Origin: Candidatus Anaerostipes avistercoris
Lineage (GTDB): Bacteria; Bacillota; Clostridia; Lachnospirales; Lachnospiraceae
Assembly (NCBI GenBank): GCA_019119895.1
Contig: DWWD01000020.1
Span: 62,001 to 126,000, forward strand
Reading direction: 5' to 3'
Length of the DNA stretch: 64,000 bases
Shown here: one piece after another, positions 1 to 64,000 of the stretch
How positions within the stretch are numbered: the stretch's first letter is position 1
How the letters are laid out: each line of letters starts with the position of its first letter
The notes under the pieces: generated by a model
Databases searched by the model: none
Told to the model about the DNA's origin: nothing
Seen by the model: only the letters and a program-made list of their open reading frames with translations
Translations under genes and position numbers: made by a program

Positions 1-1
1 G

Positions 2-433
2 ATTCTTCTGGACTTGTATCTGAAAACAAAATCCGGATATCTGCTCCGGGCCGTTGGTGACAACCCGACCATCGTAACATCTCTGGCGAAGGACAGCGGT
101 TTTGTGAAAATCGTCGGTCTTGCCATTTCCAACGGACTGGTTTCCCTGGCAGGAAGTGTTATGTGCCAGCAGCAGAGATTCTTTGAGATTTCTATGGGAA
201 CAGGAACAATCGTTATCGGCCTGGCAAGTGTTATTATCGGAACCAATGTATTTAAAGGCAATCTGATCAAGGCAACAACGGCAGTTGTGATTGGTTCTGT
301 AATCTACAAGGCGTGTGTTGCCATCGCGATTGAACTGGGACTGCCTGCAACAGACCTGAAGATGATCACGGCGGTATTGTTCCTGATTATTTTACTGATC
401 AGTATGGACCGCAAGAAGAAGGTGAAGTCATGA
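2..433 (+). CDS. ABC transporter permease, C-terminal part (5' end outside window)
   Basis: Membrane permease of an ABC importer of the branched-chain amino acid / TrpXYZ-like class (BPD_transp_2 family). Only the last ~143 residues are present; the frame is open to the left edge, so the TTG at 14 is not the true start. The visible part has the family's conserved LLRAVGDNP stretch, then several hydrophobic segments separated by small Gly/Ser-rich loops, and a basic tail (DRKKKVKS). It overlaps the next gene by four bases (ATGA), so the permease and its ATPase are translationally coupled. The substrate-binding protein would be expected upstream, outside the window. Substrate unknown; Trp/Tyr-type systems are the closest match I recognise. 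Confidence 0.85.
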   Translation: MLLDLYLKTKSGYLLRAVGDNPTIVTSLAKDSGFVKIVGLAISNGLVSLAGSVMCQQQRFFEISMGTGTIVIGLASVIIGTNVFKGNLIKATTAVVIGSVIYKACVAIAIELGLPATDLKMITAVLFLIILLISMDRKKKVKS

Positions 434-1203
434 TAGAATTACAGCATATCGATAAATATTATAATATAGGGACAGTGAATGAAGTTTGCCTGTTCAAAGA
501 TTTTAATCTTACGATTAACGACGGAGATTTTATTTCCGTGATCGGAAGCAACGGATCCGGGAAAACTTCTCTGCTGAATCTGATCTGTGGAAGTCTGGAA
601 GCGGAAGCAGGGAAAATTATTTTAAATGGGGAAGATATTACAAAGCAGAAAGAATATGTAAGACAGAGAAAGATCGGAAGAGTCTACCAGGATCCTGCAA
701 TGGGAACCTGTCCGTCTATGACCATCCTTGAAAATATGTCTCTGGCGGATAACAAAGGAAAGTCGTTCGGACTGAGCTTCGGGACTAACCGGAAGCGTGT
801 CAGCTACTACAGAGAATTATTAAGTCAGCTGGGGCTTGGACTGGAAGACATGATGGGCAGCAAGGTAGGTTCTCTGTCCGGAGGTCAGAGACAGGCGATC
901 GCCCTTCTCATGATCACAATGACGCCGATTGAGTTTCTGATTCTGGATGAGCATACAGCGGCGCTGGATCCGAAAACAGCGGAACTGATCATGGAGCTGA
1001 CGGATAAGGTTGTCCGGGAGAAAAAACTGACAACGATCATGGTAACCCATAACCTTCGGTATGCGGTGGAATATGGAAACCGCCTGATCATGATGCACCA
1101 GGGAGAAGCAATCATCGACAAAGCAGGAGCGGATAAAGATAATCTGGATGTAGATGACCTTCTGGACCGTTTCAACCAGATCAGCATTGAGACCGGAAAT
1201 TAA
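430..1203 (+). CDS. ABC transporter ATP-binding protein
   Basis: ATPase subunit that powers the permease encoded just upstream. At 257 residues it is the usual size for a single nucleotide-binding domain. Visible motifs in order: Walker A GSNGSGKTS near residue 40, Q-loop region YQDPAMGTCP, signature LSGGQRQA, Walker B with D-loop FLILDEHTAALDP, and switch His in VTHNLRYA. The start overlaps the permease stop. The system resembles the ATP-binding partner of TrpXYZ-like importers. No terminator lies directly after the stop; the nearest hairpin is at 1366-1396. Confidence 0.9.
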   Translation: MIELQHIDKYYNIGTVNEVCLFKDFNLTINDGDFISVIGSNGSGKTSLLNLICGSLEAEAGKIILNGEDITKQKEYVRQRKIGRVYQDPAMGTCPSMTILENMSLADNKGKSFGLSFGTNRKRVSYYRELLSQLGLGLEDMMGSKVGSLSGGQRQAIALLMITMTPIEFLILDEHTAALDPKTAELIMELTDKVVREKKLTTIMVTHNLRYAVEYGNRLIMMHQGEAIIDKAGADKDNLDVDDLLDRFNQISIETGN

Positions 1204-1287
1204 GGCGCCGGAAAGAATCCGTTAAGAATGAACAGATTTTGTTCATATTATTTTATTTTTTCTTTAGAAAATTTTATATGGAGAAAA

Positions 1288-1315
1288 TTGAATGAAAAGA
1301 GAATTGAGGTATAAT
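1288..1315 (+). promoter_or_regulatory. Sigma-A-type promoter with no gene attached
   Basis: TTGAAT at 1288-1293 and a perfect TATAAT at 1310-1315 with 16 bases between. Transcription would begin near 1322 and meet the hairpin at 1366-1396 after about 75 nt, before any credible gene. Confidence 0.5.
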
Positions 1316-1321
1316 AAAGAC

Positions 1322-1396
1322 ATAGTTTTTCATATATATTTTTTAATCCTCTCTTTTCATTATAGAAAGATCCCGTCGGTAAGGCGGGATCTTTTT
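1322..1396 (+). ncRNA. Candidate small RNA between promoter and terminator
   Basis: The stretch between the promoter at 1288-1315 and the terminator at 1366-1396 would give a ~75 nt transcript. Its 5' half is a U/C-rich single strand and its 3' half is the terminator hairpin, the common layout of a small regulatory RNA. No ribosome-binding site or credible reading frame is present. It could instead be a leader or attenuator for the gene at 1568. Inferred only from the paired signals. Confidence 0.3.
1366..1396 (+). terminator. Intrinsic terminator
   Basis: AAAGATCCCG (1366-1375) pairs with CGGGATCTTT (1385-1394) across a 9-base loop, and the 3' arm runs into a T tract. Confidence 0.75.
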
Positions 1397-1497
1397 GTGG
1401 TGTGGGAGGGGGAGGAATCTTCTCTATCCGATGGAAAAAATTATTTTCTGTCATCAATAAGTGAGAATGAAAGTCGCTAGTATTTCCTGTGATAAGG

Positions 1498-1526
1498 TTG
1501 CATATTTTAAAAAAAATGAGTACAAT
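1498..1526 (+). promoter_or_regulatory. Promoter for the CcdA-like gene
   Basis: TTGCAT at 1498-1503 and TACAAT at 1521-1526, 17 bases apart, about 40 bases before the start at 1568. Confidence 0.6.
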
Positions 1527-1567
1527 AGTCACTTAGAACGCTAAAATGTTAAAAGGTGGAATTCGTT

Positions 1568-2257
1568 ATGTTAGAAACATTTTCAAGAAATATTGTTGAG
1601 ATGATCCATGGAAATCTGTGGATTGGTCCATTGTTTGCGCTGATCGCAGGAATTTTCACATCGCTGACTCCCTGCGCGCTGTCCAATATTCCGCTGGTAA
1701 CAGGGTATGTGACGGCAGATGGGGATGAGATCAAAGATAACAGGAGAGCCTTTCTCCTGTCCATTACGTTCGCTGCGGGATCTGCGGTTACTTTTATCTG
1801 TCTTGGATTCATTGCCTCAGCCCTGGGACATGTGATCGGACATTCCGAGATCGTTCATATACTTCTGGGTATTCTGATGATCCTGATGGCGCTTCAGATG
1901 TGGGGCGTGATTCAGTTGATTCCTCATGTTCACGGCCTTGGCGGAAATGGAAAGCAGGGCTTTGTCGGCGCCTTTTTTGTGGGGATGATCGGAGGAATTT
2001 TTTCTTCCCACTGTGCGGCTCCGGTGATCATTATGCTTCTTGCCATTGCCACACAGAGCGGAAATTATCTTCTGGGAGCGCTTTTGCTTCTTTGCTATTC
2101 TGTGGGACACGGGATCATCATTACGGCAGCGGGAACTTCTGTTGGGTTTGCCAATCGTCTGGACGGAACTGCGGCGACTTTTACGTCCAGAATATTTAAA
2201 GCTGTTCTGGGAGCGCTGATGCTTCTCATCGGACTTTATATGCTGTTTGGAGATTGA
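1568..2257 (+). CDS. CcdA/DsbD-like cytochrome c biogenesis membrane protein
   Basis: Polytopic membrane protein of the CcdA / sulfite-exporter TauE-like superfamily, which moves reducing equivalents across the membrane. The N-terminal helix carries TSLTPCALSN and a later helix IFSSHCAAPVI: two Pro/Cys-containing membrane motifs spaced as in CcdA's redox-active pair. About six hydrophobic segments in 229 residues fit the family. I chose ATG 1568 because AAAAGGTGG sits 8 bases before it; an in-frame GTG at 1556 lies inside that ribosome-binding site. The exchange partner is not encoded next door. A short decayed gene follows directly. Confidence 0.8.
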   Translation: MLETFSRNIVEMIHGNLWIGPLFALIAGIFTSLTPCALSNIPLVTGYVTADGDEIKDNRRAFLLSITFAAGSAVTFICLGFIASALGHVIGHSEIVHILLGILMILMALQMWGVIQLIPHVHGLGGNGKQGFVGAFFVGMIGGIFSSHCAAPVIIMLLAIATQSGNYLLGALLLLCYSVGHGIIITAAGTSVGFANRLDGTAATFTSRIFKAVLGALMLLIGLYMLFGD

Positions 2258-2262
2258 TATTG

Positions 2263-2430
2263 GTGGTGATTTCAAACGGAAATCAACCCGTGCCAACGGA
2301 TATCTGGAACGTCTGGAGAATGAACTTGCCAAGACAGGAACAGTGCATGCCATACATCGGCTATCCCCGCTCTTTGAATGCCATGAATATCATTGACGAG
2401 GTTGCAGAGATGATGCAGAAAAAAGCATAA
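2263..2430 (+). pseudogene. Remnant of a carboxymuconolactone decarboxylase-like gene
   Basis: After the CcdA stop, the open frame 2263-2430 ends in a stretch containing PYIGYPRSLNAMNIIDEVAE, which matches the C-terminal helix region of carboxymuconolactone decarboxylase / AhpD-like proteins. The residues before it do not look like that family, there is no ribosome-binding site or start, and the piece is under 60 residues. I read it as the tail of a deleted gene. It runs to the terminator at 2445. Confidence 0.45.
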
Positions 2431-2444
2431 CAATACTTCTACAT

Positions 2445-2490
2445 AAGGACGCCGAAGGATATGTAAGAAATCCTTCGGCGTCCTTGTTTT
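2445..2490 (+). terminator. Strong intrinsic terminator, likely bidirectional
   Basis: Perfect 16-base arms (2445-2460 and 2470-2485) with a 9-base loop, then TTTT. It separates the remnant from the minus-strand symporter gene ending at 2504 and, with A-rich sequence on its left, may serve both strands. Confidence 0.85.
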
Positions 2491-2503
2491 ATGCCATCAT
2501 TCG

Positions 2504-3901
2504 TCAGACAGCTTCTTCTTTTTCTTTTTTTCTGAAAGCTTCATATTCCTTCAGCTGAGAAAGCGCTTTCGGAGCAAGCGGGAAAAGCGCGGCCAGATTA
2601 AATATTGTCATAAGACCGACGCCCACATCTCCCAGATCCCAGACAAAAGTATATGCGGCCAGACATCCGATAAACAGCATGATCAGAGCCAGTATTTTAT
2701 AAAGTGTCTGAGACAGCCAGTTGTCCCCAAAGAGATAAGCGACATTTGGCCGCGCGTAAAATAAAATGCCGATAAAGGTGGAAAAGCTGAACAGCCACAA
2801 AATGACCGCAATAAAAATCGGTCCAAAACTTCCCAGATGATAATTCATGGCTGCCTGCAGAAGATCCATTCCCTGAAGCCCGTCGATAAATCCGGGAGGC
2901 GTCATCAGCATGATCATGGCGGAACAACTGCAGATCAGAAGCGTATCAATAAAGACGCCCAGAGACTGAAGCAGTCCTTCCTTGGCAGGATGGCTGATAT
3001 CCGCGGCGGCGGCAGCGCATGGAGCGGAACCGGATCCGGCTTCATTGGAGAACAGACCTCTTTTGGCGCCGTTCATAATGACTGCGCCGATGCCTCCCGC
3101 TGCAGCCTGCCGGAAGCCGAGGGCTTCCGCAAAAATTCGCTGGAAAACAGACGGCAGAAGATCAATATTTTTGATAATGATAAATAAAGTAAGGAGGAAA
3201 TAACATCCTGCCATAATGGGAACCATAATATCCAGAACTTTGACTGTAGCATTTTTTCTCAAAACAATGACGGCCGCGACTGCGACCAGAACAACCGCTG
3301 TGTAAAGCGGCGGAATATGGAAGGCATTTTCTACGGCAGAGGAAATAGAATTTCCAATAACCTGACTGATCCCGCACCAGCAGATCAGGCCGGAAAGGGC
3401 AAACAATACTGCCAGGACCGACCGCTTGTTTTTAGAGGAAGTTTTCCGAAATAAATGGTGGATGTAATAAGCAGGACCGCCCCGGTAGCCGCCGTATAGC
3501 GGATCCCTTTCTTTATAAATCTGTGCCAGTGTCGCTTCTATAAAGGCTGTGGAGGCGCCAAAAACGGCAATCAGCCACATCCAGAAAACGGCTCCTGCCC
3601 CTCCGGCGGAGATGGCGGCCACAACACCGACCAAATTTCCCATTCCCACCCGGCAGGCTGTGGACACGATCAGTGCCTGGATGCCGGAGATAGAATCTTT
3701 GTGCGCCGTGTCATTCTTTTCCAAAGCTGCGTGCAGCATTTCCGAGAACAGCCGGAATGGAAGAAATTTTGTTCGAATGGTGAAATAAATCCCTGATGGT
3801 ATCAGAAGGATAACCAGCAGAGAAAGCCCAAGGGAACTTCCCCCGGGCAGAGGGATCGTAATCAGATCACCCCATAACAGGTTGTAAATAAATTGAAACA
3901 T
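2504..3901 (-). CDS. Alanine/glycine:cation symporter (AGCS family)
   Basis: Sodium-coupled amino acid importer of the AGCS (AlsT/DagA-like) family. The 465 residues are family length and hold about ten membrane helices. Recognisable family stretches include GSSLGLSLL near the N terminus, GMGNLVGVVAAI, the loop GGPAYYIHHLF, and the substrate/cation motif NGAKRGLFSNEAGSGSAP. The start has AAAGGA about 10 bases upstream. It is transcribed away from a LysR-type regulator (start 4017) across a 115-base gap, the usual arrangement for a LysR regulator and its target. Substrate is probably alanine or glycine; sequence alone cannot say which. Confidence 0.9.
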   Translation of the reverse strand: MFQFIYNLLWGDLITIPLPGGSSLGLSLLVILLIPSGIYFTIRTKFLPFRLFSEMLHAALEKNDTAHKDSISGIQALIVSTACRVGMGNLVGVVAAISAGGAGAVFWMWLIAVFGASTAFIEATLAQIYKERDPLYGGYRGGPAYYIHHLFRKTSSKNKRSVLAVLFALSGLICWCGISQVIGNSISSAVENAFHIPPLYTAVVLVAVAAVIVLRKNATVKVLDIMVPIMAGCYFLLTLFIIIKNIDLLPSVFQRIFAEALGFRQAAAGGIGAVIMNGAKRGLFSNEAGSGSAPCAAAAADISHPAKEGLLQSLGVFIDTLLICSCSAMIMLMTPPGFIDGLQGMDLLQAAMNYHLGSFGPIFIAVILWLFSFSTFIGILFYARPNVAYLFGDNWLSQTLYKILALIMLFIGCLAAYTFVWDLGDVGVGLMTIFNLAALFPLAPKALSQLKEYEAFRKKEKEEAV

Positions 3902-4016
3902 GGTTGACGTCCTTTCTCTCTTGTGATACTCACCAGACTAGTATATAGTAGAAATGAACATTTGTACAATTGATAATTAAGATAATATAGATCGAAAAAA
4001 TAGATGGAGAAAACAT

Positions 4017-4934
4017 ATGGACATGAAACAGTTAAAAACATTTCTTTATGTGGCAGAACTGAATAGTTTTACGCAGGCAGCAGATAAACTCGGGTATTCA
4101 CAGTCTACGGTTTCCTTTCAGATCAGGCGGCTGGAGGAAGAACTGGACTGTACGCTTTTTGAGAGAATCAATCATATGGTCGTTCTGACGGATCAGGGAA
4201 GAAAAGTCCTGGAATATGCCCATAAAATTGAAAAAATGACAAAAGAACTAAAGGGATCCATGCAGAGGAAAGATGAGATATCCGGAAATATCAGACTGGC
4301 CATGGCGGATTCCCTCTGTGATGCTTTTTTTAATGAAGATTTTAAAGAATTTCGGAGAAGATATCCGGGTATCATATTAAAGATCATGACCGGCGGAACC
4401 GAAGAGATGTTCCGTCTGATGAATCAGAATGAAGCCGACGCCATTCTAACTCTCGACAGCCATGTTTATGATATGAGATATGTGATCGCCAGGGAAGAAG
4501 AAGTCGGGATTCATTTTGTGGCGGGAAAAGACTGCCCGCTGATAAAGGAAAGAATGGTATCTATTGAGGAAATTATCCGGTATCCTTTAGTTCTGACGGA
4601 AAAGGGGATGAGTTACCGGCGGCTGATGGATGAGAAGCTGGCGGAAAAATCTCTGGAAGTCCGTCCGGTTCTGGAACTGGGAAGCACGAGGCTGATTTCT
4701 TCCCTGGTAGAACAGAATGTAGGGATTTCTTTTCTTCCGGATTATGTGACCGAAACAAAGCGGAATGAAGGGAAATTATTTTGCGTGAATGTGAAGGATT
4801 TTGAAATAAAGTTGTGGAAACAGCTGCTTTACCGTCGGGATAAATGGGTTTCTCCGCCTCTGGAGTCTGTTCTGGTATATTGTATGGAAGAAAATTTTTC
4901 GGATTATGGAGAAATGAAAGCAAATAAAAGCTAA
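4017..4934 (+). CDS. LysR-family transcriptional regulator
   Basis: DNA-binding regulator of 305 residues. The N-terminal winged helix-turn-helix is clear (FTQAADKLGYSQSTVSFQIRRLEEEL, residues ~17-42, quoted in part by its ends FTQAADKL and RRLEEEL), followed by a substrate-binding-like domain from about residue 90 (GNIRLAMADS onward). ATG 4017 has TGGAGA 6 bases upstream. It is divergent from the AGCS symporter, so control of amino acid uptake is the simplest reading. The 115-base intergenic region contains AT-rich stretches and a near-palindrome around AGTATATAGTAG that could be part of a LysR site. The effector is unknown. Confidence 0.85.
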   Translation: MDMKQLKTFLYVAELNSFTQAADKLGYSQSTVSFQIRRLEEELDCTLFERINHMVVLTDQGRKVLEYAHKIEKMTKELKGSMQRKDEISGNIRLAMADSLCDAFFNEDFKEFRRRYPGIILKIMTGGTEEMFRLMNQNEADAILTLDSHVYDMRYVIAREEEVGIHFVAGKDCPLIKERMVSIEEIIRYPLVLTEKGMSYRRLMDEKLAEKSLEVRPVLELGSTRLISSLVEQNVGISFLPDYVTETKRNEGKLFCVNVKDFEIKLWKQLLYRRDKWVSPPLESVLVYCMEENFSDYGEMKANKS

Positions 4935-5009
4935 AATATCGGAAATGTTTTTGGAATTATTTTCATTTCTTTTTGAAATAACAAATTGAAGTAAAATGAT
5001 TAAAAATGA

Positions 5010-5037
5010 TTGACTTTGACTGAAATTGTGGTATAAT
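5010..5037 (+). promoter_or_regulatory. Promoter of the PTS gene, flanked by TCAAA/TTTGA repeats
   Basis: TTGACT at 5010-5015 and TATAAT at 5032-5037, 16 bases apart. Upstream AAATGATT occurs twice (~4995 and ~5005), and downstream ATCAAAATAAATCAAAAA is followed by GATTTGATGGATTTTGA. Such short repeats around a start point are typical of DeoR-type sugar regulators, but no regulator is adjacent. Confidence 0.6.
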
Positions 5038-5125
5038 TTAATCAAAATAAATCAAAAACAGCCATAATCAAGATCGGATTTGATGGATTTTGACTGTTCC
5101 AAAAAAAGAAAAGGAGGATATGCTT

Positions 5126-7072
5126 ATGCGAATCACAGAGTTACTGCAGGATGCAACCATTGAACTCGGAGTGAAGGTTGGCAGTAAAGAAGAGGCAATT
5201 GACCATTTGATCGACCTGATGGTAAAAGGCGGAAATATTACGGACCGGGAAGAATACAAAAAAGGGATTCTTGCAAGAGAAGCGACAGGAACAACAGGAA
5301 TCGGAGGAGGAATCGCGATTCCTCACGCAAAGAACAAAGCAGTTTCAAAACCGGGTCTGGCTTCTATGACAGTTCCGGAAGGTGTGGATTATGAGGCAAT
5401 GGACGGAGAACCTTCTGATGTGTTCTTTATGATCGCTGCACCGGCGGAGGGAAGTGATCTTCATCTGGAGGCGCTTGCCAGATTATCTACTATTCTGATG
5501 GATCCTGAGTTTAAGGCAAGTCTTCTCCATGCGAAAACAAAAGAGGAGTATCTGCATCTGATCGATCAGAAAGAAGCAGAGAAATTTCCGGAGGAAGCAG
5601 AAAAAGCGGTGCAGAAAACGCCGTCATCCAAAGACGGATATCAGATTCTGGCAGTTACAGCCTGCCCGACCGGAATCGCTCATACCTTTATGGCAGCAGA
5701 ATCTCTGGAAAATAAAGCAAAAGAAATGGGATATGCTCTGAAGGCGGAGACCAACGGATCCGGCGGAGCTAAAAATGTCCTGACCAGGGAAGAAATCGAA
5801 AAATGCGACGGAATTATCGTGGCGGCAGACAAAAATGTCGAGATGGCACGATTTGACGGAAAACAAGTTCTGCAGACAAAAGTCGCAGATGGTATCAATA
5901 AGCCGGAAGAACTGATTCAGACGATTCTGGATCACAAAGCGCCGACCTATCACCATGCCGGCGGAGCACAGGAAGAGGAAAGTGCGGAAGGCGAAAGCGT
6001 CGGACGTCAGGTTTACAAACACCTGATGAATGGTGTTTCCCATATGCTTCCATTTGTTATCGGCGGCGGAATCCTGATCGCACTGGCCTTCCTGTTTGAT
6101 GATCAGGCAATCAATCCAGCCAACTTTGGTAAGAATACGCCGCTGGCAGCGGTATTAAAGACCATCGGAGATCAGGCCTTCGGATTTATGCTGCCGGTTC
6201 TGGCAGGATTTATTTCCATGAGTATTGCGGATCGTCCCGGACTGGCAGTCGGTTTTGTAGGAGGCGCTATTGCGAATGCCGGATATACATTCTCCAATGT
6301 AATGACATATGATTCTTCAACCGCAATCTCATCCGGATTTATCGGTGCGCTGCTGGCAGGTTTCCTGGGCGGCTACATCATTGTGATTTTAAGGAAAGTC
6401 TTTGATAAACTGCCGGGTGCGCTGGAAGGTTTAAAACCAATTTTGCTGTATCCGGTATGCGGCATCCTTCTGATGGGTGTGATCATGATTGCGGTCAATC
6501 CGGTCGTAGGAGCCATCAATACAGGGCTGAATCATTTCCTTTCTTCAATGAGCGGAACCAGTTCTATCCTGCTGGGAGCGATTCTCGGCGGAATGATGTC
6601 TGTTGATATGGGCGGTCCGTTCAACAAAGCAGCTTATGTATTCGGAACAGCACAGCTGACGGTAGCCAATGCCGGTCCGGAACAATATGCGATCATGGCA
6701 GCAGTTATGGCAGGCGGAATGGTGCCGCCGCTGGCAATCGCTCTCTGCACGACCTTTTTCAAGAATCGCTTCACAGAGAGTGAGAGAAAATCCGGAGTTG
6801 TTAATTATGTGATGGGATTATCATTCATCACAGAAGGAGCCATTCCATTTGCGGCAGGAGATCCGCTGCATATTCTGCCTCCGTGTATTATCGGATCTGC
6901 AGCAGCGGGAGCTCTTTCCATGGCCTTTGGATGCGGACTTCCGGCGCCTCACGGCGGAATCTTTGTTATCGGAGTCATTACTAATCCATTGATGTATCTA
7001 GTCGCTGTTGCGGCAGGAGCAGTGATTGGAATGCTGATCATGTCAGTGACAAAACGGCCATTAAAGAAATAA
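5126..7072 (+). CDS. fruA: PTS fructose-type transporter, IIA-IIB-IIC fused
   Basis: Membrane sugar transporter that phosphorylates its substrate during uptake, using phosphate from HPr. IIA domain (~1-150) has active His67 in GIAIPHAKN; IIB domain (~170-275) has active Cys180 in AVTACPTGIAHTF; IIC membrane domain (~300-648) ends with the conserved TEGAIPFA loop. The 648 residues match fructose-family EIIABC. ATG 5126 is preferred because AAGGAGG lies 8 bases before it; ATG 5120 is too close. Unusually the gene stands alone: no 1-phosphofructokinase (fruK) or FruR regulator is next to it. Fructose is the default substrate, but mannose- or anhydrohexitol-like sugars cannot be excluded. Confidence 0.88.
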   Translation: MRITELLQDATIELGVKVGSKEEAIDHLIDLMVKGGNITDREEYKKGILAREATGTTGIGGGIAIPHAKNKAVSKPGLASMTVPEGVDYEAMDGEPSDVFFMIAAPAEGSDLHLEALARLSTILMDPEFKASLLHAKTKEEYLHLIDQKEAEKFPEEAEKAVQKTPSSKDGYQILAVTACPTGIAHTFMAAESLENKAKEMGYALKAETNGSGGAKNVLTREEIEKCDGIIVAADKNVEMARFDGKQVLQTKVADGINKPEELIQTILDHKAPTYHHAGGAQEEESAEGESVGRQVYKHLMNGVSHMLPFVIGGGILIALAFLFDDQAINPANFGKNTPLAAVLKTIGDQAFGFMLPVLAGFISMSIADRPGLAVGFVGGAIANAGYTFSNVMTYDSSTAISSGFIGALLAGFLGGYIIVILRKVFDKLPGALEGLKPILLYPVCGILLMGVIMIAVNPVVGAINTGLNHFLSSMSGTSSILLGAILGGMMSVDMGGPFNKAAYVFGTAQLTVANAGPEQYAIMAAVMAGGMVPPLAIALCTTFFKNRFTESERKSGVVNYVMGLSFITEGAIPFAAGDPLHILPPCIIGSAAAGALSMAFGCGLPAPHGGIFVIGVITNPLMYLVAVAAGAVIGMLIMSVTKRPLKK

Positions 7073-7084
7073 GAAATTCAGGAG

Positions 7085-7123
7085 ACAGAGATTGCGTTTT
7101 ATGCAATCTCTGTTTGCTATTTT
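7085..7123 (+). terminator. Intrinsic terminator after the PTS gene
   Basis: ACAGAGATTGC (7085-7095) pairs with GCAATCTCTGT (7103-7113); a T-rich tail follows. Confidence 0.75.
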
Positions 7124-7142
7124 GGAAGAATCGTGATATACT
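7114..7142 (+). promoter_or_regulatory. Promoter of the queuosine operon
   Basis: TTGCTA at 7114-7119, 17-base spacer, extended -10 TGATATACT ending at 7142. The -35 box overlaps the end of the preceding terminator. The start point would fall just before the riboswitch. Confidence 0.6.
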
Positions 7143-7160
7143 TGACTGGATTCCTTGAAT

Positions 7161-7204
7161 CAGACAGTTCATTCGTACCATCCTGTCTATAAACAAAACT
7201 AGGA
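7161..7204 (+). promoter_or_regulatory. preQ1-I riboswitch aptamer (candidate)
   Basis: AGACAG (7162-7167) pairs with CTGTCT (7183-7188) around a 15-base loop, followed by the A-rich tail ATAAACAAAACTAGG. This is the compact stem, loop and A-rich pseudoknot tail of the preQ1-I class. It lies between a promoter and a terminator in front of the queuosine genes, where this riboswitch normally sits. preQ1 binding would be expected to favour termination. Confidence 0.75.
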
Positions 7205-7249
7205 CCTGAGAACAGAGAGAGTCTCTGTTTGAATGCATGAGAATGTTAA

Positions 7250-7282
7250 GGGTACAGGTACATGAATCTGTGCCCTTTTTTT
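7250..7282 (+). terminator. Riboswitch expression-platform terminator
   Basis: GGGTACAG (7250-7257) pairs with CTGTGCCC (7268-7275, one G-U pair) and is followed by seven T. A second hairpin, ACAGAGA/TCTCTGT at ~7212-7228, lies between it and the aptamer and could be an alternative fold. Confidence 0.75.
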
Positions 7283-7333
7283 CATAGGGAACTTCTCCTT
7301 GTTCGATTAATAATATAGCAGAAAGGAAAGAAA

Positions 7334-7753
7334 ATGTATCAATTGACGACCCATGCCTCTTTTGATTCAGTGCATTTTCTCTCGGGCTATGAAGGAAAAT
7401 GCAGAAATCTTCATGGACACCGCTGGAAGCTGGAAGTAACAGTAAGCAGTGAAGAGCTGGTCCGGGAGGGACAGATCCGCGGAATGATCGTGGATTTTGG
7501 TGAATTAAAGAAAGATGTAAAGAACCTGGCGGATGAATTTGATCACTGCCTGATCATAGAGAAGGGAACGCTGAAAGAAAAAACCATGGAGGTGCTGACG
7601 GAAGAAGAATTTAAAATCATTCAGGTGGATTTCCGCCCGACGGCAGAAAATTTTGCACGGTATTTCTACGAGAGAATGCAGAAAGCAGGTTATAAAGTTT
7701 CCCTGGTGAAAGTATATGAAACGCCGAACAATATGGCGGGATATGGAGAGTAA
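7334..7753 (+). CDS. queD: 6-carboxy-5,6,7,8-tetrahydropterin synthase
   Basis: Converts 7,8-dihydroneopterin triphosphate to 6-carboxytetrahydropterin, the second step of preQ0/queuosine synthesis, in the cytosol. Zinc-binding His residues are visible in HASFDSVHFL and in LHGHRWKLEV, and the catalytic Cys precedes the latter (GKCRNLHGH). The 139 residues fit the family, and the C-terminal VKVYETPNNMAGYGE is typical of its conserved end. First gene of the queD-queE-folE-queC operon behind a preQ1 riboswitch. AGAAAGGAAAG gives the ribosome-binding site. Confidence 0.92.
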   Translation: MYQLTTHASFDSVHFLSGYEGKCRNLHGHRWKLEVTVSSEELVREGQIRGMIVDFGELKKDVKNLADEFDHCLIIEKGTLKEKTMEVLTEEEFKIIQVDFRPTAENFARYFYERMQKAGYKVSLVKVYETPNNMAGYGE

Positions 7754-7754
7754 G

Positions 7755-8423
7755 ATGGAAGCATTTCAGGTAGTGGAAACATTTGTAAGCATCAATGGTG
7801 AGGGAAAAAAGGCAGGAAGGCTGGCAATGTTTATCCGGCTGAAAGGCTGCAATCTCAATTGCTCTTATTGTGATACGAAATGGGCAAATGAGCGTAAAGC
7901 TGCTTTTGAGCTTATGACCACAGATCAGATTACTGCGAGAATCCGGGAGTCCGGAGTTTCTCTTGTAACTCTGACCGGAGGAGAACCTCTGCTGGATCAG
8001 AATATCGGTGAGCTGATCGGAAGCATTCTGATGCTGCCGCAGGTGGAGCTGGAGATTGAGACCAACGGGAGTGTGCCGATCCGGATGTTCCGGGAGAGAG
8101 ACGCCAGACTTACCATGACCATGGATTATAAGCTGCCTTCCAGTAATATGGAAGAATCTATGTACCTGGAGAACATGGAAGAACTGAAACCGTGGGATGT
8201 GGTGAAATTTGTGATCGGAAGTGAAGAGGATCTGATCAGAGCGAAAGAAATCATCGACCGGTTTTCCCTGTGTGAGAAAGCAATCGTATATTTCAGTCCG
8301 GTATTCGGAACCATTGAACCGGCGAGAATCGTAGAATATATGAAAGAGGAACATTTAAATAAAGTAAGATTTCAGATCCAGATCCATAAGGTGGTCTGGG
8401 ATCCGGATAAAACCGGAGTGTAG
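7755..8423 (+). CDS. queE: 7-carboxy-7-deazaguanine synthase (radical SAM)
   Basis: Radical SAM enzyme making 7-carboxy-7-deazaguanine from carboxytetrahydropterin. The [4Fe-4S] motif is C32-x3-C36-x2-C39 in KGCNLNCSYCDTKW, preceded by the family signature SINGEGKKAGRL; VTLTGGEPLL is the SAM-contacting GGE segment. I start at ATG 7755, which has GGAG 6 bases upstream and gives the canonical MEAFQVVETF beginning; an upstream in-frame ATG at 7716 would overlap queD. At 222 residues it is family length. Follows queD by one base. Confidence 0.92.
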   Translation: MEAFQVVETFVSINGEGKKAGRLAMFIRLKGCNLNCSYCDTKWANERKAAFELMTTDQITARIRESGVSLVTLTGGEPLLDQNIGELIGSILMLPQVELEIETNGSVPIRMFRERDARLTMTMDYKLPSSNMEESMYLENMEELKPWDVVKFVIGSEEDLIRAKEIIDRFSLCEKAIVYFSPVFGTIEPARIVEYMKEEHLNKVRFQIQIHKVVWDPDKTGV

Positions 8424-8432
8424 GAGGAAATT

Positions 8433-9020
8433 ATGGCAATCGATAAAGAAGCAATAAAAGAACATATCAGAGGAATTTTAGTCGCTCTGGGGGATGACCC
8501 GGAGAGAGAAGGACTGAAGGAAACCCCGGACCGGGTGGCAAAAATGTATGAAGAAGTATTTGAGGGAATGAATTATTCCAATCATGAGATCGCGCAGATG
8601 TTTTCCAAGACATTTGAGGATGATCTGACGGTAAAAGATCATAAAGATATGGTAATCGTAAAAGATATCGATATGTTCAGCTATTGCGAACATCATATGG
8701 CTCTGATGTACGACATGAAAGCCGCAGTCGCCTATATTCCGAACAACAAGGTGCTGGGGCTCAGCAAGATTGCCAGAATCTGCGATATGGTAGGAAAACG
8801 GCTGCAGCTTCAGGAGAGGATCGGAAGCGATATTGCGGATATCATTATGGAAGTGGCGGAGTGTGAGGATGTGGCAGTTTATATTGAAGGGTGCCATAGC
8901 TGCATGAGTGCCAGAGGAATTAAGAAAAATAACGCAAAGACAGTGACGACTACATTAAGAGGAGCATTTGAGACAGACGATATGCTGCGCTGGCATTTTA
9001 TGACCCAGGCAGGGAAATAG
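8433..9020 (+). CDS. folE: GTP cyclohydrolase I
   Basis: Opens GTP to 7,8-dihydroneopterin triphosphate, the entry step for queuosine and for folate. Zinc and active-site residues are visible: Cys/His in [10 protein letters not shown] and the second zinc Cys in [34 protein letters not shown] is the conserved core. The 195 residues are standard for the type IA enzyme. Placement inside the queuosine operon suggests its main task here is feeding QueD, with folate as possible second use. AGGAGG before the start. Confidence 0.93.
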
Positions 9021-9032
9021 GAGGAGAGACAG

Positions 9033-9692
9033 ATGAGTAAACCGACAAAAGCCGTTGTCGTATTCAGCGGCGGACAGGACAGCACGACATGCCTTTTCTG
9101 GGCAAAACAGAAATATGAAGAGGTCATTGCCCTTTCTTTTGATTATGGGCAGAAACATGTAAAGGAACTGGAATGTGCAAAACAAATTTGCAGGAAGCAC
9201 GGAATTGAACACCATATCCTGGATATGGCGCTGTTAAATCAGCTGGCACCTAATTCCCTGACCAGAGCCGATATCGAAGTGGATCACGAGGCTCCGGAAG
9301 AAGGAACGCCGAATTCTTTTGTAGATGGAAGAAATATGCTGTTTCTCACGTTTGCGGCTGTTTTTGCGAAACAGAGACATATTCATGTGCTTGTGACGGG
9401 AGTTTCACAAAGTGACTTCAGCGGATATCCGGACTGCCGTCATGTATTTATTTCTTCGCTGGAAACTACACTGACACTGGCAATGGATTATGAATTTGAG
9501 GTGATTACGCCGCTGATGTGGATTGACAAGAAAGAAACATGGGCCATGGCAGACCGGCTGGGCGTATTTGACATTGTCAGAAATGAGACGCTGACCTGTT
9601 ATAATGGCGTGATGGGTGACGGATGCGGGGAATGTCCGGCATGTAAACTGCGAAAGAAAGGACTGGATGCCTATCTTGCGGAAAAAAAGTAA
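9033..9692 (+). CDS. queC: 7-cyano-7-deazaguanine (preQ0) synthase
   Basis: ATP-dependent conversion of carboxydeazaguanine to preQ0. The PP-loop SGGQDSTTC near residue 12 binds ATP, and the C-terminal zinc site is [16 protein letters not shown] plus an upstream Cys in LTCYNGVMG. The 219 residues match the family. Last gene of the operon; no queF (preQ0 reductase) follows, so conversion to preQ1 must be encoded elsewhere. No strong terminator follows the stop. Confidence 0.93.
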
Positions 9693-9729
9693 AGATTTGT
9701 TAAAATCTCATAAAATGCAGAAGAATGGC

Positions 9730-9757
9730 TTGATAAATATTAGTTAAAATGTATAAT
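9730..9757 (+). promoter_or_regulatory. Promoter of the alcohol dehydrogenase gene
   Basis: TTGATA at 9730-9735 and TATAAT at 9752-9757, 16 bases apart. Confidence 0.65.
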
Positions 9758-9838
9758 AGAAGTGTAGGCGTCAACGGAATGGCCAGAGAAAGATGTTAGA
9801 CAGAACGGTTCATTCCACAACATAAAGGAGAAGTTGTT

Positions 9839-11014
9839 ATGGGAAGATTTACATTACCTAGAGACTTGTATTTTGGAGAGGGCTCTCTGGAGACGTTAAA
9901 GACACTGAAGGGAAAGAAAGCTGTTTTATGCCTGGGCGGAGGTTCCATGAAACGATTTGGATTTGTGGATCAGGTCGTTGGATATCTGAAAGAAGCAGGC
10001 ATTGAGACAAAGCTCATTGAAGGAATCGAGCCGGATCCTTCTGTAGAAACGGTTATGAAAGGCGCCGAAATTATGAGAGAATTTGAGCCGGACCTGATCG
10101 TTGCCATGGGAGGAGGATCACCGATTGATGCCGCAAAAGCAATGTGGGTATTTTATGAGCATCCGGAAACGACGTTTGATGATATCAAAGATCCTTTCAC
10201 AATTCCGGAATTAAGGAATAAGGCAACGTTTATCGCAATTCCGTCTACATCAGGAACAGCGACGGAAGTAACGGCATTTTCTGTTATTACAGATTATGCA
10301 GCCGGAATCAAATATCCGCTGGCAGACTACGAGATTACGCCGGATATCGCCATTGTTGATCCGAAACTGGCAGAGACTATGCCGCCGACACTGACAGCAC
10401 ATACAGGAATGGATGCTCTGACCCATGCGATTGAGGCGTATGTGGCAGGACTGCATTCCCCATTTTCTGATCCGCTTGCGCTGCAGGCTATTGAAATGAT
10501 TTTTGACAATCTGAAAGCATCCTATGAAGGAGATATGGAAGCAAGAGGCAATATGCATATTGCGCAGTGCCTGGCAGGAATGGCATTCTCCAATGCGCTG
10601 CTTGGAATCGTACACTCTCTGGCACATAAGACAGGAGCTGTATTTGATACAGGACATATTCCACATGGATGCGCCAACGCAATTTACCTGCCGTATGTTA
10701 TCCAGTTTAATGCGAAAGTCTGCGAAGACCGTTTTGCAATGATCGCAAGGAAACTGGGACTTCCGGGCGTGACAGACAAAGCCCTGACCTTATCACTGAT
10801 CGAGGCTGTAAGAAAGCTCAGAGCAAGTCTTGGCATTGTTTCTAATCTGAAAGACTTTGGTGTCAAAGAAGATGAATTCCTTGAGAAGAAACATATGATC
10901 GCAGAACGCGCGGTGGGAGATGCATGTACCGGATCTAATCCTAGAGAGACATCTGTGGAAGATATGGAAAAGGTATTAGAGTGCATCTATTATGGAAAAG
11001 ATGTAACATTCTAG
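9839..11014 (+). CDS. Iron-containing alcohol dehydrogenase
   Basis: NAD(P)-dependent alcohol dehydrogenase of the Fe-ADH superfamily (butanol/propanediol dehydrogenase-like), reducing fermentation aldehydes in the cytosol. The nucleotide motif GGGSPIDAAKAM is near residue 95; metal ligands are visible as Asp in PKLAETMPP-MDALTHAIEAY region, His in HSLAHKTGAV and His in HIPHGCANAIYLP. At 391 residues it is full length. It has its own promoter and a strong terminator, so it is probably monocistronic. Exact substrate not inferable. Confidence 0.9.
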   Translation: MGRFTLPRDLYFGEGSLETLKTLKGKKAVLCLGGGSMKRFGFVDQVVGYLKEAGIETKLIEGIEPDPSVETVMKGAEIMREFEPDLIVAMGGGSPIDAAKAMWVFYEHPETTFDDIKDPFTIPELRNKATFIAIPSTSGTATEVTAFSVITDYAAGIKYPLADYEITPDIAIVDPKLAETMPPTLTAHTGMDALTHAIEAYVAGLHSPFSDPLALQAIEMIFDNLKASYEGDMEARGNMHIAQCLAGMAFSNALLGIVHSLAHKTGAVFDTGHIPHGCANAIYLPYVIQFNAKVCEDRFAMIARKLGLPGVTDKALTLSLIEAVRKLRASLGIVSNLKDFGVKEDEFLEKKHMIAERAVGDACTGSNPRETSVEDMEKVLECIYYGKDVTF

Positions 11015-11040
11015 AAAATCAGATATAAATGAAAATCCGG

Positions 11041-11083
11041 AGATGATGGTTAACAATGCATTAACCATCATCTCTCTTTTTAT
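11041..11083 (+). terminator. Intrinsic terminator
   Basis: GAGATGATGGTTAA pairs with TTAACCATCATCTC around a 7-base loop, followed by TCTTTTTAT. Confidence 0.85.
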
Positions 11084-11137
11084 CTAAAATTTGCAGGAAA
11101 TAAAATGACCGGAAGGGATGAATTGTTTCCGCAAATC

Positions 11138-11146
11138 TGGTACAAT
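11138..11146 (+). promoter_or_regulatory. Extended -10 promoter of the dipeptidase gene
   Basis: TGGTACAAT at 11138-11146 is an extended -10 box; no good -35 match is seen at the right distance. Confidence 0.45.
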
Positions 11147-11212
11147 AGAGAGCAGTAGAAATGATATGAAACTTTCATATCAAATAAAAATAGTAGAAGG
11201 GAAGAGTTTACA

Positions 11213-12673
11213 ATGGAATACAAGATTACAGGATATCAGCCGGAAAAATTGTTCCATTTCTTTGAGGAAATCAGCGCAATTCCGAGGGGATCAGGAAATG
11301 AAAAAGGAATTAGTGATTACCTCGTATCCTTTGCCAGAGAAAGAGGCCTGTGGGTACATCAGGATGAAGCATTCAATGTAATCATCAAAAAGGAAGGCAG
11401 CGAGGGAGCAAAAGATCTTCCTGCTGTGATGCTTCAGGGACATATCGATATGGTATGTGAGAAAATTGCGGGAGTCGACCATGATTTTACAAAGGACGGC
11501 CTGGAACTGGTTGTTAAAGATGGCGTTCTGACAGCTAATGGAACGACGCTGGGCGCAGACAACGGAGTGGCGGCTGCCCTGATGCTCATGGTACTGGATG
11601 ATGAAGATATCAAACATCCTCCGGTGGAATGTGTATTTACAACAGAAGAAGAAGTGGGACTAAACGGGGCGAAAGCTCTTGACAAATCTCTGATCTCAGC
11701 CCGTCTCATGATCAATATGGATTCTGAGGAAGAGGGAATTGCAACGGTAAGCTGTGCGGGGGGACTCCGCATTGAATGCAGCAGAAAAATTATCCGGGAA
11801 GCGGCGGAAGGAACACTGGTTAAAATTGCCATATCCGGTCTCAAGGGCGGTCATTCCGGCACAGATATTGATCTGGAGCGGAAAAATGCCAATCTCGTAA
11901 TGGCAAGAGTGGTATATCAGCTGATGAAACATACAGACGGAAAACTGGTAACTTTTGCCGGAGGAACCAAGGATAACGCTATTCCAAGAGAATGCGAGGC
12001 GTCTCTGGTTTATGCTGATCCGGAAGAAGCGAGGAAAGCAGAAGAAATGGCTGAAAATCTTGCGGGAATCCTGGCAGATGAGATTACCCCGCATGAAGAA
12101 GGATTTATATGCGAGGTAACAACAGAAGAAGAACAGAAAGTAAAGGCTGTGTCTGCAGAAGACGCCAAAGCGTATGTAACAGCAATTTATCTTGCGCCAA
12201 ACGGCGTTCAGAGCCGCAATATCAAAATGGACCGGTTTGTGGTGAATTCTGCGAATCTTGGCGTAGTACGTGCGGATGAAGGTCAGCTGATTCTTGTATT
12301 TTCACCGCGATCTTCTGTAGCGTCCCTTCAGGACGAACTGAAGGCAAGGATCGGGCTTCTGGCAGATACCTTCGGATTTACCACAGAATACAGCGGAGAA
12401 TATCCGGGATGGAATTTCCGGGAAGAATCCCGCATCCGTGAAGTATTTAAAGAAAGCTACAGAGAATTGTTCGGCGAAGAACTGCAGACAGAAGCTCTTC
12501 ATGCAGGACTGGAGTGCGGTTTGTTCTGCGACGCGATTCCTGGACTGGACGCTATTGCTGTCGGTCCGCAGCTGTATCATGTCCATACGCCGGAAGAGAA
12601 TCTTCCGTTGGATTCTTTTGAAAGATTTTATAAATTATTAAAAGATGTATTAAGAAGACTGGCAGAAAAATAA
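11213..12673 (+). CDS. pepD: Aminoacyl-histidine dipeptidase (M20 family, PepD-like)
   Basis: Cytosolic dinuclear-metal dipeptidase of the M20C group (Xaa-His / carnosine-type). Metal-site stretches are in order MLQGHIDMVCE, TLGADNGVAAAL and TTEEEVGLNGAKAL with the general base Glu, and a late His in QLYHVHTPEENL. The 486 residues match PepD. Residues ~215-390 form the inserted dimerisation lid typical of the family (ISGLKGGHSGTDI begins it). Likely monocistronic, ended by the terminator at 12713. Confidence 0.9.
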   Translation: MEYKITGYQPEKLFHFFEEISAIPRGSGNEKGISDYLVSFARERGLWVHQDEAFNVIIKKEGSEGAKDLPAVMLQGHIDMVCEKIAGVDHDFTKDGLELVVKDGVLTANGTTLGADNGVAAALMLMVLDDEDIKHPPVECVFTTEEEVGLNGAKALDKSLISARLMINMDSEEEGIATVSCAGGLRIECSRKIIREAAEGTLVKIAISGLKGGHSGTDIDLERKNANLVMARVVYQLMKHTDGKLVTFAGGTKDNAIPRECEASLVYADPEEARKAEEMAENLAGILADEITPHEEGFICEVTTEEEQKVKAVSAEDAKAYVTAIYLAPNGVQSRNIKMDRFVVNSANLGVVRADEGQLILVFSPRSSVASLQDELKARIGLLADTFGFTTEYSGEYPGWNFREESRIREVFKESYRELFGEELQTEALHAGLECGLFCDAIPGLDAIAVGPQLYHVHTPEENLPLDSFERFYKLLKDVLRRLAEK

Positions 12674-12712
12674 GACCGGACGGGTCTGATCCAGAATAAA
12701 GTGTCAACAGAA

Positions 12713-12764
12713 AAAACCGGATGGATTCGCAGCTGATGCTGCGGGTTCATCCGGTTTTCTATTA
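12713..12764. terminator. Bidirectional terminator between convergent genes
   Basis: AAAACCGGATG and CATCCGGTTTT pair around an inner GCAGC/GCTGC hairpin; A-rich and T-rich flanks serve both strands. It separates pepD from the minus-strand OPT operon. Confidence 0.8.
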
Positions 12765-13118
12765 TTTTCTATATCGGTAGAGAATCTTTCCATTTTTTCT
12801 TTCTTCCGTAATCATCTTCTGTTTCAGCATATACGGAAGAATAGAATTCAGAAATTCTCTGGGATTTGTAACCGCCAGCTGTTTGCTTTGAAACGGCTGT
12901 TTCGCGGTTAGATCTTTTACCACGGGTTCCAGTTCTCTGCGGGTCATAGGACCGTTTTTTCGCAGAGTCTTTCGGATTTTTGCAATTCCTTTCGAGCTGA
13001 GCATATTGGATAAATCCTGTTTCTGGCGCATGGTCCGCCACAGTCCCCATCCGTAGATCAGGGCAGTAGCGGCTGCAAACAGGAGTACATATGGAATATA
13101 ATGAAGTATCAGCTGCAT
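12762..13118 (-). CDS. Membrane-anchored winged-helix-like protein of unknown function
   Basis: A 118-residue protein I cannot assign to a named family. Residues ~3-26 form one membrane helix (IPYVLLFAAATALIYGW). The remainder is basic and helical, with a pattern like a winged helix: IRKTLRKNGPMTRRELEPVV, then a strand-rich end KMITEERKNGKILYRYRK. It overlaps the PqqD-like gene upstream by 10 bases and is the last gene of the OPT operon, so it is probably co-translated with it. It may link the transporter to DNA, RNA or a cytosolic partner; that is inference. Confidence 0.7.
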   Translation of the reverse strand: MQLILHYIPYVLLFAAATALIYGWGLWRTMRQKQDLSNMLSSKGIAKIRKTLRKNGPMTRRELEPVVKDLTAKQPFQSKQLAVTNPREFLNSILPYMLKQKMITEERKNGKILYRYRK

Positions 13119-13462
13119 GTTTCTCCTTTCCAGTGAATCATATGATTATCATGAAGGATTTCCAGAAATTTGATCAGCCGGGAAAGGGATTTCTCCATAT
13201 CCGGGTATTCGGCTTCCAGTTTTTTTGATAATTGATGCACATCGCTGGAATCGTCAATAGAAAGCCAGACAAAACTTCCGTAACCGTCCAGTTTGATGTC
13301 GCTGACTCGAGGGCGGTGGAAAAATTTCTGGGCGATCCGATGGTAAAACCCTGTCCACTCCACAAAGAGTGTGACGATCCCATTTTCATCGGTCTGATAT
13401 TCAATATCCGGGTTCCTAACCGGTACAAAATCCAGATAATTCCGTTGGTTTTTTGCTTTCAT
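13109..13462 (-). CDS. PqqD-family (RRE-like) protein
   Basis: 117-residue protein with the PqqD fold, the small winged helix that delivers a peptide to a modifying radical SAM enzyme. Evidence: N-terminal strand NYLDFVPVRNP, the central KLDGYGSFVWLSIDDSSDVHQLSKKL (here cited by its ends KLDGYGSFVW and HQLSKKL), and a helix before the end KFLEILHDNHMI, as in family members. It starts 3 bases after the OPT transporter stop. No radical SAM maturase or precursor peptide is next to it, so its partner may be the transporter or a distant enzyme. Confidence 0.75.
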   Translation of the reverse strand: MKAKNQRNYLDFVPVRNPDIEYQTDENGIVTLFVEWTGFYHRIAQKFFHRPRVSDIKLDGYGSFVWLSIDDSSDVHQLSKKLEAEYPDMEKSLSRLIKFLEILHDNHMIHWKGETCS

Positions 13463-13465
13463 TTC

Positions 13466-15343
13466 TTATTTTTCCTTCTTCATGCACAGGGCATATAATC
13501 CTGCCAGCAGTACGATAAAGATGATCAGACTGCCAATCTGAGGCAGTGAGAACGGAAGGGTGATTACAGTATCTAATTTAGCCACGGCAATGACAGCCAG
13601 CACGATACCCATAATACCTTCTCCGGCGATCAGTCCGGATGTAAAGAGAACGCCGCGGTCGGTACGTTCTTTCTTTTCTTTCTCTGTACCTTTGACATGT
13701 TCTACGATAAAACGTACGATTCCGCCGGCCATGATTCCAGCACTTAAGCTGAACGGCAGATACATTCCGACAGCAAACGGCATAACCGGTACTTTCAGAA
13801 TTTCAATAACGATTGCAATAAAGACACCGGTAAAAATCAGAGCCCATGGAAGCTGAGCATTCATGATACCTTCTACCAGCATTTTCATCATAGTTGCCTG
13901 AGCGGCAGGAATCTGTTCTGTTCCGTATCCCCATGCTTCATTCAGCAGATAAAGAACGAAGCCGATGGCTGCTGCAGAGACAAGGACACCGATCATTTCA
14001 CCGATCTGCTGCTTTTTAGGTGTAGCACCTACAATAAATCCTGTTTTCAGGTCCTGGGAAGTATCACCGGCAATTGCCGCAACGATACAGATGATACCGC
14101 CGATGGCAATAGCTCCTACCATACCGGTTGTTCCTGTAGTTCCTGTAGCTTTCAGTACCAGTGTGGCAATGATCAGTGTTGCGATCGCCATACCGGATAC
14201 CGGGTTATTGGAAGATCCGATAAGACCAACCATACGGGAAGAAACAGACGCAAAGAAAAAGCCGAAAATAACGACGATCAGTGCGCCGATCGGATTAACC
14301 GGGAAGGTAGGGATCAGCCAGATTGCCACTGCGATCACAACAATAATACCGATCAGAAGCGGCATCGGGAGATCCTGCTGGGTACGAGGCGCGTTTTTGT
14401 CAGTATGCTTTTTAGACATACTGGACATAGCCTGCTTAAAGGTCCGGATGATCAGAGGAAATGTTTTGATCAGACTGATCATACCACCTGCGGCTACGGC
14501 GCCGGCGCCGATATATTTAATATAGTTATTCCAGATATCGCTTGGAGCCATGGAAGAAATAGGATCAGTTCCAGGGAAGACGACAGCGTCTCCACCAAAC
14601 AGTGCGATCAGAGGCATCAGCACGAACCAGCTTAATGTACCTCCCGCCAGCATATAACTGGAAATTTTTGGCCCGCAGATATAACCGACACCTGCAAGAG
14701 ACGGAAGTACCTGGATTCCGATCTGGGAACCGGCGTAACTCTTGAAGGCATATCCTATTTCGCTTGGGAATAAATGCAGTCCGTCTGCCACAAATTTATA
14801 AACAGCGGCAATACCGAGTCCTGCAAATACGGTTCCGGCTTTGGAACCTCCTTCTTCTCCGGCAAGAAGCACTTCGGCATAGGCTGTTCCCTCCGGGAAC
14901 GGCAGGGTTCCGTGTTCTTCCACAATCAGTGCCTGACGGAGCGGAACCATGAAGCATACACCGAGGATACCGCCGAACAGGGCAATCAGGAAGATGGTCA
15001 TAATGCTTGGGAATGCAATTTTTCCTTCTTCTGCCCATAAAAACAGAGCCGGAAGAGTAAAAATTGCTCCTGCGGCAACAGATTCACCGGCAGAACCGAT
15101 GGTCTGTACCAGGTTGTTCTCAAGAATGGAATCTCTCCGCAGGATGACACGAATGATTCCCATAGAAATAACGGCCGCAGGGATAGAAGCGGAAATCGTC
15201 ATTCCAACGAGAAGTCCAAGATACGCATTGGCAGCGCCAAATACAATAGCAAGAAGGATACCAATCAAGAGAGAAGTGACAGTAAATTCCGGTACGATTT
15301 TATCCGCCGGAATGTACGGTTTGAATTCTGACTTGTTGTCCAT
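13466..15343 (-). CDS. OPT-family oligopeptide transporter
   Basis: Proton-coupled peptide or metal-chelate transporter of the OPT superfamily. The 625 residues carry about 14 membrane helices with Gly-rich stretches, for example FGAANAYLGLLVGMTISASIP split over residues ~35-55 and GGTLSWFVLMPLIALFGG near 235. AAAGGA lies before the start. First gene of a three-gene operon with a PqqD-like and a winged-helix membrane protein, an association suggesting a peptide substrate. Substrate unknown. Confidence 0.88.
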   Translation of the reverse strand: MDNKSEFKPYIPADKIVPEFTVTSLLIGILLAIVFGAANAYLGLLVGMTISASIPAAVISMGIIRVILRRDSILENNLVQTIGSAGESVAAGAIFTLPALFLWAEEGKIAFPSIMTIFLIALFGGILGVCFMVPLRQALIVEEHGTLPFPEGTAYAEVLLAGEEGGSKAGTVFAGLGIAAVYKFVADGLHLFPSEIGYAFKSYAGSQIGIQVLPSLAGVGYICGPKISSYMLAGGTLSWFVLMPLIALFGGDAVVFPGTDPISSMAPSDIWNNYIKYIGAGAVAAGGMISLIKTFPLIIRTFKQAMSSMSKKHTDKNAPRTQQDLPMPLLIGIIVVIAVAIWLIPTFPVNPIGALIVVIFGFFFASVSSRMVGLIGSSNNPVSGMAIATLIIATLVLKATGTTGTTGMVGAIAIGGIICIVAAIAGDTSQDLKTGFIVGATPKKQQIGEMIGVLVSAAAIGFVLYLLNEAWGYGTEQIPAAQATMMKMLVEGIMNAQLPWALIFTGVFIAIVIEILKVPVMPFAVGMYLPFSLSAGIMAGGIVRFIVEHVKGTEKEKKERTDRGVLFTSGLIAGEGIMGIVLAVIAVAKLDTVITLPFSLPQIGSLIIFIVLLAGLYALCMKKEK

Positions 15344-15431
15344 TGAAATTCATTCCTTTCTTAAAGATATTTTAACGTTTTCTTAACGCACAAAGAAAAT
15401 TATAACATTATGCGCGGATAAAAGGAAGTGA

Positions 15432-15481
15432 AAAATGCAGAAAAAAGAAGAATTTCAAAAGGTGTATCTTCTCTGCATTTA
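15432..15481 (-). terminator. Possible terminator after the MATE gene
   Basis: On the minus strand AAATGCAGA and TCTGCATTT flank a ~30-base loop, followed by T-rich sequence. The long loop makes it weaker than the others. Confidence 0.4.
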
Positions 15482-16849
15482 TTCTTTCAGAGACGGATAT
15501 TTTCTAAGTTCCCATACTGCAAATCCTATGGCAAATGCTGCCGCAACAGAATCGGCGATCGGTGCAGAATACATAACGCCGTCAATTCCGAAAAACATCG
15601 GAAGAATGACCATCAGCGGCAGAAGGAAAATAATCTGGCGGGTCAGAGAGATGAAGATACCCCGGCTGGCTTTTCCGATGGCCGTGAAGAAATTCGATGT
15701 AATCGGCTGAATACCATTTATAAAAGTGCAGAACAGGAAAATCCTGAAAAATCTCTCGGCAAATTGGTAGTATGCTTCACTTTCAGAACCGAAAATCCCG
15801 ATAATCTGCCGTGGGAAAAACTGAAAGCATAAAAAGGCAGCGGTGCTGATCAGTGTAGCGGAAGCAATGGCTTTCAGGTATGCTTCTTTTACACGTCGAA
15901 GTTTGTCGGCGCCGTAATTAAAGCTGATGATCGGCTGCAGCCCCTGGGAAATACCGATATTGACTGAAAAGAAAATCATATTGACTTTTGTGATGATACC
16001 GGCGCATGCCAGAGGGATATCACTTCCATAGGAAGAAGCGGCACCATATCGTGTCAATACATTATTCATCACAATCTGAACGGTCATCATGGCAAGCTGA
16101 TTGAAGCATGGAGCCATGCCCAGGGAGGCGATTTTTCTGAAATAGCCAAAATTCGGTTTTAATTCTTTCTTTCCTATTTTTACTGTTTTATAACGGGTCA
16201 GATATCCGATGACCATAATGCCGGATACAACCTGACCGATTACAGTGGCCCATGCGGCTCCTGCAATTCCCATATCGAAAACAAAAATAAACAATGGATC
16301 CAAAATTGTGTTTATGATGGCTCCGGTCAGGGTGCAGACCATGGAAAACTTAGGGCTTCCATCTGCACGGACAAGATTGGTTCCGCCTGTTGTGAGAATC
16401 AGGAACGGGAATCCCAAAGAAGTAATGCCGGTATAAACAATGGAATAATCCAGTACTTTTGGAGTTGCGCCAAACAGGAGCATCAAAGGCTCTAAAAAGA
16501 TCCTGGTTACGACACAGAGAAGGATGCCAAGGGAGAGGAGCAGTACGATAGTGTTGCCGGCGAAGGAAGCAGCCCGTTTCTTCTGACCGCGCCCCATGGA
16601 AAGATTAAAATTAGCCGCGCCGCCAACGCCGCACATCAGGGCAATCGCAGTGCAGATCATGACAAGGGGAAAAGCTACATTGGTGGCGGCATTTCCCAGC
16701 ATGCCGATGCTTCTTCCGATAAAAAACTGGTCTACCATATTATAGAGGGCACTGACCAGCATAGCTACAATACTCGGGACCGCAAAGCGCACCAGCAGAG
16801 TGCCGATGTTTTCGGAGCCCAGAGGATTTTCTTTTTTTAACTCATTCAT
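15479..16849 (-). CDS. MATE-family efflux transporter
   Basis: Cation-driven multidrug/toxin exporter of the MATE family. 456 residues with two similar six-helix halves: the N half begins LLVRFAVPSIVAMLVSALYN and DQFFIGRSIG, the C half contains QPIISFNYGADKLRRVKEAY, a classic MATE stretch. Gly/Pro-rich helices and the basic central loop fit the family. It is divergent from gltB. No regulator is adjacent. Substrate unknown. Confidence 0.9.
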   Translation of the reverse strand: MNELKKENPLGSENIGTLLVRFAVPSIVAMLVSALYNMVDQFFIGRSIGMLGNAATNVAFPLVMICTAIALMCGVGGAANFNLSMGRGQKKRAASFAGNTIVLLLSLGILLCVVTRIFLEPLMLLFGATPKVLDYSIVYTGITSLGFPFLILTTGGTNLVRADGSPKFSMVCTLTGAIINTILDPLFIFVFDMGIAGAAWATVIGQVVSGIMVIGYLTRYKTVKIGKKELKPNFGYFRKIASLGMAPCFNQLAMMTVQIVMNNVLTRYGAASSYGSDIPLACAGIITKVNMIFFSVNIGISQGLQPIISFNYGADKLRRVKEAYLKAIASATLISTAAFLCFQFFPRQIIGIFGSESEAYYQFAERFFRIFLFCTFINGIQPITSNFFTAIGKASRGIFISLTRQIIFLLPLMVILPMFFGIDGVMYSAPIADSVAAAFAIGFAVWELRKYPSLKE

Positions 16850-17046
16850 AATTCATTCCTCATCTTTCGAAAATATTTCCAATTCCAGTATAATATAAAA
16901 AGAAAAACAGTACAATAATAGCGGAGCGCTTTTTCAGTCCAAATTGCGAAAATGAAGAAAATAAGGAAAAACTCAATAAAAAATCTGATAATATATCTAT
17001 AAATCCTTAAGATATCTAATAATCTGATAATTTAAGAATTTTTTTC

Positions 17047-17075
17047 TTTACAAGCCGAAGAAAGTTGTGTATGAT
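17047..17075 (+). promoter_or_regulatory. Promoter of gltBD
   Basis: TTTACA at 17047-17052 and TATGAT at 17070-17075, 17 bases apart. The 260-base gap to the MATE gene is AT-rich and contains AATCTGATAAT twice (~16980 and ~17020), possible sites for a regulator. Confidence 0.6.
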
Positions 17076-17111
17076 AAATGACAAATAAAAAATGACGAAG
17101 GGAGAAATAAG

Positions 17112-20100
17112 ATGACGAATCAGATGAATCAGACGCCGGGATTATATGATCCTGGTTTTGAACATGATAACTGCGGAATTGGTGCCTGTGTCAACATCAA
17201 AGGAACCAAAACTCATCAGACGGTAGATAATGCATTAAAGATTGTAGAAACACTGGAACACAGAGCAGGAAAAGACGCTGCGGGAGAGACTGGAGACGGT
17301 GTGGGAATCATGCTCCAGATTTCACATAAATTTTTCTCTGCTGCCTGTAAAGAAGCCGGAATCAAAATCGGAGACGAGAGAGAATATGGAATTGGAATGT
17401 TCTTCTTTCCGAATGATGAACTGAGACTCCAGCAGGCAAAGAAGATGTTCGAGATCATTGTGGAGAAAGAGGGAATGACATTCCTTGGCTGGAGAGAGGT
17501 TCCGACAGATCCGGGAGTTCTTGGAAAGAAAGCGCTGGAATGTATGCCGCGCATCCTGCAGGGATTTGTACGGAAACCGGATGATGTGAAAAAAGGACTG
17601 GATTTCGACCGTAAGTTATACATCGCGAGAAAAGTATTTGAACAGAGTAATGAAGATTCTTCTTATGTAGTTTCCTTGTCCAGCCGTACCATTGTATATA
17701 AAGGTATGTTCCTGGTAGGACAGCTTCGTACGTTCTTTAAAGATCTTCAGAATCCGTCTTATGAGTCAGCCATTGCTCTGGTTCATTCGAGATTCAGTAC
17801 AAATACAACTCCTAGCTGGGAAAAAGCGCATCCATATCGTTTTATTGTCCATAACGGCGAAATCAATACCATTCGTGGAAATGCCGATAAGATGCTTGCA
17901 AGAGAAGAAAATATGGAATCTGAGTATTTGAAAAACGAAATGAGCAAGCTGATTCCTGTGGTCAATCCAAACGGTTCTGACTCCGCAAGGCTTGACAATA
18001 CCCTGGAATTCCTGGTCATGAGCGGAATGGATCTTCCTCATGCAGTCATGATCACGATTCCGGAGCCATGGGAAAACAATAAAGTGATCTCACAGGAAAA
18101 GAGAGATTTTTATCAGTATTATGCAACGATGATGGAACCGTGGGACGGACCGGCTTCTATTCTGTTTACAGATGGAGATCAGGTGGGTGCCGTTCTTGAC
18201 CGTAACGGTCTTCGTCCTTCCAGATATTATATTACAGATGACGATCAGCTGATTCTTTCATCTGAGGTCGGAGTGCTGGACATTGATCCGACAAAGATCG
18301 TAGTGAAAGAAAGACTTCGTCCTGGAAAGATGCTTCTGGTAGATACAGTACAGGGCAAAGTGATTGCAGATGATGTGGTGAAAGAAAAATATGCAAAGAA
18401 AGAACCTTATGGAGAATGGCTGGACAGCAATCTTCTGGAACTGAAAGACTTAAAGATTCCGAATCAGCCGGTTCCTTCTTATGGTAAAGAAGAAAGAGAA
18501 AAGCTTCTGAAAGCGTTCGGATACAGCTACGAGGCACTGAAAACAACCATCCAGCCGATGGCGTTAAATGGATCCGAAGCAATCGCTGCTATGGGAGCAG
18601 ATACTCCGCTGGCAGTATTGTCCAATCAGCATCAGCCGCTGTTTAATTACTTCAAGCAGCTGTTTGCTCAGGTAACAAACCCGCCAATCGATGCGATCAG
18701 GGAAGAACTGATCACATCTACAACGATTTACGTTGGAAAAGAAGGAAATATCCTGGATGAAAAACCGGAGAACTGCCGTGTCCTGAAAGTGAAAAATCCG
18801 ATCCTGACAGACACAGATCTGATGAAGATCAAGAGTATGAAGAAGGAAGGATTCAAAGTTGTAGAACTTCCGATCATATATTATAAGAATACATCAATGG
18901 AAAAAGCGCTGGACCGTTTATTTGTTGAAGCAGACCGTGCTTACCGTGACGGAGCGAATATCATCATTCTGTCTGACCGCGGTGTGGATGAAAACCATGT
19001 GGCGATTCCTTCTCTGCTGGCAGTATCCGCAATGCATCAGCATTTGATCAAGACAAAGAAACGTACTTCTGTTGCCCTGATCCTGGAAAGCGGTGAGCCG
19101 AGAGAAGTGCATCACTTTGCTACACTTCTCGGATATGGAGCCTGTGCGGTGAACCCTTACCTTGCCCTTCAGGGAATCCAGAAGCTGATTGACGAAGGAA
19201 TGCTCCACAAGGATTACTATGCGGCAGTTGATGATTATACCGACGCAATCCTTCATGGAATCGTTAAGATCGCATCCAAGATGGGTATTTCAACCCTGCA
19301 GTCTTATCAGGGATCACAGATTTTCGAGGCAATCGGTATCAACTCTGATGTGGTCAATAAATATTTTACAAACACCGTCAGCAGAGTCGAAGGTATTTCA
19401 CTGAAAGACCTGGAAGCAGATGTAGACGCAAGACATGCGGCAGCCTTCGATCCACTGGGACTGGAAAATGATCTGACGCTGGAAAGTGATGGAAGTCATA
19501 AGTACAGAAGTGGAAAAGAACAGCATCTTTATAATCCGAGAACGATCCATACCCTGCAGACAGCAGCAAGGACCGGAGATTACAAGATGTTCAAAGAATA
19601 TACAAAGATGATTGATAAGGAATTAGAGCCTGGAAACTTAAGAGGTCTCATGGAATTCAACTATCCGAAGAAGGGAATTCCGCTGGACAAGGTCGAAAGT
19701 GTTGACTCTATCGTAAAACGTTTCAAGACAGGAGCCATGTCCTATGGTTCCATTTCCGGAGAGGCTCACGAGACATTGGCCATTGCCATGAACATGCTTG
19801 GAGGAAAATCTAACAGCGGAGAGGGCGGAGAACGTCCTGAGCGTCTTGTAATAGGAAGAGACGGATTAAATCGATGCTCAGCGATTAAACAGGTGGCATC
19901 CGGAAGATTCGGTGTTACCAGCGAATATCTTGTAAGCGCTAAAGAAATCCAGATCAAGATGGCGCAGGGAGCAAAACCTGGAGAGGGAGGACATCTGCCT
20001 GGAAAGAAAGTATATCCATGGATTGCGAAGACCCGTCACTCAACAGCAGGTGTAGGATTGATTTCGCCGCCGCCTCATCATGATATTTATTCGATTGAGG

Positions 20101-21650
20101 ACCTTGCGCAGCTGATTTATGACTGTAAGAACGCAAACACAGACGCCCGGATTTCCGTAAAACTGGTATCTGAAGCAGGCGTGGGAACGGTTGCCTGCGG
20201 TGTTGCCAAAGCCGGCGCTCAGGTTATCCTGATTTCCGGATATGACGGAGGAACAGGAGCAGCTCCTAGAAACTCCATTTACAATGCGGGACTTCCGTGG
20301 GAGCTTGGTCTTGCAGAGACACACCAGAACCTGATCATGAACGATTTGAGAAACAAAGTCATTCTGGAAACAGACGGAAAACTCATGAGCGGCCGTGACG
20401 TTGCCATTGCCGCAATGCTCGGGGCGGAAGAATTCGGTTTCGCGACAGCGCCGCTTGTAACGCTTGGATGTGTTATGATGCGTGTCTGCAACCTGGATAC
20501 CTGTCCGGTCGGTGTTGCGACACAGAATCCGGAACTGCGCAGGAGATTCCGCGGAAAACCGGAATATGTCGTTAATTTCATGCGCTTTATCGCAGAAGAA
20601 TTAAGAGAATATATGGCAAAACTCGGAGTTGCCACTGTGGATGAACTGGTAGGACGTACAGATTTTCTGAAACCGAACCATGTGGCAGAAGAAAAGCATG
20701 TGGATCTTTCCAGAATCCTCTGCACAGACTATGTAAAAGCATCCAAGATCGAATATAACCATAAAAATGTATTTGATTTCAAGTTAGACCAGACCGTAGA
20801 TTCCAAAGTTCTGATCAAGAGATTAAAACCTGCGCTGGAAACAAAACAGAAAAAAGTCATCGAAGTGGATGTGACGAATATTGACCGTACATTCGGAACG
20901 ATGTTCGGAGCGGAGATCACAAAGCGCTGGGGCGAAAGAACATTGGAAGACGATACCTTTACCGTAAAATGCAACGGTGCCGGAGGGCAGAGTTTCGGAG
21001 CCTTCATTCCAAAGGGACTGACCCTTCAGCTAGTGGGAGACAGCAACGACTACTTCGGAAAAGGATTATCCGGCGGAAAACTCGTAGTTTGTCCTCCAAA
21101 AGGCGTGAAATTTAAGGCAGAAGACAATATCATCATCGGAAACGTTGCGTTATACGGAGCAACCAGTGGAAAAGCCTTTATCAGTGGTGTGGCAGGAGAG
21201 AGATTCTGTGTCAGAAACTCAGGTGCCACAGCAGTTGTAGAAGGTGTGGGAGACCATGGATGCGAATATATGACAGGCGGACGTGTTCTTGTTCTGGGAG
21301 CCACCGGAAAGAACTTTGCGGCCGGAATGAGCGGCGGTATCGCCTATGTTCTGGATGAAGACAGCAAATTGTATATGAACCTGAACAAAGAAATGGTTGC
21401 GATCGAGCCTGTAACATCGAAATATGATGTTATGGAAGTAAAAGATATGCTGAAAGAGCATGTAGCATATACAAATTCCGAAAAAGGAAAAGAAATCCTT
21501 CGTAATTTCGGTGATTATCTGCCGAAATTCAAAAAGATCATGCCGAACGATTACAAGAAGATGCAGAATCTGATCGTTCAGATGGAAGAACGGGGATTGA
21601 GCAGCGAACAGGCACAGATTGAAGCGTTTTATATGAACGCCAGCGAGTAA
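17112..21650 (+). CDS. gltB: Glutamate synthase, large subunit
   Basis: Makes two glutamates from glutamine and 2-oxoglutarate, the central nitrogen assimilation step. 1512 residues in the usual order: short propeptide to Asn20, catalytic N-terminal Cys21 (DNCGIGACV) of the class II glutaminase, a central domain, the FMN synthase domain with GGKSNSGEGGERPERL and the 3Fe-4S Cys group in CNLDTCPVGVATQNPELR, and a C-terminal beta-helix (NVALYGATSGKAFISG). Followed after 13 bases by gltD. A strong promoter lies upstream. Nothing is truncated. Confidence 0.96.
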   Translation: MTNQMNQTPGLYDPGFEHDNCGIGACVNIKGTKTHQTVDNALKIVETLEHRAGKDAAGETGDGVGIMLQISHKFFSAACKEAGIKIGDEREYGIGMFFFPNDELRLQQAKKMFEIIVEKEGMTFLGWREVPTDPGVLGKKALECMPRILQGFVRKPDDVKKGLDFDRKLYIARKVFEQSNEDSSYVVSLSSRTIVYKGMFLVGQLRTFFKDLQNPSYESAIALVHSRFSTNTTPSWEKAHPYRFIVHNGEINTIRGNADKMLAREENMESEYLKNEMSKLIPVVNPNGSDSARLDNTLEFLVMSGMDLPHAVMITIPEPWENNKVISQEKRDFYQYYATMMEPWDGPASILFTDGDQVGAVLDRNGLRPSRYYITDDDQLILSSEVGVLDIDPTKIVVKERLRPGKMLLVDTVQGKVIADDVVKEKYAKKEPYGEWLDSNLLELKDLKIPNQPVPSYGKEEREKLLKAFGYSYEALKTTIQPMALNGSEAIAAMGADTPLAVLSNQHQPLFNYFKQLFAQVTNPPIDAIREELITSTTIYVGKEGNILDEKPENCRVLKVKNPILTDTDLMKIKSMKKEGFKVVELPIIYYKNTSMEKALDRLFVEADRAYRDGANIIILSDRGVDENHVAIPSLLAVSAMHQHLIKTKKRTSVALILESGEPREVHHFATLLGYGACAVNPYLALQGIQKLIDEGMLHKDYYAAVDDYTDAILHGIVKIASKMGISTLQSYQGSQIFEAIGINSDVVNKYFTNTVSRVEGISLKDLEADVDARHAAAFDPLGLENDLTLESDGSHKYRSGKEQHLYNPRTIHTLQTAARTGDYKMFKEYTKMIDKELEPGNLRGLMEFNYPKKGIPLDKVESVDSIVKRFKTGAMSYGSISGEAHETLAIAMNMLGGKSNSGEGGERPERLVIGRDGLNRCSAIKQVASGRFGVTSEYLVSAKEIQIKMAQGAKPGEGGHLPGKKVYPWIAKTRHSTAGVGLISPPPHHDIYSIEDLAQLIYDCKNANTDARISVKLVSEAGVGTVACGVAKAGAQVILISGYDGGTGAAPRNSIYNAGLPWELGLAETHQNLIMNDLRNKVILETDGKLMSGRDVAIAAMLGAEEFGFATAPLVTLGCVMMRVCNLDTCPVGVATQNPELRRRFRGKPEYVVNFMRFIAEELREYMAKLGVATVDELVGRTDFLKPNHVAEEKHVDLSRILCTDYVKASKIEYNHKNVFDFKLDQTVDSKVLIKRLKPALETKQKKVIEVDVTNIDRTFGTMFGAEITKRWGERTLEDDTFTVKCNGAGGQSFGAFIPKGLTLQLVGDSNDYFGKGLSGGKLVVCPPKGVKFKAEDNIIIGNVALYGATSGKAFISGVAGERFCVRNSGATAVVEGVGDHGCEYMTGGRVLVLGATGKNFAAGMSGGIAYVLDEDSKLYMNLNKEMVAIEPVTSKYDVMEVKDMLKEHVAYTNSEKGKEILRNFGDYLPKFKKIMPNDYKKMQNLIVQMEERGLSSEQAQIEAFYMNASE

Positions 21651-21663
21651 GAAGGAGGAAATT

Positions 21664-23148
21664 ATGGGAAAACCAACTGGATTTTTAGATTATCAGAGAG
21701 AAAATGCGAAAGCAGAATCTCCAAAAGAAAGAATCAAGCATTTTAATGAGTTTCATGTTCCTCTTTCCAGAGAAGAACAGCAGAAACAGGGCGCCAGATG
21801 TATGGACTGCGGAGTTCCGTTCTGCCAGTCCGGTCAGGTGTTAAACGGAATGGCGTCCGGATGTCCGTTAAATAACCTGGTTCCTGAGTGGAATGATCTG
21901 ATCTATACAGGAAACTGGGAACAGGCGTATTTAAGGCTGAAAAAGACGAACCCGTTCCCAGAGTTTACAGGGCGGGTATGCCCGGCCCTCTGTGAAAATG
22001 CATGTACCTGCGGGCTGGACGGCAATCCAGTATCTTCAAAACAGAATGAATTAAGCATCATTGAATACGGATACGCCAATGGTCTTGCCAAGGCGCGTCC
22101 GCCGAAATCCCGCACAGGAAAGAAAGTCGCAGTTGTGGGATCCGGCCCTGCCGGCCTTTCAGCGGCTAATTCCCTGAATAAAAGAGGACATGAAGTGACA
22201 GTTTATGAGCGCTCTGACCGTTTTGGCGGACTGCTGATGTATGGAATTCCGAATATGAAACTGGAAAAAACCATCGTCGAGCGGAAATTAAAGATCATGG
22301 AAGAAGAAGGCATCCATTTTGTCGCCAATGCAGATGTAGGAAAGGACATCAAGGCAGAGCAGCTGAAAAAGGAATATGATGCTGTCATTCTGGCGTGCGG
22401 ATCTTCTCACCCGCGTAATATCGATGTGCCGGGAAGAGACGCAAAAGGTATCCACTTTGCAGTAGATTTCCTGAAAGCAACGACAAAAAGCCTGCTGGAT
22501 TCAGACTTTAAAGACAGAAAATATATTTCAGCAAAAGGAAAAAATGTGATTGTCATCGGCGGCGGAGATACAGGAAATGACTGTGTCGGCACATCCATCC
22601 GTCATGGATGCAAGAGTGTGATCCAGCTGGAAATGATGCCGAAGCTGCCGGATGAACGTGCGGAAAACAATCCGTGGCCGGAGTGGCCGAGAATCTGCAA
22701 GACAGATTACGGCCAGGAAGAAGCTATTGCCGTATTCGGACATGATCCTCGTCTCTATACGACAACAGTCAAAGAATTTAAAAAGAATAAAAAGGGTGAG
22801 GTCTGCAAGGCAGTCCTTGTGAATCTGGAAAGCAAGAAAGACGAGAAAACAGGAAGAATGGCTATGGTTCCGATTGCGGGATCTGAAAAAGAAGTTCCTG
22901 CAGATCTTGTACTGATTGCGGCAGGATTCCTTGGAAGTGAATCTTATGTCACAGACGCATTCGGCGTTAAAGTCAATGAAAGAACCAATGTGGCAACGGA
23001 TCCGAACCGTTTTGCGACAAATGTTAAAAATGTATTTACGGCGGGTGACATGCACCGCGGACAGTCTCTGGTCGTATGGGCGATCCGTGAGGGAAGAGAT
23101 GCCGCAAGAGAAGTGGATACACAGCTGATGGGATACAGTAATTTGTAA
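21664..23148 (+). CDS. gltD: Glutamate synthase, small subunit
   Basis: NADPH-oxidising partner of GltB that passes electrons through FAD and 4Fe-4S clusters. Cys motifs in CMDCGVPFCQ and CPALCENACTCG bind the clusters; VAVVGSGPAGLSAA near residue 150 binds FAD; NVIVIGGGDTGNDCVG near 295 binds NADPH; the C-terminal FTAGDMHRGQSLVVWAI is the second FAD contact. 494 residues, full length. AAGGAGG precedes the start. No clear terminator follows. Confidence 0.95.
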   Translation: MGKPTGFLDYQRENAKAESPKERIKHFNEFHVPLSREEQQKQGARCMDCGVPFCQSGQVLNGMASGCPLNNLVPEWNDLIYTGNWEQAYLRLKKTNPFPEFTGRVCPALCENACTCGLDGNPVSSKQNELSIIEYGYANGLAKARPPKSRTGKKVAVVGSGPAGLSAANSLNKRGHEVTVYERSDRFGGLLMYGIPNMKLEKTIVERKLKIMEEEGIHFVANADVGKDIKAEQLKKEYDAVILACGSSHPRNIDVPGRDAKGIHFAVDFLKATTKSLLDSDFKDRKYISAKGKNVIVIGGGDTGNDCVGTSIRHGCKSVIQLEMMPKLPDERAENNPWPEWPRICKTDYGQEEAIAVFGHDPRLYTTTVKEFKKNKKGEVCKAVLVNLESKKDEKTGRMAMVPIAGSEKEVPADLVLIAAGFLGSESYVTDAFGVKVNERTNVATDPNRFATNVKNVFTAGDMHRGQSLVVWAIREGRDAAREVDTQLMGYSNL

Positions 23149-23226
23149 AACCGGGAAAAATGTACTTTTCACAGGCAGGACTTTTTGATATATTAAATAG
23201 TAAAGGAAAAATTAGGAGTGCTGCAG

Positions 23227-23817
23227 ATGAATATTCTTGGACATTTTAAGACAATCACAAAACATAAAATATTAGTCGCGAAGGGATGCTTTCGTCTGGG
23301 GCTCTATTATCAGGGAATCATGCATGACATGTCGAAATATTCTCCGACCGAATTTCTTCCGGGAATCCGGTATTATCAGGGGACGGCGAGCCCGAACAAT
23401 GCGGAGCGTATGGCCAATGGGTATTCAAAAGCCTGGCTGCATCATAAGGGAAGAAACAAGCATCATTTCGAATATTGGATTGATTACAGCATGGATCCCC
23501 GGAAAAAAGGGCTTGTGGGTATGAAGATTCCGAAACGATATATGGCGGAAATGTTTGTGGACCGGGTCAGCGCCGGGAAGATTTATAACGGCGATAAATT
23601 TACGCAGGAAAGTCCGCTGGAGTATTTTAACCATGGAATCGGAGGAACTCTCATGCATGATGCTTCAAGGGAATACCTGACGAAACTTTTGACCATGTAC
23701 GCCCGGGAGGGTGAAGATGCCGCGTTTGACTATTTAAAGCGGGATCTGAAAGAGGATATCAGCGGCTACGACAAGATATCTCCGAAGACAGAAACCGGAT
23801 GTATCCATATTGGATAG
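23227..23817 (+). CDS. DUF5662 family protein
   Basis: Cytosolic 196-residue protein of the uncharacterised DUF5662 family, common in Clostridia. It is rich in conserved His/Asp/Tyr patches that look like a metal or phosphohydrolase site: MHDMSKYSPTEFLPG, LHHKGRNKHHFEYW and MHDASREYLTKLL. No membrane segment or signal. ATG 23227 is preferred, with AGGAG 9 bases upstream, over the in-frame GTG at 23218 that lies within that site. It stands alone between gltD and the 6S RNA. Biochemical function unknown. Confidence 0.8.
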   Translation: MNILGHFKTITKHKILVAKGCFRLGLYYQGIMHDMSKYSPTEFLPGIRYYQGTASPNNAERMANGYSKAWLHHKGRNKHHFEYWIDYSMDPRKKGLVGMKIPKRYMAEMFVDRVSAGKIYNGDKFTQESPLEYFNHGIGGTLMHDASREYLTKLLTMYAREGEDAAFDYLKRDLKEDISGYDKISPKTETGCIHIG

Positions 23818-23836
23818 AATTTCATGTATCACTGGC

Positions 23837-23865
23837 TTGAAATATTGACATACTTATTCTATAAT
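23837..23865 (+). promoter_or_regulatory. Promoter of the 6S-like RNA
   Basis: TTGAAA at 23837-23842, 17 bases, TATAAT at 23860-23865. The predicted start is near 23872, just before the RNA's closing stem. Confidence 0.6.
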
Positions 23866-23871
23866 AAGATT

Positions 23872-24062
23872 AAAGATATTGATGCGACGGCCTGGGGTGT
23901 ACGATAACCTGCTATTTTGAACCTACATTTATTTATCAAGGGATCCCATATAACGAACTGGATGTCCGGCCCTCTCTGAAGGGACTGCAAAAGGTTTGTC
24001 GAGGGAACCCACCTAGCTTCGCTAGGCGTCAAAACTGCGGGACCGGCATTCCGGGCATTACA
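23872..24062 (+). ncRNA. ssrS: 6S RNA (candidate)
   Basis: About 190 nt, no reading frame, strong promoter before and terminator after. The ends form a long closing stem: GCCTGGGGTGT (23890-23900) pairs base for base, with G-U pairs, with GCATTCCGGGC (~24046-24056). Between them are the conserved-looking blocks TGCTATTTTGAACCTAC, a central open region, and a small hairpin CCTAGCTTCGCTAGG. This fits the rod with central bubble of 6S RNA, which mimics open promoter DNA and binds RNA polymerase; the blocks resemble 6S of other Clostridia as I remember them. Another structured RNA class is possible. Confidence 0.7.
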
Positions 24063-24072
24063 AAAGATAAGG

Positions 24073-24099
24073 AAGGAGACTCCTGGCAGTCTCCTTTTA
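24073..24099 (+). terminator. Terminator of the 6S-like RNA
   Basis: AAGGAGACT (24073-24081) pairs with AGTCTCCTT (24088-24096), followed by TTT. Confidence 0.75.
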
Positions 24100-24106
24100 A
24101 TATGCG

Positions 24107-24236
24107 CGATACGCCCGGAAAGCGGCTGCCGTGCTTGCACGAGCAGACATTTGCCGGGCAACGGACAGCGAACAGCAGCGCTGTGAGCTGTCTGTAGTAT
24201 CGTGATGGATAAGGGAAGGGAATCTTCCCCTATCCG
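24107..24236 (+). other. Structured non-coding element of unknown kind
   Basis: No gene. CGATAC (24107-24112) pairs with GTATCG (24197-24202) and encloses two further helices: GCCCGG/CCGGGC (24113-24118 with 24154-24159, containing the CGTGC/GCACG hairpin) and GACAGC/GCTGTC (~24164-24192, containing CAGCGCTG). A separate hairpin GGATAAGGGAAG/CTTCCCCTATCC follows at ~24207-24236. It could be a structured RNA, a leader of the AI-2E gene, or an intergenic palindromic repeat. Confidence 0.4.
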
Positions 24237-24263
24237 ATCATAAAATCCGTGGAATGACTGTAT

Positions 24264-24287
24264 TTTTCCTGAAAAGGAAGGTATAAT
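24264..24287 (+). promoter_or_regulatory. -10 box with adjacent palindrome before the AI-2E gene
   Basis: TATAAT at 24282-24287 without a good -35. Immediately upstream TTTTCCTGAAAAGGAA is a near-perfect palindrome that could be an operator. Confidence 0.35.
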
Positions 24288-24317
24288 GGGTTTTATGATA
24301 TAAAGAAGGAGTGAGGT

Positions 24318-25457
24318 ATGAAGTATTTTAAAGAAAACGATAAGACGCCCTTTGTTGTGGTAGCTTTTGGTATATGTCTGTTTTTTTTACTGGACCATTT
24401 GTCACTTGTGATACAGGGGATCACCTATATAGGATCCGTGGCTTTTCCGTTTATCGTGGGGAGCTGTCTGGCATTTATCATCAACGTGCCCATGCGGTTT
24501 TTTGAGACCCGTGTTCTGTGCAAAATGAAGAAAGGAAGGCGGGTTTTGAGTCTGATCGCGGCAATTTTATGCATCATCGGAGTCATTCTTTTGGTCTGCG
24601 GTCTGATTATACCGGAACTGGCGGATACGATGTACAGGCTGTCTCTCAGTGTTCCGGGTTTTATTCAGTCTATGCAGGACTATATCGAAAATATGTCAAG
24701 GGATAATCCGAGGATACACAGTTATGTAATGAGCCTGGATGTGAACTGGAATCAGATCGGCGGGCAGCTGATGGGGTATTTTCAGACCTGGGCAACAAAT
24801 CTCCTGAATTCTACGGTCAGCATTATTTCCAGCGCCGTTCAGGTGATTGTAAGTTTTGCCCTGGGATTTGTATTTGCCCTGAATGCCCTGTTAAAGAAAG
24901 AGACGCTGGCAGTCCAGGTCAAGAAACTCCTTTTGGCATTTCTTCCGCTGAAAGTAGTGAAACACATTGTAAGAATTGGAAGATTATCCAATCAGGCGTT
25001 TTCCAATTTTCTTTCCGGTCAATGTATTGAGGCTGTTATACTGGGATGTCTGATTTTTACCTGCATGAAGATTCTGGGAATGCCGTATGCGGTGCTGATC
25101 GCGGTATTCATCGGCGTATCCTCCCTGATCCCGATCGTTGGAGCATTTGTAGGATGCGGCATCGGAGTTCTGCTGATCCTGACGGTGGACTGGAAACAGG
25201 CAGTCATATTTGTCATTATGTTCCTGGTAGTGCAGCAGTTTGAAGGAAATGTAATTTATCCTCATGTCGTAGGAAATTCTGTGGGACTTCCGGGAATGTG
25301 GGTTCTTGTGGCTGTTACAATCGGAGGAAATGTGGCAGGTGTTGTCGGAATGCTGTTCAGTATTCCACTGTTTTCCGTTGTATATCAGCTTCTGACCGAA
25401 GGTGTAAACTGGCAGATCAAAAAAAGAGGTCTGGAAGAAACTGTGCGGAAAGTATAA
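24318..25457 (+). CDS. AI-2E family transporter (YtrP/TqsA-like)
   Basis: Membrane protein of the AI-2E (UPF0118) family: 379 residues, paired N-terminal helices, a hydrophilic section (~95-150), then a block of helices with the conserved QCIEAVILGCLIF and GVSSLIPIVGAFVGCGIG and the C-terminal QFEGNVIYPHVVGNSVGLPG. Members export small molecules or exchange ions with protons; the autoinducer-2 role of the founding member is not general. AAGGAG precedes the start. Next gene is a BFD-like ferredoxin 71 bases on, with no obvious link. Confidence 0.88.
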   Translation: MKYFKENDKTPFVVVAFGICLFFLLDHLSLVIQGITYIGSVAFPFIVGSCLAFIINVPMRFFETRVLCKMKKGRRVLSLIAAILCIIGVILLVCGLIIPELADTMYRLSLSVPGFIQSMQDYIENMSRDNPRIHSYVMSLDVNWNQIGGQLMGYFQTWATNLLNSTVSIISSAVQVIVSFALGFVFALNALLKKETLAVQVKKLLLAFLPLKVVKHIVRIGRLSNQAFSNFLSGQCIEAVILGCLIFTCMKILGMPYAVLIAVFIGVSSLIPIVGAFVGCGIGVLLILTVDWKQAVIFVIMFLVVQQFEGNVIYPHVVGNSVGLPGMWVLVAVTIGGNVAGVVGMLFSIPLFSVVYQLLTEGVNWQIKKRGLEETVRKV

Positions 25458-25528
25458 AGCAGCAGATTTCTGTTCATAATAACTTCTATAACATAAGAAT
25501 GAATGTTCAGATTTAGGAGGTTAGAGAA

Positions 25529-25711
25529 ATGGACAGAGATCAGGTAATATGTCCCTGCCTGGATGTGACGGCAGGACAGATTATGGATGCTTATGAAGAA
25601 GGAGCAGTGACAGTTGACGCGATCAGAGATGTGACCGGGGCAGGTTCTGTCTGCGGAGCATGTCTGGATGAGATTGAAGATTTGATCAGTGAATTGAAAA
25701 ACGAACTTTAA
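25529..25711 (+). CDS. BFD-like [2Fe-2S]-binding protein
   Basis: A 60-residue protein made only of a bacterioferritin-associated-ferredoxin-type domain. The four cluster ligands are visible as CPC (residues 9 and 11) and CGAC (47 and 50 region: SVCGACLDEIEDL), with the helix VTVDAIRDVTGAG between. Such domains act as small electron carriers or sensors. AGGAGG lies before the start. Single gene ended by a strong terminator. Confidence 0.85.
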   Translation: MDRDQVICPCLDVTAGQIMDAYEEGAVTVDAIRDVTGAGSVCGACLDEIEDLISELKNEL

Positions 25712-25720
25712 AGCATTTAA

Positions 25721-25752
25721 GACGCAGGAAAACAGTTTCCTGCGTCTTTTGA
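25721..25752. terminator. Intrinsic terminator
   Basis: GACGCAGGAAA pairs with TTTCCTGCGTC around ACAG, followed by TTTT. It separates the ferredoxin gene from the convergent MATE gene. Confidence 0.85.
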
Positions 25753-25766
25753 GTGTGCCGGCAGAT

Positions 25767-27158
25767 TTACACAGCCTGTTTCTGTAATTCGGATGCATGT
25801 TTGGAGATATTCTTTCTCTCAAGTGGAGTTCCCATATACCGGCGCAGTTTTATAAAAATCAGGATGCTTAAAACTGCGGAGAAAAGAGATCCTGCCGGGG
25901 AAGCAAGTCCCATTGGCGCCAGAGTGTCAGGAAACAGGACGGTTGCAAAATAAGCGCCCGGAATCCGGATGAAAAATACGGAAACCACATTCTGCAAAAA
26001 TGAAATATAAGATTTTCCGTATGCGCAGAAATATCCGCTGAAACAAAACTGTATGCCGGAAAAAACGCAGTCAAATACATAAGTCCTCAAATACTGGGCT
26101 CCCATTGTAACAACGGCAGGTTCTCCCTTCGAAAACAAACGGAGAATCGATTCTGCCCAGAGCTGACAGATTCGGGAAACGGAGAGCCCGAAGATCAGAC
26201 AGATGCCGAGAGTATAAAACAGTGTTTTTCTTCCTCTTTCGTGTCTGCCTGCTCCGGCGTTCTGAGCCGCAATGGCAGATACGGAAGACATCATGGCAGA
26301 CGGAACCAGAAACAGAAAGCTGATGATCTTTTCTACGATTCCCACGCTGGCGGATACAGTGACGCCTCTCTGATTTGCGATGGCAGTGATGATCAGAAAG
26401 GAAATCTGGATCAGTCCTTCCTGAAGCGCGATCGGCATACCTACCTGAAGAATCTTCCATAAAGTGGTTTTTCGCGGAATAAAATCATATTTGTGAAGAG
26501 GAATTCCGAGATTGATATTTCTCAGGGCGGATACCGCAAATATGACGCTGCATGCCTGTGATATGGTCGTTGCCAGCGCGGCTCCTGCCGCTCCCATTTT
26601 CAGAGGACCGATCAGTATGACATCCAGGACAATATTTATGACGCCGCCTGCCGCGATAAAATACATAGGCCGTCTGGAATCGCCCATTCCCCGGAAAACA
26701 GCGCTGATGACATTGTAAGCGGTAATAAAAGGGATTCCCAGAAAGCATATTTTAAGGTAATCTTCTGCCTGCCGAAAGGCTTCGGCCGGTGTTGACAGAA
26801 GAGTAAGAATATTTTCCAGTGATAATAACAATACAAGGGTAGTAATAACAGAAAAAATTGTGAATAGAACCACTGTGTTGGCGATGGTCCGTTTCATTAG
26901 CCGTTTGTCGCCGGAACCGATGGCTCTTGCCAGTGTAACGGTAGTGCCCATAGCCAGACCGGTGATCACGAGGGTCAGCATATGGGTGACCTGGCTTCCA
27001 ATCGATACGGCTGAAATTGCGTCTGCGCCGTTAAACTGTCCGGTGATAAATAAGTCTGCCAGCCCGTAAAAAGACTGCAGAAAACAGGACAGCAGATACG
27101 GCAGAGAAAATAAGATTAAATTGTGAAAAATGCTTCCTTTTGTCAGATTTTGTTCCAT
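25767..27158 (-). CDS. MATE-family efflux transporter
   Basis: Second MATE exporter of the window, 464 residues, about twelve helices in two halves. The N half has SFYGLADLFITGQFNGADAI, the C half QEGLIQISFLIITAIANQRG and AIAAQNAGAGRHERGRK, a hallmark stretch. I start at MEQNLTKG (complement of 27156-27158), which has GGGAGG upstream; the longer open frame has no such site. It lies 86 bases after a LysR-type regulator on the same strand, so that regulator may control it. Confidence 0.9.
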   Translation of the reverse strand: MEQNLTKGSIFHNLILFSLPYLLSCFLQSFYGLADLFITGQFNGADAISAVSIGSQVTHMLTLVITGLAMGTTVTLARAIGSGDKRLMKRTIANTVVLFTIFSVITTLVLLLSLENILTLLSTPAEAFRQAEDYLKICFLGIPFITAYNVISAVFRGMGDSRRPMYFIAAGGVINIVLDVILIGPLKMGAAGAALATTISQACSVIFAVSALRNINLGIPLHKYDFIPRKTTLWKILQVGMPIALQEGLIQISFLIITAIANQRGVTVSASVGIVEKIISFLFLVPSAMMSSVSAIAAQNAGAGRHERGRKTLFYTLGICLIFGLSVSRICQLWAESILRLFSKGEPAVVTMGAQYLRTYVFDCVFSGIQFCFSGYFCAYGKSYISFLQNVVSVFFIRIPGAYFATVLFPDTLAPMGLASPAGSLFSAVLSILIFIKLRRYMGTPLERKNISKHASELQKQAV

Positions 27159-27243
27159 TACAATAACCTCCCAGTCAATGTTGTGCGGGATTATCGTAAC
27201 AGAAAAGAAAGCAGATGACCAACGAATCTTTTTGGTATATCCA

Positions 27244-28107
27244 TTACTTATTTTCATGGATGTAATCCAAAAGACCCTGCAGCCCGGAGGATACAAAAGA
27301 CGGAGAATACAGCAGCTGTGCGGTTTCGGAGAATTCCGGAGGCATTGGAAAGAATTCAAGATTTTCATAGTCTGCCATGAAAAGAGACGGCAGGAAGGCA
27401 AAACCTCTGGACAAATTCAGCATGAGGAGCTGCTGGGAAATTGTTTTTACGAGCAAAACATCGGAAAAGGTCGTGCCGTAAAGTTCTTTCAACTGTGTGC
27501 GGCAGAATTCCTGGTAGGTCTCTTCAGAAGCTTTTGTGATGATCGGCTGGCTGGCAACGACACCCTGGAGAGAGTTATAGTTTTCCAATAATTCTTTGGA
27601 GTAGACCAGAGATTCTTCAAAGGTAATCAGATCGACTCGTTCCATTTCATCCAGACCATATTGTTCTAATGTAAGAATATTTGGGCAGATCAGAGCATCC
27701 AGCCGGTGCTGGCGAAGATCGGCGAGGAGCTTTTCTTCTTCCGCAAAAGAAAAGTATACAGAAATATCGGGATATGCCTGTTCGAATGCCCGCAGAACAG
27801 GAAAGTTCTCATAATCAGTCGTGATCATGCCGATTCTCAGTTCCAGATTGTCCATGCGCTGGAGTTCCTGGCATAGTTCCTGATATCTTTCGGCAATCTT
27901 GCGCATTTCTTCATAGAACAGCTGCCCCTGACGGGTTAAAGATACACTTTTGCCGGAGCGGATGAAAAATTTACAGCCCAGTTCCTGTTCCAGCACTGCA
28001 ATGTACTTGCTCATAGTCGTCTGGGCGATATGACATCGCTCTGCCGCTTTTGTGAAATTCTTTAACTCTGCCGCCTGAAAAAAGTAATGAAGCTTATTAA
28101 TATCCAT
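27244..28107 (-). CDS. LysR-family transcriptional regulator
   Basis: 287-residue regulator. N-terminal helix-turn-helix FTKAAERCHIAQTTMSKYI and the linker helix are clear, followed by a ligand-binding domain (LRIGMITTDYENFPVL onward). Two starts are possible: ATG 28107 (MDINKLHYFF), typical of the family and 12 bases from GGAGG, or ATG 28119 directly abutting it. I prefer 28107. It precedes the MATE exporter on the same strand, so it may regulate export of a toxic compound; inference. Confidence 0.85.
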   Translation of the reverse strand: MDINKLHYFFQAAELKNFTKAAERCHIAQTTMSKYIAVLEQELGCKFFIRSGKSVSLTRQGQLFYEEMRKIAERYQELCQELQRMDNLELRIGMITTDYENFPVLRAFEQAYPDISVYFSFAEEEKLLADLRQHRLDALICPNILTLEQYGLDEMERVDLITFEESLVYSKELLENYNSLQGVVASQPIITKASEETYQEFCRTQLKELYGTTFSDVLLVKTISQQLLMLNLSRGFAFLPSLFMADYENLEFFPMPPEFSETAQLLYSPSFVSSGLQGLLDYIHENK

Positions 28108-28181
28108 ATCTGAAAACATCCTCCGTAAATTTCTTTGTTTTCATCATACCATAGGAAAGAATGCAAAAAAATTGGTGAATC

Positions 28182-28208
28182 AAAAAAACCTGCGTGTTCC
28201 GCAGGTTT
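28182..28208 (-). terminator. Terminator after tRNA-Leu
   Basis: On the minus strand AAACCTGC and GCAGGTTT pair around a 7-base loop, followed by a T run. Confidence 0.8.
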
Positions 28209-28214
28209 AAAAAG

Positions 28215-28298
28215 TGCCGATGGTGGGACTCGAACCCACACGTCCATAAGAACAACAGATTTTGAGTCTGTCTCGTCTGCCAGTTCCGACACATCGGC
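28215..28298 (-). tRNA. tRNA-Leu (anticodon CAA)
   Basis: The minus strand folds into a class II tRNA: acceptor GCCGATG/CATCGGC, anticodon stem ACAGA/TCTGT with loop CTCAAAA (anticodon CAA, reads UUG), a long variable arm as expected for Leu, and T arm GTGGG/CCCAC with loop TTCGAGT. The discriminator base is A. CCA is not encoded and must be added. Confidence 0.95.
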
Positions 28299-28323
28299 AT
28301 ATTCAATTTTCTTGACCTCGACT

Positions 28324-28352
28324 ATAATATCATTAAATCCTATGTATGTCAA
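28324..28352 (-). promoter_or_regulatory. Promoter of tRNA-Leu
   Basis: On the minus strand a perfect TTGACA (28347-28352) and TATTAT (28324-28329) with 17 bases between, ~25 bases ahead of the tRNA. Confidence 0.75.
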
Positions 28353-28459
28353 TAAAAAGTTGGAAACTTTTCAGGAGGCCTTTTTGCAGGGGGAAAGCCT
28401 TAAATAGAGGCCTTTTACGCCATAATTCAGCCTGTTATTATAATTTCTATGGGTGTATG

Positions 28460-28468
28460 TGCTATAAT
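28460..28468 (+). promoter_or_regulatory. Extended -10 promoter of the kinase cluster
   Basis: TGCTATAAT at 28460-28468; a second TATAAT lies at 28477-28482. No strong -35 is seen. Confidence 0.5.
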
Positions 28469-28506
28469 GATTAAGATATAATGAAAACCGGGGAGGAAAT
28501 CAGAGT

Positions 28507-29961
28507 ATGAAGAAAAAAGATGATCTGTTTGAAGAAATGGTAACGAACCTTACGTTAAACTTTATGGATGAGGATTTTGATATTGAAAATGAAGACATTC
28601 CGCTGCCGGGGAGGCTTGCGGTGCTGGCAGAGGGCTTTGCAAGGAATCTGACATTGGAAGAAGTAAATGAACGCCTGGAAGATGAAGGGTATGAGACCTT
28701 ATATGCCCGCAGTTTTTATGAGGCGGGGCTGATTTATGCTTTCAGTCATCAGCTGGATTATAACAGATGGATGGAATTGTACCAGAAATACATGGAAAAA
28801 TATATGGAACAGGCAAAAAGCAAAAAACAGAGTTTTCCGAAGGGGAAGATCACGCTTAAAAATCTGGAAAAATATGTGAAAGAAAACTCTTCTGAGCAGC
28901 TGGAAACGGAGATGCTGACCAGCTTTATGGAACAGGAAATTATCGAAAGTCAGTCAGAAGAAGATTTTTTCCATTTTATGGATCAAAATGTGGAAAATTT
29001 CTCGGCTGTCCGGGAAAAGGCGAGATATTATTTCTGCAAATATCTGTACCTGTATATTCGGCAGAAAATAGAAAACTATTACGAAAGCTGTGAGAAATCA
29101 GAAGCGCTGCTCCGGCAGTACGGCAGCGCCCTGGAAAAAGAAGAAAGAGGATATCTGGAGCTGCATGCCCTGGAGGAATTGAACTTCCTGAAGCCGCTGA
29201 CAGCCTTGAAAAAGGATGCGGCTAAGAGCCGGAACCGCATGTTGCTGGAAGAGAAAAAAGAGCTTGTGGAAAATACAGCGATTACGCCCGGCGGCGTTTT
29301 TGATGAATTCAATTATTTCTATTTCGGATATGTCTCTGTGGACTGGATGGAGCTGATTTTTGAATTGTATGGTTCCGTTGAGGACTGGCCGGATAATCTG
29401 AAGCTGAGGATTGCCCATGCTCTGGGATACTGCTCTGCCCATCCGGAAGCCGGAGAAGAACAAAGGGCGCTGAAACGGCTGAAACAATGGGAACGGGAAG
29501 AGCTGGAAAAAGAAGAAGAAAAAGACCGTGAATACGAAAGAGATGAGAAAAAGGCAGCGAAACTCTATCAGAGAGGAAGATCCGGCGAGGACTTCTTCCG
29601 TGATTTCATGACCGGAAAGAGGGATATCAACCGCGAAACACTGATCAGTTTCCTTCTGTTTGTAAAAACAAAGATTACTATGGAAGATGACAATAAGATT
29701 ACGATGATGCGGATGAACCGTATTCTTTCCAACTGCGGATTTTCCCAGTTATCACCTGGAGCCGGATTTGACCGTTTTGTCATTGAGTTTTTAAGAAGTC
29801 AGGAGCCGTTTTCTGTGCTGGAGTCTCATGTGGACAAAAGGGTAGGAGAGGGTGAGAATTTCTATCTTTATAAGGTGTACAAGGGTGCGTACTGTCATCA
29901 GGATGAACTGGCAAAATATCTGAGAATCAGAAAAAAAGAGAATCTGGAAGAGGAAGACTGA
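28507..29961 (+). CDS. Unknown cytosolic helical protein opening the kinase cluster
   Basis: I do not recognise a family. 484 residues, no signal or membrane segment, very rich in Glu, Lys and Tyr. It reads as alternating helices: an acidic N terminus (DEDFDIENEDIPLPGR), long helical repeats around residues 70-260 (Tyr-rich KARYYFCKYLYLYIRQKIENY), a strongly charged coiled stretch near 335-360 (REELEKEEEKDREYERDEKKAA), and a compact C-terminal domain with NRETLISFLLFVKTK and CGFSQLSPGAGFDRFVIEFL. It lies 21 bases before the first kinase and shares its promoter, so it may be a substrate, scaffold or output of the kinases. GGGGAGG precedes the start. Confidence 0.75.
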   Translation: MKKKDDLFEEMVTNLTLNFMDEDFDIENEDIPLPGRLAVLAEGFARNLTLEEVNERLEDEGYETLYARSFYEAGLIYAFSHQLDYNRWMELYQKYMEKYMEQAKSKKQSFPKGKITLKNLEKYVKENSSEQLETEMLTSFMEQEIIESQSEEDFFHFMDQNVENFSAVREKARYYFCKYLYLYIRQKIENYYESCEKSEALLRQYGSALEKEERGYLELHALEELNFLKPLTALKKDAAKSRNRMLLEEKKELVENTAITPGGVFDEFNYFYFGYVSVDWMELIFELYGSVEDWPDNLKLRIAHALGYCSAHPEAGEEQRALKRLKQWEREELEKEEEKDREYERDEKKAAKLYQRGRSGEDFFRDFMTGKRDINRETLISFLLFVKTKITMEDDNKITMMRMNRILSNCGFSQLSPGAGFDRFVIEFLRSQEPFSVLESHVDKRVGEGENFYLYKVYKGAYCHQDELAKYLRIRKKENLEEED

Positions 29962-29982
29962 AGCAGAAGGAAGAAAAGTTAG

Positions 29983-31746
29983 ATGGAGACAAAACGATGT
30001 ATTTTTTGTATGCAGGAAATTGATTCTACGGAAGAAAGATGTCCCCATTGTAAAAAAGCAGTGTGGGAATATGGCTGGAAACCCGGCTGGATCAGACCGT
30101 ATACTGTGCTGCAGGAAAGGTATATGATCGGGCAGGCACTGGGGGAAGGCGCCTTTGGAGTGACATATCTTGCATATGATGATAAAGAGAAAAAGTCTGT
30201 TGCCATAAAAGCGTATTTCCGGAAAGAAAATAAGTCATCTCAAGAGAAAAAAGAAGCGGATCTTCTGGATGAAATAAAAGATATTCCGGGAGTTGTAAAT
30301 AAGACGGGATATTTTCAGGAAGATGGAACTCATTATCTTGTGATGGAATACTTAAAAGGCGGCAGTTTCAGAGATTATCTGAAAAAGCGTCATCGCGTTC
30401 CGGCAGAAGAGGCAGTAAAGCTTCTGCAGCCGGTGATGCGGACACTGATCCGGCTTCACAGCAGAGGGATCATACATGGGGACATCAGCCCGGACAATCT
30501 GTTGTTTGATGATGAAGGAACATTGAAAATCATTGATTTTGGAGCGGCGCTGGTGAAAGGCTTTCCGGCAAGGGAAAAGAAACTGAAAGAAGGATATGCG
30601 CCGATGGAGTCCTATCAGGAAAAGGATAAAATCGGTCCATGGAGTGATTTATATGCGGTCTGTGCCGTATGGTATGAGGCGGTGACAGGGCATAAAGTGC
30701 CGACGGCTCCCCAGAGAGTGAGAAGGGATCACATAAGAATTCCCAGTGATTTTGTAAAAGTGCCGGATCAGATGGAGCAGGCATTTATGAGAGGTCTGTC
30801 GGTGGACATTCAGAGCCGGTATTTCAGTATTGTAAATCTGCTGCATCAGCTGGATCTGCAGGAGGAAAAAGACGATGGAAAAGAGAGCGAGGCTATCCGA
30901 AAGATCTGGGGAGATTCATGGATTCAGATCACGACTGAGGTGGAGAGGGTTTCTGCAAAGAACCGAAAACGAGGAAGATTTCGCAGCCGTCTGAAGAAGA
31001 TTCTCTGCGCATGTGCGGCCCTGATTCTTGTGGTTCTTCTGGCGAGGGCAGGAGTTCAATGGTATCGTACGACTCACCCGGAAAAAGTAGTCGAGGAAGA
31101 CCTGAAAAACGACCGGGAAGCGGCGGAAGAAATGGAGAAAACGGAAATCCGGGGACAGGACTCAAAAGAATTCAAAGAAGCAGTAGAATTCCTGGAGGAA
31201 AATGCTTATGAGGTGGATGATAGTGAAACTTCTACGACTTATCGTATTCTGAAGGGAGCATTAAAAGGATGGAAATATCCAAGTGAATCAGCGGGAGTAT
31301 TTCCAGTCAGAGTGTCTACAATGAAGAGAGTGATAGATTTGTATATAGATGAAGATTCAGAGAAAGAACAAAATGATTTTAATGGTTTTGTTACGGTAAA
31401 GAAAAATGATCAGTGGGATCCTTTCATAATTACATTAGAGCAGCAGGAGCAATGGAGTTATGATGAAAATAAAGTAGAGATTTCTTCGGATTATGTAACG
31501 AATTTTGTAACAAAACTAAGCTTTAATTCATCAGACCAGGAAGAAGTAAAGGCATTTGTATATAAAATGCTGCCAATTCTTTCACCGGAATCTTATCTGA
31601 CGGAAGAAGAAATTGAAGAGTTATTTGATTATTTAAAAGAGCAGGATGATCTTGTTATAATCGATCTTAATGCAAAGTGTCAGGTGAGTTTTTTTTATAA
31701 TTCCTATAACAGTACTTTTAGGGCGATGGCAGAGGTAAAACAATGA
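29983..31746 (+). CDS. Membrane Ser/Thr protein kinase 1, zinc-ribbon N terminus
   Basis: Hanks-type kinase, 587 residues. Order: zinc ribbon (Cys6, 9, 20, 23), kinase domain ~42-290, basic juxtamembrane stretch, one membrane helix ~339-355, external domain to the end. Catalytic residues are intact: glycine loop LGEGAFGVTY, Lys76 in VAIK, Asp167 in HGDISPDN, Asp185 in DFG. HGD in place of HRD marks a subclass that does not rely on the usual activation-loop arginine pairing. The external part ends SYLTEEEIEELFDYL and DLNAKCQVSFFYN, not a PASTA domain; family unknown. Overlaps the next kinase by ATGA, so they are coupled. Confidence 0.88.
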   Translation: METKRCIFCMQEIDSTEERCPHCKKAVWEYGWKPGWIRPYTVLQERYMIGQALGEGAFGVTYLAYDDKEKKSVAIKAYFRKENKSSQEKKEADLLDEIKDIPGVVNKTGYFQEDGTHYLVMEYLKGGSFRDYLKKRHRVPAEEAVKLLQPVMRTLIRLHSRGIIHGDISPDNLLFDDEGTLKIIDFGAALVKGFPAREKKLKEGYAPMESYQEKDKIGPWSDLYAVCAVWYEAVTGHKVPTAPQRVRRDHIRIPSDFVKVPDQMEQAFMRGLSVDIQSRYFSIVNLLHQLDLQEEKDDGKESEAIRKIWGDSWIQITTEVERVSAKNRKRGRFRSRLKKILCACAALILVVLLARAGVQWYRTTHPEKVVEEDLKNDREAAEEMEKTEIRGQDSKEFKEAVEFLEENAYEVDDSETSTTYRILKGALKGWKYPSESAGVFPVRVSTMKRVIDLYIDEDSEKEQNDFNGFVTVKKNDQWDPFIITLEQQEQWSYDENKVEISSDYVTNFVTKLSFNSSDQEEVKAFVYKMLPILSPESYLTEEEIEELFDYLKEQDDLVIIDLNAKCQVSFFYNSYNSTFRAMAEVKQ

Positions 31747-33431
31747 TGAAAGATAATTGTTTAAAAAATGGAACGGTTTTAAGGGGCAGATACAATATAA
31801 AAAAGGTTTTGGGAATTGGAGGGTTTGGAGTTACATACCTCGTGGAAGATAGAATTTTAGAACAGAAGGTTGTCATAAAGGAATATTTTCCTCAAGAGAT
31901 TGCGGGAAGAATGATTGAGAAAAATGGAGAAATGAAAGTTGTTCCCAGGGAGAAGAATGATTCCAGGCGTTTTCTGAAAGGGAAAAAAGATTTTCTGGAG
32001 GAAGCCAGACGAATGTCAAAATTGTTTGATATTCTGGAAATTGTCAAAATTTTAGATTGGTTCGAAGAAAATGGAACAGCATATCTGGCAATGGAGTATA
32101 TTCGGGGAATTAGTCTGGATGATTATCTGCAAAATCAGGATGTGCCATTTTCTTTTCAGCAGGCATGGGAAATGCTGAAACCTGTGGCAGAGGCTCTCGA
32201 AAAAATTCATAAAATGGGAATTATCCATCGTGATTTAAATCCCGGGAATCTGATGATAGAAGAGAACGGAACGATTAAAATCATAGATTTTGGTTCAGCA
32301 AGACCGTATCTGGAGACAGAAAAAACCATGACGATTTTGATCAAGAAAGGATATGCACCACCGGAACAATATGTAAAAAAAGGGAAACAGGGCCCATGGA
32401 CAGACATTTATGCCTTTTGCGCTACGATTTATGAAATGATAACTGGTGTGCGCCCGGAACCTTCCATTCAGAGGATCGAAAAAGATGAGTTGTATCCTCC
32501 TTCAGCCTATGGTGCAGAAATTCTGCCAGAGGAAGAGAAAATACTATGCAGAGGATTGGAATTAAACTATAAGCACCGTTTTCGAAAGATGTCAGATTTA
32601 TGTGATTGTTTGAAAAATGCCGGTCAGCCTATAGAGGCAGAAGTTAAAGAAATAAAAAAACCACAATGGATTCTTCCGTTGACACTTGTTGGTATTGCTA
32701 TGGCAGTATGCGCAGCAGGAGCAGGCTTTTTCTTTTCAGATACAGAAGAGCCGCAAAAGCAGACTTATGCCGGAAATTATGGACGACAAAGCGACCGCTA
32801 TGAGGAATATATAGAATTTGTAAAACATCATGCAGTGTCCAGAGAAAAAAGTGAAAAAGATGAACTGTATGAATCCTATCCTTATCGAGGACTAAGTACA
32901 ATCTATACTTTGAAGTCAGAAGATGTAAAAGAGTGGGGAGAACCCTGCAATCGTTTTCGCTTCGACATGAAGGGCGATGATTATATAAAATGGATGAAGA
33001 AAAAAGGTTATTTGTTGGAGAAAAAGGGACAAAATGAGAAGAATACAGTAGAAATTGAGAAATATGGAGCCATAAGAACGTATTTCAGAAAAGAAAAAGA
33101 ATATGTGACAAAAAATAACGTACATGTCAGCGTGGTAAGCGATACAGTAAATGATGATTTATTTGGAATTTATTTTGTGACGCCAGAAGGAACGGAAGAA
33201 GAAGGGAAAAATGTGATTCAGGAAACAGCAGAATTCCTGATACAGGATTTCCCGTCAAATGAAAAAGGGAGAGAAGTTTTAGAGAACTTATATGAGGAGA
33301 TGCCGAGAAACAGCCAAATTGATCCCGGATTTAATTTTTTGTTAAAACAGACAGAAAAAGAGGAATCTTCAACCTGGGATTTTACGGTTGATCATTGGAA
33401 CTATGGCCTCAAAACCTATTTATGGGAGTAA
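31743..33431 (+). CDS. Membrane Ser/Thr protein kinase 2
   Basis: 562-residue Hanks-type kinase without a zinc ribbon. Kinase domain ~14-290 has LGIGGFGVTY, Lys46 in VVIK, full HRDLNPGN (Asp164) and DFG (Asp182), so it should be active. KGYAPPEQY is the activation-segment APE region. One membrane helix ~309-332, then an external domain beginning TYAGNYGRQSDRYEEYIEFV that differs from that of kinase 1. Its start overlaps the kinase 1 stop. External part family unknown; presumably the sensor. Confidence 0.88.
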   Translation: MMKDNCLKNGTVLRGRYNIKKVLGIGGFGVTYLVEDRILEQKVVIKEYFPQEIAGRMIEKNGEMKVVPREKNDSRRFLKGKKDFLEEARRMSKLFDILEIVKILDWFEENGTAYLAMEYIRGISLDDYLQNQDVPFSFQQAWEMLKPVAEALEKIHKMGIIHRDLNPGNLMIEENGTIKIIDFGSARPYLETEKTMTILIKKGYAPPEQYVKKGKQGPWTDIYAFCATIYEMITGVRPEPSIQRIEKDELYPPSAYGAEILPEEEKILCRGLELNYKHRFRKMSDLCDCLKNAGQPIEAEVKEIKKPQWILPLTLVGIAMAVCAAGAGFFFSDTEEPQKQTYAGNYGRQSDRYEEYIEFVKHHAVSREKSEKDELYESYPYRGLSTIYTLKSEDVKEWGEPCNRFRFDMKGDDYIKWMKKKGYLLEKKGQNEKNTVEIEKYGAIRTYFRKEKEYVTKNNVHVSVVSDTVNDDLFGIYFVTPEGTEEEGKNVIQETAEFLIQDFPSNEKGREVLENLYEEMPRNSQIDPGFNFLLKQTEKEESSTWDFTVDHWNYGLKTYLWE

Positions 33432-33449
33432 GTGAATGAGGATAAAGAG

Positions 33450-35921
33450 ATGAAAAAGAGTAAATGTATTTTTTGCATGAATGAAAAAGAGGAATCAGAG
33501 CAAATTTGTCCGGTTTGCAAAAAGGGATTGTGGGAATATGAATGGCGGGAAGGCTTTCTGGAGCCATATGTTGTGCTTCGCAGTAAATATATGATAGGAG
33601 CGGCTTTGGAACAGGATGGACATACTGTGCGGTATGCAGGATATGATCTTGTGCTGGAACAAAAAGTACTGGTATATGAATATCCGGAAGAGTTTTGGAG
33701 GGCAGAAAAAGAGCAGAAAGTAAAGGGTGTGTTCGGGAAAATTTTGTCTTCCGGTATGGCGGTAATCAAGGATTACTTTTTGGAAAATGGAAAGGGATAT
33801 ATGATTACAACATTCCCGGAAGGAGAGGGCCTTGAAAACTATATAAAGAAAAGACACAAAATAGAGGAAGAGGAAGTAATACGTTTACTTCGCCCGGTTC
33901 TGCGGGCGGTAAGCGGACTTCACGCTGCCGGACAGATTCATGGGAATATTACGCCAGATCATTTGATGGTAATGAAAGATGGGACGCTTCGGTTATTGGC
34001 AGACTGTAAAGGCAGAGTGTCTGAAGGAAATACGGATGAGTATAAAGCGCCGGAGCAGCAGGATAGTGAAGGAATTCTGGGACCATGGACTGATGTGTAT
34101 GCGCTTTGTGCAGTATGGTATGAAATGGTTACAGGACACAAAATTCAAGCAGCATCTGACCGAATGAAAAATGACAGTGTAAGAAGTCCGCATTGGTATA
34201 CAAAAATCCGAGATAAAACAGAACGGGCATTAATGCAGGGAATATCTCTGGAATCTCAGATGAGGTTCTTTTCTATTGGAAATTTGCTGGAAAGTATAGA
34301 TCTTCCGAGAGAAGAGGAGGAGCGGGAAATGGGAGTAATCCGCCATATCTGGGGAGATGCCTGGCTGAATACTTCGCAGCAGGAGAAGAAAAGGAAAAGG
34401 AAAAAACGAGTAAAAGGGTATCTTTTGAAGAGAATAGCAATCGGTATGATTTGTCTGGCCGCTTTGGCGGGAATGTCGTCAGTTGGTATTTATGTATATA
34501 TTCAGACGCATCAGCCGGATTATTTTGCCTGGAAAGTAGAGCGTGAACAGAAAAAAATAAAAAATGAACAAAACGAAAAGGTTTTTGATAAAAAAGATTT
34601 GGAATATGCAGAAATAAGAGAGTATCTTTTGCAATACGGAGAAGAAAAGAAATACGACGGCTATTCTGAATATGAAGTAAAGGAGAAAGACTGGGATAAA
34701 TGTCCGATTGATCAGGGAGGTGAAAATACTTTCTGTATTGATTTTGAAACTGCGAAAAATGCGGTAGAATATTATATGGGGATAGATCAAAAACTGGATT
34801 TGGCAGATGAGGCAGGAAGCATGCTGGGATATGTAGAAGATGATGAGAAAGGGAGAATTCGATTGTCTTCGGGTAAAGATGAAACCTATAAGGTTCGGGG
34901 TAAAACAGAGACGGCCATTTTTACTTATGATCCCTTGAATGAACGACTTATGGGAATAGAGTATCAGGGTTCGAGAGAAAGGTGCATTCGTTTTCTGGAG
35001 AAGCTGTCCTCGCTGTTATTCACAGAAACATATTTGACAAAAGAAGAGTGTGTGGAATTAGGAAATCTTTCGATCCCGAGAGGAGAATCTGTTCGATTAA
35101 GACTCAATGCAAGATATCTTATTGATATTTCTTACCAGGATAATATTGCAAAGAATGAAGATTCGATTTATTCCATAAAGATACAGCCAATGTCTTCTGG
35201 TGAAGATCAATATTATTCTCTTTTTCAGGAAAATAAAAAAGATGATACAGTTTATGCGGGAAATTATAAACGAGGAAGTGAGAGGTATAAAGAATTTATT
35301 TCTTATGTGAAAGAACATGCGGTTTCCAAAGAGAAGGTGAAAGAGGATAAAGATTATCAAGACGAGAAGGAGGCTGTTCTTTATACATTGGACGAAAAAG
35401 ATGTCATACAATGGGGTGAGCCGTGCAATAATTATCGTTTTTTGGTTCAGGCAGAAGATGTGATTCGTGATTTGAAGAAAAAAGGATACCAAATGAAAAA
35501 AATCTCCGAAAAGAAAAGGAATACGGTGGAGATACAAAAATATGGGAGTATTTTAACTACTTTTAAGACAGTTGAGCATTATCAGATGACAGAAAATATT
35601 AATTTAGGTTTGGTCAAAGATAGCATTAATGACGATGTTATACAATTAGTGGTGTATCGAAGCAATGAAAGTGCCGCAGATTTGGATGATGCTGCTGTGG
35701 ATGCTGGAGTGTCAGCGGCTGACTTTCAGAAAAAAGATAGGGAAGATCTTAAAGAATTTGTTAGTAGTATGTGGAGAAGAGTAAAATCAGAAAAGACAGC
35801 AAATTTCTTGTTTAATGAGAATCTCGAGATCATCATACAGGAATATGAAAATACTGGAAATGCGTTTTTCATTGTTCCGCTGGAGTTTGCTGGGGATTCA
35901 CCTTACTACTGGCCTCAGTAA
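33450..35921 (+). CDS. Membrane pseudokinase carrying both ectodomain types
   Basis: 823 residues with the kinase 1 layout: zinc ribbon (Cys6, 9, 20, 23), kinase-like domain ~42-285, one helix ~328-351. Every catalytic position is changed: glycine loop LEQDGHTV, Tyr76 for the VAIK Lys, HGN (Asn166) for the catalytic Asp, His171 for the metal-binding Asn, and ADC for DFG. The fold core (GPWTDVYALCAVWYEMVTG) is kept, so it is a pseudokinase and not a decayed gene. External residues ~380-598 match kinase 1's ectodomain and ~600-740 match kinase 2's. I start at ATG 33450 (TGAGG 8 bases before), matching kinase 1's N terminus. It could scaffold or regulate the two kinases. Confidence 0.85.
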   Translation: MKKSKCIFCMNEKEESEQICPVCKKGLWEYEWREGFLEPYVVLRSKYMIGAALEQDGHTVRYAGYDLVLEQKVLVYEYPEEFWRAEKEQKVKGVFGKILSSGMAVIKDYFLENGKGYMITTFPEGEGLENYIKKRHKIEEEEVIRLLRPVLRAVSGLHAAGQIHGNITPDHLMVMKDGTLRLLADCKGRVSEGNTDEYKAPEQQDSEGILGPWTDVYALCAVWYEMVTGHKIQAASDRMKNDSVRSPHWYTKIRDKTERALMQGISLESQMRFFSIGNLLESIDLPREEEEREMGVIRHIWGDAWLNTSQQEKKRKRKKRVKGYLLKRIAIGMICLAALAGMSSVGIYVYIQTHQPDYFAWKVEREQKKIKNEQNEKVFDKKDLEYAEIREYLLQYGEEKKYDGYSEYEVKEKDWDKCPIDQGGENTFCIDFETAKNAVEYYMGIDQKLDLADEAGSMLGYVEDDEKGRIRLSSGKDETYKVRGKTETAIFTYDPLNERLMGIEYQGSRERCIRFLEKLSSLLFTETYLTKEECVELGNLSIPRGESVRLRLNARYLIDISYQDNIAKNEDSIYSIKIQPMSSGEDQYYSLFQENKKDDTVYAGNYKRGSERYKEFISYVKEHAVSKEKVKEDKDYQDEKEAVLYTLDEKDVIQWGEPCNNYRFLVQAEDVIRDLKKKGYQMKKISEKKRNTVEIQKYGSILTTFKTVEHYQMTENINLGLVKDSINDDVIQLVVYRSNESAADLDDAAVDAGVSAADFQKKDREDLKEFVSSMWRRVKSEKTANFLFNENLEIIIQEYENTGNAFFIVPLEFAGDSPYYWPQ

Positions 35922-35927
35922 CAAAAA

Positions 35928-36458
35928 TCAGGTTTCTATGAGTGTGGTGTTTTTGGGAGCATAATTGCTTTCCGGATTCTCATCGACACTGATCCATTTT
36001 CCTGCAAGATCATCGTAAGAAAAAGAACTTTCTTTGGCAGCCTGCTTACGTTCCAGTTCCTCTTTATACAGAGTTTCCAGGTTCTCCTTTTCAATGTCTG
36101 ACAGAGAAGCGCTGTCGTAGTCGTTGGAAGGATGATACCAGCTGATGGTTTCAAAATACTTTTTTGTTTTTTCTGAGCAGACCCGCTTGCCGTGTCTTGC
36201 AGTGATTTCACATCGTGCAATTCTTAATTCCTGATCCGATAATGCAGTCGCTTCTTCACTGGTGATCAGCCGGGTGTCGCTGTATGGAAGAAGCTCTATG
36301 TTCTTTTTTTCGACAGGAGCTGGAGCTTCTGTCTGCTTTGCTTCGGCCTTCTTGGGCGGAAAACGTTTCGTCCAATTAGATGAAAATGACCGGACGGCAG
36401 CAGCGGAAATGATCATAACAAAAACAGCCAGCATCAAAGCGGTGATTTTCTTTAACAT
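35928..36458 (-). CDS. Secreted or membrane-anchored YARHG-domain protein
   Basis: 176 residues. N-terminal hydrophobic segment (~6-27, LMLAVFVMIISAAAV) is a signal anchor without a lipobox Cys. A Pro/Lys/Glu-rich linker follows, then a YARHG domain (~75-140): the hallmark ITARHGKRV and the later YFETISWYHP are visible. YARHG domains sit in extracellular proteins of Clostridia, often next to kinases, and are thought to bind a ligand or the cell wall. AGGAGG precedes the start. It converges on the pseudokinase gene with 6 bases between the stops. Confidence 0.8.
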   Translation of the reverse strand: MLKKITALMLAVFVMIISAAAVRSFSSNWTKRFPPKKAEAKQTEAPAPVEKKNIELLPYSDTRLITSEEATALSDQELRIARCEITARHGKRVCSEKTKKYFETISWYHPSNDYDSASLSDIEKENLETLYKEELERKQAAKESSFSYDDLAGKWISVDENPESNYAPKNTTLIET

Positions 36459-36489
36459 GTCGGTTCCTCCTATCTTTTAATATGATGTT

Positions 36490-37281
36490 TTAAATCAGCG
36501 GGCGGTAAGAATCCAGTAATTGATCAATTTGTTCCTGGGAAGGATTTTTATAGGTTGGAGAAACATGGACATATTCGTAAGTTTCTGCAACTGGGCTCCA
36601 TGTCCAGTTAGAACCAATCTGTTTAAAAAAGTCATCGATATTATCATAAGTTTCTCCTAATGCATAAAACTGGGATGGTTTTTTGCCGGTCCATTTTTCG
36701 CCTTTAACCTTAATAAGAACAGTTGATTTCATTTGTCCGTTGGAAAATGTCATTTTGCTGGCATCGACTCCGCTATATTCGATTGATGATTTTCTGGAAG
36801 AATCTGTGTAAAAAGTATTTTGTTCAGTTTTGTAGTCATAGCACAGATTTTCAACCAGCCACGCGTATTCGCCATTGGAATTAACATAAAGTCCGGGAAA
36901 ATCTGCACTTTGGCCATCGTAAGAAAATTTTGTGTATTGTAAATTCTGACTGTCATCATAGTAAAAAATCACAGCGTTTCCGAGTAATCCGTTTGCACCG
37001 ATCTGGGTTACAATATGTAATTCAGGAATGCCGTCAAAATCAAGATCTTTTAATGTACATTCTGTACCATCTTCAATGGACATATAATCTTCTATATGAT
37101 GGAGAACATCCGCATACCCGGATTTCCAGTCAAATTCTTCGTTTTCTTCTTTATTTTCTCCTGGTATGAATGATTGAATTTGCTTTGTTTCATTTGATGA
37201 TTTCAGTATAAATCCTGTTTTGGAAAATTTGTTTTTTGATGAGAGAAAAACAAATTGGCTCGGTATGATCGTTAGAATCAT
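36490..37281 (-). CDS. Exported-type protein, probably 5'-truncated
   Basis: 263 residues, no family I can name. LKDLDFDGIPELHIV near residue 80 is a calcium-loop-like motif seen in secreted repeat proteins (FG-GAP/dockerin style), followed by strand-rich sequence (AVIFYYDDSQNLQYTKFSYD). The N terminus is odd: ATG 37281 has no ribosome-binding site, only a weak hydrophobic stretch replaces a signal peptide, and the start lies 20 bases from the divergent VWA gene. I think the original 5' end has been lost. It precedes the YARHG gene on the same strand and may be co-expressed with it. Confidence 0.6.
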   Translation of the reverse strand: MILTIIPSQFVFLSSKNKFSKTGFILKSSNETKQIQSFIPGENKEENEEFDWKSGYADVLHHIEDYMSIEDGTECTLKDLDFDGIPELHIVTQIGANGLLGNAVIFYYDDSQNLQYTKFSYDGQSADFPGLYVNSNGEYAWLVENLCYDYKTEQNTFYTDSSRKSSIEYSGVDASKMTFSNGQMKSTVLIKVKGEKWTGKKPSQFYALGETYDNIDDFFKQIGSNWTWSPVAETYEYVHVSPTYKNPSQEQIDQLLDSYRPLI

Positions 37282-37310
37282 CTTCAGAAAAGGAAAGGAG
37301 AGTGAGGAAG

Positions 37311-37877
37311 GTGAAGAATAACAGCATCAAAGAAATGATATGCATTCTTGATCAAAGCGGCTCCATGTATGGAAGGGAAGAGGATACGATCAGAAGTTAC
37401 AATGATATGCTGAAAGAACAAAAGCAGCAGGAGGGCGAGGCTTATATTACAACGGCCTTATTCAGCGACCAATGCCATATTCTTTACCGGCATATGCCGA
37501 TCCGGCAGGCAGAGGCTTTGACGCAGATGGAGTACCATGCTTATGGCAATACAGCATTATTTGACGCCATAGGAACGGTGTTTGAAGAAGTGGAACCGGA
37601 AAAAGATGAGAAGGTCCTTGTTTTCATTATGACAGACGGTATGGAGAATGCCAGTATACAATATGACCAGAAAAAGGTCCGGCATCTAATACAGGAAAAA
37701 CAAAGAAAAGGATGGGAAATTCTGTTTTTTGGAACGGAAATGCGGATTTTGGATCTGGCAGAAGAGACAGGAATTAAAAAAGAACATACCATGTATTATT
37801 CGAAAGACTTTGAGGGGATCCGGACAGGATACGAACTGGCAGGAAACAGATTTTCCGAAATACGAAAAGAAAAATAA
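37311..37877 (+). CDS. VWA-domain protein with intact metal site
   Basis: 188-residue cytosolic protein consisting of one von Willebrand A domain. The metal-ion site is complete: DQSGSM (Asp14, Ser16, Ser18), a Thr in GNTALFDAIG, and Asp in IMTDGMENAS. Such proteins bind partners through a divalent metal and are frequent beside bacterial Ser/Thr kinases. GTG 37311 is preferred (GGAG 10 bases upstream); GTG 37302 is too close to it. It is the only member of this island's right half that has a clear binding activity, so it may read out phosphorylation by the kinases; inference. Confidence 0.82.
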   Translation: MKNNSIKEMICILDQSGSMYGREEDTIRSYNDMLKEQKQQEGEAYITTALFSDQCHILYRHMPIRQAEALTQMEYHAYGNTALFDAIGTVFEEVEPEKDEKVLVFIMTDGMENASIQYDQKKVRHLIQEKQRKGWEILFFGTEMRILDLAEETGIKKEHTMYYSKDFEGIRTGYELAGNRFSEIRKEK

Positions 37878-37969
37878 GCAGGAAAAACAAATTTTCCAAA
37901 ACAGAATTTATACTGAGAATAGAAAGAAAACAACAACGGCACAGGCGAAACACAAAGGAGGAAATGAAG

Positions 37970-38127
37970 ATGAAAAAAAGATTGGGAATGGTTTTCATGG
38001 CGTTGGGAATGATGGCAGCGATGCTGACCGGCTGTCAGATGGGATCCATTGAAGGAACCTGGACGGCGGAGAATTAACACTGGCAGGCACTGATGGGGCA
38101 AGCGCTCTGGTATTCGAAAAAGAATAG
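37970..38127 (+). pseudogene. Frameshifted small lipoprotein
   Basis: A good ribosome-binding site (AAAGGAGG) precedes ATG 37970, which encodes a lipoprotein signal with lipobox LTGC (residues 19-22), then SIEGTWTAEN and a stop at 38077. The -1/+1 frame continues in register as GELTLAGTDGASALVFEKE and stops at 38127. Together they look like one small exported beta-rich domain (GTW...DGxLTLTGTDG) broken by a frameshift, perhaps with an internal deletion. Followed by a terminator at 38158. Confidence 0.6.
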
Positions 38128-38157
38128 GACGGCAGGGGAATTACATATATAATAGAA

Positions 38158-38185
38158 GAAAAGCACTCGCGGGTGCTTTTTTTCG
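38158..38185 (+). terminator. Intrinsic terminator
   Basis: AGCAC and GTGCT pair around a short loop, followed by seven T. Confidence 0.75.
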
Positions 38186-38256
38186 TTGCGCAAAATAATA
38201 CCGGGTCTAAAATCAGAAACAATACGAAAAAACTGAAAAGAAATAATAGAAAACAC

Positions 38257-38285
38257 TTGAAAAATAATAAAAAATAATCTATAAT
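38257..38285 (+). promoter_or_regulatory. Promoter of the first glycyl-radical locus
   Basis: TTGAAA at 38257-38262 and a perfect TATAAT at 38280-38285 with 17 bases between. The surrounding ~100 bases are extremely A-rich. Confidence 0.7.
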
Positions 38286-38330
38286 AATAAAAAACAAGAA
38301 AACAGGGGACAGCGGAAAGGAGAATGAAGG

Positions 38331-40685
38331 ATGGAAGAACTTTATCAGACAGAACGGGTGACTTACTTAAAAGATAAAATGCTGTCAGAGCCAAGATATG
38401 CCTCAATTGAGCAGGCTCTGATTATTACAGATACATATAAGAAAAATGAAGGACAGCCAAAAATCATACAGAGGGCAAAATCCCTGAAAGCTGCATTGGA
38501 GCAGATTGCCATCAGCGCGGAACCGGAGGAATTAATCGTAGGAAATCGTACCGCAGGCGTCCGCTATGGCGTTGTCTTTCCAGAAAGCGGAAGCACCTGG
38601 GTGGACAAAGAATTTGAAACCCTGCCGACAAGACCTCAGGACAGATTCAACGTTCACCAGGAAGATATCGACACATTTCGTCAGGTGATCAAACCATACT
38701 GGAAAGGAAAGTCACTGGAGGATATTCTGGTGCAGAGATACGGAAAAAAAATTGATGAAATTGCTAAAGTCGTAAAAATCAATCAGAAAGACCACGCACA
38801 GGGACATATCTGTCCGAATTGTGAAAAATGGCTGGAAACGGGACCGAAAGGACTTCAGGAAGAAGCAGAAGCAAAACTGAAAACATGCAGTGAAGAACAT
38901 AAAGACTTTTATAAAAGTGTCCGGATCGTCATGGAAGGAGCAGAGGATTTTATGATGCGTTATCATGATTTCATGATGAATCTGGCAGAAAAAGAAATGG
39001 ATGAGGATAAGAAAAAGGACATTCTCACCGTTGCGGAGAACTGCAGGAACTTAAGCGAACGTCCGCCGAAAACCTTTCATGAAGCGGTGCAGTCCGTCTG
39101 GTTTTTATTTGTGATCCTTCAGATGGAATCCAACGCATCTTCTTTTTCTCCTGGAAGACTGGACCAGCATCTGATTTCTTTCTACACAAAAGACATAGAA
39201 GAAGGGAAACTGACCAGACAGGATGCTTTGGAAATTATCGAATGTCTCTGGTTGAAATTTAATGAGATCGTATATATGAGGAATTCCCACGGTGCAAAAT
39301 ATTTCGCAGGATTCCCGATTGGTTTTAATATTGCGGCAGGAGGACAGGATGAAAACGGAAATGATTATGTGAATGATCTGTCTTTCCTGTTTTTGCAGGC
39401 GCAGAAACATCTGGGACTTCCGCAGCCCAATCTGTCCGTCAGACTTCATGAAAGAACCGGAGATGCTCTGCTGAAGGAAGCTGTAAGAACCGTTGCGAAA
39501 GGAAGCGGAATGCCGCAGTTTTTTAATGACAAGGCAGTGATTCCGTCCATGGAAGAGCTGGGAATCGAGGAAAAGGATGCCTTAAATTATGCGATCGTAG
39601 GCTGCGTGGAACTGACAACCCAGGGAAACAATCTGGGATGGAGTGATTCCGCCATGTTTAATCTTAATAAAGCGCTGGAAGCGGCGCTGACCGGAGGCAT
39701 CTGTCTTCTGACCGGAGAGCGCTTTGCGCCGGATTACGGCAATCTGGAGGACTATGAGACCTTTGAGGATCTGGAAGAAGCGTTCCGCCGTCAGATTGAT
39801 TATTTTATGGATAAGATGATCCTGGCATGTGAAGAAGTAGAAAAAGTACATATTGATCTGCTGCCGTCACCGTTCTTATCTTCTGTGGTCGATAACTGTA
39901 TGGAAGACGGCATCGATGTAACGGCAGGCGGAGCAAAATACAATCTGTCTGGTATTCAGATGATTCAGGTAGCGAACCTGGCAGACAGCCTGGCGGCCAT
40001 CAAGCAGCTGATTTTCGATGAGGGCAAAGTGGAAAAAGGTGAGATGCTGGACGCCCTGAAACATGATTTTGAAGGGTATGAGTTCCTGCGCACCATGTGT
40101 CTGAACAAAGTTCCGAAGTATGGAAATGATGTGGACTGGGTGGATGCCATGGGAACCAAATGGGCAGAGTATTTTAAAAATCGTCTCCGTACCTTCACCA
40201 ATTACCGGGGAGGCCCGTATCACACCGGCATGTACACGGTATCCGCCCATGTTCCGATGGGCGAAAATGTCGGCGCCACACCGGACGGACGTCATGCGAA
40301 AGAACCGCTGGCAGACGGCGGAATGTCACCGGTTTACGGCAGAGATGTAAAAGGTCCGACCGCGGTATTGAAATCCGTATCCAAGCTGGATAAGAATTTA
40401 ACGACCAACGGCGGCCTGTTAAATATGAAATTCCTGCCGGAATTCTTCAAAAACGAAGCGGGAATCGATAAATTTGCCAAATTCCTCCGCAGTTTTGTAG
40501 ATCTTGAGATACCGCACATTCAGTTTAATGTAGTGCGCAAGGAAGATTTGATCGCAGCGAAAAAGAATCCGGAACAGTACCGCGGCCTTACGGTCCGTGT
40601 GGCAGGATATACAGCGTATTTTACGGAGCTGGCAGACGAGCTGCAGAATGAAATCATTGCCCGCACCAGTTATGGAGATATTTAA
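38331..40685 (+). CDS. Glycyl-radical enzyme of unknown substrate
   Basis: 784-residue member of the PFL / glycerol-dehydratase glycyl-radical group. The thiyl Cys425 with Glu427 lies in AIVGCVELTTQG, and radical Gly759 in RVAGYTAYF near the C terminus; both are required and present. The Cys-x-Glu pair is typical of dehydratases and C-X lyases, unlike true pyruvate formate-lyase. The active-site stretch after it (NNLGWSDSAMFNL) differs from glycerol, choline, hydroxyproline and PflD-type enzymes as I remember them. It is followed without a gap by its activase. No transporter or aldolase is attached, so the substrate is open. Confidence 0.85.
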   Translation: MEELYQTERVTYLKDKMLSEPRYASIEQALIITDTYKKNEGQPKIIQRAKSLKAALEQIAISAEPEELIVGNRTAGVRYGVVFPESGSTWVDKEFETLPTRPQDRFNVHQEDIDTFRQVIKPYWKGKSLEDILVQRYGKKIDEIAKVVKINQKDHAQGHICPNCEKWLETGPKGLQEEAEAKLKTCSEEHKDFYKSVRIVMEGAEDFMMRYHDFMMNLAEKEMDEDKKKDILTVAENCRNLSERPPKTFHEAVQSVWFLFVILQMESNASSFSPGRLDQHLISFYTKDIEEGKLTRQDALEIIECLWLKFNEIVYMRNSHGAKYFAGFPIGFNIAAGGQDENGNDYVNDLSFLFLQAQKHLGLPQPNLSVRLHERTGDALLKEAVRTVAKGSGMPQFFNDKAVIPSMEELGIEEKDALNYAIVGCVELTTQGNNLGWSDSAMFNLNKALEAALTGGICLLTGERFAPDYGNLEDYETFEDLEEAFRRQIDYFMDKMILACEEVEKVHIDLLPSPFLSSVVDNCMEDGIDVTAGGAKYNLSGIQMIQVANLADSLAAIKQLIFDEGKVEKGEMLDALKHDFEGYEFLRTMCLNKVPKYGNDVDWVDAMGTKWAEYFKNRLRTFTNYRGGPYHTGMYTVSAHVPMGENVGATPDGRHAKEPLADGGMSPVYGRDVKGPTAVLKSVSKLDKNLTTNGGLLNMKFLPEFFKNEAGIDKFAKFLRSFVDLEIPHIQFNVVRKEDLIAAKKNPEQYRGLTVRVAGYTAYFTELADELQNEIIARTSYGDI

Positions 40686-41597
40686 ATGAAAGGACAGGTA
40701 TTTGATATCCGCAGATTTTCCACTCATGATGGAGACGGCATCCGCACGACCGTATTTTTAAAAGGATGCCCTCTCTCCTGTGTCTGGTGTCAGAATCCAG
40801 AAGGAATCTCTGCGAAAAAGAGACCGCTGTATTTTGAAAACCGGTGCATCCACTGTGGAACCTGCGTGAAGAAAAGCAGAGCAGAGGGCGTAAAAATCGA
40901 AAATGGGAAAATCCATCTGAATCCCAAAGCGGCAGAAGACTGGGCAGAAATTATAGACTGGTGTCCGGCCGGAGCTATTGAAATGGATTCCAGAGAAATG
41001 ACGGTTGGGGAAGTCATGGAAGAAATCCGGAAAGATGAAGTATTTTACCGCCACGGCGGCGGGGTCACCCTTTCCGGCGGAGAGCCGTTGTTCCAGTGGG
41101 AATTTGCACTGGAATTGCTGAAACAGTGCAGGGAAGAAGGAATCCATACGGCAATCGAGACTTCTTTGTATGTCAGACAGGAAATCCTGGAAGCAGTCCT
41201 GCCGTATCTGGACCGCATTTTCGCGGATTTCAAGCTGGAAAATGACGGGCTTCATAAGAAATATACAGGAGTTTCCAATGAAAGAATCCGGAGAAATTTG
41301 AAATTCCTGCTGAAATCAGAGAAAAAAGACGCGGTCATTATCCGGACGCCGATGATTCCGGGAATGACAGCGACAAAAGAAAATATAGAAGCAGTGGGAA
41401 GATGGATCAGCGGGATTTATCCGGAAGTTTCCTATGAAATCTTAAACTATAATCCCCTGGCAGAATCCAAATATCACCTGATCGATCAGGAGTACTGTTT
41501 TGAGGATAACCCGAAACTGTATACAAAGGAACAAATGGCAGAATTCCGTTCCTGGGCAGAGCAGGGCGGAGTAAAGCATGTAATTATTGAATCATAG
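40686..41597 (+). CDS. Glycyl-radical enzyme activase (radical SAM)
   Basis: Installs the glycyl radical on the enzyme encoded upstream, using SAM and a 4Fe-4S cluster. 303 residues. Radical SAM cysteines are C28-x3-C32-x2-C35 in KGCPLSCVWCQNP. The inserted ferredoxin-like part has only Cys54, 57, 60 and 93 (CIHCGTC ... WCPAGAIE), enough for one auxiliary cluster, where the second activase in this window has two. VTLSGGEPLFQ binds SAM. ATG follows the stop of the glycyl-radical gene directly, so the pair is co-translated. Confidence 0.88.
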   Translation: MKGQVFDIRRFSTHDGDGIRTTVFLKGCPLSCVWCQNPEGISAKKRPLYFENRCIHCGTCVKKSRAEGVKIENGKIHLNPKAAEDWAEIIDWCPAGAIEMDSREMTVGEVMEEIRKDEVFYRHGGGVTLSGGEPLFQWEFALELLKQCREEGIHTAIETSLYVRQEILEAVLPYLDRIFADFKLENDGLHKKYTGVSNERIRRNLKFLLKSEKKDAVIIRTPMIPGMTATKENIEAVGRWISGIYPEVSYEILNYNPLAESKYHLIDQEYCFEDNPKLYTKEQMAEFRSWAEQGGVKHVIIES

Positions 41598-41601
41598 CTG
41601 T

Positions 41602-41646
41602 AAAGAAGGAAGCGCATGTAGAATGTCATGTACTTCCTTCTTTTAT
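41602..41646. terminator. Bidirectional terminator
   Basis: GAAGGAAG and CTTCCTTC pair around a CATG/CATG inner stem, with A-rich and T-rich flanks. It separates the activase from the convergent NUDIX gene. Confidence 0.75.
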
Positions 41647-41660
41647 AGTATACAGAATTT

Positions 41661-42272
41661 TTAAATATGAAGAAATGCAAAAGGATCTTTTGGATCACTC
41701 TGAAGAAAATGAAGCAGGAGATAGTAAGCTTTTACTGACAGATTTTCTTCTTTCAGGATTCGTTTTGCCTCTTCACGGCCCACCAGCTGGACAGATAGGT
41801 CTTCGTTTGGTTCCAGATGGTCAAGATTCGGCTTTCCGGAAGCATATCCATATACCGTGCAGTTGGTTTCATCGGTCATTCCGGCGGAAGAGAAATGAGG
41901 ACGGTGCAGATATTCTTCGCAGTCGGTCGGCGTAAAGTCAAGACCGGTTTCTTCCATCATTTCCCGGACAGCAGTTTCTTTTACGGATTCTCCCGGATCG
42001 ATGAGTCCTGCCGGAAATTCGTATATGTAATCGTTGAGCGGATAGCGGAACTGGCGGATCATAATGACTTTATCATTGTTCTCACCGAAAAGGCTGTAAA
42101 TGATAACGCCGTCAGGAATCGGTTTCTTTGTGGCAGCCATCATGGTATGTTCATTTTTTCGGCTTGCTACGTAATACGGGTGAGTATCGCCAAATTTATT
42201 CTCTGCTTCCAGCTCATACAGATTCAGATATTTCACATGGGTGAGGGGCGTGATTTTATTGATTTTGCTCAT
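41661..42272 (-). CDS. NUDIX hydrolase (ADP-ribose pyrophosphatase-like)
   Basis: 203-residue cytosolic hydrolase cleaving a nucleoside-diphosphate-linked compound. The full Nudix box is present: GLIDPGESVKETAVREMMEE, then TGLD. The leading IIYSLFGENNDKVIMIRQFRYP and the loop before the box are typical of ADP-ribose / NDP-sugar pyrophosphatases. AGGAGG-like site upstream. It has no operon partner in this window. Substrate inferred from subfamily only. Confidence 0.85.
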   Translation of the reverse strand: MSKINKITPLTHVKYLNLYELEAENKFGDTHPYYVASRKNEHTMMAATKKPIPDGVIIYSLFGENNDKVIMIRQFRYPLNDYIYEFPAGLIDPGESVKETAVREMMEETGLDFTPTDCEEYLHRPHFSSAGMTDETNCTVYGYASGKPNLDHLEPNEDLSVQLVGREEAKRILKEENLSVKAYYLLLHFLQSDPKDPFAFLHI

Positions 42273-42317
42273 AACAGTGTTCCTCCTTTTGCTCTATTGT
42301 AAATCATGAGAAGAAAA

Positions 42318-42346
42318 TTGACAATAGAATCGAAAGCAAGTAGAAT
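42318..42346 (+). promoter_or_regulatory. Promoter of the Rrf2 gene
   Basis: TTGACA at 42318-42323 and TAGAAT at 42341-42346, 17 bases apart. Confidence 0.7.
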
Positions 42347-42391
42347 AAATCATAGTAATTATGTAGTAAAAAGAAAGCATGGAGTGATGGA

Positions 42392-42829
42392 ATGAAAATA
42401 TCAACAAAAGGGAGATATGCGGTCCGTCTCATGTATGATCTGGCGGTGCACCATACGGGAGACTGGGTCGCGCTGAAAGATGTGTCCAGGCGTCAGGGAA
42501 TTTCTGTGAAATATCTGGAGCAGATTGTGCGCCAATTAAGCATCTGCGGTTATTTAAAGAGTTTAAGGGGGCCTCACGGAGGATATCAGCTGGCCAGGGA
42601 TCCGAAGGACTATACGGTGTATGAGATTCTTCAGATTACAGAAGGAAGTCTTCAGCCGGTTGCATGTCTGGACGACGAGGTCAATCAGTGCGATCGCTAT
42701 TATGAGTGTCCGACCATTGGAATCTGGGAAGGCCTGGGAGAGGTGATCCGGGAGTATTTGAGTCAGATTACACTGGAGCAGATTGTAGAACAGGCGAAAA
42801 AGAAAGGTGGAAATGATTTCGTAATCTAA
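42392..42829 (+). CDS. Rrf2-family regulator (IscR/CymR-like)
   Basis: 145-residue winged-helix repressor: KGRYAVRLMYDLAV start, recognition region VSRRQGISVKYLEQIVRQL, wing GPHGGYQLAR. After the wing come three Cys in ACLDDEVNQCDRYYECP (spacing x7, x5), which in IscR-like members can hold an Fe-S cluster. Its neighbour is cysteine synthase cysK, which fits the CymR role of sensing cysteine through CysK; no iscSU genes are near. Both readings, cysteine or Fe-S control, are possible. Own promoter at 42318. Confidence 0.85.
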   Translation: MKISTKGRYAVRLMYDLAVHHTGDWVALKDVSRRQGISVKYLEQIVRQLSICGYLKSLRGPHGGYQLARDPKDYTVYEILQITEGSLQPVACLDDEVNQCDRYYECPTIGIWEGLGEVIREYLSQITLEQIVEQAKKKGGNDFVI

Positions 42830-42879
42830 TTGCGGAGTTATTTCCGCTTTCGCATAATACGCCGGATGCAGAATCGCTA

Positions 42880-42936
42880 TTGACAAATGCAGAATATGTG
42901 ATATATTAATAACATATTAATTTGCTAGGAATTATA
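42880..42936 (+). promoter_or_regulatory. cysK promoter with probable Rrf2/CymR operator
   Basis: TTGACA at 42880-42885, extended -10 TGATATATT ending at 42907. Directly after it ATTAATAACATATTAAT and then TAGGAATTA resemble the AT-rich, GGAATT-ended site of CymR-type regulators and would cover the start point. The Rrf2 gene is just upstream. Confidence 0.5.
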
Positions 42937-42956
42937 GGAAATGAAAGGAGACAACA

Positions 42957-43886
42957 ATGGCTGGAATTTATAAGAATGTAGGAGAATTGATTGGAAAGAC
43001 TCCTTTGATGGAAGTTGGAAAGATAGAGAAAAAATATAAGACAGGAGCAAAGATTTTTGCCAAGCTGGAAGGCTTGAATCCGGCAGGCAGCGCAAAGGAC
43101 CGGATTGCTCTGCAGATGATTGAAGACGCAGAAGCTGCCGGCAGACTGGGAGAAGGATCTGTGATCATTGAACCGACTTCCGGAAATACGGGAATCGGGC
43201 TGGCATCCATTGCGGCTTCCAGAGGATATCGAGTAATCCTTACGATGCCTGAGACCATGAGTGTGGAAAGACGCAATCTTTTAAAAGCATATGGAGCGGA
43301 AATCGTTCTGACAGACGGCGCGAAAGGAATGAACGGCGCCATCGAGAAAGCGGAAGAACTGGCAGAAGAACTGGATCATGCATTTCTAGCGGGACAGTTT
43401 GTAAATCCGTCCAATCCTAAGGTGCACCGGCTGACGACAGGTCCGGAAATCTGGGAAGATATGGAAGGAGATATTGACATTTTCGTAGCCGGCGTCGGAA
43501 CCGGCGGAACCATAACAGGTGTCGGAGAGTATTTAAAATCTAAGAAAGAAGATATAAAAATTGTTGCTGTAGAGCCGGCCACATCTCCGGTTCTCTCAAA
43601 AGGAGAAGCCGGACCGCATAAGATTCAGGGAATCGGAGCCGGATTTGTACCGGATGTCCTTAACACAGAAATTTATGATGAAATTATCCCAGTATCAGAT
43701 GAAGACGCCTTTGATCTTGGCAAATCCATGGCGGTGGAAGAAGGTATCCTGGTCGGAATTTCTTCAGGAGCCGCCCTGTGGGCAGCCGTTCAGGTGGCAA
43801 AACGCCCGGAGAATCAGGGAAAAAATATTGTCGCTTTCCTTCCGGACAATGGAGACAGATACTTGTCAACCCCAATGTTTCAATAA
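42957..43886 (+). CDS. cysK: Cysteine synthase A
   Basis: PLP enzyme making cysteine from O-acetylserine and sulfide. The PLP-Lys is in [12 protein letters not shown], substrate loop [15 protein letters not shown]-phosphate loop [15 protein letters not shown], and the C-terminal GISSGAAL is typical. 309 residues. It lies downstream of an Rrf2-type regulator that may control it. The gene ends at a strong terminator. Confidence 0.95.
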
Positions 43887-43895
43887 AATAAGCGA

Positions 43896-43940
43896 AAAAA
43901 TCCCATATGTACGGAAAAAAATCCGTGATATGGGATTTTT
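43896..43940 (+). terminator. Intrinsic terminator after cysK
   Basis: AAAAATCCCATAT pairs with ATATGGGATTTTT around an inner ACGGA/TCCGT hairpin. Confidence 0.8.
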
Positions 43941-43946
43941 GCATGG

Positions 43947-43975
43947 TAGACTTGTCTGTCCGGTTCTGTTACAAT
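43947..43975 (+). promoter_or_regulatory. Promoter of polA
   Basis: TAGACT at 43947-43952, 17 bases, then extended -10 TGTTACAAT ending at 43975. Confidence 0.55.
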
Positions 43976-44008
43976 GGAAAACATAACAAATAGAAGGAGA
44001 TTATTCCG

Positions 44009-46642
44009 ATGGATAAAAAATTGTTATTGATTGACGGAAACAGCATTTTGAACCGTGCGTTTTACGGACTACCAGAGATGACCAACAGCCAGGGGCTCCA
44101 TACGAATGCAGTACTTGGTTTTTTAAATATTATGTTTAAATTCCTGGAAGAGGAACAGCCGTCCCACCTGGCAGTAGCGTTTGATTTGAAAGCGCCTACC
44201 TTCCGCCATAAGATGTTTAAAGACTATAAAGGGACAAGAAAAGGAATGCCGGATGAACTTGCAGAGCAGGTTCCGGTGATACGGGAGGTTCTGAAAGCAA
44301 TGGACGTCCCGATGATGATGCAGGAAGGGTATGAGGCAGATGACCTTCTCGGAACCATGTCTGTCATCGGGGAATCCCAGGGATATGAAGTGAAGATCAT
44401 ATCCGGAGACCGCGATCTTCTGCAGCTGGCCACTGATAAAGTACAGATCCGGATTCCAAAGACTAAGATGTCAGGAACCGTTGTGGAAGATTATTACGCA
44501 TCGGATGTGATGGAGAGATATCAGGTGACGCCGAAAGAATTTATTGATGTGAAAGCTCTTATGGGCGATGCTTCCGATAATATTCCGGGGATTCCGGGAA
44601 TCGGAGAGAAAACAGCTACGAAACTGATTAAAGAATTTCACAGCATCGAAAATGCCTATGAACATATTGATGAAGTAAAGCCGAACCGGGCAAAGAATAA
44701 TCTGCAGGAATATTATGAGCAGGGAATTATGAGCAAAGAACTTGCAGCGATCAAACTGGACTGCCCGGTGGATATTAAACTGGATGACGCAAAAATTCGT
44801 AATATCTATACCAGGGAAGCCTATCAGCTGCTGAAAAAACTGGAATTTAAATCTGTTTTGAAGCGGTTTGACGGCGATGATCCGGATGAATTTAAATTAG
44901 AGACAGAATGCATCTCTGATCTTGTGAGGGCAGAGGAAGTTTTTGCGGAGGCAGCCGAGAAAACAGAGATAGGATATTCCATTTACGAAGAAGGAAATCG
45001 CTTCTGGGCAGGGATGTCTCTGGACGGACAGCAGGTGTATCTGATGGCTGCAGAAGGATTTATAACGAAAGAATTTCTTCTGGATCAGATCAGCCGCCTG
45101 TATCATTCTGCAGAACATGTGGGAATGATGGAAGTGAAAGAATATCTTGGAGAACTGGATGTCAATGAGACAACGGACTCCATTTTTGATATTTCTCTGG
45201 CAGCGTATCTGGTGAATCCGTTAAAGAGTACCTATGAGTACGATGATATCGCCAGAGACTATCTCAGTCTTATGATTCCGTCCAGGAAAGAATTGTTAGA
45301 TAAGAAGAAACCCGTGTCAGATGAGCATGGGCTGACAGAAGAAGGAAAAAAGATTCTCGGTATGGAAGCTTACATTTCGAGAGAAGCAATCCGGCCGTTG
45401 TCGGAACAGTTAACGGAACTGGGAATGATGGATCTTTATCGGAAAATCGAGATTCCAACTATGTTTGCCCTCTATGATATGGAAGAAAGAGGAATTCATG
45501 TAGACCGCCAGGCGCTGAAAGACTACGGGGATCAGCTGGTGGGAAGAATTGAAGAGCTGCAGACTTCTATTTATAAGGAAGCAGGAGAAGAATTCAATAT
45601 CAATTCACCAAAACAGCTGGGAGTCGTGCTGTTTGAGCATATGAAATTAGAAGGCGGCAAGAAGACAAAGACCGGATATTCCACCAGTGTGGATGTCCTG
45701 GAGAAAATAGAGCATCTGTATCCGATCATTCCGATGATTCTGGAATACCGTCAGCTGACGAAATTAAAGTCAACCTATGCGGATGGACTTTCCAATTTTA
45801 TCGGAGAGGATGAGAGAATCCACGGCAGATTTAATCAGACTATTACCGCCACGGGAAGGATCAGCAGTACAGAACCGAATCTTCAGAATATTCCGGTCCG
45901 CATGGACCTGGGCCGTCAGATCCGGAAAGTATTTCTGCCGGAAGAAGGATATATCTTCCTGGATGCGGATTATTCCCAGATTGAGTTAAGGGTGCTGGCA
46001 CATTTGTCAAAAGATGAGAAACTGATCCATGCTTATCAGGAGAATCAGGATATCCACGCAAGGACCGCATCCGAGGTGTTCGGCGTGCCGATGGATCAGG
46101 TGACCAGCGGCCAGAGAAGAGACGCCAAAGCCGTAAATTTCGGAATTATTTACGGATTAAGCGCTTTTGGCCTGAGTCAGGATCTGAAGATTACGAGGAA
46201 ACAGGCACAGGATTATATTGATAAATATTTTGCTACGTATCCGAAGGTAAAAGAGTACCTGGATCAGGAAGTGGAAAAAGGCAGAACAGAGGGATTTGTG
46301 GAAACCATGTTCCACCGGAGACGGCCGATTCCGGAGATGAAATCAAAGAATTTTGCACAGAGGAATTTTGGAGAGAGAGTTGCCATGAATTCCCCGATTC
46401 AGGGAACCGCAGCGGATATTATCAAGATTGCCATGGTACGGGTGAATATGAAGCTGAAAGAGAAGAATATGAAATCCCGGCTGATTCTGCAGATTCACGA
46501 TGAACTGCTGATCGAAACCTGGCTGGATGAACTGGAAGAAGTGAAAAAAATCCTGAAAACAGAGATGATGAACGCCGCTGAACTGGAAATTCCGTTGGAA
46601 ATTGATATCAATACAGGCAGCAGCTGGTATGAAGCAAAATAA
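44009..46642 (+). CDS. polA: DNA polymerase I
   Basis: 877 residues in three parts: 5'-3' exonuclease (~1-290, LLLIDGNSILNRAF, GMPDELAEQ, MGDASDNIPGIPGIGEKTA), a 3'-5' exonuclease-like part (~295-480), and the polymerase (~500-877) with DADYSQIELRVLAHL, the O-helix RRDAKAVNFGIIYGLS and QIHDELLIE. The proofreading part has lost most metal ligands: the DxE strand reads IGYSIYEEG, and only the Asp in FDISLAAYL remains. Proofreading is therefore probably inactive, as in Bacillus and Thermus Pol I. Followed by coaE. Confidence 0.95.
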   Translation: MDKKLLLIDGNSILNRAFYGLPEMTNSQGLHTNAVLGFLNIMFKFLEEEQPSHLAVAFDLKAPTFRHKMFKDYKGTRKGMPDELAEQVPVIREVLKAMDVPMMMQEGYEADDLLGTMSVIGESQGYEVKIISGDRDLLQLATDKVQIRIPKTKMSGTVVEDYYASDVMERYQVTPKEFIDVKALMGDASDNIPGIPGIGEKTATKLIKEFHSIENAYEHIDEVKPNRAKNNLQEYYEQGIMSKELAAIKLDCPVDIKLDDAKIRNIYTREAYQLLKKLEFKSVLKRFDGDDPDEFKLETECISDLVRAEEVFAEAAEKTEIGYSIYEEGNRFWAGMSLDGQQVYLMAAEGFITKEFLLDQISRLYHSAEHVGMMEVKEYLGELDVNETTDSIFDISLAAYLVNPLKSTYEYDDIARDYLSLMIPSRKELLDKKKPVSDEHGLTEEGKKILGMEAYISREAIRPLSEQLTELGMMDLYRKIEIPTMFALYDMEERGIHVDRQALKDYGDQLVGRIEELQTSIYKEAGEEFNINSPKQLGVVLFEHMKLEGGKKTKTGYSTSVDVLEKIEHLYPIIPMILEYRQLTKLKSTYADGLSNFIGEDERIHGRFNQTITATGRISSTEPNLQNIPVRMDLGRQIRKVFLPEEGYIFLDADYSQIELRVLAHLSKDEKLIHAYQENQDIHARTASEVFGVPMDQVTSGQRRDAKAVNFGIIYGLSAFGLSQDLKITRKQAQDYIDKYFATYPKVKEYLDQEVEKGRTEGFVETMFHRRRPIPEMKSKNFAQRNFGERVAMNSPIQGTAADIIKIAMVRVNMKLKEKNMKSRLILQIHDELLIETWLDELEEVKKILKTEMMNAAELEIPLEIDINTGSSWYEAK

Positions 46643-46652
46643 GGAGTGGAAA

Positions 46653-47273
46653 ATGAAGATAATAGGTATTACCGGAGGAGTCGGCTCCGGGAAAAGTGAA
46701 ATTTTAAATATATTGGAAGAAGAATATCATGCAAACATTATCATTGCGGACCTGGTGGCTCACAAATTGATGGAGCCGGACGGCGCAAGTTACGAGGGAA
46801 TTGTAAAAGCTTTTGGAAAAGGCATTGTGAAGGCGGATGGATTTATTGATCGGGAAGTTCTCGGATCTATCGTATTTTGCAGTGAAAAGAAACTTAAGAT
46901 ATTAAATGAAATTACTCATAAAAATGTAGACAGAGAAATCATACGTCAGATAGAGGAAATCAGAAAAGAAGATCCTCACGCGCTGGTTGTATGCGAGGCG
47001 GCTCTGCTGGTAGGAGCCGAATATGAGTCCATGTTCGATCAGCTCTGGTATATTTATACGAAGGAAGAAATCCGCTTCCAGCGTCTTAAGGAATCCAGAG
47101 GATATTCTGACCGCAAGATCCGGCAGATGATGGAGAATCAGAAGACAGAAGAAGAGTTTAAAGCGGCGGCGACTCATGTGATCGATAATTCAGGAAAACT
47201 TGAAGATACGAAGCGCCAGATCCGGAAAATACTCGGAGATATGAGTGAGTCTCCGGCTGCCAGCGGATTTTAA
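46653..47273 (+). CDS. coaE: Dephospho-CoA kinase
   Basis: Phosphorylates dephospho-CoA, the last step of CoA synthesis. P-loop GITGGVGSGKSEI at residues ~5-17; lid and substrate parts with IADLVAHKLMEP and CEAALLVGAEYES. 206 residues from ATG 46653, which has AAGGAG 6 bases upstream. The longer reading frame that overlaps polA lacks such a site. polA-coaE is a common pair in Firmicutes. Confidence 0.92.
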   Translation: MKIIGITGGVGSGKSEILNILEEEYHANIIIADLVAHKLMEPDGASYEGIVKAFGKGIVKADGFIDREVLGSIVFCSEKKLKILNEITHKNVDREIIRQIEEIRKEDPHALVVCEAALLVGAEYESMFDQLWYIYTKEEIRFQRLKESRGYSDRKIRQMMENQKTEEEFKAAATHVIDNSGKLEDTKRQIRKILGDMSESPAASGF

Positions 47274-47349
47274 AAAAGAAAAAGTAGATTCTGCCATATC
47301 CATATGCTATACTAAAGAGAACGGTTTGGCGAGAGAAGAGGTAAAGTAC

Positions 47350-48132
47350 ATGGAATTAACAAGCATTGCAAGCAGCAGTGAAGGAAATGCGATTTTTGTC
47401 GGTACCCGTGATACAAAGTTACTGGTAGACTGTGGAATCAGCGCAAAGAGGATCGAGGCGGGACTGAAAGAACTGGATCTGACGGTGCCGGAGTTTTCCG
47501 GGATCCTGATCACCCATGAGCACACGGACCATATCAGAGGACTGGGCGTCCTTTCCAGAAGATACGGCCTGCCGGTGTTCGCCACGGGAAAGACGATTGA
47601 CGCGATTTTTGAATATAAGAATCTGGGCAAAGTTGACCGGAATCTGTTCCAGCCGATCGAGGCGGATCATCCATTCTGGATCGGCGATATCAAAGTCGAG
47701 GCTTCCAGAGTATGGCATGATGCCGCAGACCCGGTATGTTATTCTTTTTGGTCAAATGGAAATAAGGCAAGCATAGCCACTGACCTGGGCGATTATGACG
47801 AATATCTGGTGGAAAAAATCCATGGATCGGATATTCTGTTTGTGGAAGCAAACCATGATGTCAATATGCTGCAGGTGGGCAGGTATCCTTATTATCTGAA
47901 GCGCAGGATTTTGGGACGGAAAGGACATCTTTCCAATGAACGCTGCGCCCAGCTGATTCAGGATACGGCGACAGAAGGAACCCGGAAAGTGTATCTGGGA
48001 CATTTGAGCAAGGAGAATAATTACGAGAAACTTGCTTACGAGACGGTGAAAGTTTCCCTGCCGGATATGGCAGGACTGCCGCTGGAAGTGGCAAAAAGAG
48101 ATGCAGTGTCATCGCTGACAAGTATTGAATGA
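47350..48132 (+). CDS. WalJ/YycJ-like metallo-beta-lactamase-fold hydrolase
   Basis: Cytosolic 260-residue hydrolase with the MBL metal motif THEHTDHIRGL (residues ~55-65), SSSEGNAIFVGT near the start, later metal ligands in ASRVWHDAADPVCY, and HLSKENN near the end. The fit is to YycJ/WalJ, linked to coordination of cell division and replication in Firmicutes. I start at ATG 47350; the longer frame overlapping coaE has no ribosome-binding site. It stands between coaE and the ACT protein without the walRK genes. Confidence 0.85.
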   Translation: MELTSIASSSEGNAIFVGTRDTKLLVDCGISAKRIEAGLKELDLTVPEFSGILITHEHTDHIRGLGVLSRRYGLPVFATGKTIDAIFEYKNLGKVDRNLFQPIEADHPFWIGDIKVEASRVWHDAADPVCYSFWSNGNKASIATDLGDYDEYLVEKIHGSDILFVEANHDVNMLQVGRYPYYLKRRILGRKGHLSNERCAQLIQDTATEGTRKVYLGHLSKENNYEKLAYETVKVSLPDMAGLPLEVAKRDAVSSLTSIE

Positions 48133-48155
48133 GAAATTTAGGAGGATTTAGGATC

Positions 48156-48428
48156 ATGGATAGAACAGTCATTACAGTTGTAGGAAAAGATGGAGTTGGG
48201 ATCATCGCGAAAGTCTGCGATTATCTCGCAAGTAATAATGTGAATATTCTGGACATTTCCCAGACGATCACTGGAGGTTTCTTTAATATGATGATGGTAG
48301 TGGACCCGAAAGATTCATCCAAAGATATGCAGACTCTGTCTTCTGAGCTGCAGCAGATCGGTGAAGAAATCGGCGTTGTCATCCAGGCACAGAACGAGAA
48401 AATTTTTGATATTATGCATAGAATTTAA
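48156..48428 (+). CDS. ACT-domain protein (UPF0237)
   Basis: 90-residue protein consisting of one ACT domain: TVVGKDGVGIIAKVCDYLA then NILDISQTITGGFFNMMMVV. ACT domains bind amino acids or other small ligands and act as regulators. ATG 48156 has GGAGG upstream. It is followed after 12 bases by the DUF711 gene, an arrangement conserved in many Firmicutes and Archaea, so the two probably work together. Ligand unknown. Confidence 0.9.
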   Translation: MDRTVITVVGKDGVGIIAKVCDYLASNNVNILDISQTITGGFFNMMMVVDPKDSSKDMQTLSSELQQIGEEIGVVIQAQNEKIFDIMHRI

Positions 48429-48440
48429 CGGGGTGGCAAA

Positions 48441-49805
48441 ATGATTAATCTGAATGAAGTATTTGAAACCAATAAAATGATTCACGAGATGAATCTTGAT
48501 GTGCGCACGATCACCATCGGCATCAGCCTGCTGGATTGTGTGGGATCAACATTAGATGAAGTAAAAGATAATATATACCGCAAGATTACGACGGTTGCCA
48601 GAGATCTGGTCAAAACAGGAAAAGATATCGAGAAGGAATTTGGGATTCCGATCGTAAACAAGAGAATTTCTGTTACGCCGATCTCTCTGGTAGGGGGAAA
48701 TGTCTGCAAAACATCCGAAGATTTTGTGGAAATCGCAAAAACCCTTGATAAGGCGGCAAAAGAAGTAGGAGTCAATTTCCTTGGAGGATATTCCGCCCTG
48801 GTAAGCAAAGGAATGACAAAAGCAGATGAACTTCTGATCCGTTCCATTCCGGAAGCTCTGGCACAGACAGACTTTGTCTGTTCTTCTGTGAATGTGGGAT
48901 CCACAAAGACAGGAATCAATATGGATGCGGTCAAACTGATCGGAGAGATGATCAAAGAAACCGCGGAACTTACGAAAGATAACCAGTGCCTGGGATGCGC
49001 CAAGTTTGTTGTGTTCTGCAACGCTCCGGACGACAATCCGTTTATGGCAGGAGCCTTCCATGGTGTGACGGAAGCAGATGCAGTCATTAATGTGGGTGTC
49101 AGCGGCCCTGGTGTTGTAAAGCGTGCCATTGAGAAAGTGCGCGGTGAGAACTTTGAGGTTCTCTGTGAGACCATTAAGAAAACAGCGTTTAAAGTAACTC
49201 GTGTGGGACAGCTGGTTGCGAAGGAAGCCTCCAGAAGACTGGGAATTCCATTTGGAATCATCGACCTTTCCCTTGCGCCGACACCGGCAGCAGGTGACAG
49301 CGTAGGAGAAATCCTGGAGGAAATCGGTCTGGAATACGCCGGAGCTCCGGGAACGACAGCAGCCCTGGCAATGCTCAACGATCAGGTAAAGAAAGGCGGC
49401 GTTATGGCGTCTTCTTACGTAGGAGGATTGAGCGGAGCCTTTATTCCGGTCAGTGAAGACCAGAGAATGATCGACGCTGTCAATGCAGGTGCGCTGACAC
49501 TGGAAAAACTGGAAGCAATGACATGTGTATGTTCTGTGGGACTGGATATGATCGCAATTCCTGGAAAGACAAAAGCGACAACCATTGCGGGTCTGATTGC
49601 CGATGAGATGGCACTGGGTATGATCAACCAGAAAACAACGGCAGTCCGTGTGATCCCGGCTGTCGGAAAAGATGTGGGAGACCAGGTGGAATTCGGCGGA
49701 CTCCTTGGATATGCGCCGATCATGCCGGTCAATGAATTCTCCTGTGACGATTTCATCAACAGGGGTGGAAGAATCCCGGCGCCGATCCACAGCTTCAAGA
49801 ACTAA
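48441..49805 (+). CDS. DUF711 (UPF0210) family protein, PFL-like fold
   Basis: 454-residue cytosolic protein of the DUF711 family, annotated in some databases as PFL-family because of a distant structural likeness. It has no glycyl-radical motif. Conserved stretches: [69 protein letters not shown]. It follows an ACT-domain gene with which it is almost always paired. Function is not known. Confidence 0.9.
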
Positions 49806-49961
49806 AGAGGTGATTTTTTGGGGTACTAAACCATTTGGAAATGTCCGTTTCAACTGCTAAGAGGACATGGGAACTGCTGTTGAAGGTAATCGAAGAATTT
49901 CCATAAAGCAAATTTCTGTCAGACAACGGATAAAACTATAGAAGGAGTTAAAATAAGAACG

Positions 49962-51191
49962 ATGAGTAGAAATGTATATGATATTTTAGAGGAAAGAGGG
50001 TTTATCGCCCAGACGACTCATGAAGAATTACGGGATTTGTTAGGAAAAGAGAAGGTAACTTTCTATATTGGATTTGATGCGACTGCAGACAGCCTGACGG
50101 CCGGTCATTTTCTGACGGTCATGGCAATGATGCATATGCAGAAAGCCGGTCACCGTCCGATCGCTCTGCTGGGAGGAGGAACTACAATGATTGGAGATCC
50201 GTCCGGAAAATCTGATATGAGAAATATGATGACCAGGGAGACAATCGAGCATAATGCGCAGAGGTTCAAAGAGCAGTTATCCCGTTTTATCACATTTGAC
50301 GATGACAAAGCCATCCTTGCCAATAATGCGGACTGGCTTCTGGACTTAAATTATGTAGAGTTTTTAAGAGAAATAGGCGTGCATTTTTCTGTTAATAAGA
50401 TGCTGACAGCAGAATGTTACAAACAGAGAATGAAGCGAGGGCTCACATTCTTCGAGTTTAACTATATGCTGATGCAGGCCTATGACTTCCTGGAGTTAAA
50501 CCGCAGATACGGATGTAAACTGGAAATGGGTGGAAATGACCAGTGGTCCAATATTCTGGCAGGAGCTGACCTGATCCGCAGAAAAGAGCAGAAGGAAGCG
50601 TTTGGATTGACACTGACACTCCTTACAAGAAGTGACGGAGTAAAAATGGGCAAAACTATGGCCGGCGCTGTATGGCTGGATCCTGATAAAACATCTCCGT
50701 ATGATTTTTACCAGTACTGGAGAAACATTGAGGATGTTAAGGTAGAAGAATGTCTCGGACTGCTTACCTTCCTTCCAATGGAAGAAGTGCGCCGTCTGGG
50801 AGCGTTAGAAGGAGCAAAGATCAACGAGGCCAAAGATGTTCTTGCCTATGAAGTTACCAAGATCGTTCATGGAGAAGAAGAAGCGAAAAAAGCGCAGACT
50901 GCCGCAAAAGCGATGTTTGTAAGCGGCGGAGCCAATGAAGATGCACCGACATTTGAATATGATAAAGAACGGCTGGAAGAAGGAATCGATATTCTTACCA
51001 TGCTGGTAGATTCCAAACTCTGCACGACCAGATCTGACGCGAGAAGAATGGTACAGCAGGGCGGAGTATCCGTAAACGGAGAAAAAGTCAGCGATATCAA
51101 AGCAGTCTTCGGCAAAGACGATTTTGATGATCAGAACAGAATTCTCCTGAGAAAAGGAAAGAAAAAATTCTGTCAGATCAAAGAAAAATAG
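49962..51191 (+). CDS. tyrS: Tyrosyl-tRNA synthetase
   Basis: Charges tRNA-Tyr. 409 residues of the bacterial TyrRS type: HIGH-like motif [13 protein letters not shown], tyrosine-binding [25 protein letters not shown] (key parts QAYDFL and GGNDQWSN), KMSKS-like [11 protein letters not shown], and the C-terminal S4 RNA-binding domain ([17 protein letters not shown]). The 156-base gap upstream shows no T-box element, unusual for Firmicute tyrS genes. AAGGAG precedes the start at some distance. Confidence 0.95.
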
Positions 51192-51208
51192 TAAAGGGAT
51201 GATGTATT

Positions 51209-51868
51209 TTGAAGGAACAATTAAGCCGTGCGGTTATCTACTTCCTTGGATTGATTGTTTTAGCGCTTGGGATCGTGTTAAATACAAAAACCCTGCTGGG
51301 GGTTTCACCGATTATCTCCATACCGTATAATGTCTGTCAGATCGGACATTTTAATCTGGGAATCACAGTTTTCATTTTCTACTGCCTCTGTGTCCTTGTG
51401 GAAGCCGTTTTAAAGGGAAAGGAATTCAGAACGTATGATTTGCTGCAGATTCCCATGAGTCTGGTAACAAGTATGTTTATCAATTTGTTTGACCAGTATC
51501 TTAATTTACATCCTGCTACGCTGACCGGGAAATTCCTGGTGCTGGTTGCTGCGGTGCTGGTGACGGGAATCGGAGCGGCAACCATGGTCAATATGAAGCT
51601 GATTCCAAATCCTGCAGATGCGCTTGCGGCGGCAATCGGAGAGAAGATTCACAGAGATATGGGACTTGGAAAGAATATTTTTGATCTTACCTGCTTCTGT
51701 ACTTCAGCAGTGATCGGACTGGTATTTACCGGACATATCATCGGAATCGGCATCGGGACTCTCTTTGTGGTGATTTTCACGGGAAGAGTGATCGCGGTCT
51801 ATAATTCTCTTCTGAAAGACAAGATGCAGACAGCGGCGGGACTGCTGCCGCAGGGAGAAACCGCTTAA
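51209..51868 (+). CDS. DUF6198 family membrane protein
   Basis: 219 residues with about five membrane helices (YczE-like). Start is TTG at 51209 with AAAGGG ~10 bases upstream; there is no good ATG near it. Recognisable stretches are GIVLNTKTLLGVSPIISIPYN, split by the first loop, and NMKLIPNPADALAAAIGEK and GIGTLFVVIFTGRVIA. Function unknown. Ends 40 bases before a bidirectional terminator. Confidence 0.75.
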   Translation: MKEQLSRAVIYFLGLIVLALGIVLNTKTLLGVSPIISIPYNVCQIGHFNLGITVFIFYCLCVLVEAVLKGKEFRTYDLLQIPMSLVTSMFINLFDQYLNLHPATLTGKFLVLVAAVLVTGIGAATMVNMKLIPNPADALAAAIGEKIHRDMGLGKNIFDLTCFCTSAVIGLVFTGHIIGIGIGTLFVVIFTGRVIAVYNSLLKDKMQTAAGLLPQGETA

Positions 51869-51906
51869 GGGCGGACAGAAAATATAATAAAATATGGGAA
51901 ATACAG

Positions 51907-51946
51907 CAAAAACCCTGCCGGGGTCATTCCCGGCAGGGTTTTTTCA
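51907..51946. terminator. Bidirectional terminator
   Basis: AAAACCCTGCCGGG and CCCGGCAGGGTTTT pair around a short loop, with T runs on both sides. It ends the DUF6198 gene and the minus-strand activase. Confidence 0.85.
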
Positions 51947-51963
51947 TTCACAGGAATCTTCTT

Positions 51964-52863
51964 TCAGAAATAGCAGTCAAGTCCGGCGTTCAGGAAAATT
52001 TTCTGATAATCGGAAAGGTCCTCCGGATGCAGGGCTTCCACATGTTCATATTCATAGGCTCTTCCAAGAAGATGATATTTATTTTCTCCAAACTGATGGA
52101 ACGGCAGAAGCTGAACCTTATCTGCTCCCGTATCCTTAAGGAGTTCTGCGATTCCCCGGGCGTCTTCCAGGGAGGCGTTGAAATCAGGGATCACAGGGAT
52201 CCTTGGGAGAACATCCAGACCATTTTGAAAGGCCCATTGGAGGTTTCGGATGATCTGCTCATTGGAAACGCCGGTTCCTTCATGGTGCTTCCGGGAATCA
52301 TAGTGTTTTACATCAAACAGCAGCAGATCAAATCTGGGAGCCAGGTCCCGGAAAATATCATCGGCGATGTAACCGGTTGTTTCAATGGCAGTGTGGATAT
52401 GATGTTCTTTTAAACGTGACAGCAGGGCTTTTACGAAATCAGGCTGTACCATTCCTTCTCCGCCGGAAATCGTGACGCCTCCGCCGGATTCTTCATAAAA
52501 ATCAATATCCTGAAGACAGATTTCAACGACTTCATCGGCTGTTTTTTCTTCTCCCTCATAACTGAGAGCCTCTCCGGGACAGTTCCGGACGCAGGTCAGA
52601 CATCCGCTGCAGCGGCCGCGGTCAATCTGAATACAATCCGTTCCCAGAGAAAATGCCTGACCGGGACATGAGTGAACACAGGTTTGACAGTGCAGGCATT
52701 TTTTTCGGTCGTAAAGAATCTGCACTTCACTCAGCTGAGATTCCGGGTTTGCGCACCATTTGCACCGCAGTGGACATCCTTTCAGGAAAACGGTGGTCCG
52801 GACGCCCGGGCCGTCATGAATGCTGAATTTTTGTATATTAAAGACAATTCCTTTGGCTGACAT
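51964..52863 (-). CDS. Glycyl-radical enzyme activase (radical SAM, two auxiliary clusters)
   Basis: 299 residues from ATG 52863 (AAGGAG 8 bases upstream). Radical SAM site C30-x3-C34-x2-C37, then a ferredoxin-type insert with two full 4Fe-4S sets: Cys56, 59, 62, 66 and Cys85, 88, 91, 95 (HCQTCVHSCP, GCLTCVRNCP). SAM contact GGGVTISGGEGMVQ. It is divergent from the glycyl-radical gene at 53043 across a shared 180-base promoter region, so it should activate that enzyme. Confidence 0.88.
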   Translation of the reverse strand: MSAKGIVFNIQKFSIHDGPGVRTTVFLKGCPLRCKWCANPESQLSEVQILYDRKKCLHCQTCVHSCPGQAFSLGTDCIQIDRGRCSGCLTCVRNCPGEALSYEGEEKTADEVVEICLQDIDFYEESGGGVTISGGEGMVQPDFVKALLSRLKEHHIHTAIETTGYIADDIFRDLAPRFDLLLFDVKHYDSRKHHEGTGVSNEQIIRNLQWAFQNGLDVLPRIPVIPDFNASLEDARGIAELLKDTGADKVQLLPFHQFGENKYHLLGRAYEYEHVEALHPEDLSDYQKIFLNAGLDCYF

Positions 52864-52949
52864 GGTATTTTCTCCTTTCATGTACTGAAATTATCATAAC
52901 ACAGAAGTTACGAAAAGTAAATAAAATAGTTTTAAATGAAAGATAATGA

Positions 52950-52977
52950 TTGACAAATGAAAGAAAAGTGATATGAT
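52950..52977 (+). promoter_or_regulatory. Promoter of the second glycyl-radical locus with direct repeats
   Basis: TTGACA at 52950-52955, extended -10 TGATATGAT ending at 52977. AAATGAAAGA occurs at 52934-52943 and 52955-52964, 21 bases apart, around the -35 box: possible operators for the DeoR regulator encoded at 56251. Confidence 0.6.
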
Positions 52978-53042
52978 AGAACTATAGAAGCCGAAGAAAA
53001 TGTTTTGAATGAAACTTTTAATTCCCATGGAGGTATATGAAT

Positions 53043-55454
53043 ATGAAGAATGTGGAGCATTTTGGAGATTTAACGCCAAGGATGGAACGGTTCAGAGAAG
53101 AAGTTCTGGATAAGAAACCGTATATCTGTGCGGAGCGCGCGCTGCTTGCCACAGAGGCGTATAAAGAGAATCAGAATCAGCCGCCGGTGATGAAAAGGGC
53201 GCTGATGCTGAAAAATATTTTGGAAAAAATGTCGATTTATATTGAAGATGAAACACTGATCGTCGGAAATCAGGCTTCATCTAATAAGGACGCGCCGATC
53301 TTCCCTGAATATACACTGGAATTTGTGATAAATGAACTTGATTTATTCGAAAAACGTGACGGAGATGTTTTCTATATTACGGAAGAAACCAAAGAAGCTC
53401 TGCGTTCCATTGCTCCATTCTGGGAGAATAATAACCTGAGAGCCAAAGGCGGAGCTCTTCTCCCGGAAGAGGTTGACGTCTTTATGGAGACAGGGTTCTT
53501 TGGAATGGAAGGAAAACTGAATTCCGGAGATGCCCACCTTGCAGTGGATTATCCGACCATGTTAAAAACCGGTTTAAAGGGATATGAAGAAAGAACTAGG
53601 AAATTAAAAAGTGAACTGGATCTGTGCCAGGCAGACAGCATTGACAAAAACTGCTTTTATAAAGCGGTGCTGATCGTAATTGACGCGGTAAAGAATTTCG
53701 CGCACCGCTATGCGGATCTGGCAAAGAAAATGGCACAGGAAGCAGAAGAACCGAGAAAGGCCGAGCTGCTGGAAATCGCGAGAATCTGCGACAAAGTGCC
53801 ATATGAGCCGGCGGAAACATTCCGTGAGGCCGTGCAGTCTACATGGTTTATTCAGCTGATCCTGCAGATTGAGTCCAACGGACATTCTCTTTCTTATGGA
53901 AGGTTTGACCAGTATATTTATCCTTATTATAAACATGATATTGAGAATGGAACACTGACAGATGACCAGGCGGTAGAGATTCTTGATAATCTCTGGATCA
54001 AGACACTGACAATCAATAAAGTAAGAAGCCAGGCCCACACCTTAAGCAGCGCCGGAAGCCCGATGTATCAGAATGTTACCATCGGAGGACAGACGCCGGA
54101 TAAGAAAGACGCAGTGAATGAGTTGTCTTTCCTCGTATTAAAGTCTGTTGCCCAGACAAGACTTCCGCAGCCGAATCTGACGGTCAGATACCACAGAAAT
54201 ATGTCAAAAGAATTTATGGATGAGGCGATCGAAGTTATGAAGCTGGGAACCGGAATGCCGGCGTTTAACTCGGATGAAGTGATCATCCCATCCTTTATTG
54301 AAAAAGGCGTGGCGGAAGAGGATGCTTATAATTATTCTGCCATCGGATGTGTGGAGACTGCGGTGCCTGGAAAATGGGGATACCGCTGTACGGGAATGAG
54401 TTATCTGAATTTCCCGAGAGTCCTTCTGATTGCCATGAACGATGGAATCGATCCGACATCCGGAAAACGCTTTGTAAAAGGATGCGGACATTTCAGAGAT
54501 ATGAAGTCTTACAAAGAACTTCAGGATGCTGTTGAATATGTAACAAGAGAGCTGACAAGAATGAGTGTTATCGTGGAAAATGCCATTGATCTGGCTATCG
54601 AAAGAGAATGCCCGGATGTTTTATGTTCCGCACTGACTCAGGATTGCATTGGAAGAGGAAAAACCATCAAAGAAGGCGGAGCTGTATATGATTTCATTTC
54701 CGGACTTCAGGTGGGAATCGCCAATATGGCAGACAGCCTGGCTGCCATCAAAAAACTTGTATTTGAAGAAGGAAAAATCACACCGGCAGAGTTATGCGGC
54801 GCTTTGGAAGATGACTTTACCAGTCCGAAAAATCAGAAAATCCAGAAGATGCTCATTAATGACGCGCCGAAATATGGAAATGATATCGATTATGTAGACA
54901 ATCTGGTTGTTGAAGTGTACGATCAGTATATTGACGAAATGAAAAAATATCCGAACACCAGATATGGAAGAGGTCCGATCGGAGGAATTCGTTATGCCGG
55001 AACTTCCAGTATCTCAGCAAATGTAGGACAGGGAATGAATACCATGGCGACTCCGGACGGACGCAAAGCTCATGAGCCGCTTGCGGAAGGCTGCTCACCG
55101 GCTCATTCCATGGATAAGAGCGGTCCGACGGCAGTATTTAAATCTGTATCCAAGCTTCCGACCCACGAGATCACAGGAGGCGTCCTGCTGAACCAGAAAG
55201 TAACGCCGCAGATGCTTTCCACGGAGGAAAATAAGCAGAAACTGGAAATGATCATCCGGACATTCTTTAACCGGCTGGACGGATATCATGTACAGTATAA
55301 TGTAGTATCCAGAGATACCCTGATCGATGCCCAGAAACATCCGGAAAAACATAAGGATTTGATCGTCCGTGTTGCCGGTTACTCCGCGTTTTTCAATGTA
55401 TTGTCAAAGGCAACACAGGATGATATCATTGGAAGAACCGAACAGACATTATAG
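53043..55454 (+). CDS. Glycyl-radical enzyme, PflD/YbiW type
   Basis: 803 residues. Thiyl Cys436 and Glu438 lie in SAIGCVETAVPGKWGYR and radical Gly779 in RVAGYSAFF near the end. The stretch after the Cys matches the PflD/YbiW group and differs from the first glycyl-radical enzyme here. PflD/YbiW enzymes of enterobacteria sit beside FSA-type aldolases, as here, and have recently been tied to conversion of 1,5-anhydroglucitol 6-phosphate to a deoxy-ketose phosphate. I start at ATG 53043 (GGAGG 9 bases before) over ATG 53037. Its activase is divergent upstream. Confidence 0.88.
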   Translation: MKNVEHFGDLTPRMERFREEVLDKKPYICAERALLATEAYKENQNQPPVMKRALMLKNILEKMSIYIEDETLIVGNQASSNKDAPIFPEYTLEFVINELDLFEKRDGDVFYITEETKEALRSIAPFWENNNLRAKGGALLPEEVDVFMETGFFGMEGKLNSGDAHLAVDYPTMLKTGLKGYEERTRKLKSELDLCQADSIDKNCFYKAVLIVIDAVKNFAHRYADLAKKMAQEAEEPRKAELLEIARICDKVPYEPAETFREAVQSTWFIQLILQIESNGHSLSYGRFDQYIYPYYKHDIENGTLTDDQAVEILDNLWIKTLTINKVRSQAHTLSSAGSPMYQNVTIGGQTPDKKDAVNELSFLVLKSVAQTRLPQPNLTVRYHRNMSKEFMDEAIEVMKLGTGMPAFNSDEVIIPSFIEKGVAEEDAYNYSAIGCVETAVPGKWGYRCTGMSYLNFPRVLLIAMNDGIDPTSGKRFVKGCGHFRDMKSYKELQDAVEYVTRELTRMSVIVENAIDLAIERECPDVLCSALTQDCIGRGKTIKEGGAVYDFISGLQVGIANMADSLAAIKKLVFEEGKITPAELCGALEDDFTSPKNQKIQKMLINDAPKYGNDIDYVDNLVVEVYDQYIDEMKKYPNTRYGRGPIGGIRYAGTSSISANVGQGMNTMATPDGRKAHEPLAEGCSPAHSMDKSGPTAVFKSVSKLPTHEITGGVLLNQKVTPQMLSTEENKQKLEMIIRTFFNRLDGYHVQYNVVSRDTLIDAQKHPEKHKDLIVRVAGYSAFFNVLSKATQDDIIGRTEQTL

Positions 55455-55526
55455 TATTATTTATATAGAAAATGATTCTATAATATGGAGAAATGAAGAT
55501 TTTTAGTATAAAATAGGAGAAGAACA

Positions 55527-56207
55527 ATGGAATTTATTTTAGATACAGTTGATTTGGAGGAAATCAAAGACGGCATTGATCATATGCCGATTTCAGGAGT
55601 GACAAGCAATCCGTCTATCGTAAAGAAAACCAGTCCGGAAGACTTTTTCGGGCATATGAGAAACATACGGGAAATCATTGGGAAAGACCGCAGTCTCCAT
55701 ATCCAGGTTATTTCACTGGATGCGGATACAATCGTTAAGGAGGCTCACAGAATTTTAAAGGAAATCGATGACCAGGTTTATATTAAGGTTCCGGTTTCCT
55801 ATGAAGGATTGAAAGCGATCAAAATGCTGAAAGAAGAAGGCGTCAACGTCACGGCAACCGCAGTATATGATCTGATGCAGGCGTATTTTGCTCTGGCAGC
55901 GGGAGCGGATTATATTGCTCCGTATGTGAACCGGATCGGAAATCTGGGAAGTGATCCGATGGAACTGATCGGCAGTCTTCAGGACCGGATTGAAAATGAC
56001 GGATACGACTGCAAAATTGTCGCAGCATCCTTCAAAGGTGTGGAACAGATCAAGAATGCGTTCAATTATGGAGCAGAAGCAGTTACAGCGCCATATGCAG
56101 TTCTGAAACAGGTATTTGCAAATCCAAATATTGACAAGGCAGTCACAGATTTTAATCAGGACTGGTACAGTGTGTACGGAGAAGGAAAAGGAATCTGTGA
56201 TCTGTAG
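55527..56207 (+). CDS. Transaldolase-family aldolase (FSA-like)
   Basis: 226-residue aldolase with Schiff-base Lys87 in VYIKVPVSYEG, and conserved SGVTSNPSIV and NVTATAVYDL stretches. The short length and Lys context match fructose-6-phosphate aldolase, not full transaldolase. In enterobacterial PflD/YbiW loci the same family splits the deoxy-ketose phosphate made by the glycyl-radical enzyme into glyceraldehyde 3-phosphate and hydroxyacetone. It lies 72 bases after that gene and before a DeoR regulator. Fructose 6-phosphate cleavage is the alternative. Confidence 0.88.
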   Translation: MEFILDTVDLEEIKDGIDHMPISGVTSNPSIVKKTSPEDFFGHMRNIREIIGKDRSLHIQVISLDADTIVKEAHRILKEIDDQVYIKVPVSYEGLKAIKMLKEEGVNVTATAVYDLMQAYFALAAGADYIAPYVNRIGNLGSDPMELIGSLQDRIENDGYDCKIVAASFKGVEQIKNAFNYGAEAVTAPYAVLKQVFANPNIDKAVTDFNQDWYSVYGEGKGICDL

Positions 56208-56250
56208 TAAACCAGGATGATAGAATCGGATAAAGGAAAGGGTGGAAGAT

Positions 56251-57006
56251 ATGACAGACCGGCAGACAAAAGTTCTCGAGATTGTAACACAGCAGAAGAA
56301 AGTTGAAGTGGCAGCTTTGTCTGAAATGCTGGGGGTGTCCCAGGTAACAATTCGAAAGGATCTGGATGCTCTGGAAAGCATGGATCTGCTTGTGAGAGAA
56401 CACGGCTACGCCACAGTGGGGAATATGTCAGATATCGGGAATCGTCTGGCGGTAAGATATGATGTGAAGCAGAAGCTGGCTCAGGCAGCGGCAGATCTGG
56501 TATCAGATGGTGAAACGATCATGATAGAATCAGGGTCCAGCTGCGCTCTGCTGGCAGCATGCCTTTCTGAGACAAAGAAAGAAGTCACAATTATCACAAA
56601 TTCTGCATTTATCGCACGGTTTATCCGGGAATCCGGCAGTGGTGATGTGAAAGTCATACTGCTTGGCGGCGAATATCAAAAAGACGCAGAAGTCATGGTT
56701 GGCCCTCTTGTAAAGACATGCGCGGAGGCTTTTTATGTTGACAAACTGTTTATGGGAACTGACGGATATATTCCGGGCATCGGATTTACCTGCGGCGACA
56801 TGATGCGGGCGGAAGCCATGAAAAGTATGATGGGATCCGCCAGAAAAGCAGTTATCCTGACTGATTCCAGCAAATTTCAGGAACACGGTGTGGTCCTCCA
56901 GTCCCGGCTGAAGGATATTGATATGATATTTACCGACCCTCAGATTCCAGAAGAAGCCAAAAACTCGCTGGAGCATAATGGAATTCAGGTGGAAATTGTA
57001 GAATAG
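56251..57006 (+). CDS. DeoR-family transcriptional regulator
   Basis: 251-residue repressor: N-terminal helix-turn-helix (RQTKVLEIVTQQKKVEVAAL, then VSQVTIRKDLDAL) and a sugar-phosphate-binding domain (MIESGSSCALLAACL, VILLGGEYQKDAEVM, KLFMGTDGY). ATG 56251 has AAAGGGTGG before it. It closes the glycyl-radical/aldolase gene group and probably responds to a phosphorylated sugar from that pathway. The aldolase-deoR gap is 43 bases. Confidence 0.88.
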   Translation: MTDRQTKVLEIVTQQKKVEVAALSEMLGVSQVTIRKDLDALESMDLLVREHGYATVGNMSDIGNRLAVRYDVKQKLAQAAADLVSDGETIMIESGSSCALLAACLSETKKEVTIITNSAFIARFIRESGSGDVKVILLGGEYQKDAEVMVGPLVKTCAEAFYVDKLFMGTDGYIPGIGFTCGDMMRAEAMKSMMGSARKAVILTDSSKFQEHGVVLQSRLKDIDMIFTDPQIPEEAKNSLEHNGIQVEIVE

Positions 57007-57053
57007 TATAAAATGCAGCCATTTTAATGGTAAAAATAAGATACAGCAGAACA

Positions 57054-57090
57054 GAAGCACATCCGGAGCAGGCCGGATGTGCTTCTTCTA
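57054..57090. terminator. Terminator between convergent genes
   Basis: GAAGCACATCCGG (57054-57066) pairs with CCGGATGTGCTTC (57073-57085). T runs are short on both sides. Confidence 0.65.
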
Positions 57091-57384
57091 TTGTAAGAAG
57101 GATTTGACCTGGGACAGAATTTTTTGTGTATACGGATCTTTTTGATCGATCTGCTGCAGGACTTTCTGGACATTTTTTGTTTCCGGTGAGTCAAATGCTT
57201 TGACAGAAGCTGCCAGAAAAAACAGAAGGAGAATGGAAAAACCAATCCGGAGTTTCAGAAAGGTCCAGTAAGTAGCGGGATGATTTTCTTCATCCGGAGG
57301 CTGGTTTCCCATATTTAATTTTTCATATGTCTGGTTCAGACGCCGGCGTTCCAGTTCGAAATCAGTCGTTGGATTCATAGTCAT
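57088..57384 (-). CDS. Small membrane protein of unknown function
   Basis: 98 residues with no family I recognise. A polar N-terminal half (ERRRLNQTYEKLNMGNQPPDEE), one membrane helix ~48-65 (FSILLLFFLAASVKAF), and an external or internal helix (KNVQKVLQQIDQKDPYTQKI). ATG 57384 has GGAG 5 bases upstream. It is divergent from hrcA, 170 bases away, and convergent with deoR. Function unknown. Confidence 0.65.
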   Translation of the reverse strand: MTMNPTTDFELERRRLNQTYEKLNMGNQPPDEENHPATYWTFLKLRIGFSILLLFFLAASVKAFDSPETKNVQKVLQQIDQKDPYTQKILSQVKSFLQ

Positions 57385-57471
57385 CACACTCCTTATTTTA
57401 TTCTATGAAGGCGTTTTAGAAATATTTCCTTTAAAGAAACAGCAAATAAATAAATTTTTTTTGAAATATAG

Positions 57472-57500
57472 TTGACAATAAAATACAAAAGTGATACCTT
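57472..57500 (+). promoter_or_regulatory. Promoter of the hrcA operon
   Basis: TTGACA at 57472-57477 and TACCTT at 57495-57500 with 17 bases between and a TGA extension. CIRCE follows from 57512. Confidence 0.65.
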
Positions 57501-57511
57501 AAATATAGATG

Positions 57512-57538
57512 TTAGCACTCGATTATGTTGAGTGCTAA
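57512..57538 (+). promoter_or_regulatory. CIRCE operator
   Basis: TTAGCACTC, nine bases, GAGTGCTAA: exact match to the CIRCE consensus bound by HrcA. It overlaps the start point of the hrcA-grpE-dnaK-dnaJ operon, so HrcA represses its own operon when not needed by heat stress. Confidence 0.97.
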
Positions 57539-57556
57539 TAACAGGGAGGGAAAGAT

Positions 57557-58588
57557 ATGGAACTCAATGATCGTAAAAAGTTAATATTGAAAGCGATTAT
57601 AGCCAATTATCTTGAAACTGGTGAGCCAGTGGGATCAAGGACCATATCAAAACATCCGGATCTGAATTTAAGTTCTGCAACGATCCGGAATGAAATGGCT
57701 GATCTGGAAGATATGGGGCTTATTTTACAGCCGCATACATCAGCTGGACGAATTCCTTCCGATGCAGGATATCGCTTCTATGTAGATCAGCTGATGATGG
57801 AGCGGGATAATGAGAATGAAGAAAAACAGGCGTTGATACAGAAGGTTGACAGGATGGAAGTTCTGCTGAAACAGGTAGCCAATGTTCTGGCAAGCAACAC
57901 CAACTATGCAACGATGGTTTCATCCCCACATTATCAGAAAGTCACATTGAAGTTCGTGCAGTTGTCTCAGGTGGATCAGGAACATTTGCTTGCGGTCATT
58001 GTAACCCAGGGAAATGTTGTAAAGAATAAGATGATGTTTGTTGAGGAACCTTTATCTAATGAAGATATCTTAAAGCTGAATGTGCTTCTTAACACATTTC
58101 TTCAGGGATTGTCACTGAGGGATATCAATCTGGAACTGATTCAGACAATGAGAGAACAGGCCGGCATCCGACGGGATATTTTAGAAAAGATATTGGAAGA
58201 AATTGCGAAAACCATCCATGAGGCGAATCAGATGGAGATTTACACAGGTGGCGCAGCCAATATTCTGAAGTATCCGGAGCTGGGAAATCCGGACACGGCG
58301 ACAGAATTGCTGGACACCCTGGCAGAGAAGAAGGCTTTGACCAAACTGGTTGACTCTACACTGGATCAGGATGATGAGCATCATGGAATTCAGGTCTATA
58401 TCGGAGAAGAGTCTCCGGTACAGAACATGAAGGACTGCAGCATTGTGACAGCAACGTATGAACTTGCGGAAGGCGGCACAGGAACGGTCGGAATCATCGG
58501 TCCTAAGCGCATGAATTACCGGAAGGTAGTAAAGACTTTAAAGAATCTGACAGAAGAACTCGACGATATCTTTAGAGAAAAAACCTGA
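57557..58588 (+). CDS. hrcA: Heat-inducible transcription repressor HrcA
   Basis: 343-residue repressor that binds CIRCE. N-terminal winged helix (RKKLILKAIIANYLETGEPV, SSATIRNEMADLEDMGLI), a dimer/inserted domain, and the C-terminal GTVGIIGPKRMNYRKVV. It lies 18 bases after CIRCE, 16 before grpE. As known for the family, GroE keeps HrcA active. AGGGAGGG precedes the start. Confidence 0.95.
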   Translation: MELNDRKKLILKAIIANYLETGEPVGSRTISKHPDLNLSSATIRNEMADLEDMGLILQPHTSAGRIPSDAGYRFYVDQLMMERDNENEEKQALIQKVDRMEVLLKQVANVLASNTNYATMVSSPHYQKVTLKFVQLSQVDQEHLLAVIVTQGNVVKNKMMFVEEPLSNEDILKLNVLLNTFLQGLSLRDINLELIQTMREQAGIRRDILEKILEEIAKTIHEANQMEIYTGGAANILKYPELGNPDTATELLDTLAEKKALTKLVDSTLDQDDEHHGIQVYIGEESPVQNMKDCSIVTATYELAEGGTGTVGIIGPKRMNYRKVVKTLKNLTEELDDIFREKT

Positions 58589-58604
58589 GAAAGGAAGTGA
58601 AGGA

Positions 58605-59186
58605 ATGAAAGAACAAGAAAAGAAATTCCAGGAAAATGAGGAAAAAAGCGCAGAAACTTCTGCGGAAAATATAGAAGAAAAAGAGGCTGATAAGAAAGAT
58701 TCAGAAGATAAGAAAGAAGAAAAAAAGGATGATCTCAAAGATCAGATCGAAGCGAAAGACGCAGAAATCGCAGACTGGAAAGATAAATATCAGAGGCTGA
58801 TGGCAGAATTTGAAAATGCCAGAAAGAGGATGAGCAAAGAATCCACGCAGCGCTATGATATGGGTGCCATGGGCGTCCTCGAAAAACTTCTTCCAGTTAT
58901 CGACAATTTCGAAAGAGGTCTTGAGAGTGTGACGGATGACGAGAAAGATTCCGCATTTGTCCAGGGAATCCAGCAGATCTACAAACAGCTGATGGCTGTA
59001 ATGGAAGATCTGGGAGTAACTCCGATGGACGCGGAAGGCAAAGAATTCGACGCAAATCTTCACAATGCAGTGATGCATGTGGAAGACGAAGAACTCGGAG
59101 AAAACGTTGTGGCAGAAGAACTTCAGAAAGGCTACATGTACAAAGAAAGCGTACTCCGCCACAGCATGGTAAAAGTAGCAAACTGA
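58605..59186 (+). CDS. grpE: Nucleotide exchange factor GrpE
   Basis: 193 residues: a disordered, very acidic and Lys-rich N terminus (~1-45), a long helix (DLKDQIEAKDAEIADWKDKYQ, cited by ends DLKDQ and WKDKY), then the head with LLPVIDNFERGLE and AVMHVEDEELGENVVAEEL. It frees ADP from DnaK. AAAGGAAG before the start. A 340-base repeat block, not a gene, separates it from dnaK. Confidence 0.94.
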   Translation: MKEQEKKFQENEEKSAETSAENIEEKEADKKDSEDKKEEKKDDLKDQIEAKDAEIADWKDKYQRLMAEFENARKRMSKESTQRYDMGAMGVLEKLLPVIDNFERGLESVTDDEKDSAFVQGIQQIYKQLMAVMEDLGVTPMDAEGKEFDANLHNAVMHVEDEELGENVVAEELQKGYMYKESVLRHSMVKVAN

Positions 59187-61380
<2,194 letters not shown>

Positions 61381-61408
61381 TAAAGAAAAAGAGAAAAGGT
61401 AGACGATC

Positions 61409-62560
61409 ATGGCAGATAAGAGAGATTACTATGAAGTGTTAGGGGTCGACCGTAACGCTTCAGATGCAGAAATAAAAAGAGCCTACCGAAAACTCGCAAA
61501 AAAATATCATCCGGATATGAACCCTGGAGACAAAGAAGCAGAAGCAAAGTTCAAAGAGGCGACGGAAGCCTATGAAGTGCTGAGTGATTCTGAGAAAAAA
61601 GCGCAGTATGACCAGTTCGGTCATGCTGCCTTTGAACAGGGCGGCGGTTTTAACGGCGGCGGCTTCGGCGGCTTTGATTTCGGCGGTGATATGGGTGACA
61701 TCTTTGGCGATCTTTTCGGCGGAATGTTTGGCGGCGGAGCCAGAGGAGGGCAGCGGCAGCAGAACCGTCCGGCTCAGGGAGCTCATGTCCGTGCAAGAGT
61801 TCATGTAACATTTGAGGAAGCCATTTTTGGCACGACAAAGAAAATAGAGATTACTCTGAAAGATGAGTGTACATCCTGCCACGGAACCGGTGCAAAACCG
61901 GGAACTCAGCCGGAAACTTGTCCGAAGTGCGGCGGCCGCGGACAGATTGTATATACCCAGCAGTCTATGTTTGGGACGGTTCAGAATGTACAGACATGTC
62001 CGGAATGTCATGGAACCGGTAAAGTAATCAGAGAAAAATGTCCGAACTGCAGCGGAACCGGCTATACAAGCAGTCGAAAGACTATTGAAGTCACAGTGCC
62101 TGCAGGAATCGACAATGGACAGAGCATCCGAATCCGAGGAAAAGGGGAACCCGGAGTTAATGGCGGACCAAGAGGAGATCTTCTGGTGGAAGTTATCGTA
62201 CAGAGACATCCGAAATTCCAGAGACAGGATACGACAATTTACTCTACAGAGCCGATTTCATTTACACAGGCTGCACTGGGCGCCACCATTCAGATCCCAA
62301 CGGTGGACGGCCCATATGAATACACAATCAAACCGGGGACTCAGACGGACACCAGAATCCGCCTGAAGGGAAAAGGTGTTCCAATGGTAAGAAACAAGAA
62401 CGTCAGAGGAGATCATTTCGTAACCTTAGTCGTTCAGGTACCGGAGCATTTAAATGGAGAGCAGAGAGCAGCGCTTCAGAAGTTCCAGGAAGCAATGGGA
62501 GAAGTGCCGAAGCACCACGAGCACGAACATAAAGGCTTCTTTGGAAAACGTAAAAAATAG
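61409..62560 (+). CDS. dnaJ: Chaperone DnaJ (Hsp40)
   Basis: 383 residues: J domain with HPD in KYHPDMNPG (~33-41), Gly/Phe-rich linker ([16 protein letters not shown]), four zinc motifs CxxCxGxG ([32 protein letters not shown]) and C-terminal beta domains. It delivers substrates to DnaK. Last gene of the operon, followed by a terminator. Confidence 0.97.
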
Positions 62561-62567
62561 ACACAAT

Positions 62568-62616
62568 AAAAGGAAGAAACGGAATGAGAAAATCTCACCG
62601 CTTCTTCCTTCTTTTA
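62568..62616. terminator. Terminator between dnaJ and the HAD gene
   Basis: AAGGAAGAA pairs with TTCTTCCTT around a ~23-base loop with an inner GAGA/TCTC stem; T- and A-rich flanks serve both strands. Confidence 0.7.
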
Positions 62617-62618
62617 CT

Positions 62619-63434
62619 TCAGGATAAAAAGTCCAGCAGATGTTCCAGACTGAGGGCGATTCCATCATCATTATTAGACAGAGTCACTTCATCGGCAGCA
62701 TCTTTCAGTGCATCGCATGCATTTCCCATTGCAACGCCGTGTCCGGCAAACTGAATCATTTCCAGATCATTTTCCGCATCGCCAAAAGCAATCACTTCCT
62801 CCGGACGGATTCCCAGTTTTTCACAGACCAGCTGCAGACTGGCAGCTTTATGAATGTTTTTCGGCATAGCCTCAATATAAAATGGAGCCGTACGGACAAA
62901 TTCCAGGCGGTCTTCATAAGGTTTTCCGATCACAGACAGTACATCATACAGCTGTTCCGGCTGCACGGATGTCAGAATCTTCACAAGATCAAAATCCAAA
63001 GCATCAGCGAGAGAAGGAACGATGGTGCAGTCCATAGCATTATTGGAGCATTCATGGTCCAGCTTATAAGTATCCTCAGATTCCGCGTAAAACTGCTCTC
63101 CGTCATCAATAATCGGAGAAACCGGAAAATCTTTCAGATAATGAAGAACTTCCACTGCCAGATCATGGGGAATGATTGTCTGCGATAAAATTTCTTTAGT
63201 TGAGGCGTCAACAATCTTGCCTCCGTTGTAGGCAATCAGAATTCCGTGGTGTTTGTCACAGTCAATGGCGTGCATTTCCCGGAAAAGTCCGTGAAGCGGT
63301 CTTGCGGAAGCCAGGGCGACGAGGATTCCATGCTCCTGTGCCTGCTTCAGAGCGTCGGCTGTTCTTGGGGTGACGGCTTTTTCATCATTGCACAGAGTAC
63401 CGTCCAGGTCCAGTGCGATCAATTTGTAACTCAT
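62619..63434 (-). CDS. Cof-type HAD phosphatase
   Basis: 271-residue HAD phosphatase of the Cof / YidA type that removes phosphate from sugar phosphates or nucleotides. Motif I is ALDLDGTLCNDEKAV (Asp nucleophile), motif II LVALASARPL, and motif III/IV IAFGDAENDLEMIQFAGHGV, with a C2 cap between. I start at ATG 63434 (AAAGGAA before it); the longer frame to 63545 has no such site. Divergent from the regulator at 63698. Confidence 0.88.
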   Translation of the reverse strand: MSYKLIALDLDGTLCNDEKAVTPRTADALKQAQEHGILVALASARPLHGLFREMHAIDCDKHHGILIAYNGGKIVDASTKEILSQTIIPHDLAVEVLHYLKDFPVSPIIDDGEQFYAESEDTYKLDHECSNNAMDCTIVPSLADALDFDLVKILTSVQPEQLYDVLSVIGKPYEDRLEFVRTAPFYIEAMPKNIHKAASLQLVCEKLGIRPEEVIAFGDAENDLEMIQFAGHGVAMGNACDALKDAADEVTLSNNDDGIALSLEHLLDFLS

Positions 63435-63564
63435 ACATAAAAATTCCTTTCTGCAATTTTTGTTAAAATAAGTATACATCAAACAATCCGGCCGGCGCAA
63501 TATCCGGGAGAATAGTTGTGAAAGAGTATAAAAAGAAAAATACATAACCAGAGGCAGGGGAATG

Positions 63565-63640
63565 TGGTAAAATTTCGAAAAAAGTAAGAATTAATCTGGT
63601 AAACTTACTTCCGCAATCTGGTAAAAATGGTTATGGTAAA
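63565..63640 (+). promoter_or_regulatory. Four TGGTAAA repeats upstream of the regulator
   Basis: TGGTAAA at 63565, 63597, 63619 and 63634, all on the same strand, within 76 bases. They could be binding sites for a direct-repeat regulator controlling the next gene or the divergent HAD gene. Confidence 0.35.
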
Positions 63641-63697
63641 TATCAGTCCGTTATATTATGATATTAAACAAAATGATTGTAAAAGGAGTGGATATAG

Positions 63698-64000
63698 GTG
63701 CTTCGCATACAGTTACAAGAATTGCTTAACATGATGGAGCTGGATGAATATCATCCGGCCAGTCTGATGGCAAAGCAATTGGCCGTCAGCGAAAAAACTG
63801 TCCGGAACAGAATTAAAGAACTGAAAAGTGTGCTGAATCAGCACGGCGGGGATATCGTTTCCAAGTCCCGATACGGATACAAATTAGTAGTAACAGATGA
63901 AAAGAAGTTTAAGCATTTCCTGCAGGAAGAAAATGAAAGCAACATTCCGGAAACCATCCAGGAGCGAAATATCTTTCTTTTGAAATATCTCCTGGAACTG
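63698..64000 (+). CDS. BglG/MtlR-type transcriptional regulator (3' end outside window)
   Basis: Starts at GTG 63698, with AAAGGAG 9 bases upstream, and is open to the window edge (101 codons). The N terminus is a helix-turn-helix of the HTH_11 kind: SLMAKQLAVSEKTVRNRIKEL, then a wing (IVSKSRYGYKLVV). This is the start of PRD-containing PTS regulators or BglG-family activators, which sense sugar through PTS phosphorylation. PRD domains would be expected beyond the window. Confidence 0.7.
   Translation, partial: MLRIQLQELLNMMELDEYHPASLMAKQLAVSEKTVRNRIKELKSVLNQHGGDIVSKSRYGYKLVVTDEKKFKHFLQEENESNIPETIQERNIFLLKYLLEL

Follow-up and report, generated by a model that had tools for sequence, protein, structure and literature searches.

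Sequence comparisons argue strongly that the third of three adjoining kinase-like genes in "Candidatus Anaerostipes avistercoris" (Lachnospiraceae) encodes a receptor-like pseudokinase with a noncatalytic role. This gene, K3, lies in the 64,000-nucleotide stretch of contig DWWD01000020.1 that was analyzed (here called the window). It stands head to tail on the plus strand with K1 and K2, which we regard as active kinases from their motifs; K0 is directly upstream of them (Table 1).

Catalytic site and domain organization of K3

The kinase domains of K1, K2, and K3 were aligned with each other and with those of related loci. K1 and K2 keep all four key residues and K3 keeps none: the VAIK lysine is replaced by Tyr76, the aspartate of HxD by Asn166 (giving HGN in place of the HGD of K1), the metal-binding asparagine by His171, and DFG by Ala184-Asp185-Cys186. 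The glycine loop, aligned to that of K1, is degenerate and reads EQDGHT. An earlier note on this DNA had listed the loss of these four residues and of most of the glycine loop, and the alignment bears out each of them. The activation segment is also shorter than in K1 or K2. Still present are most of APE and GPWxD, which we take to be the alpha-F aspartate motif. The ATP-binding, catalytic, and metal-binding motifs have all been lost, the pattern that marks bacterial Ser/Thr pseudokinases, and K3 is expected to lack kinase catalysis.

The fold itself appears to be kept, which carries no information on activity. K3 matches PF00069 in Pfam with 48.1 bits, above the cutoff of 31.7 (K1, 121.7; K2, 128.8), and AlphaFold2, given a 27-row alignment, predicts with high confidence (mean pLDDT 92.3, pTM 0.90) a kinase fold whose best matches in the PDB are the kinase domains of Mycobacterium tuberculosis PknB and PknA. 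Together with the four cysteines, one predicted helix, and a frame without internal stops over 829 or 823 codons, this agrees with the earlier description of a protein that retains fold, zinc ribbon, membrane helix, and a long reading frame. Its parts follow the order of a receptor kinase: kinase domain, one membrane helix predicted by hydropathy, and extracellular part. The basic flank of the predicted helix suggests that the kinase domain is cytoplasmic and the ectodomains (e1 and e2) outside. A DNA repeat (D12) coincides with the juxtamembrane segment. Of the two candidate start codons, the GTG comes immediately after the K2 stop and the ATG 18 bases further on; we take the ATG as the probable start because it is preceded by an AGGA stretch, and thereby keep the residue numbering of the earlier note.

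Table 1. Coordinates of K3, its parts and neighbors in the window, and of a second group of membrane pseudokinases
Feature	Sequence	Position	Strand	Remarks
K3, predicted transmembrane pseudokinase	window	33450..35921	+	823 aa from ATG 33450; 829 aa from GTG 33432
K3 zinc ribbon	window	33450..33569	+	residues 1-40; Cys 6/9/20/23
K3 pseudokinase domain	window	33570..34319	+	residues about 41-290; Pfam, alignment, AlphaFold2
K3 motif sites	window	Y76 at 33675; N166 at 33945; H171 at 33960; ADC at 33999-34007	+	
K3 juxtamembrane segment	window	34320..34418	+	R-x-x-WG-x-x-W motif common to K1; basic directly before membrane helix
K3 predicted membrane helix	window	34419..34499	+	about residues 324-350; hydropathy scan
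K3 ectodomain e1, K1-type	window	34536..35225	+	
K3 ectodomain e2, K2-type	window	35226..35918	+	homologous to e1
K1, zinc-ribbon transmembrane Ser/Thr kinase	window	29983..31746	+	motifs intact
K2, transmembrane Ser/Thr kinase	window	31743..33431	+	motifs intact; 4-bp overlap with K1; stop abuts K3 GTG
K0, 484-aa protein	window	28507..29961	+	no family found
VWA-domain protein	window	37302..37877	+	
YARHG-domain protein	window	35928..36458	-	hydrophobic N terminus; shorter than relatives
Second group, pseudokinase and ATPase	L144	8574-9830 and 5466-7940	-	
Second group, pseudokinase and ATPase	L145	7996-9354 and 10007-12514	+	
Second group, pseudokinase and ATPase	L146	6869-8215 and 3668-6184	-	

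K3 orthologs are rare and uniformly degenerate

Five orthologs are known, counting that of the window. A search of 145 genomes (its own included) returned one at full length, from Anaerostipes butyraticus JCM 17466 (G005; 57% identity); the others are from the metagenome-assembled genome of "Candidatus Blautia intestinipullorum" (47%) and from two species of a single genus, g377 (G393 and G461; 35 to 36%). A search of contigs with the single K3 sequence gave no match, and one with a two-row alignment gave six loci, two of them K3 orthologs. Sampling of the family (397 genomes) and of the order (392 genomes, overlapping with the former) detected full-length K3 in two genomes each; both searches scored the best two candidates per genome. 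Within the genus Anaerostipes it was present in 2 of 11 genomes, and within the genus of G393 and G461 in two of three, the third genome being 83% complete.

All five orthologs are degenerate. Replacement of the catalytic aspartate by asparagine (Asn166) is invariant, and the beta-3, catalytic, and metal-binding positions read Tyr/Asn/His in three orthologs and Arg/Asn/Thr in two; G393 and G461 carry the arginine and have no activation-loop insertion. Three have ADC in place of DFG, and the other two have lost the motif. The column of the alpha-C glutamate holds lysine in K3 and A. butyraticus, aspartate in Blautia, and glutamate in the G393 ortholog. Cysteines 6, 9, 20, and 23 of the zinc ribbon are invariant, and the reading frame is open throughout. 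Orthologs with intact catalytic residues, which the earlier note had named as the sign of recent decay, were found neither in the 145-genome set nor in the family, genus, second-genus, or order samples or the contigs. Recent decay of a single strain's gene is ruled out, since the orthologs are degenerate as well.

The residue losses in K3 are also more than chance. From 143 loci, 152 kinase-like open reading frames yielded 117 distinct kinase domains, 100 of which keep the Lys/Asp/Asn/Asp set; the loci were picked by similarity to this one, and the counts are not population frequencies. Nine domains lack both the beta-3 lysine and the catalytic aspartate, namely, the five K3 orthologs and four others (L028, L031, L123, and L073). 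Truncation affects at least one of the four sites in five more, and three lack the metal-binding asparagine only.

Selection on the pseudokinase domain

Ratios of dN/dS (Nei-Gojobori) were calculated between the window and A. butyraticus, the sole close pair with usable values. The zinc ribbon and kinase domain of K3 gave 0.141 (81% identity) and the K2 kinase domain 0.124 (84%); the K3 kinase domain is thus under purifying selection in this one close pair. With all five orthologs being pseudokinases and the ratio near that of K2, the proposal of the earlier note that selection maintains a noncatalytic role is well supported. Values were 0.381 for K3 e1, 0.437 for K3 e2, 0.214 for the K2 ectodomain, and 0.190 for the VWA gene, so that the ectodomains are the fastest-evolving parts of K3. 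For scale, GltD gave 0.028 and a permease 0.052; both K3 and K2 are therefore less constrained than housekeeping genes. Beyond the close pair dS is saturated, and wider comparisons of this kind were not relied on. At that distance the K3 kinase region is 43% identical to that of G393 and the K2 kinase region 62%, and across the five loci 95 of 308 columns are invariant in K3 versus 153 of 292 in K2.

With Blautia as the outgroup, changes in the K3 kinase region were assigned to the window branch (18) or the A. butyraticus branch (12), with 28 unassigned. The region is not accelerated in A. butyraticus, which has no K1. Ectodomain e1 shows 25 changes on the window branch and 28 on the A. butyraticus branch, and e2 shows 17 and 42, so that something in e2 did change in the lineage without K0 and K1.

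A composite extracellular part and its likely origin

Phylogenies placed K3 in one clade (100/99) within a K1+K3 group (100/99), with K2 in a separate clade (100/98). The joint of K3 with K1 of the window type is weak (89/72 in one tree, 80/53 in another), and the species branch in the same order in K3 and K2. Over 583 aligned columns, K3 and K1 share 31% identity. Within the extracellular part of K3, e1 matches the ectodomain of K1 and e2 that of K2, residues 578 to 797 (GTG numbering) being 33% identical to the latter region. The two are themselves homologous by profile (hhalign probability 97.4, E 9e-12, in one comparison), and in an AlphaFold2 model (pLDDT 83.5) they share the order of secondary-structure elements; from the profile match and this order they are probably one domain type. 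A Foldseek search with the K3 ectodomain against the PDB gave no match at E 0.001 or better. In the e1 tree the K3 rows group together (96/93); in the e2 tree, where 2 of 10 inner branches are well supported, the K3 rows form no supported clade.

K3 thus reads as a composite, a kinase and first ectodomain of K1 type followed by a second ectodomain of K2 type, a feature that the earlier note had missed. One genome without K3 (G036) encodes, in a row, K1, a separate 267-aa e2 protein with a hydrophobic N terminus, and K2, an arrangement that looks like, and is likely, the unfused state. Another (G304) has K0, K1, and K2 without K3. A history can be inferred in which K1 was duplicated, e2 was fused to the copy, catalysis was lost, and the cassette then spread or was inherited. 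The tree does not favor a common origin of K3 and the f11 family of pseudokinases, nor does it reject one (AU test, P = 0.061).

Candidate partners and neighboring genes

K2 is present at all five loci, and K3 is directly 3' of it at each. The genome of A. butyraticus, listed as 100% complete, contains K2 and K3, no match to K0, and no K1, the best match to K1 being K3 itself. K1 is therefore not an obligate partner of K3, and K2 is the likelier one.

K0 was detected in 7 of 397 family genomes, which with G461 makes eight loci. It is kinase-linked, since at all eight it either adjoins a kinase gene or is separated from one by a single gene; K3, for its part, is not dependent on K0. Pfam, NCBIfam, and PHROGs gave no match to K0 worth naming, and the PDB contained no sequence relative. 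K0 shares 72% identity with its relative in G393 (dN/dS of 0.07, the dS being almost saturated) and may serve as a dedicated substrate or adaptor.

The VWA gene lies beside K3 at four of the five loci (window, A. butyraticus, Blautia, and G461); at the fifth, in G393, the contig stops before this position. In the window it is flanked by 34-bp inverted repeats (97% identity; 37203-37236 and 37883-37916), and in A. butyraticus a like repeat (L039, 1662-1690 and 2881-2909) flanks it together with a 155-aa open reading frame; the segment is possibly a mobile or invertible unit. TerY-P-like systems combine vWA, PP2C, and kinase proteins. Such a system was rejected here: the VWA gene is there, but Pfam found no PP2C among seven scanned locus proteins. 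Anti-phage defense was likewise rejected, as the PADLOC and NCBIfam matches (mad6, PD-T4-6, and MAD6) look like generic kinase-domain matches, and those of NCBIfam score far under their cutoffs.

Two further genes look altered in this genome. The YARHG protein has 176 aa versus 295 aa in A. butyraticus, and the gene at 36490-37281 on the minus strand has an N terminus unlike that of its A. butyraticus relative (305 aa, 96% identical over 222). The G+C content of the cassette (28001-38000) is 38 to 42%, versus 42.5 to 47.4% elsewhere in the window. Given this low G+C content and the presence of K3 in so few genomes of the genus, the cassette was possibly acquired horizontally.

Comparison with known kinases and pseudokinases

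The PASTA kinases PknB, StkP, and IreK have an N-terminal cytoplasmic kinase domain, one membrane helix, and an ectodomain. K3 resembles them in architecture and in the match of its model to the PknB and PknA kinase domains; it differs in having no PASTA match in Pfam, no expected catalysis, and an ectodomain without a PDB match.

A 2025 review lists seven families of bacterial pseudokinases, several with a membrane helix, in addition to EssB/YukC, MviN, SidJ, and SelO, and describes their functions as mostly unknown (PMC12599244). MviN (ActPs3) of Mycobacterium, a substrate of the kinase PknB, is like K3 a membrane protein whose cytoplasmic pseudokinase domain has lost all catalytic motifs; unlike K3 it is a peptidoglycan-synthesis membrane protein (PMC12599244). 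No kinase is among the genes that the review names in the MviN operon, one of which is unannotated. K3 is not of this family: Pfam gave no MviN match at E 0.1, and the MviN motifs (VALT, LSIDHPSR, no DFG; Table 1 of PMC12599244) differ. The zinc ribbon and the two ectodomains of K3 are further differences. EssB/YukC of type VII secretion is, like K3, a transmembrane pseudokinase of Firmicutes with a degraded glycine loop and a short activation loop (PMC12599244), whereas K3 is related to an adjoining kinase with intact motifs. K3 is not an EssB/YukC protein, as neither it nor six other scanned locus proteins matched a type VII secretion family (Pfam and NCBIfam, E 0.1). ActPs2 combines a beta-3 arginine, an HRD aspartate changed to asparagine, and a long activation-loop insertion; K3 shares the asparagine but has tyrosine at beta-3 and a short loop. 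The DYD family has a beta-3 arginine and a DYD motif where K3 has Tyr76 and ADC. K3 belongs to neither of these two families.

The earlier suggestion that bacterial transmembrane pseudokinases in one operon with active partners are rarely described is right in part. Membrane pseudokinases as such are known and include MviN, EssB/YukC, and others (PMC12599244). The limited set of literature searched showed no membrane pseudokinase in an operon with active paralogs, and the operons described in PMC12599244, in which some genes are unannotated, name no active kinase paralog. A limited search for pseudokinases and Lachnospiraceae returned, judged by title, one paper on bacterial kinases, dealing with spore kinases (PMC2860764).

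Other pseudokinases were met during the searches. A second membrane group, in another family of the order, has 418 to 452 aa, aspartate in place of the beta-3 lysine, HGN, and threonine at the metal-binding asparagine; in three of three genomes it lies about 0.65 kb upstream of a gene for a P-type cation-transporting ATPase on the same strand. At L147 (9017-9865, plus strand), a pseudokinase of 282 aa, for which no membrane helix is predicted, belongs to a cluster (2-14150) with five kinase genes, their motifs intact where covered, and a PP2C phosphatase gene.

A model for K3 function and its alternatives

The reading that we favor, with belief and doubt about evenly balanced, is that K3 is a noncatalytic co-receptor that assembles with K2, and with K1 where present, and sets its activity; the binding and the direction of control are what we infer. 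The ectodomains would let K3 join K2, and K1 when present, in the membrane. The pseudokinase domain would pack against an active kinase domain and set its activity allosterically, and the zinc ribbon and juxtamembrane motif would keep the cytoplasmic parts together. Activation is slightly more probable than inhibition. Gene order, the ectodomain type common to K3 and K2, and the presence of K2 at all five loci speak indirectly for such a partnership, and the control or scaffolding of adjoining kinases proposed in the earlier note is plausible. In HER3, a weak or dead receptor activates an active partner allosterically. The same is described for EFR and BAK1, where a catalytically weak or dead receptor activates its active partner (PMC11259431), and HER3 is named in a further paper (PMC13259870). 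We draw the comparison for how such a K3 pair might work, claiming no common descent of the receptor architecture. Against the co-receptor reading, the fast evolution of the K3 ectodomains would fit ligand binding as well as partner binding, and e2 has changed more in A. butyraticus than on the window branch. Full-length K3 is so rare in the family and the genus that such kinases must work without it elsewhere.

It is unlikely that K3 is an MviN-like phospho-docking scaffold, a substrate of K1 or K2 that recruits K0, the VWA protein, or another protein while kinase activity stays unchanged. MviN offers a precedent, being a membrane pseudokinase to which FhaA binds after phosphorylation by PknB (PMC12599244), and the nearness of K0 to kinase genes at eight of eight loci and of the VWA gene to K3 at four of five would suit such recruitment. 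Yet K3 is kept in A. butyraticus although K0 has no match there, domain scans found no phospho-binding domain in K0 or the VWA protein, and a cytoplasmic docking site needs no double ectodomain. That last feature would serve a decoy or dominant-negative receptor, which captures K1 and K2 ligands or forms unproductive pairs with these kinases and so damps the signal; K3 has both ectodomain types, is not expected to phosphorylate, and the same anatomy serves inhibition. Even so, this strikes us as quite improbable, as a pure decoy needs neither four invariant zinc-ribbon cysteines nor a kinase domain that in the close pair is about as well conserved as the K2 domain.

Repurposing of bacterial pseudokinases is documented (PMC12599244), and K3 might use ATP for a different reaction, as SelO does in AMPylation and SidJ in glutamylation. 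We think this very improbable: SidJ uses the ATP-binding lysine and the metal-binding aspartate and SelO keeps both (Table 1 of PMC12599244), whereas K3 has lost the lysine, catalytic aspartate, metal-binding asparagine, and DFG aspartate, and its glycine loop varies among orthologs. The shifted aspartate (D185) is still present in three of the five. We give scarcely any credence to the kinase domain being a decaying relic on a protein whose ectodomains alone matter. Its greater divergence than K2 at long distance (to G393) and the differing catalytic-site residues of the orthologs would fit decay, but a dN/dS of 0.14 in the kinase region versus 0.38 to 0.44 in the ectodomains is the reverse of what a relic would give, and the frame is open in all five.

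Implications

More tentatively than the co-receptor role itself, K3 may be a co-receptor made from one duplicated receptor kinase and the ectodomain type of a second, in which one dead subunit reads or bridges both active receptors; this would be a logic like that of HER3 and EFR, doubtful as yet, with a separate origin in gut bacteria of the Lachnospiraceae type. Here the dead kinase adjoins the kinases to which it is related, A. butyraticus, without K1, offers a natural experiment, and G036 shows the likely state before fusion. K3 itself probably works as an accessory component of a sensing complex and not as an enzyme. With this locus, the control of bacterial receptor kinases by pseudokinase partners becomes a directly testable question.
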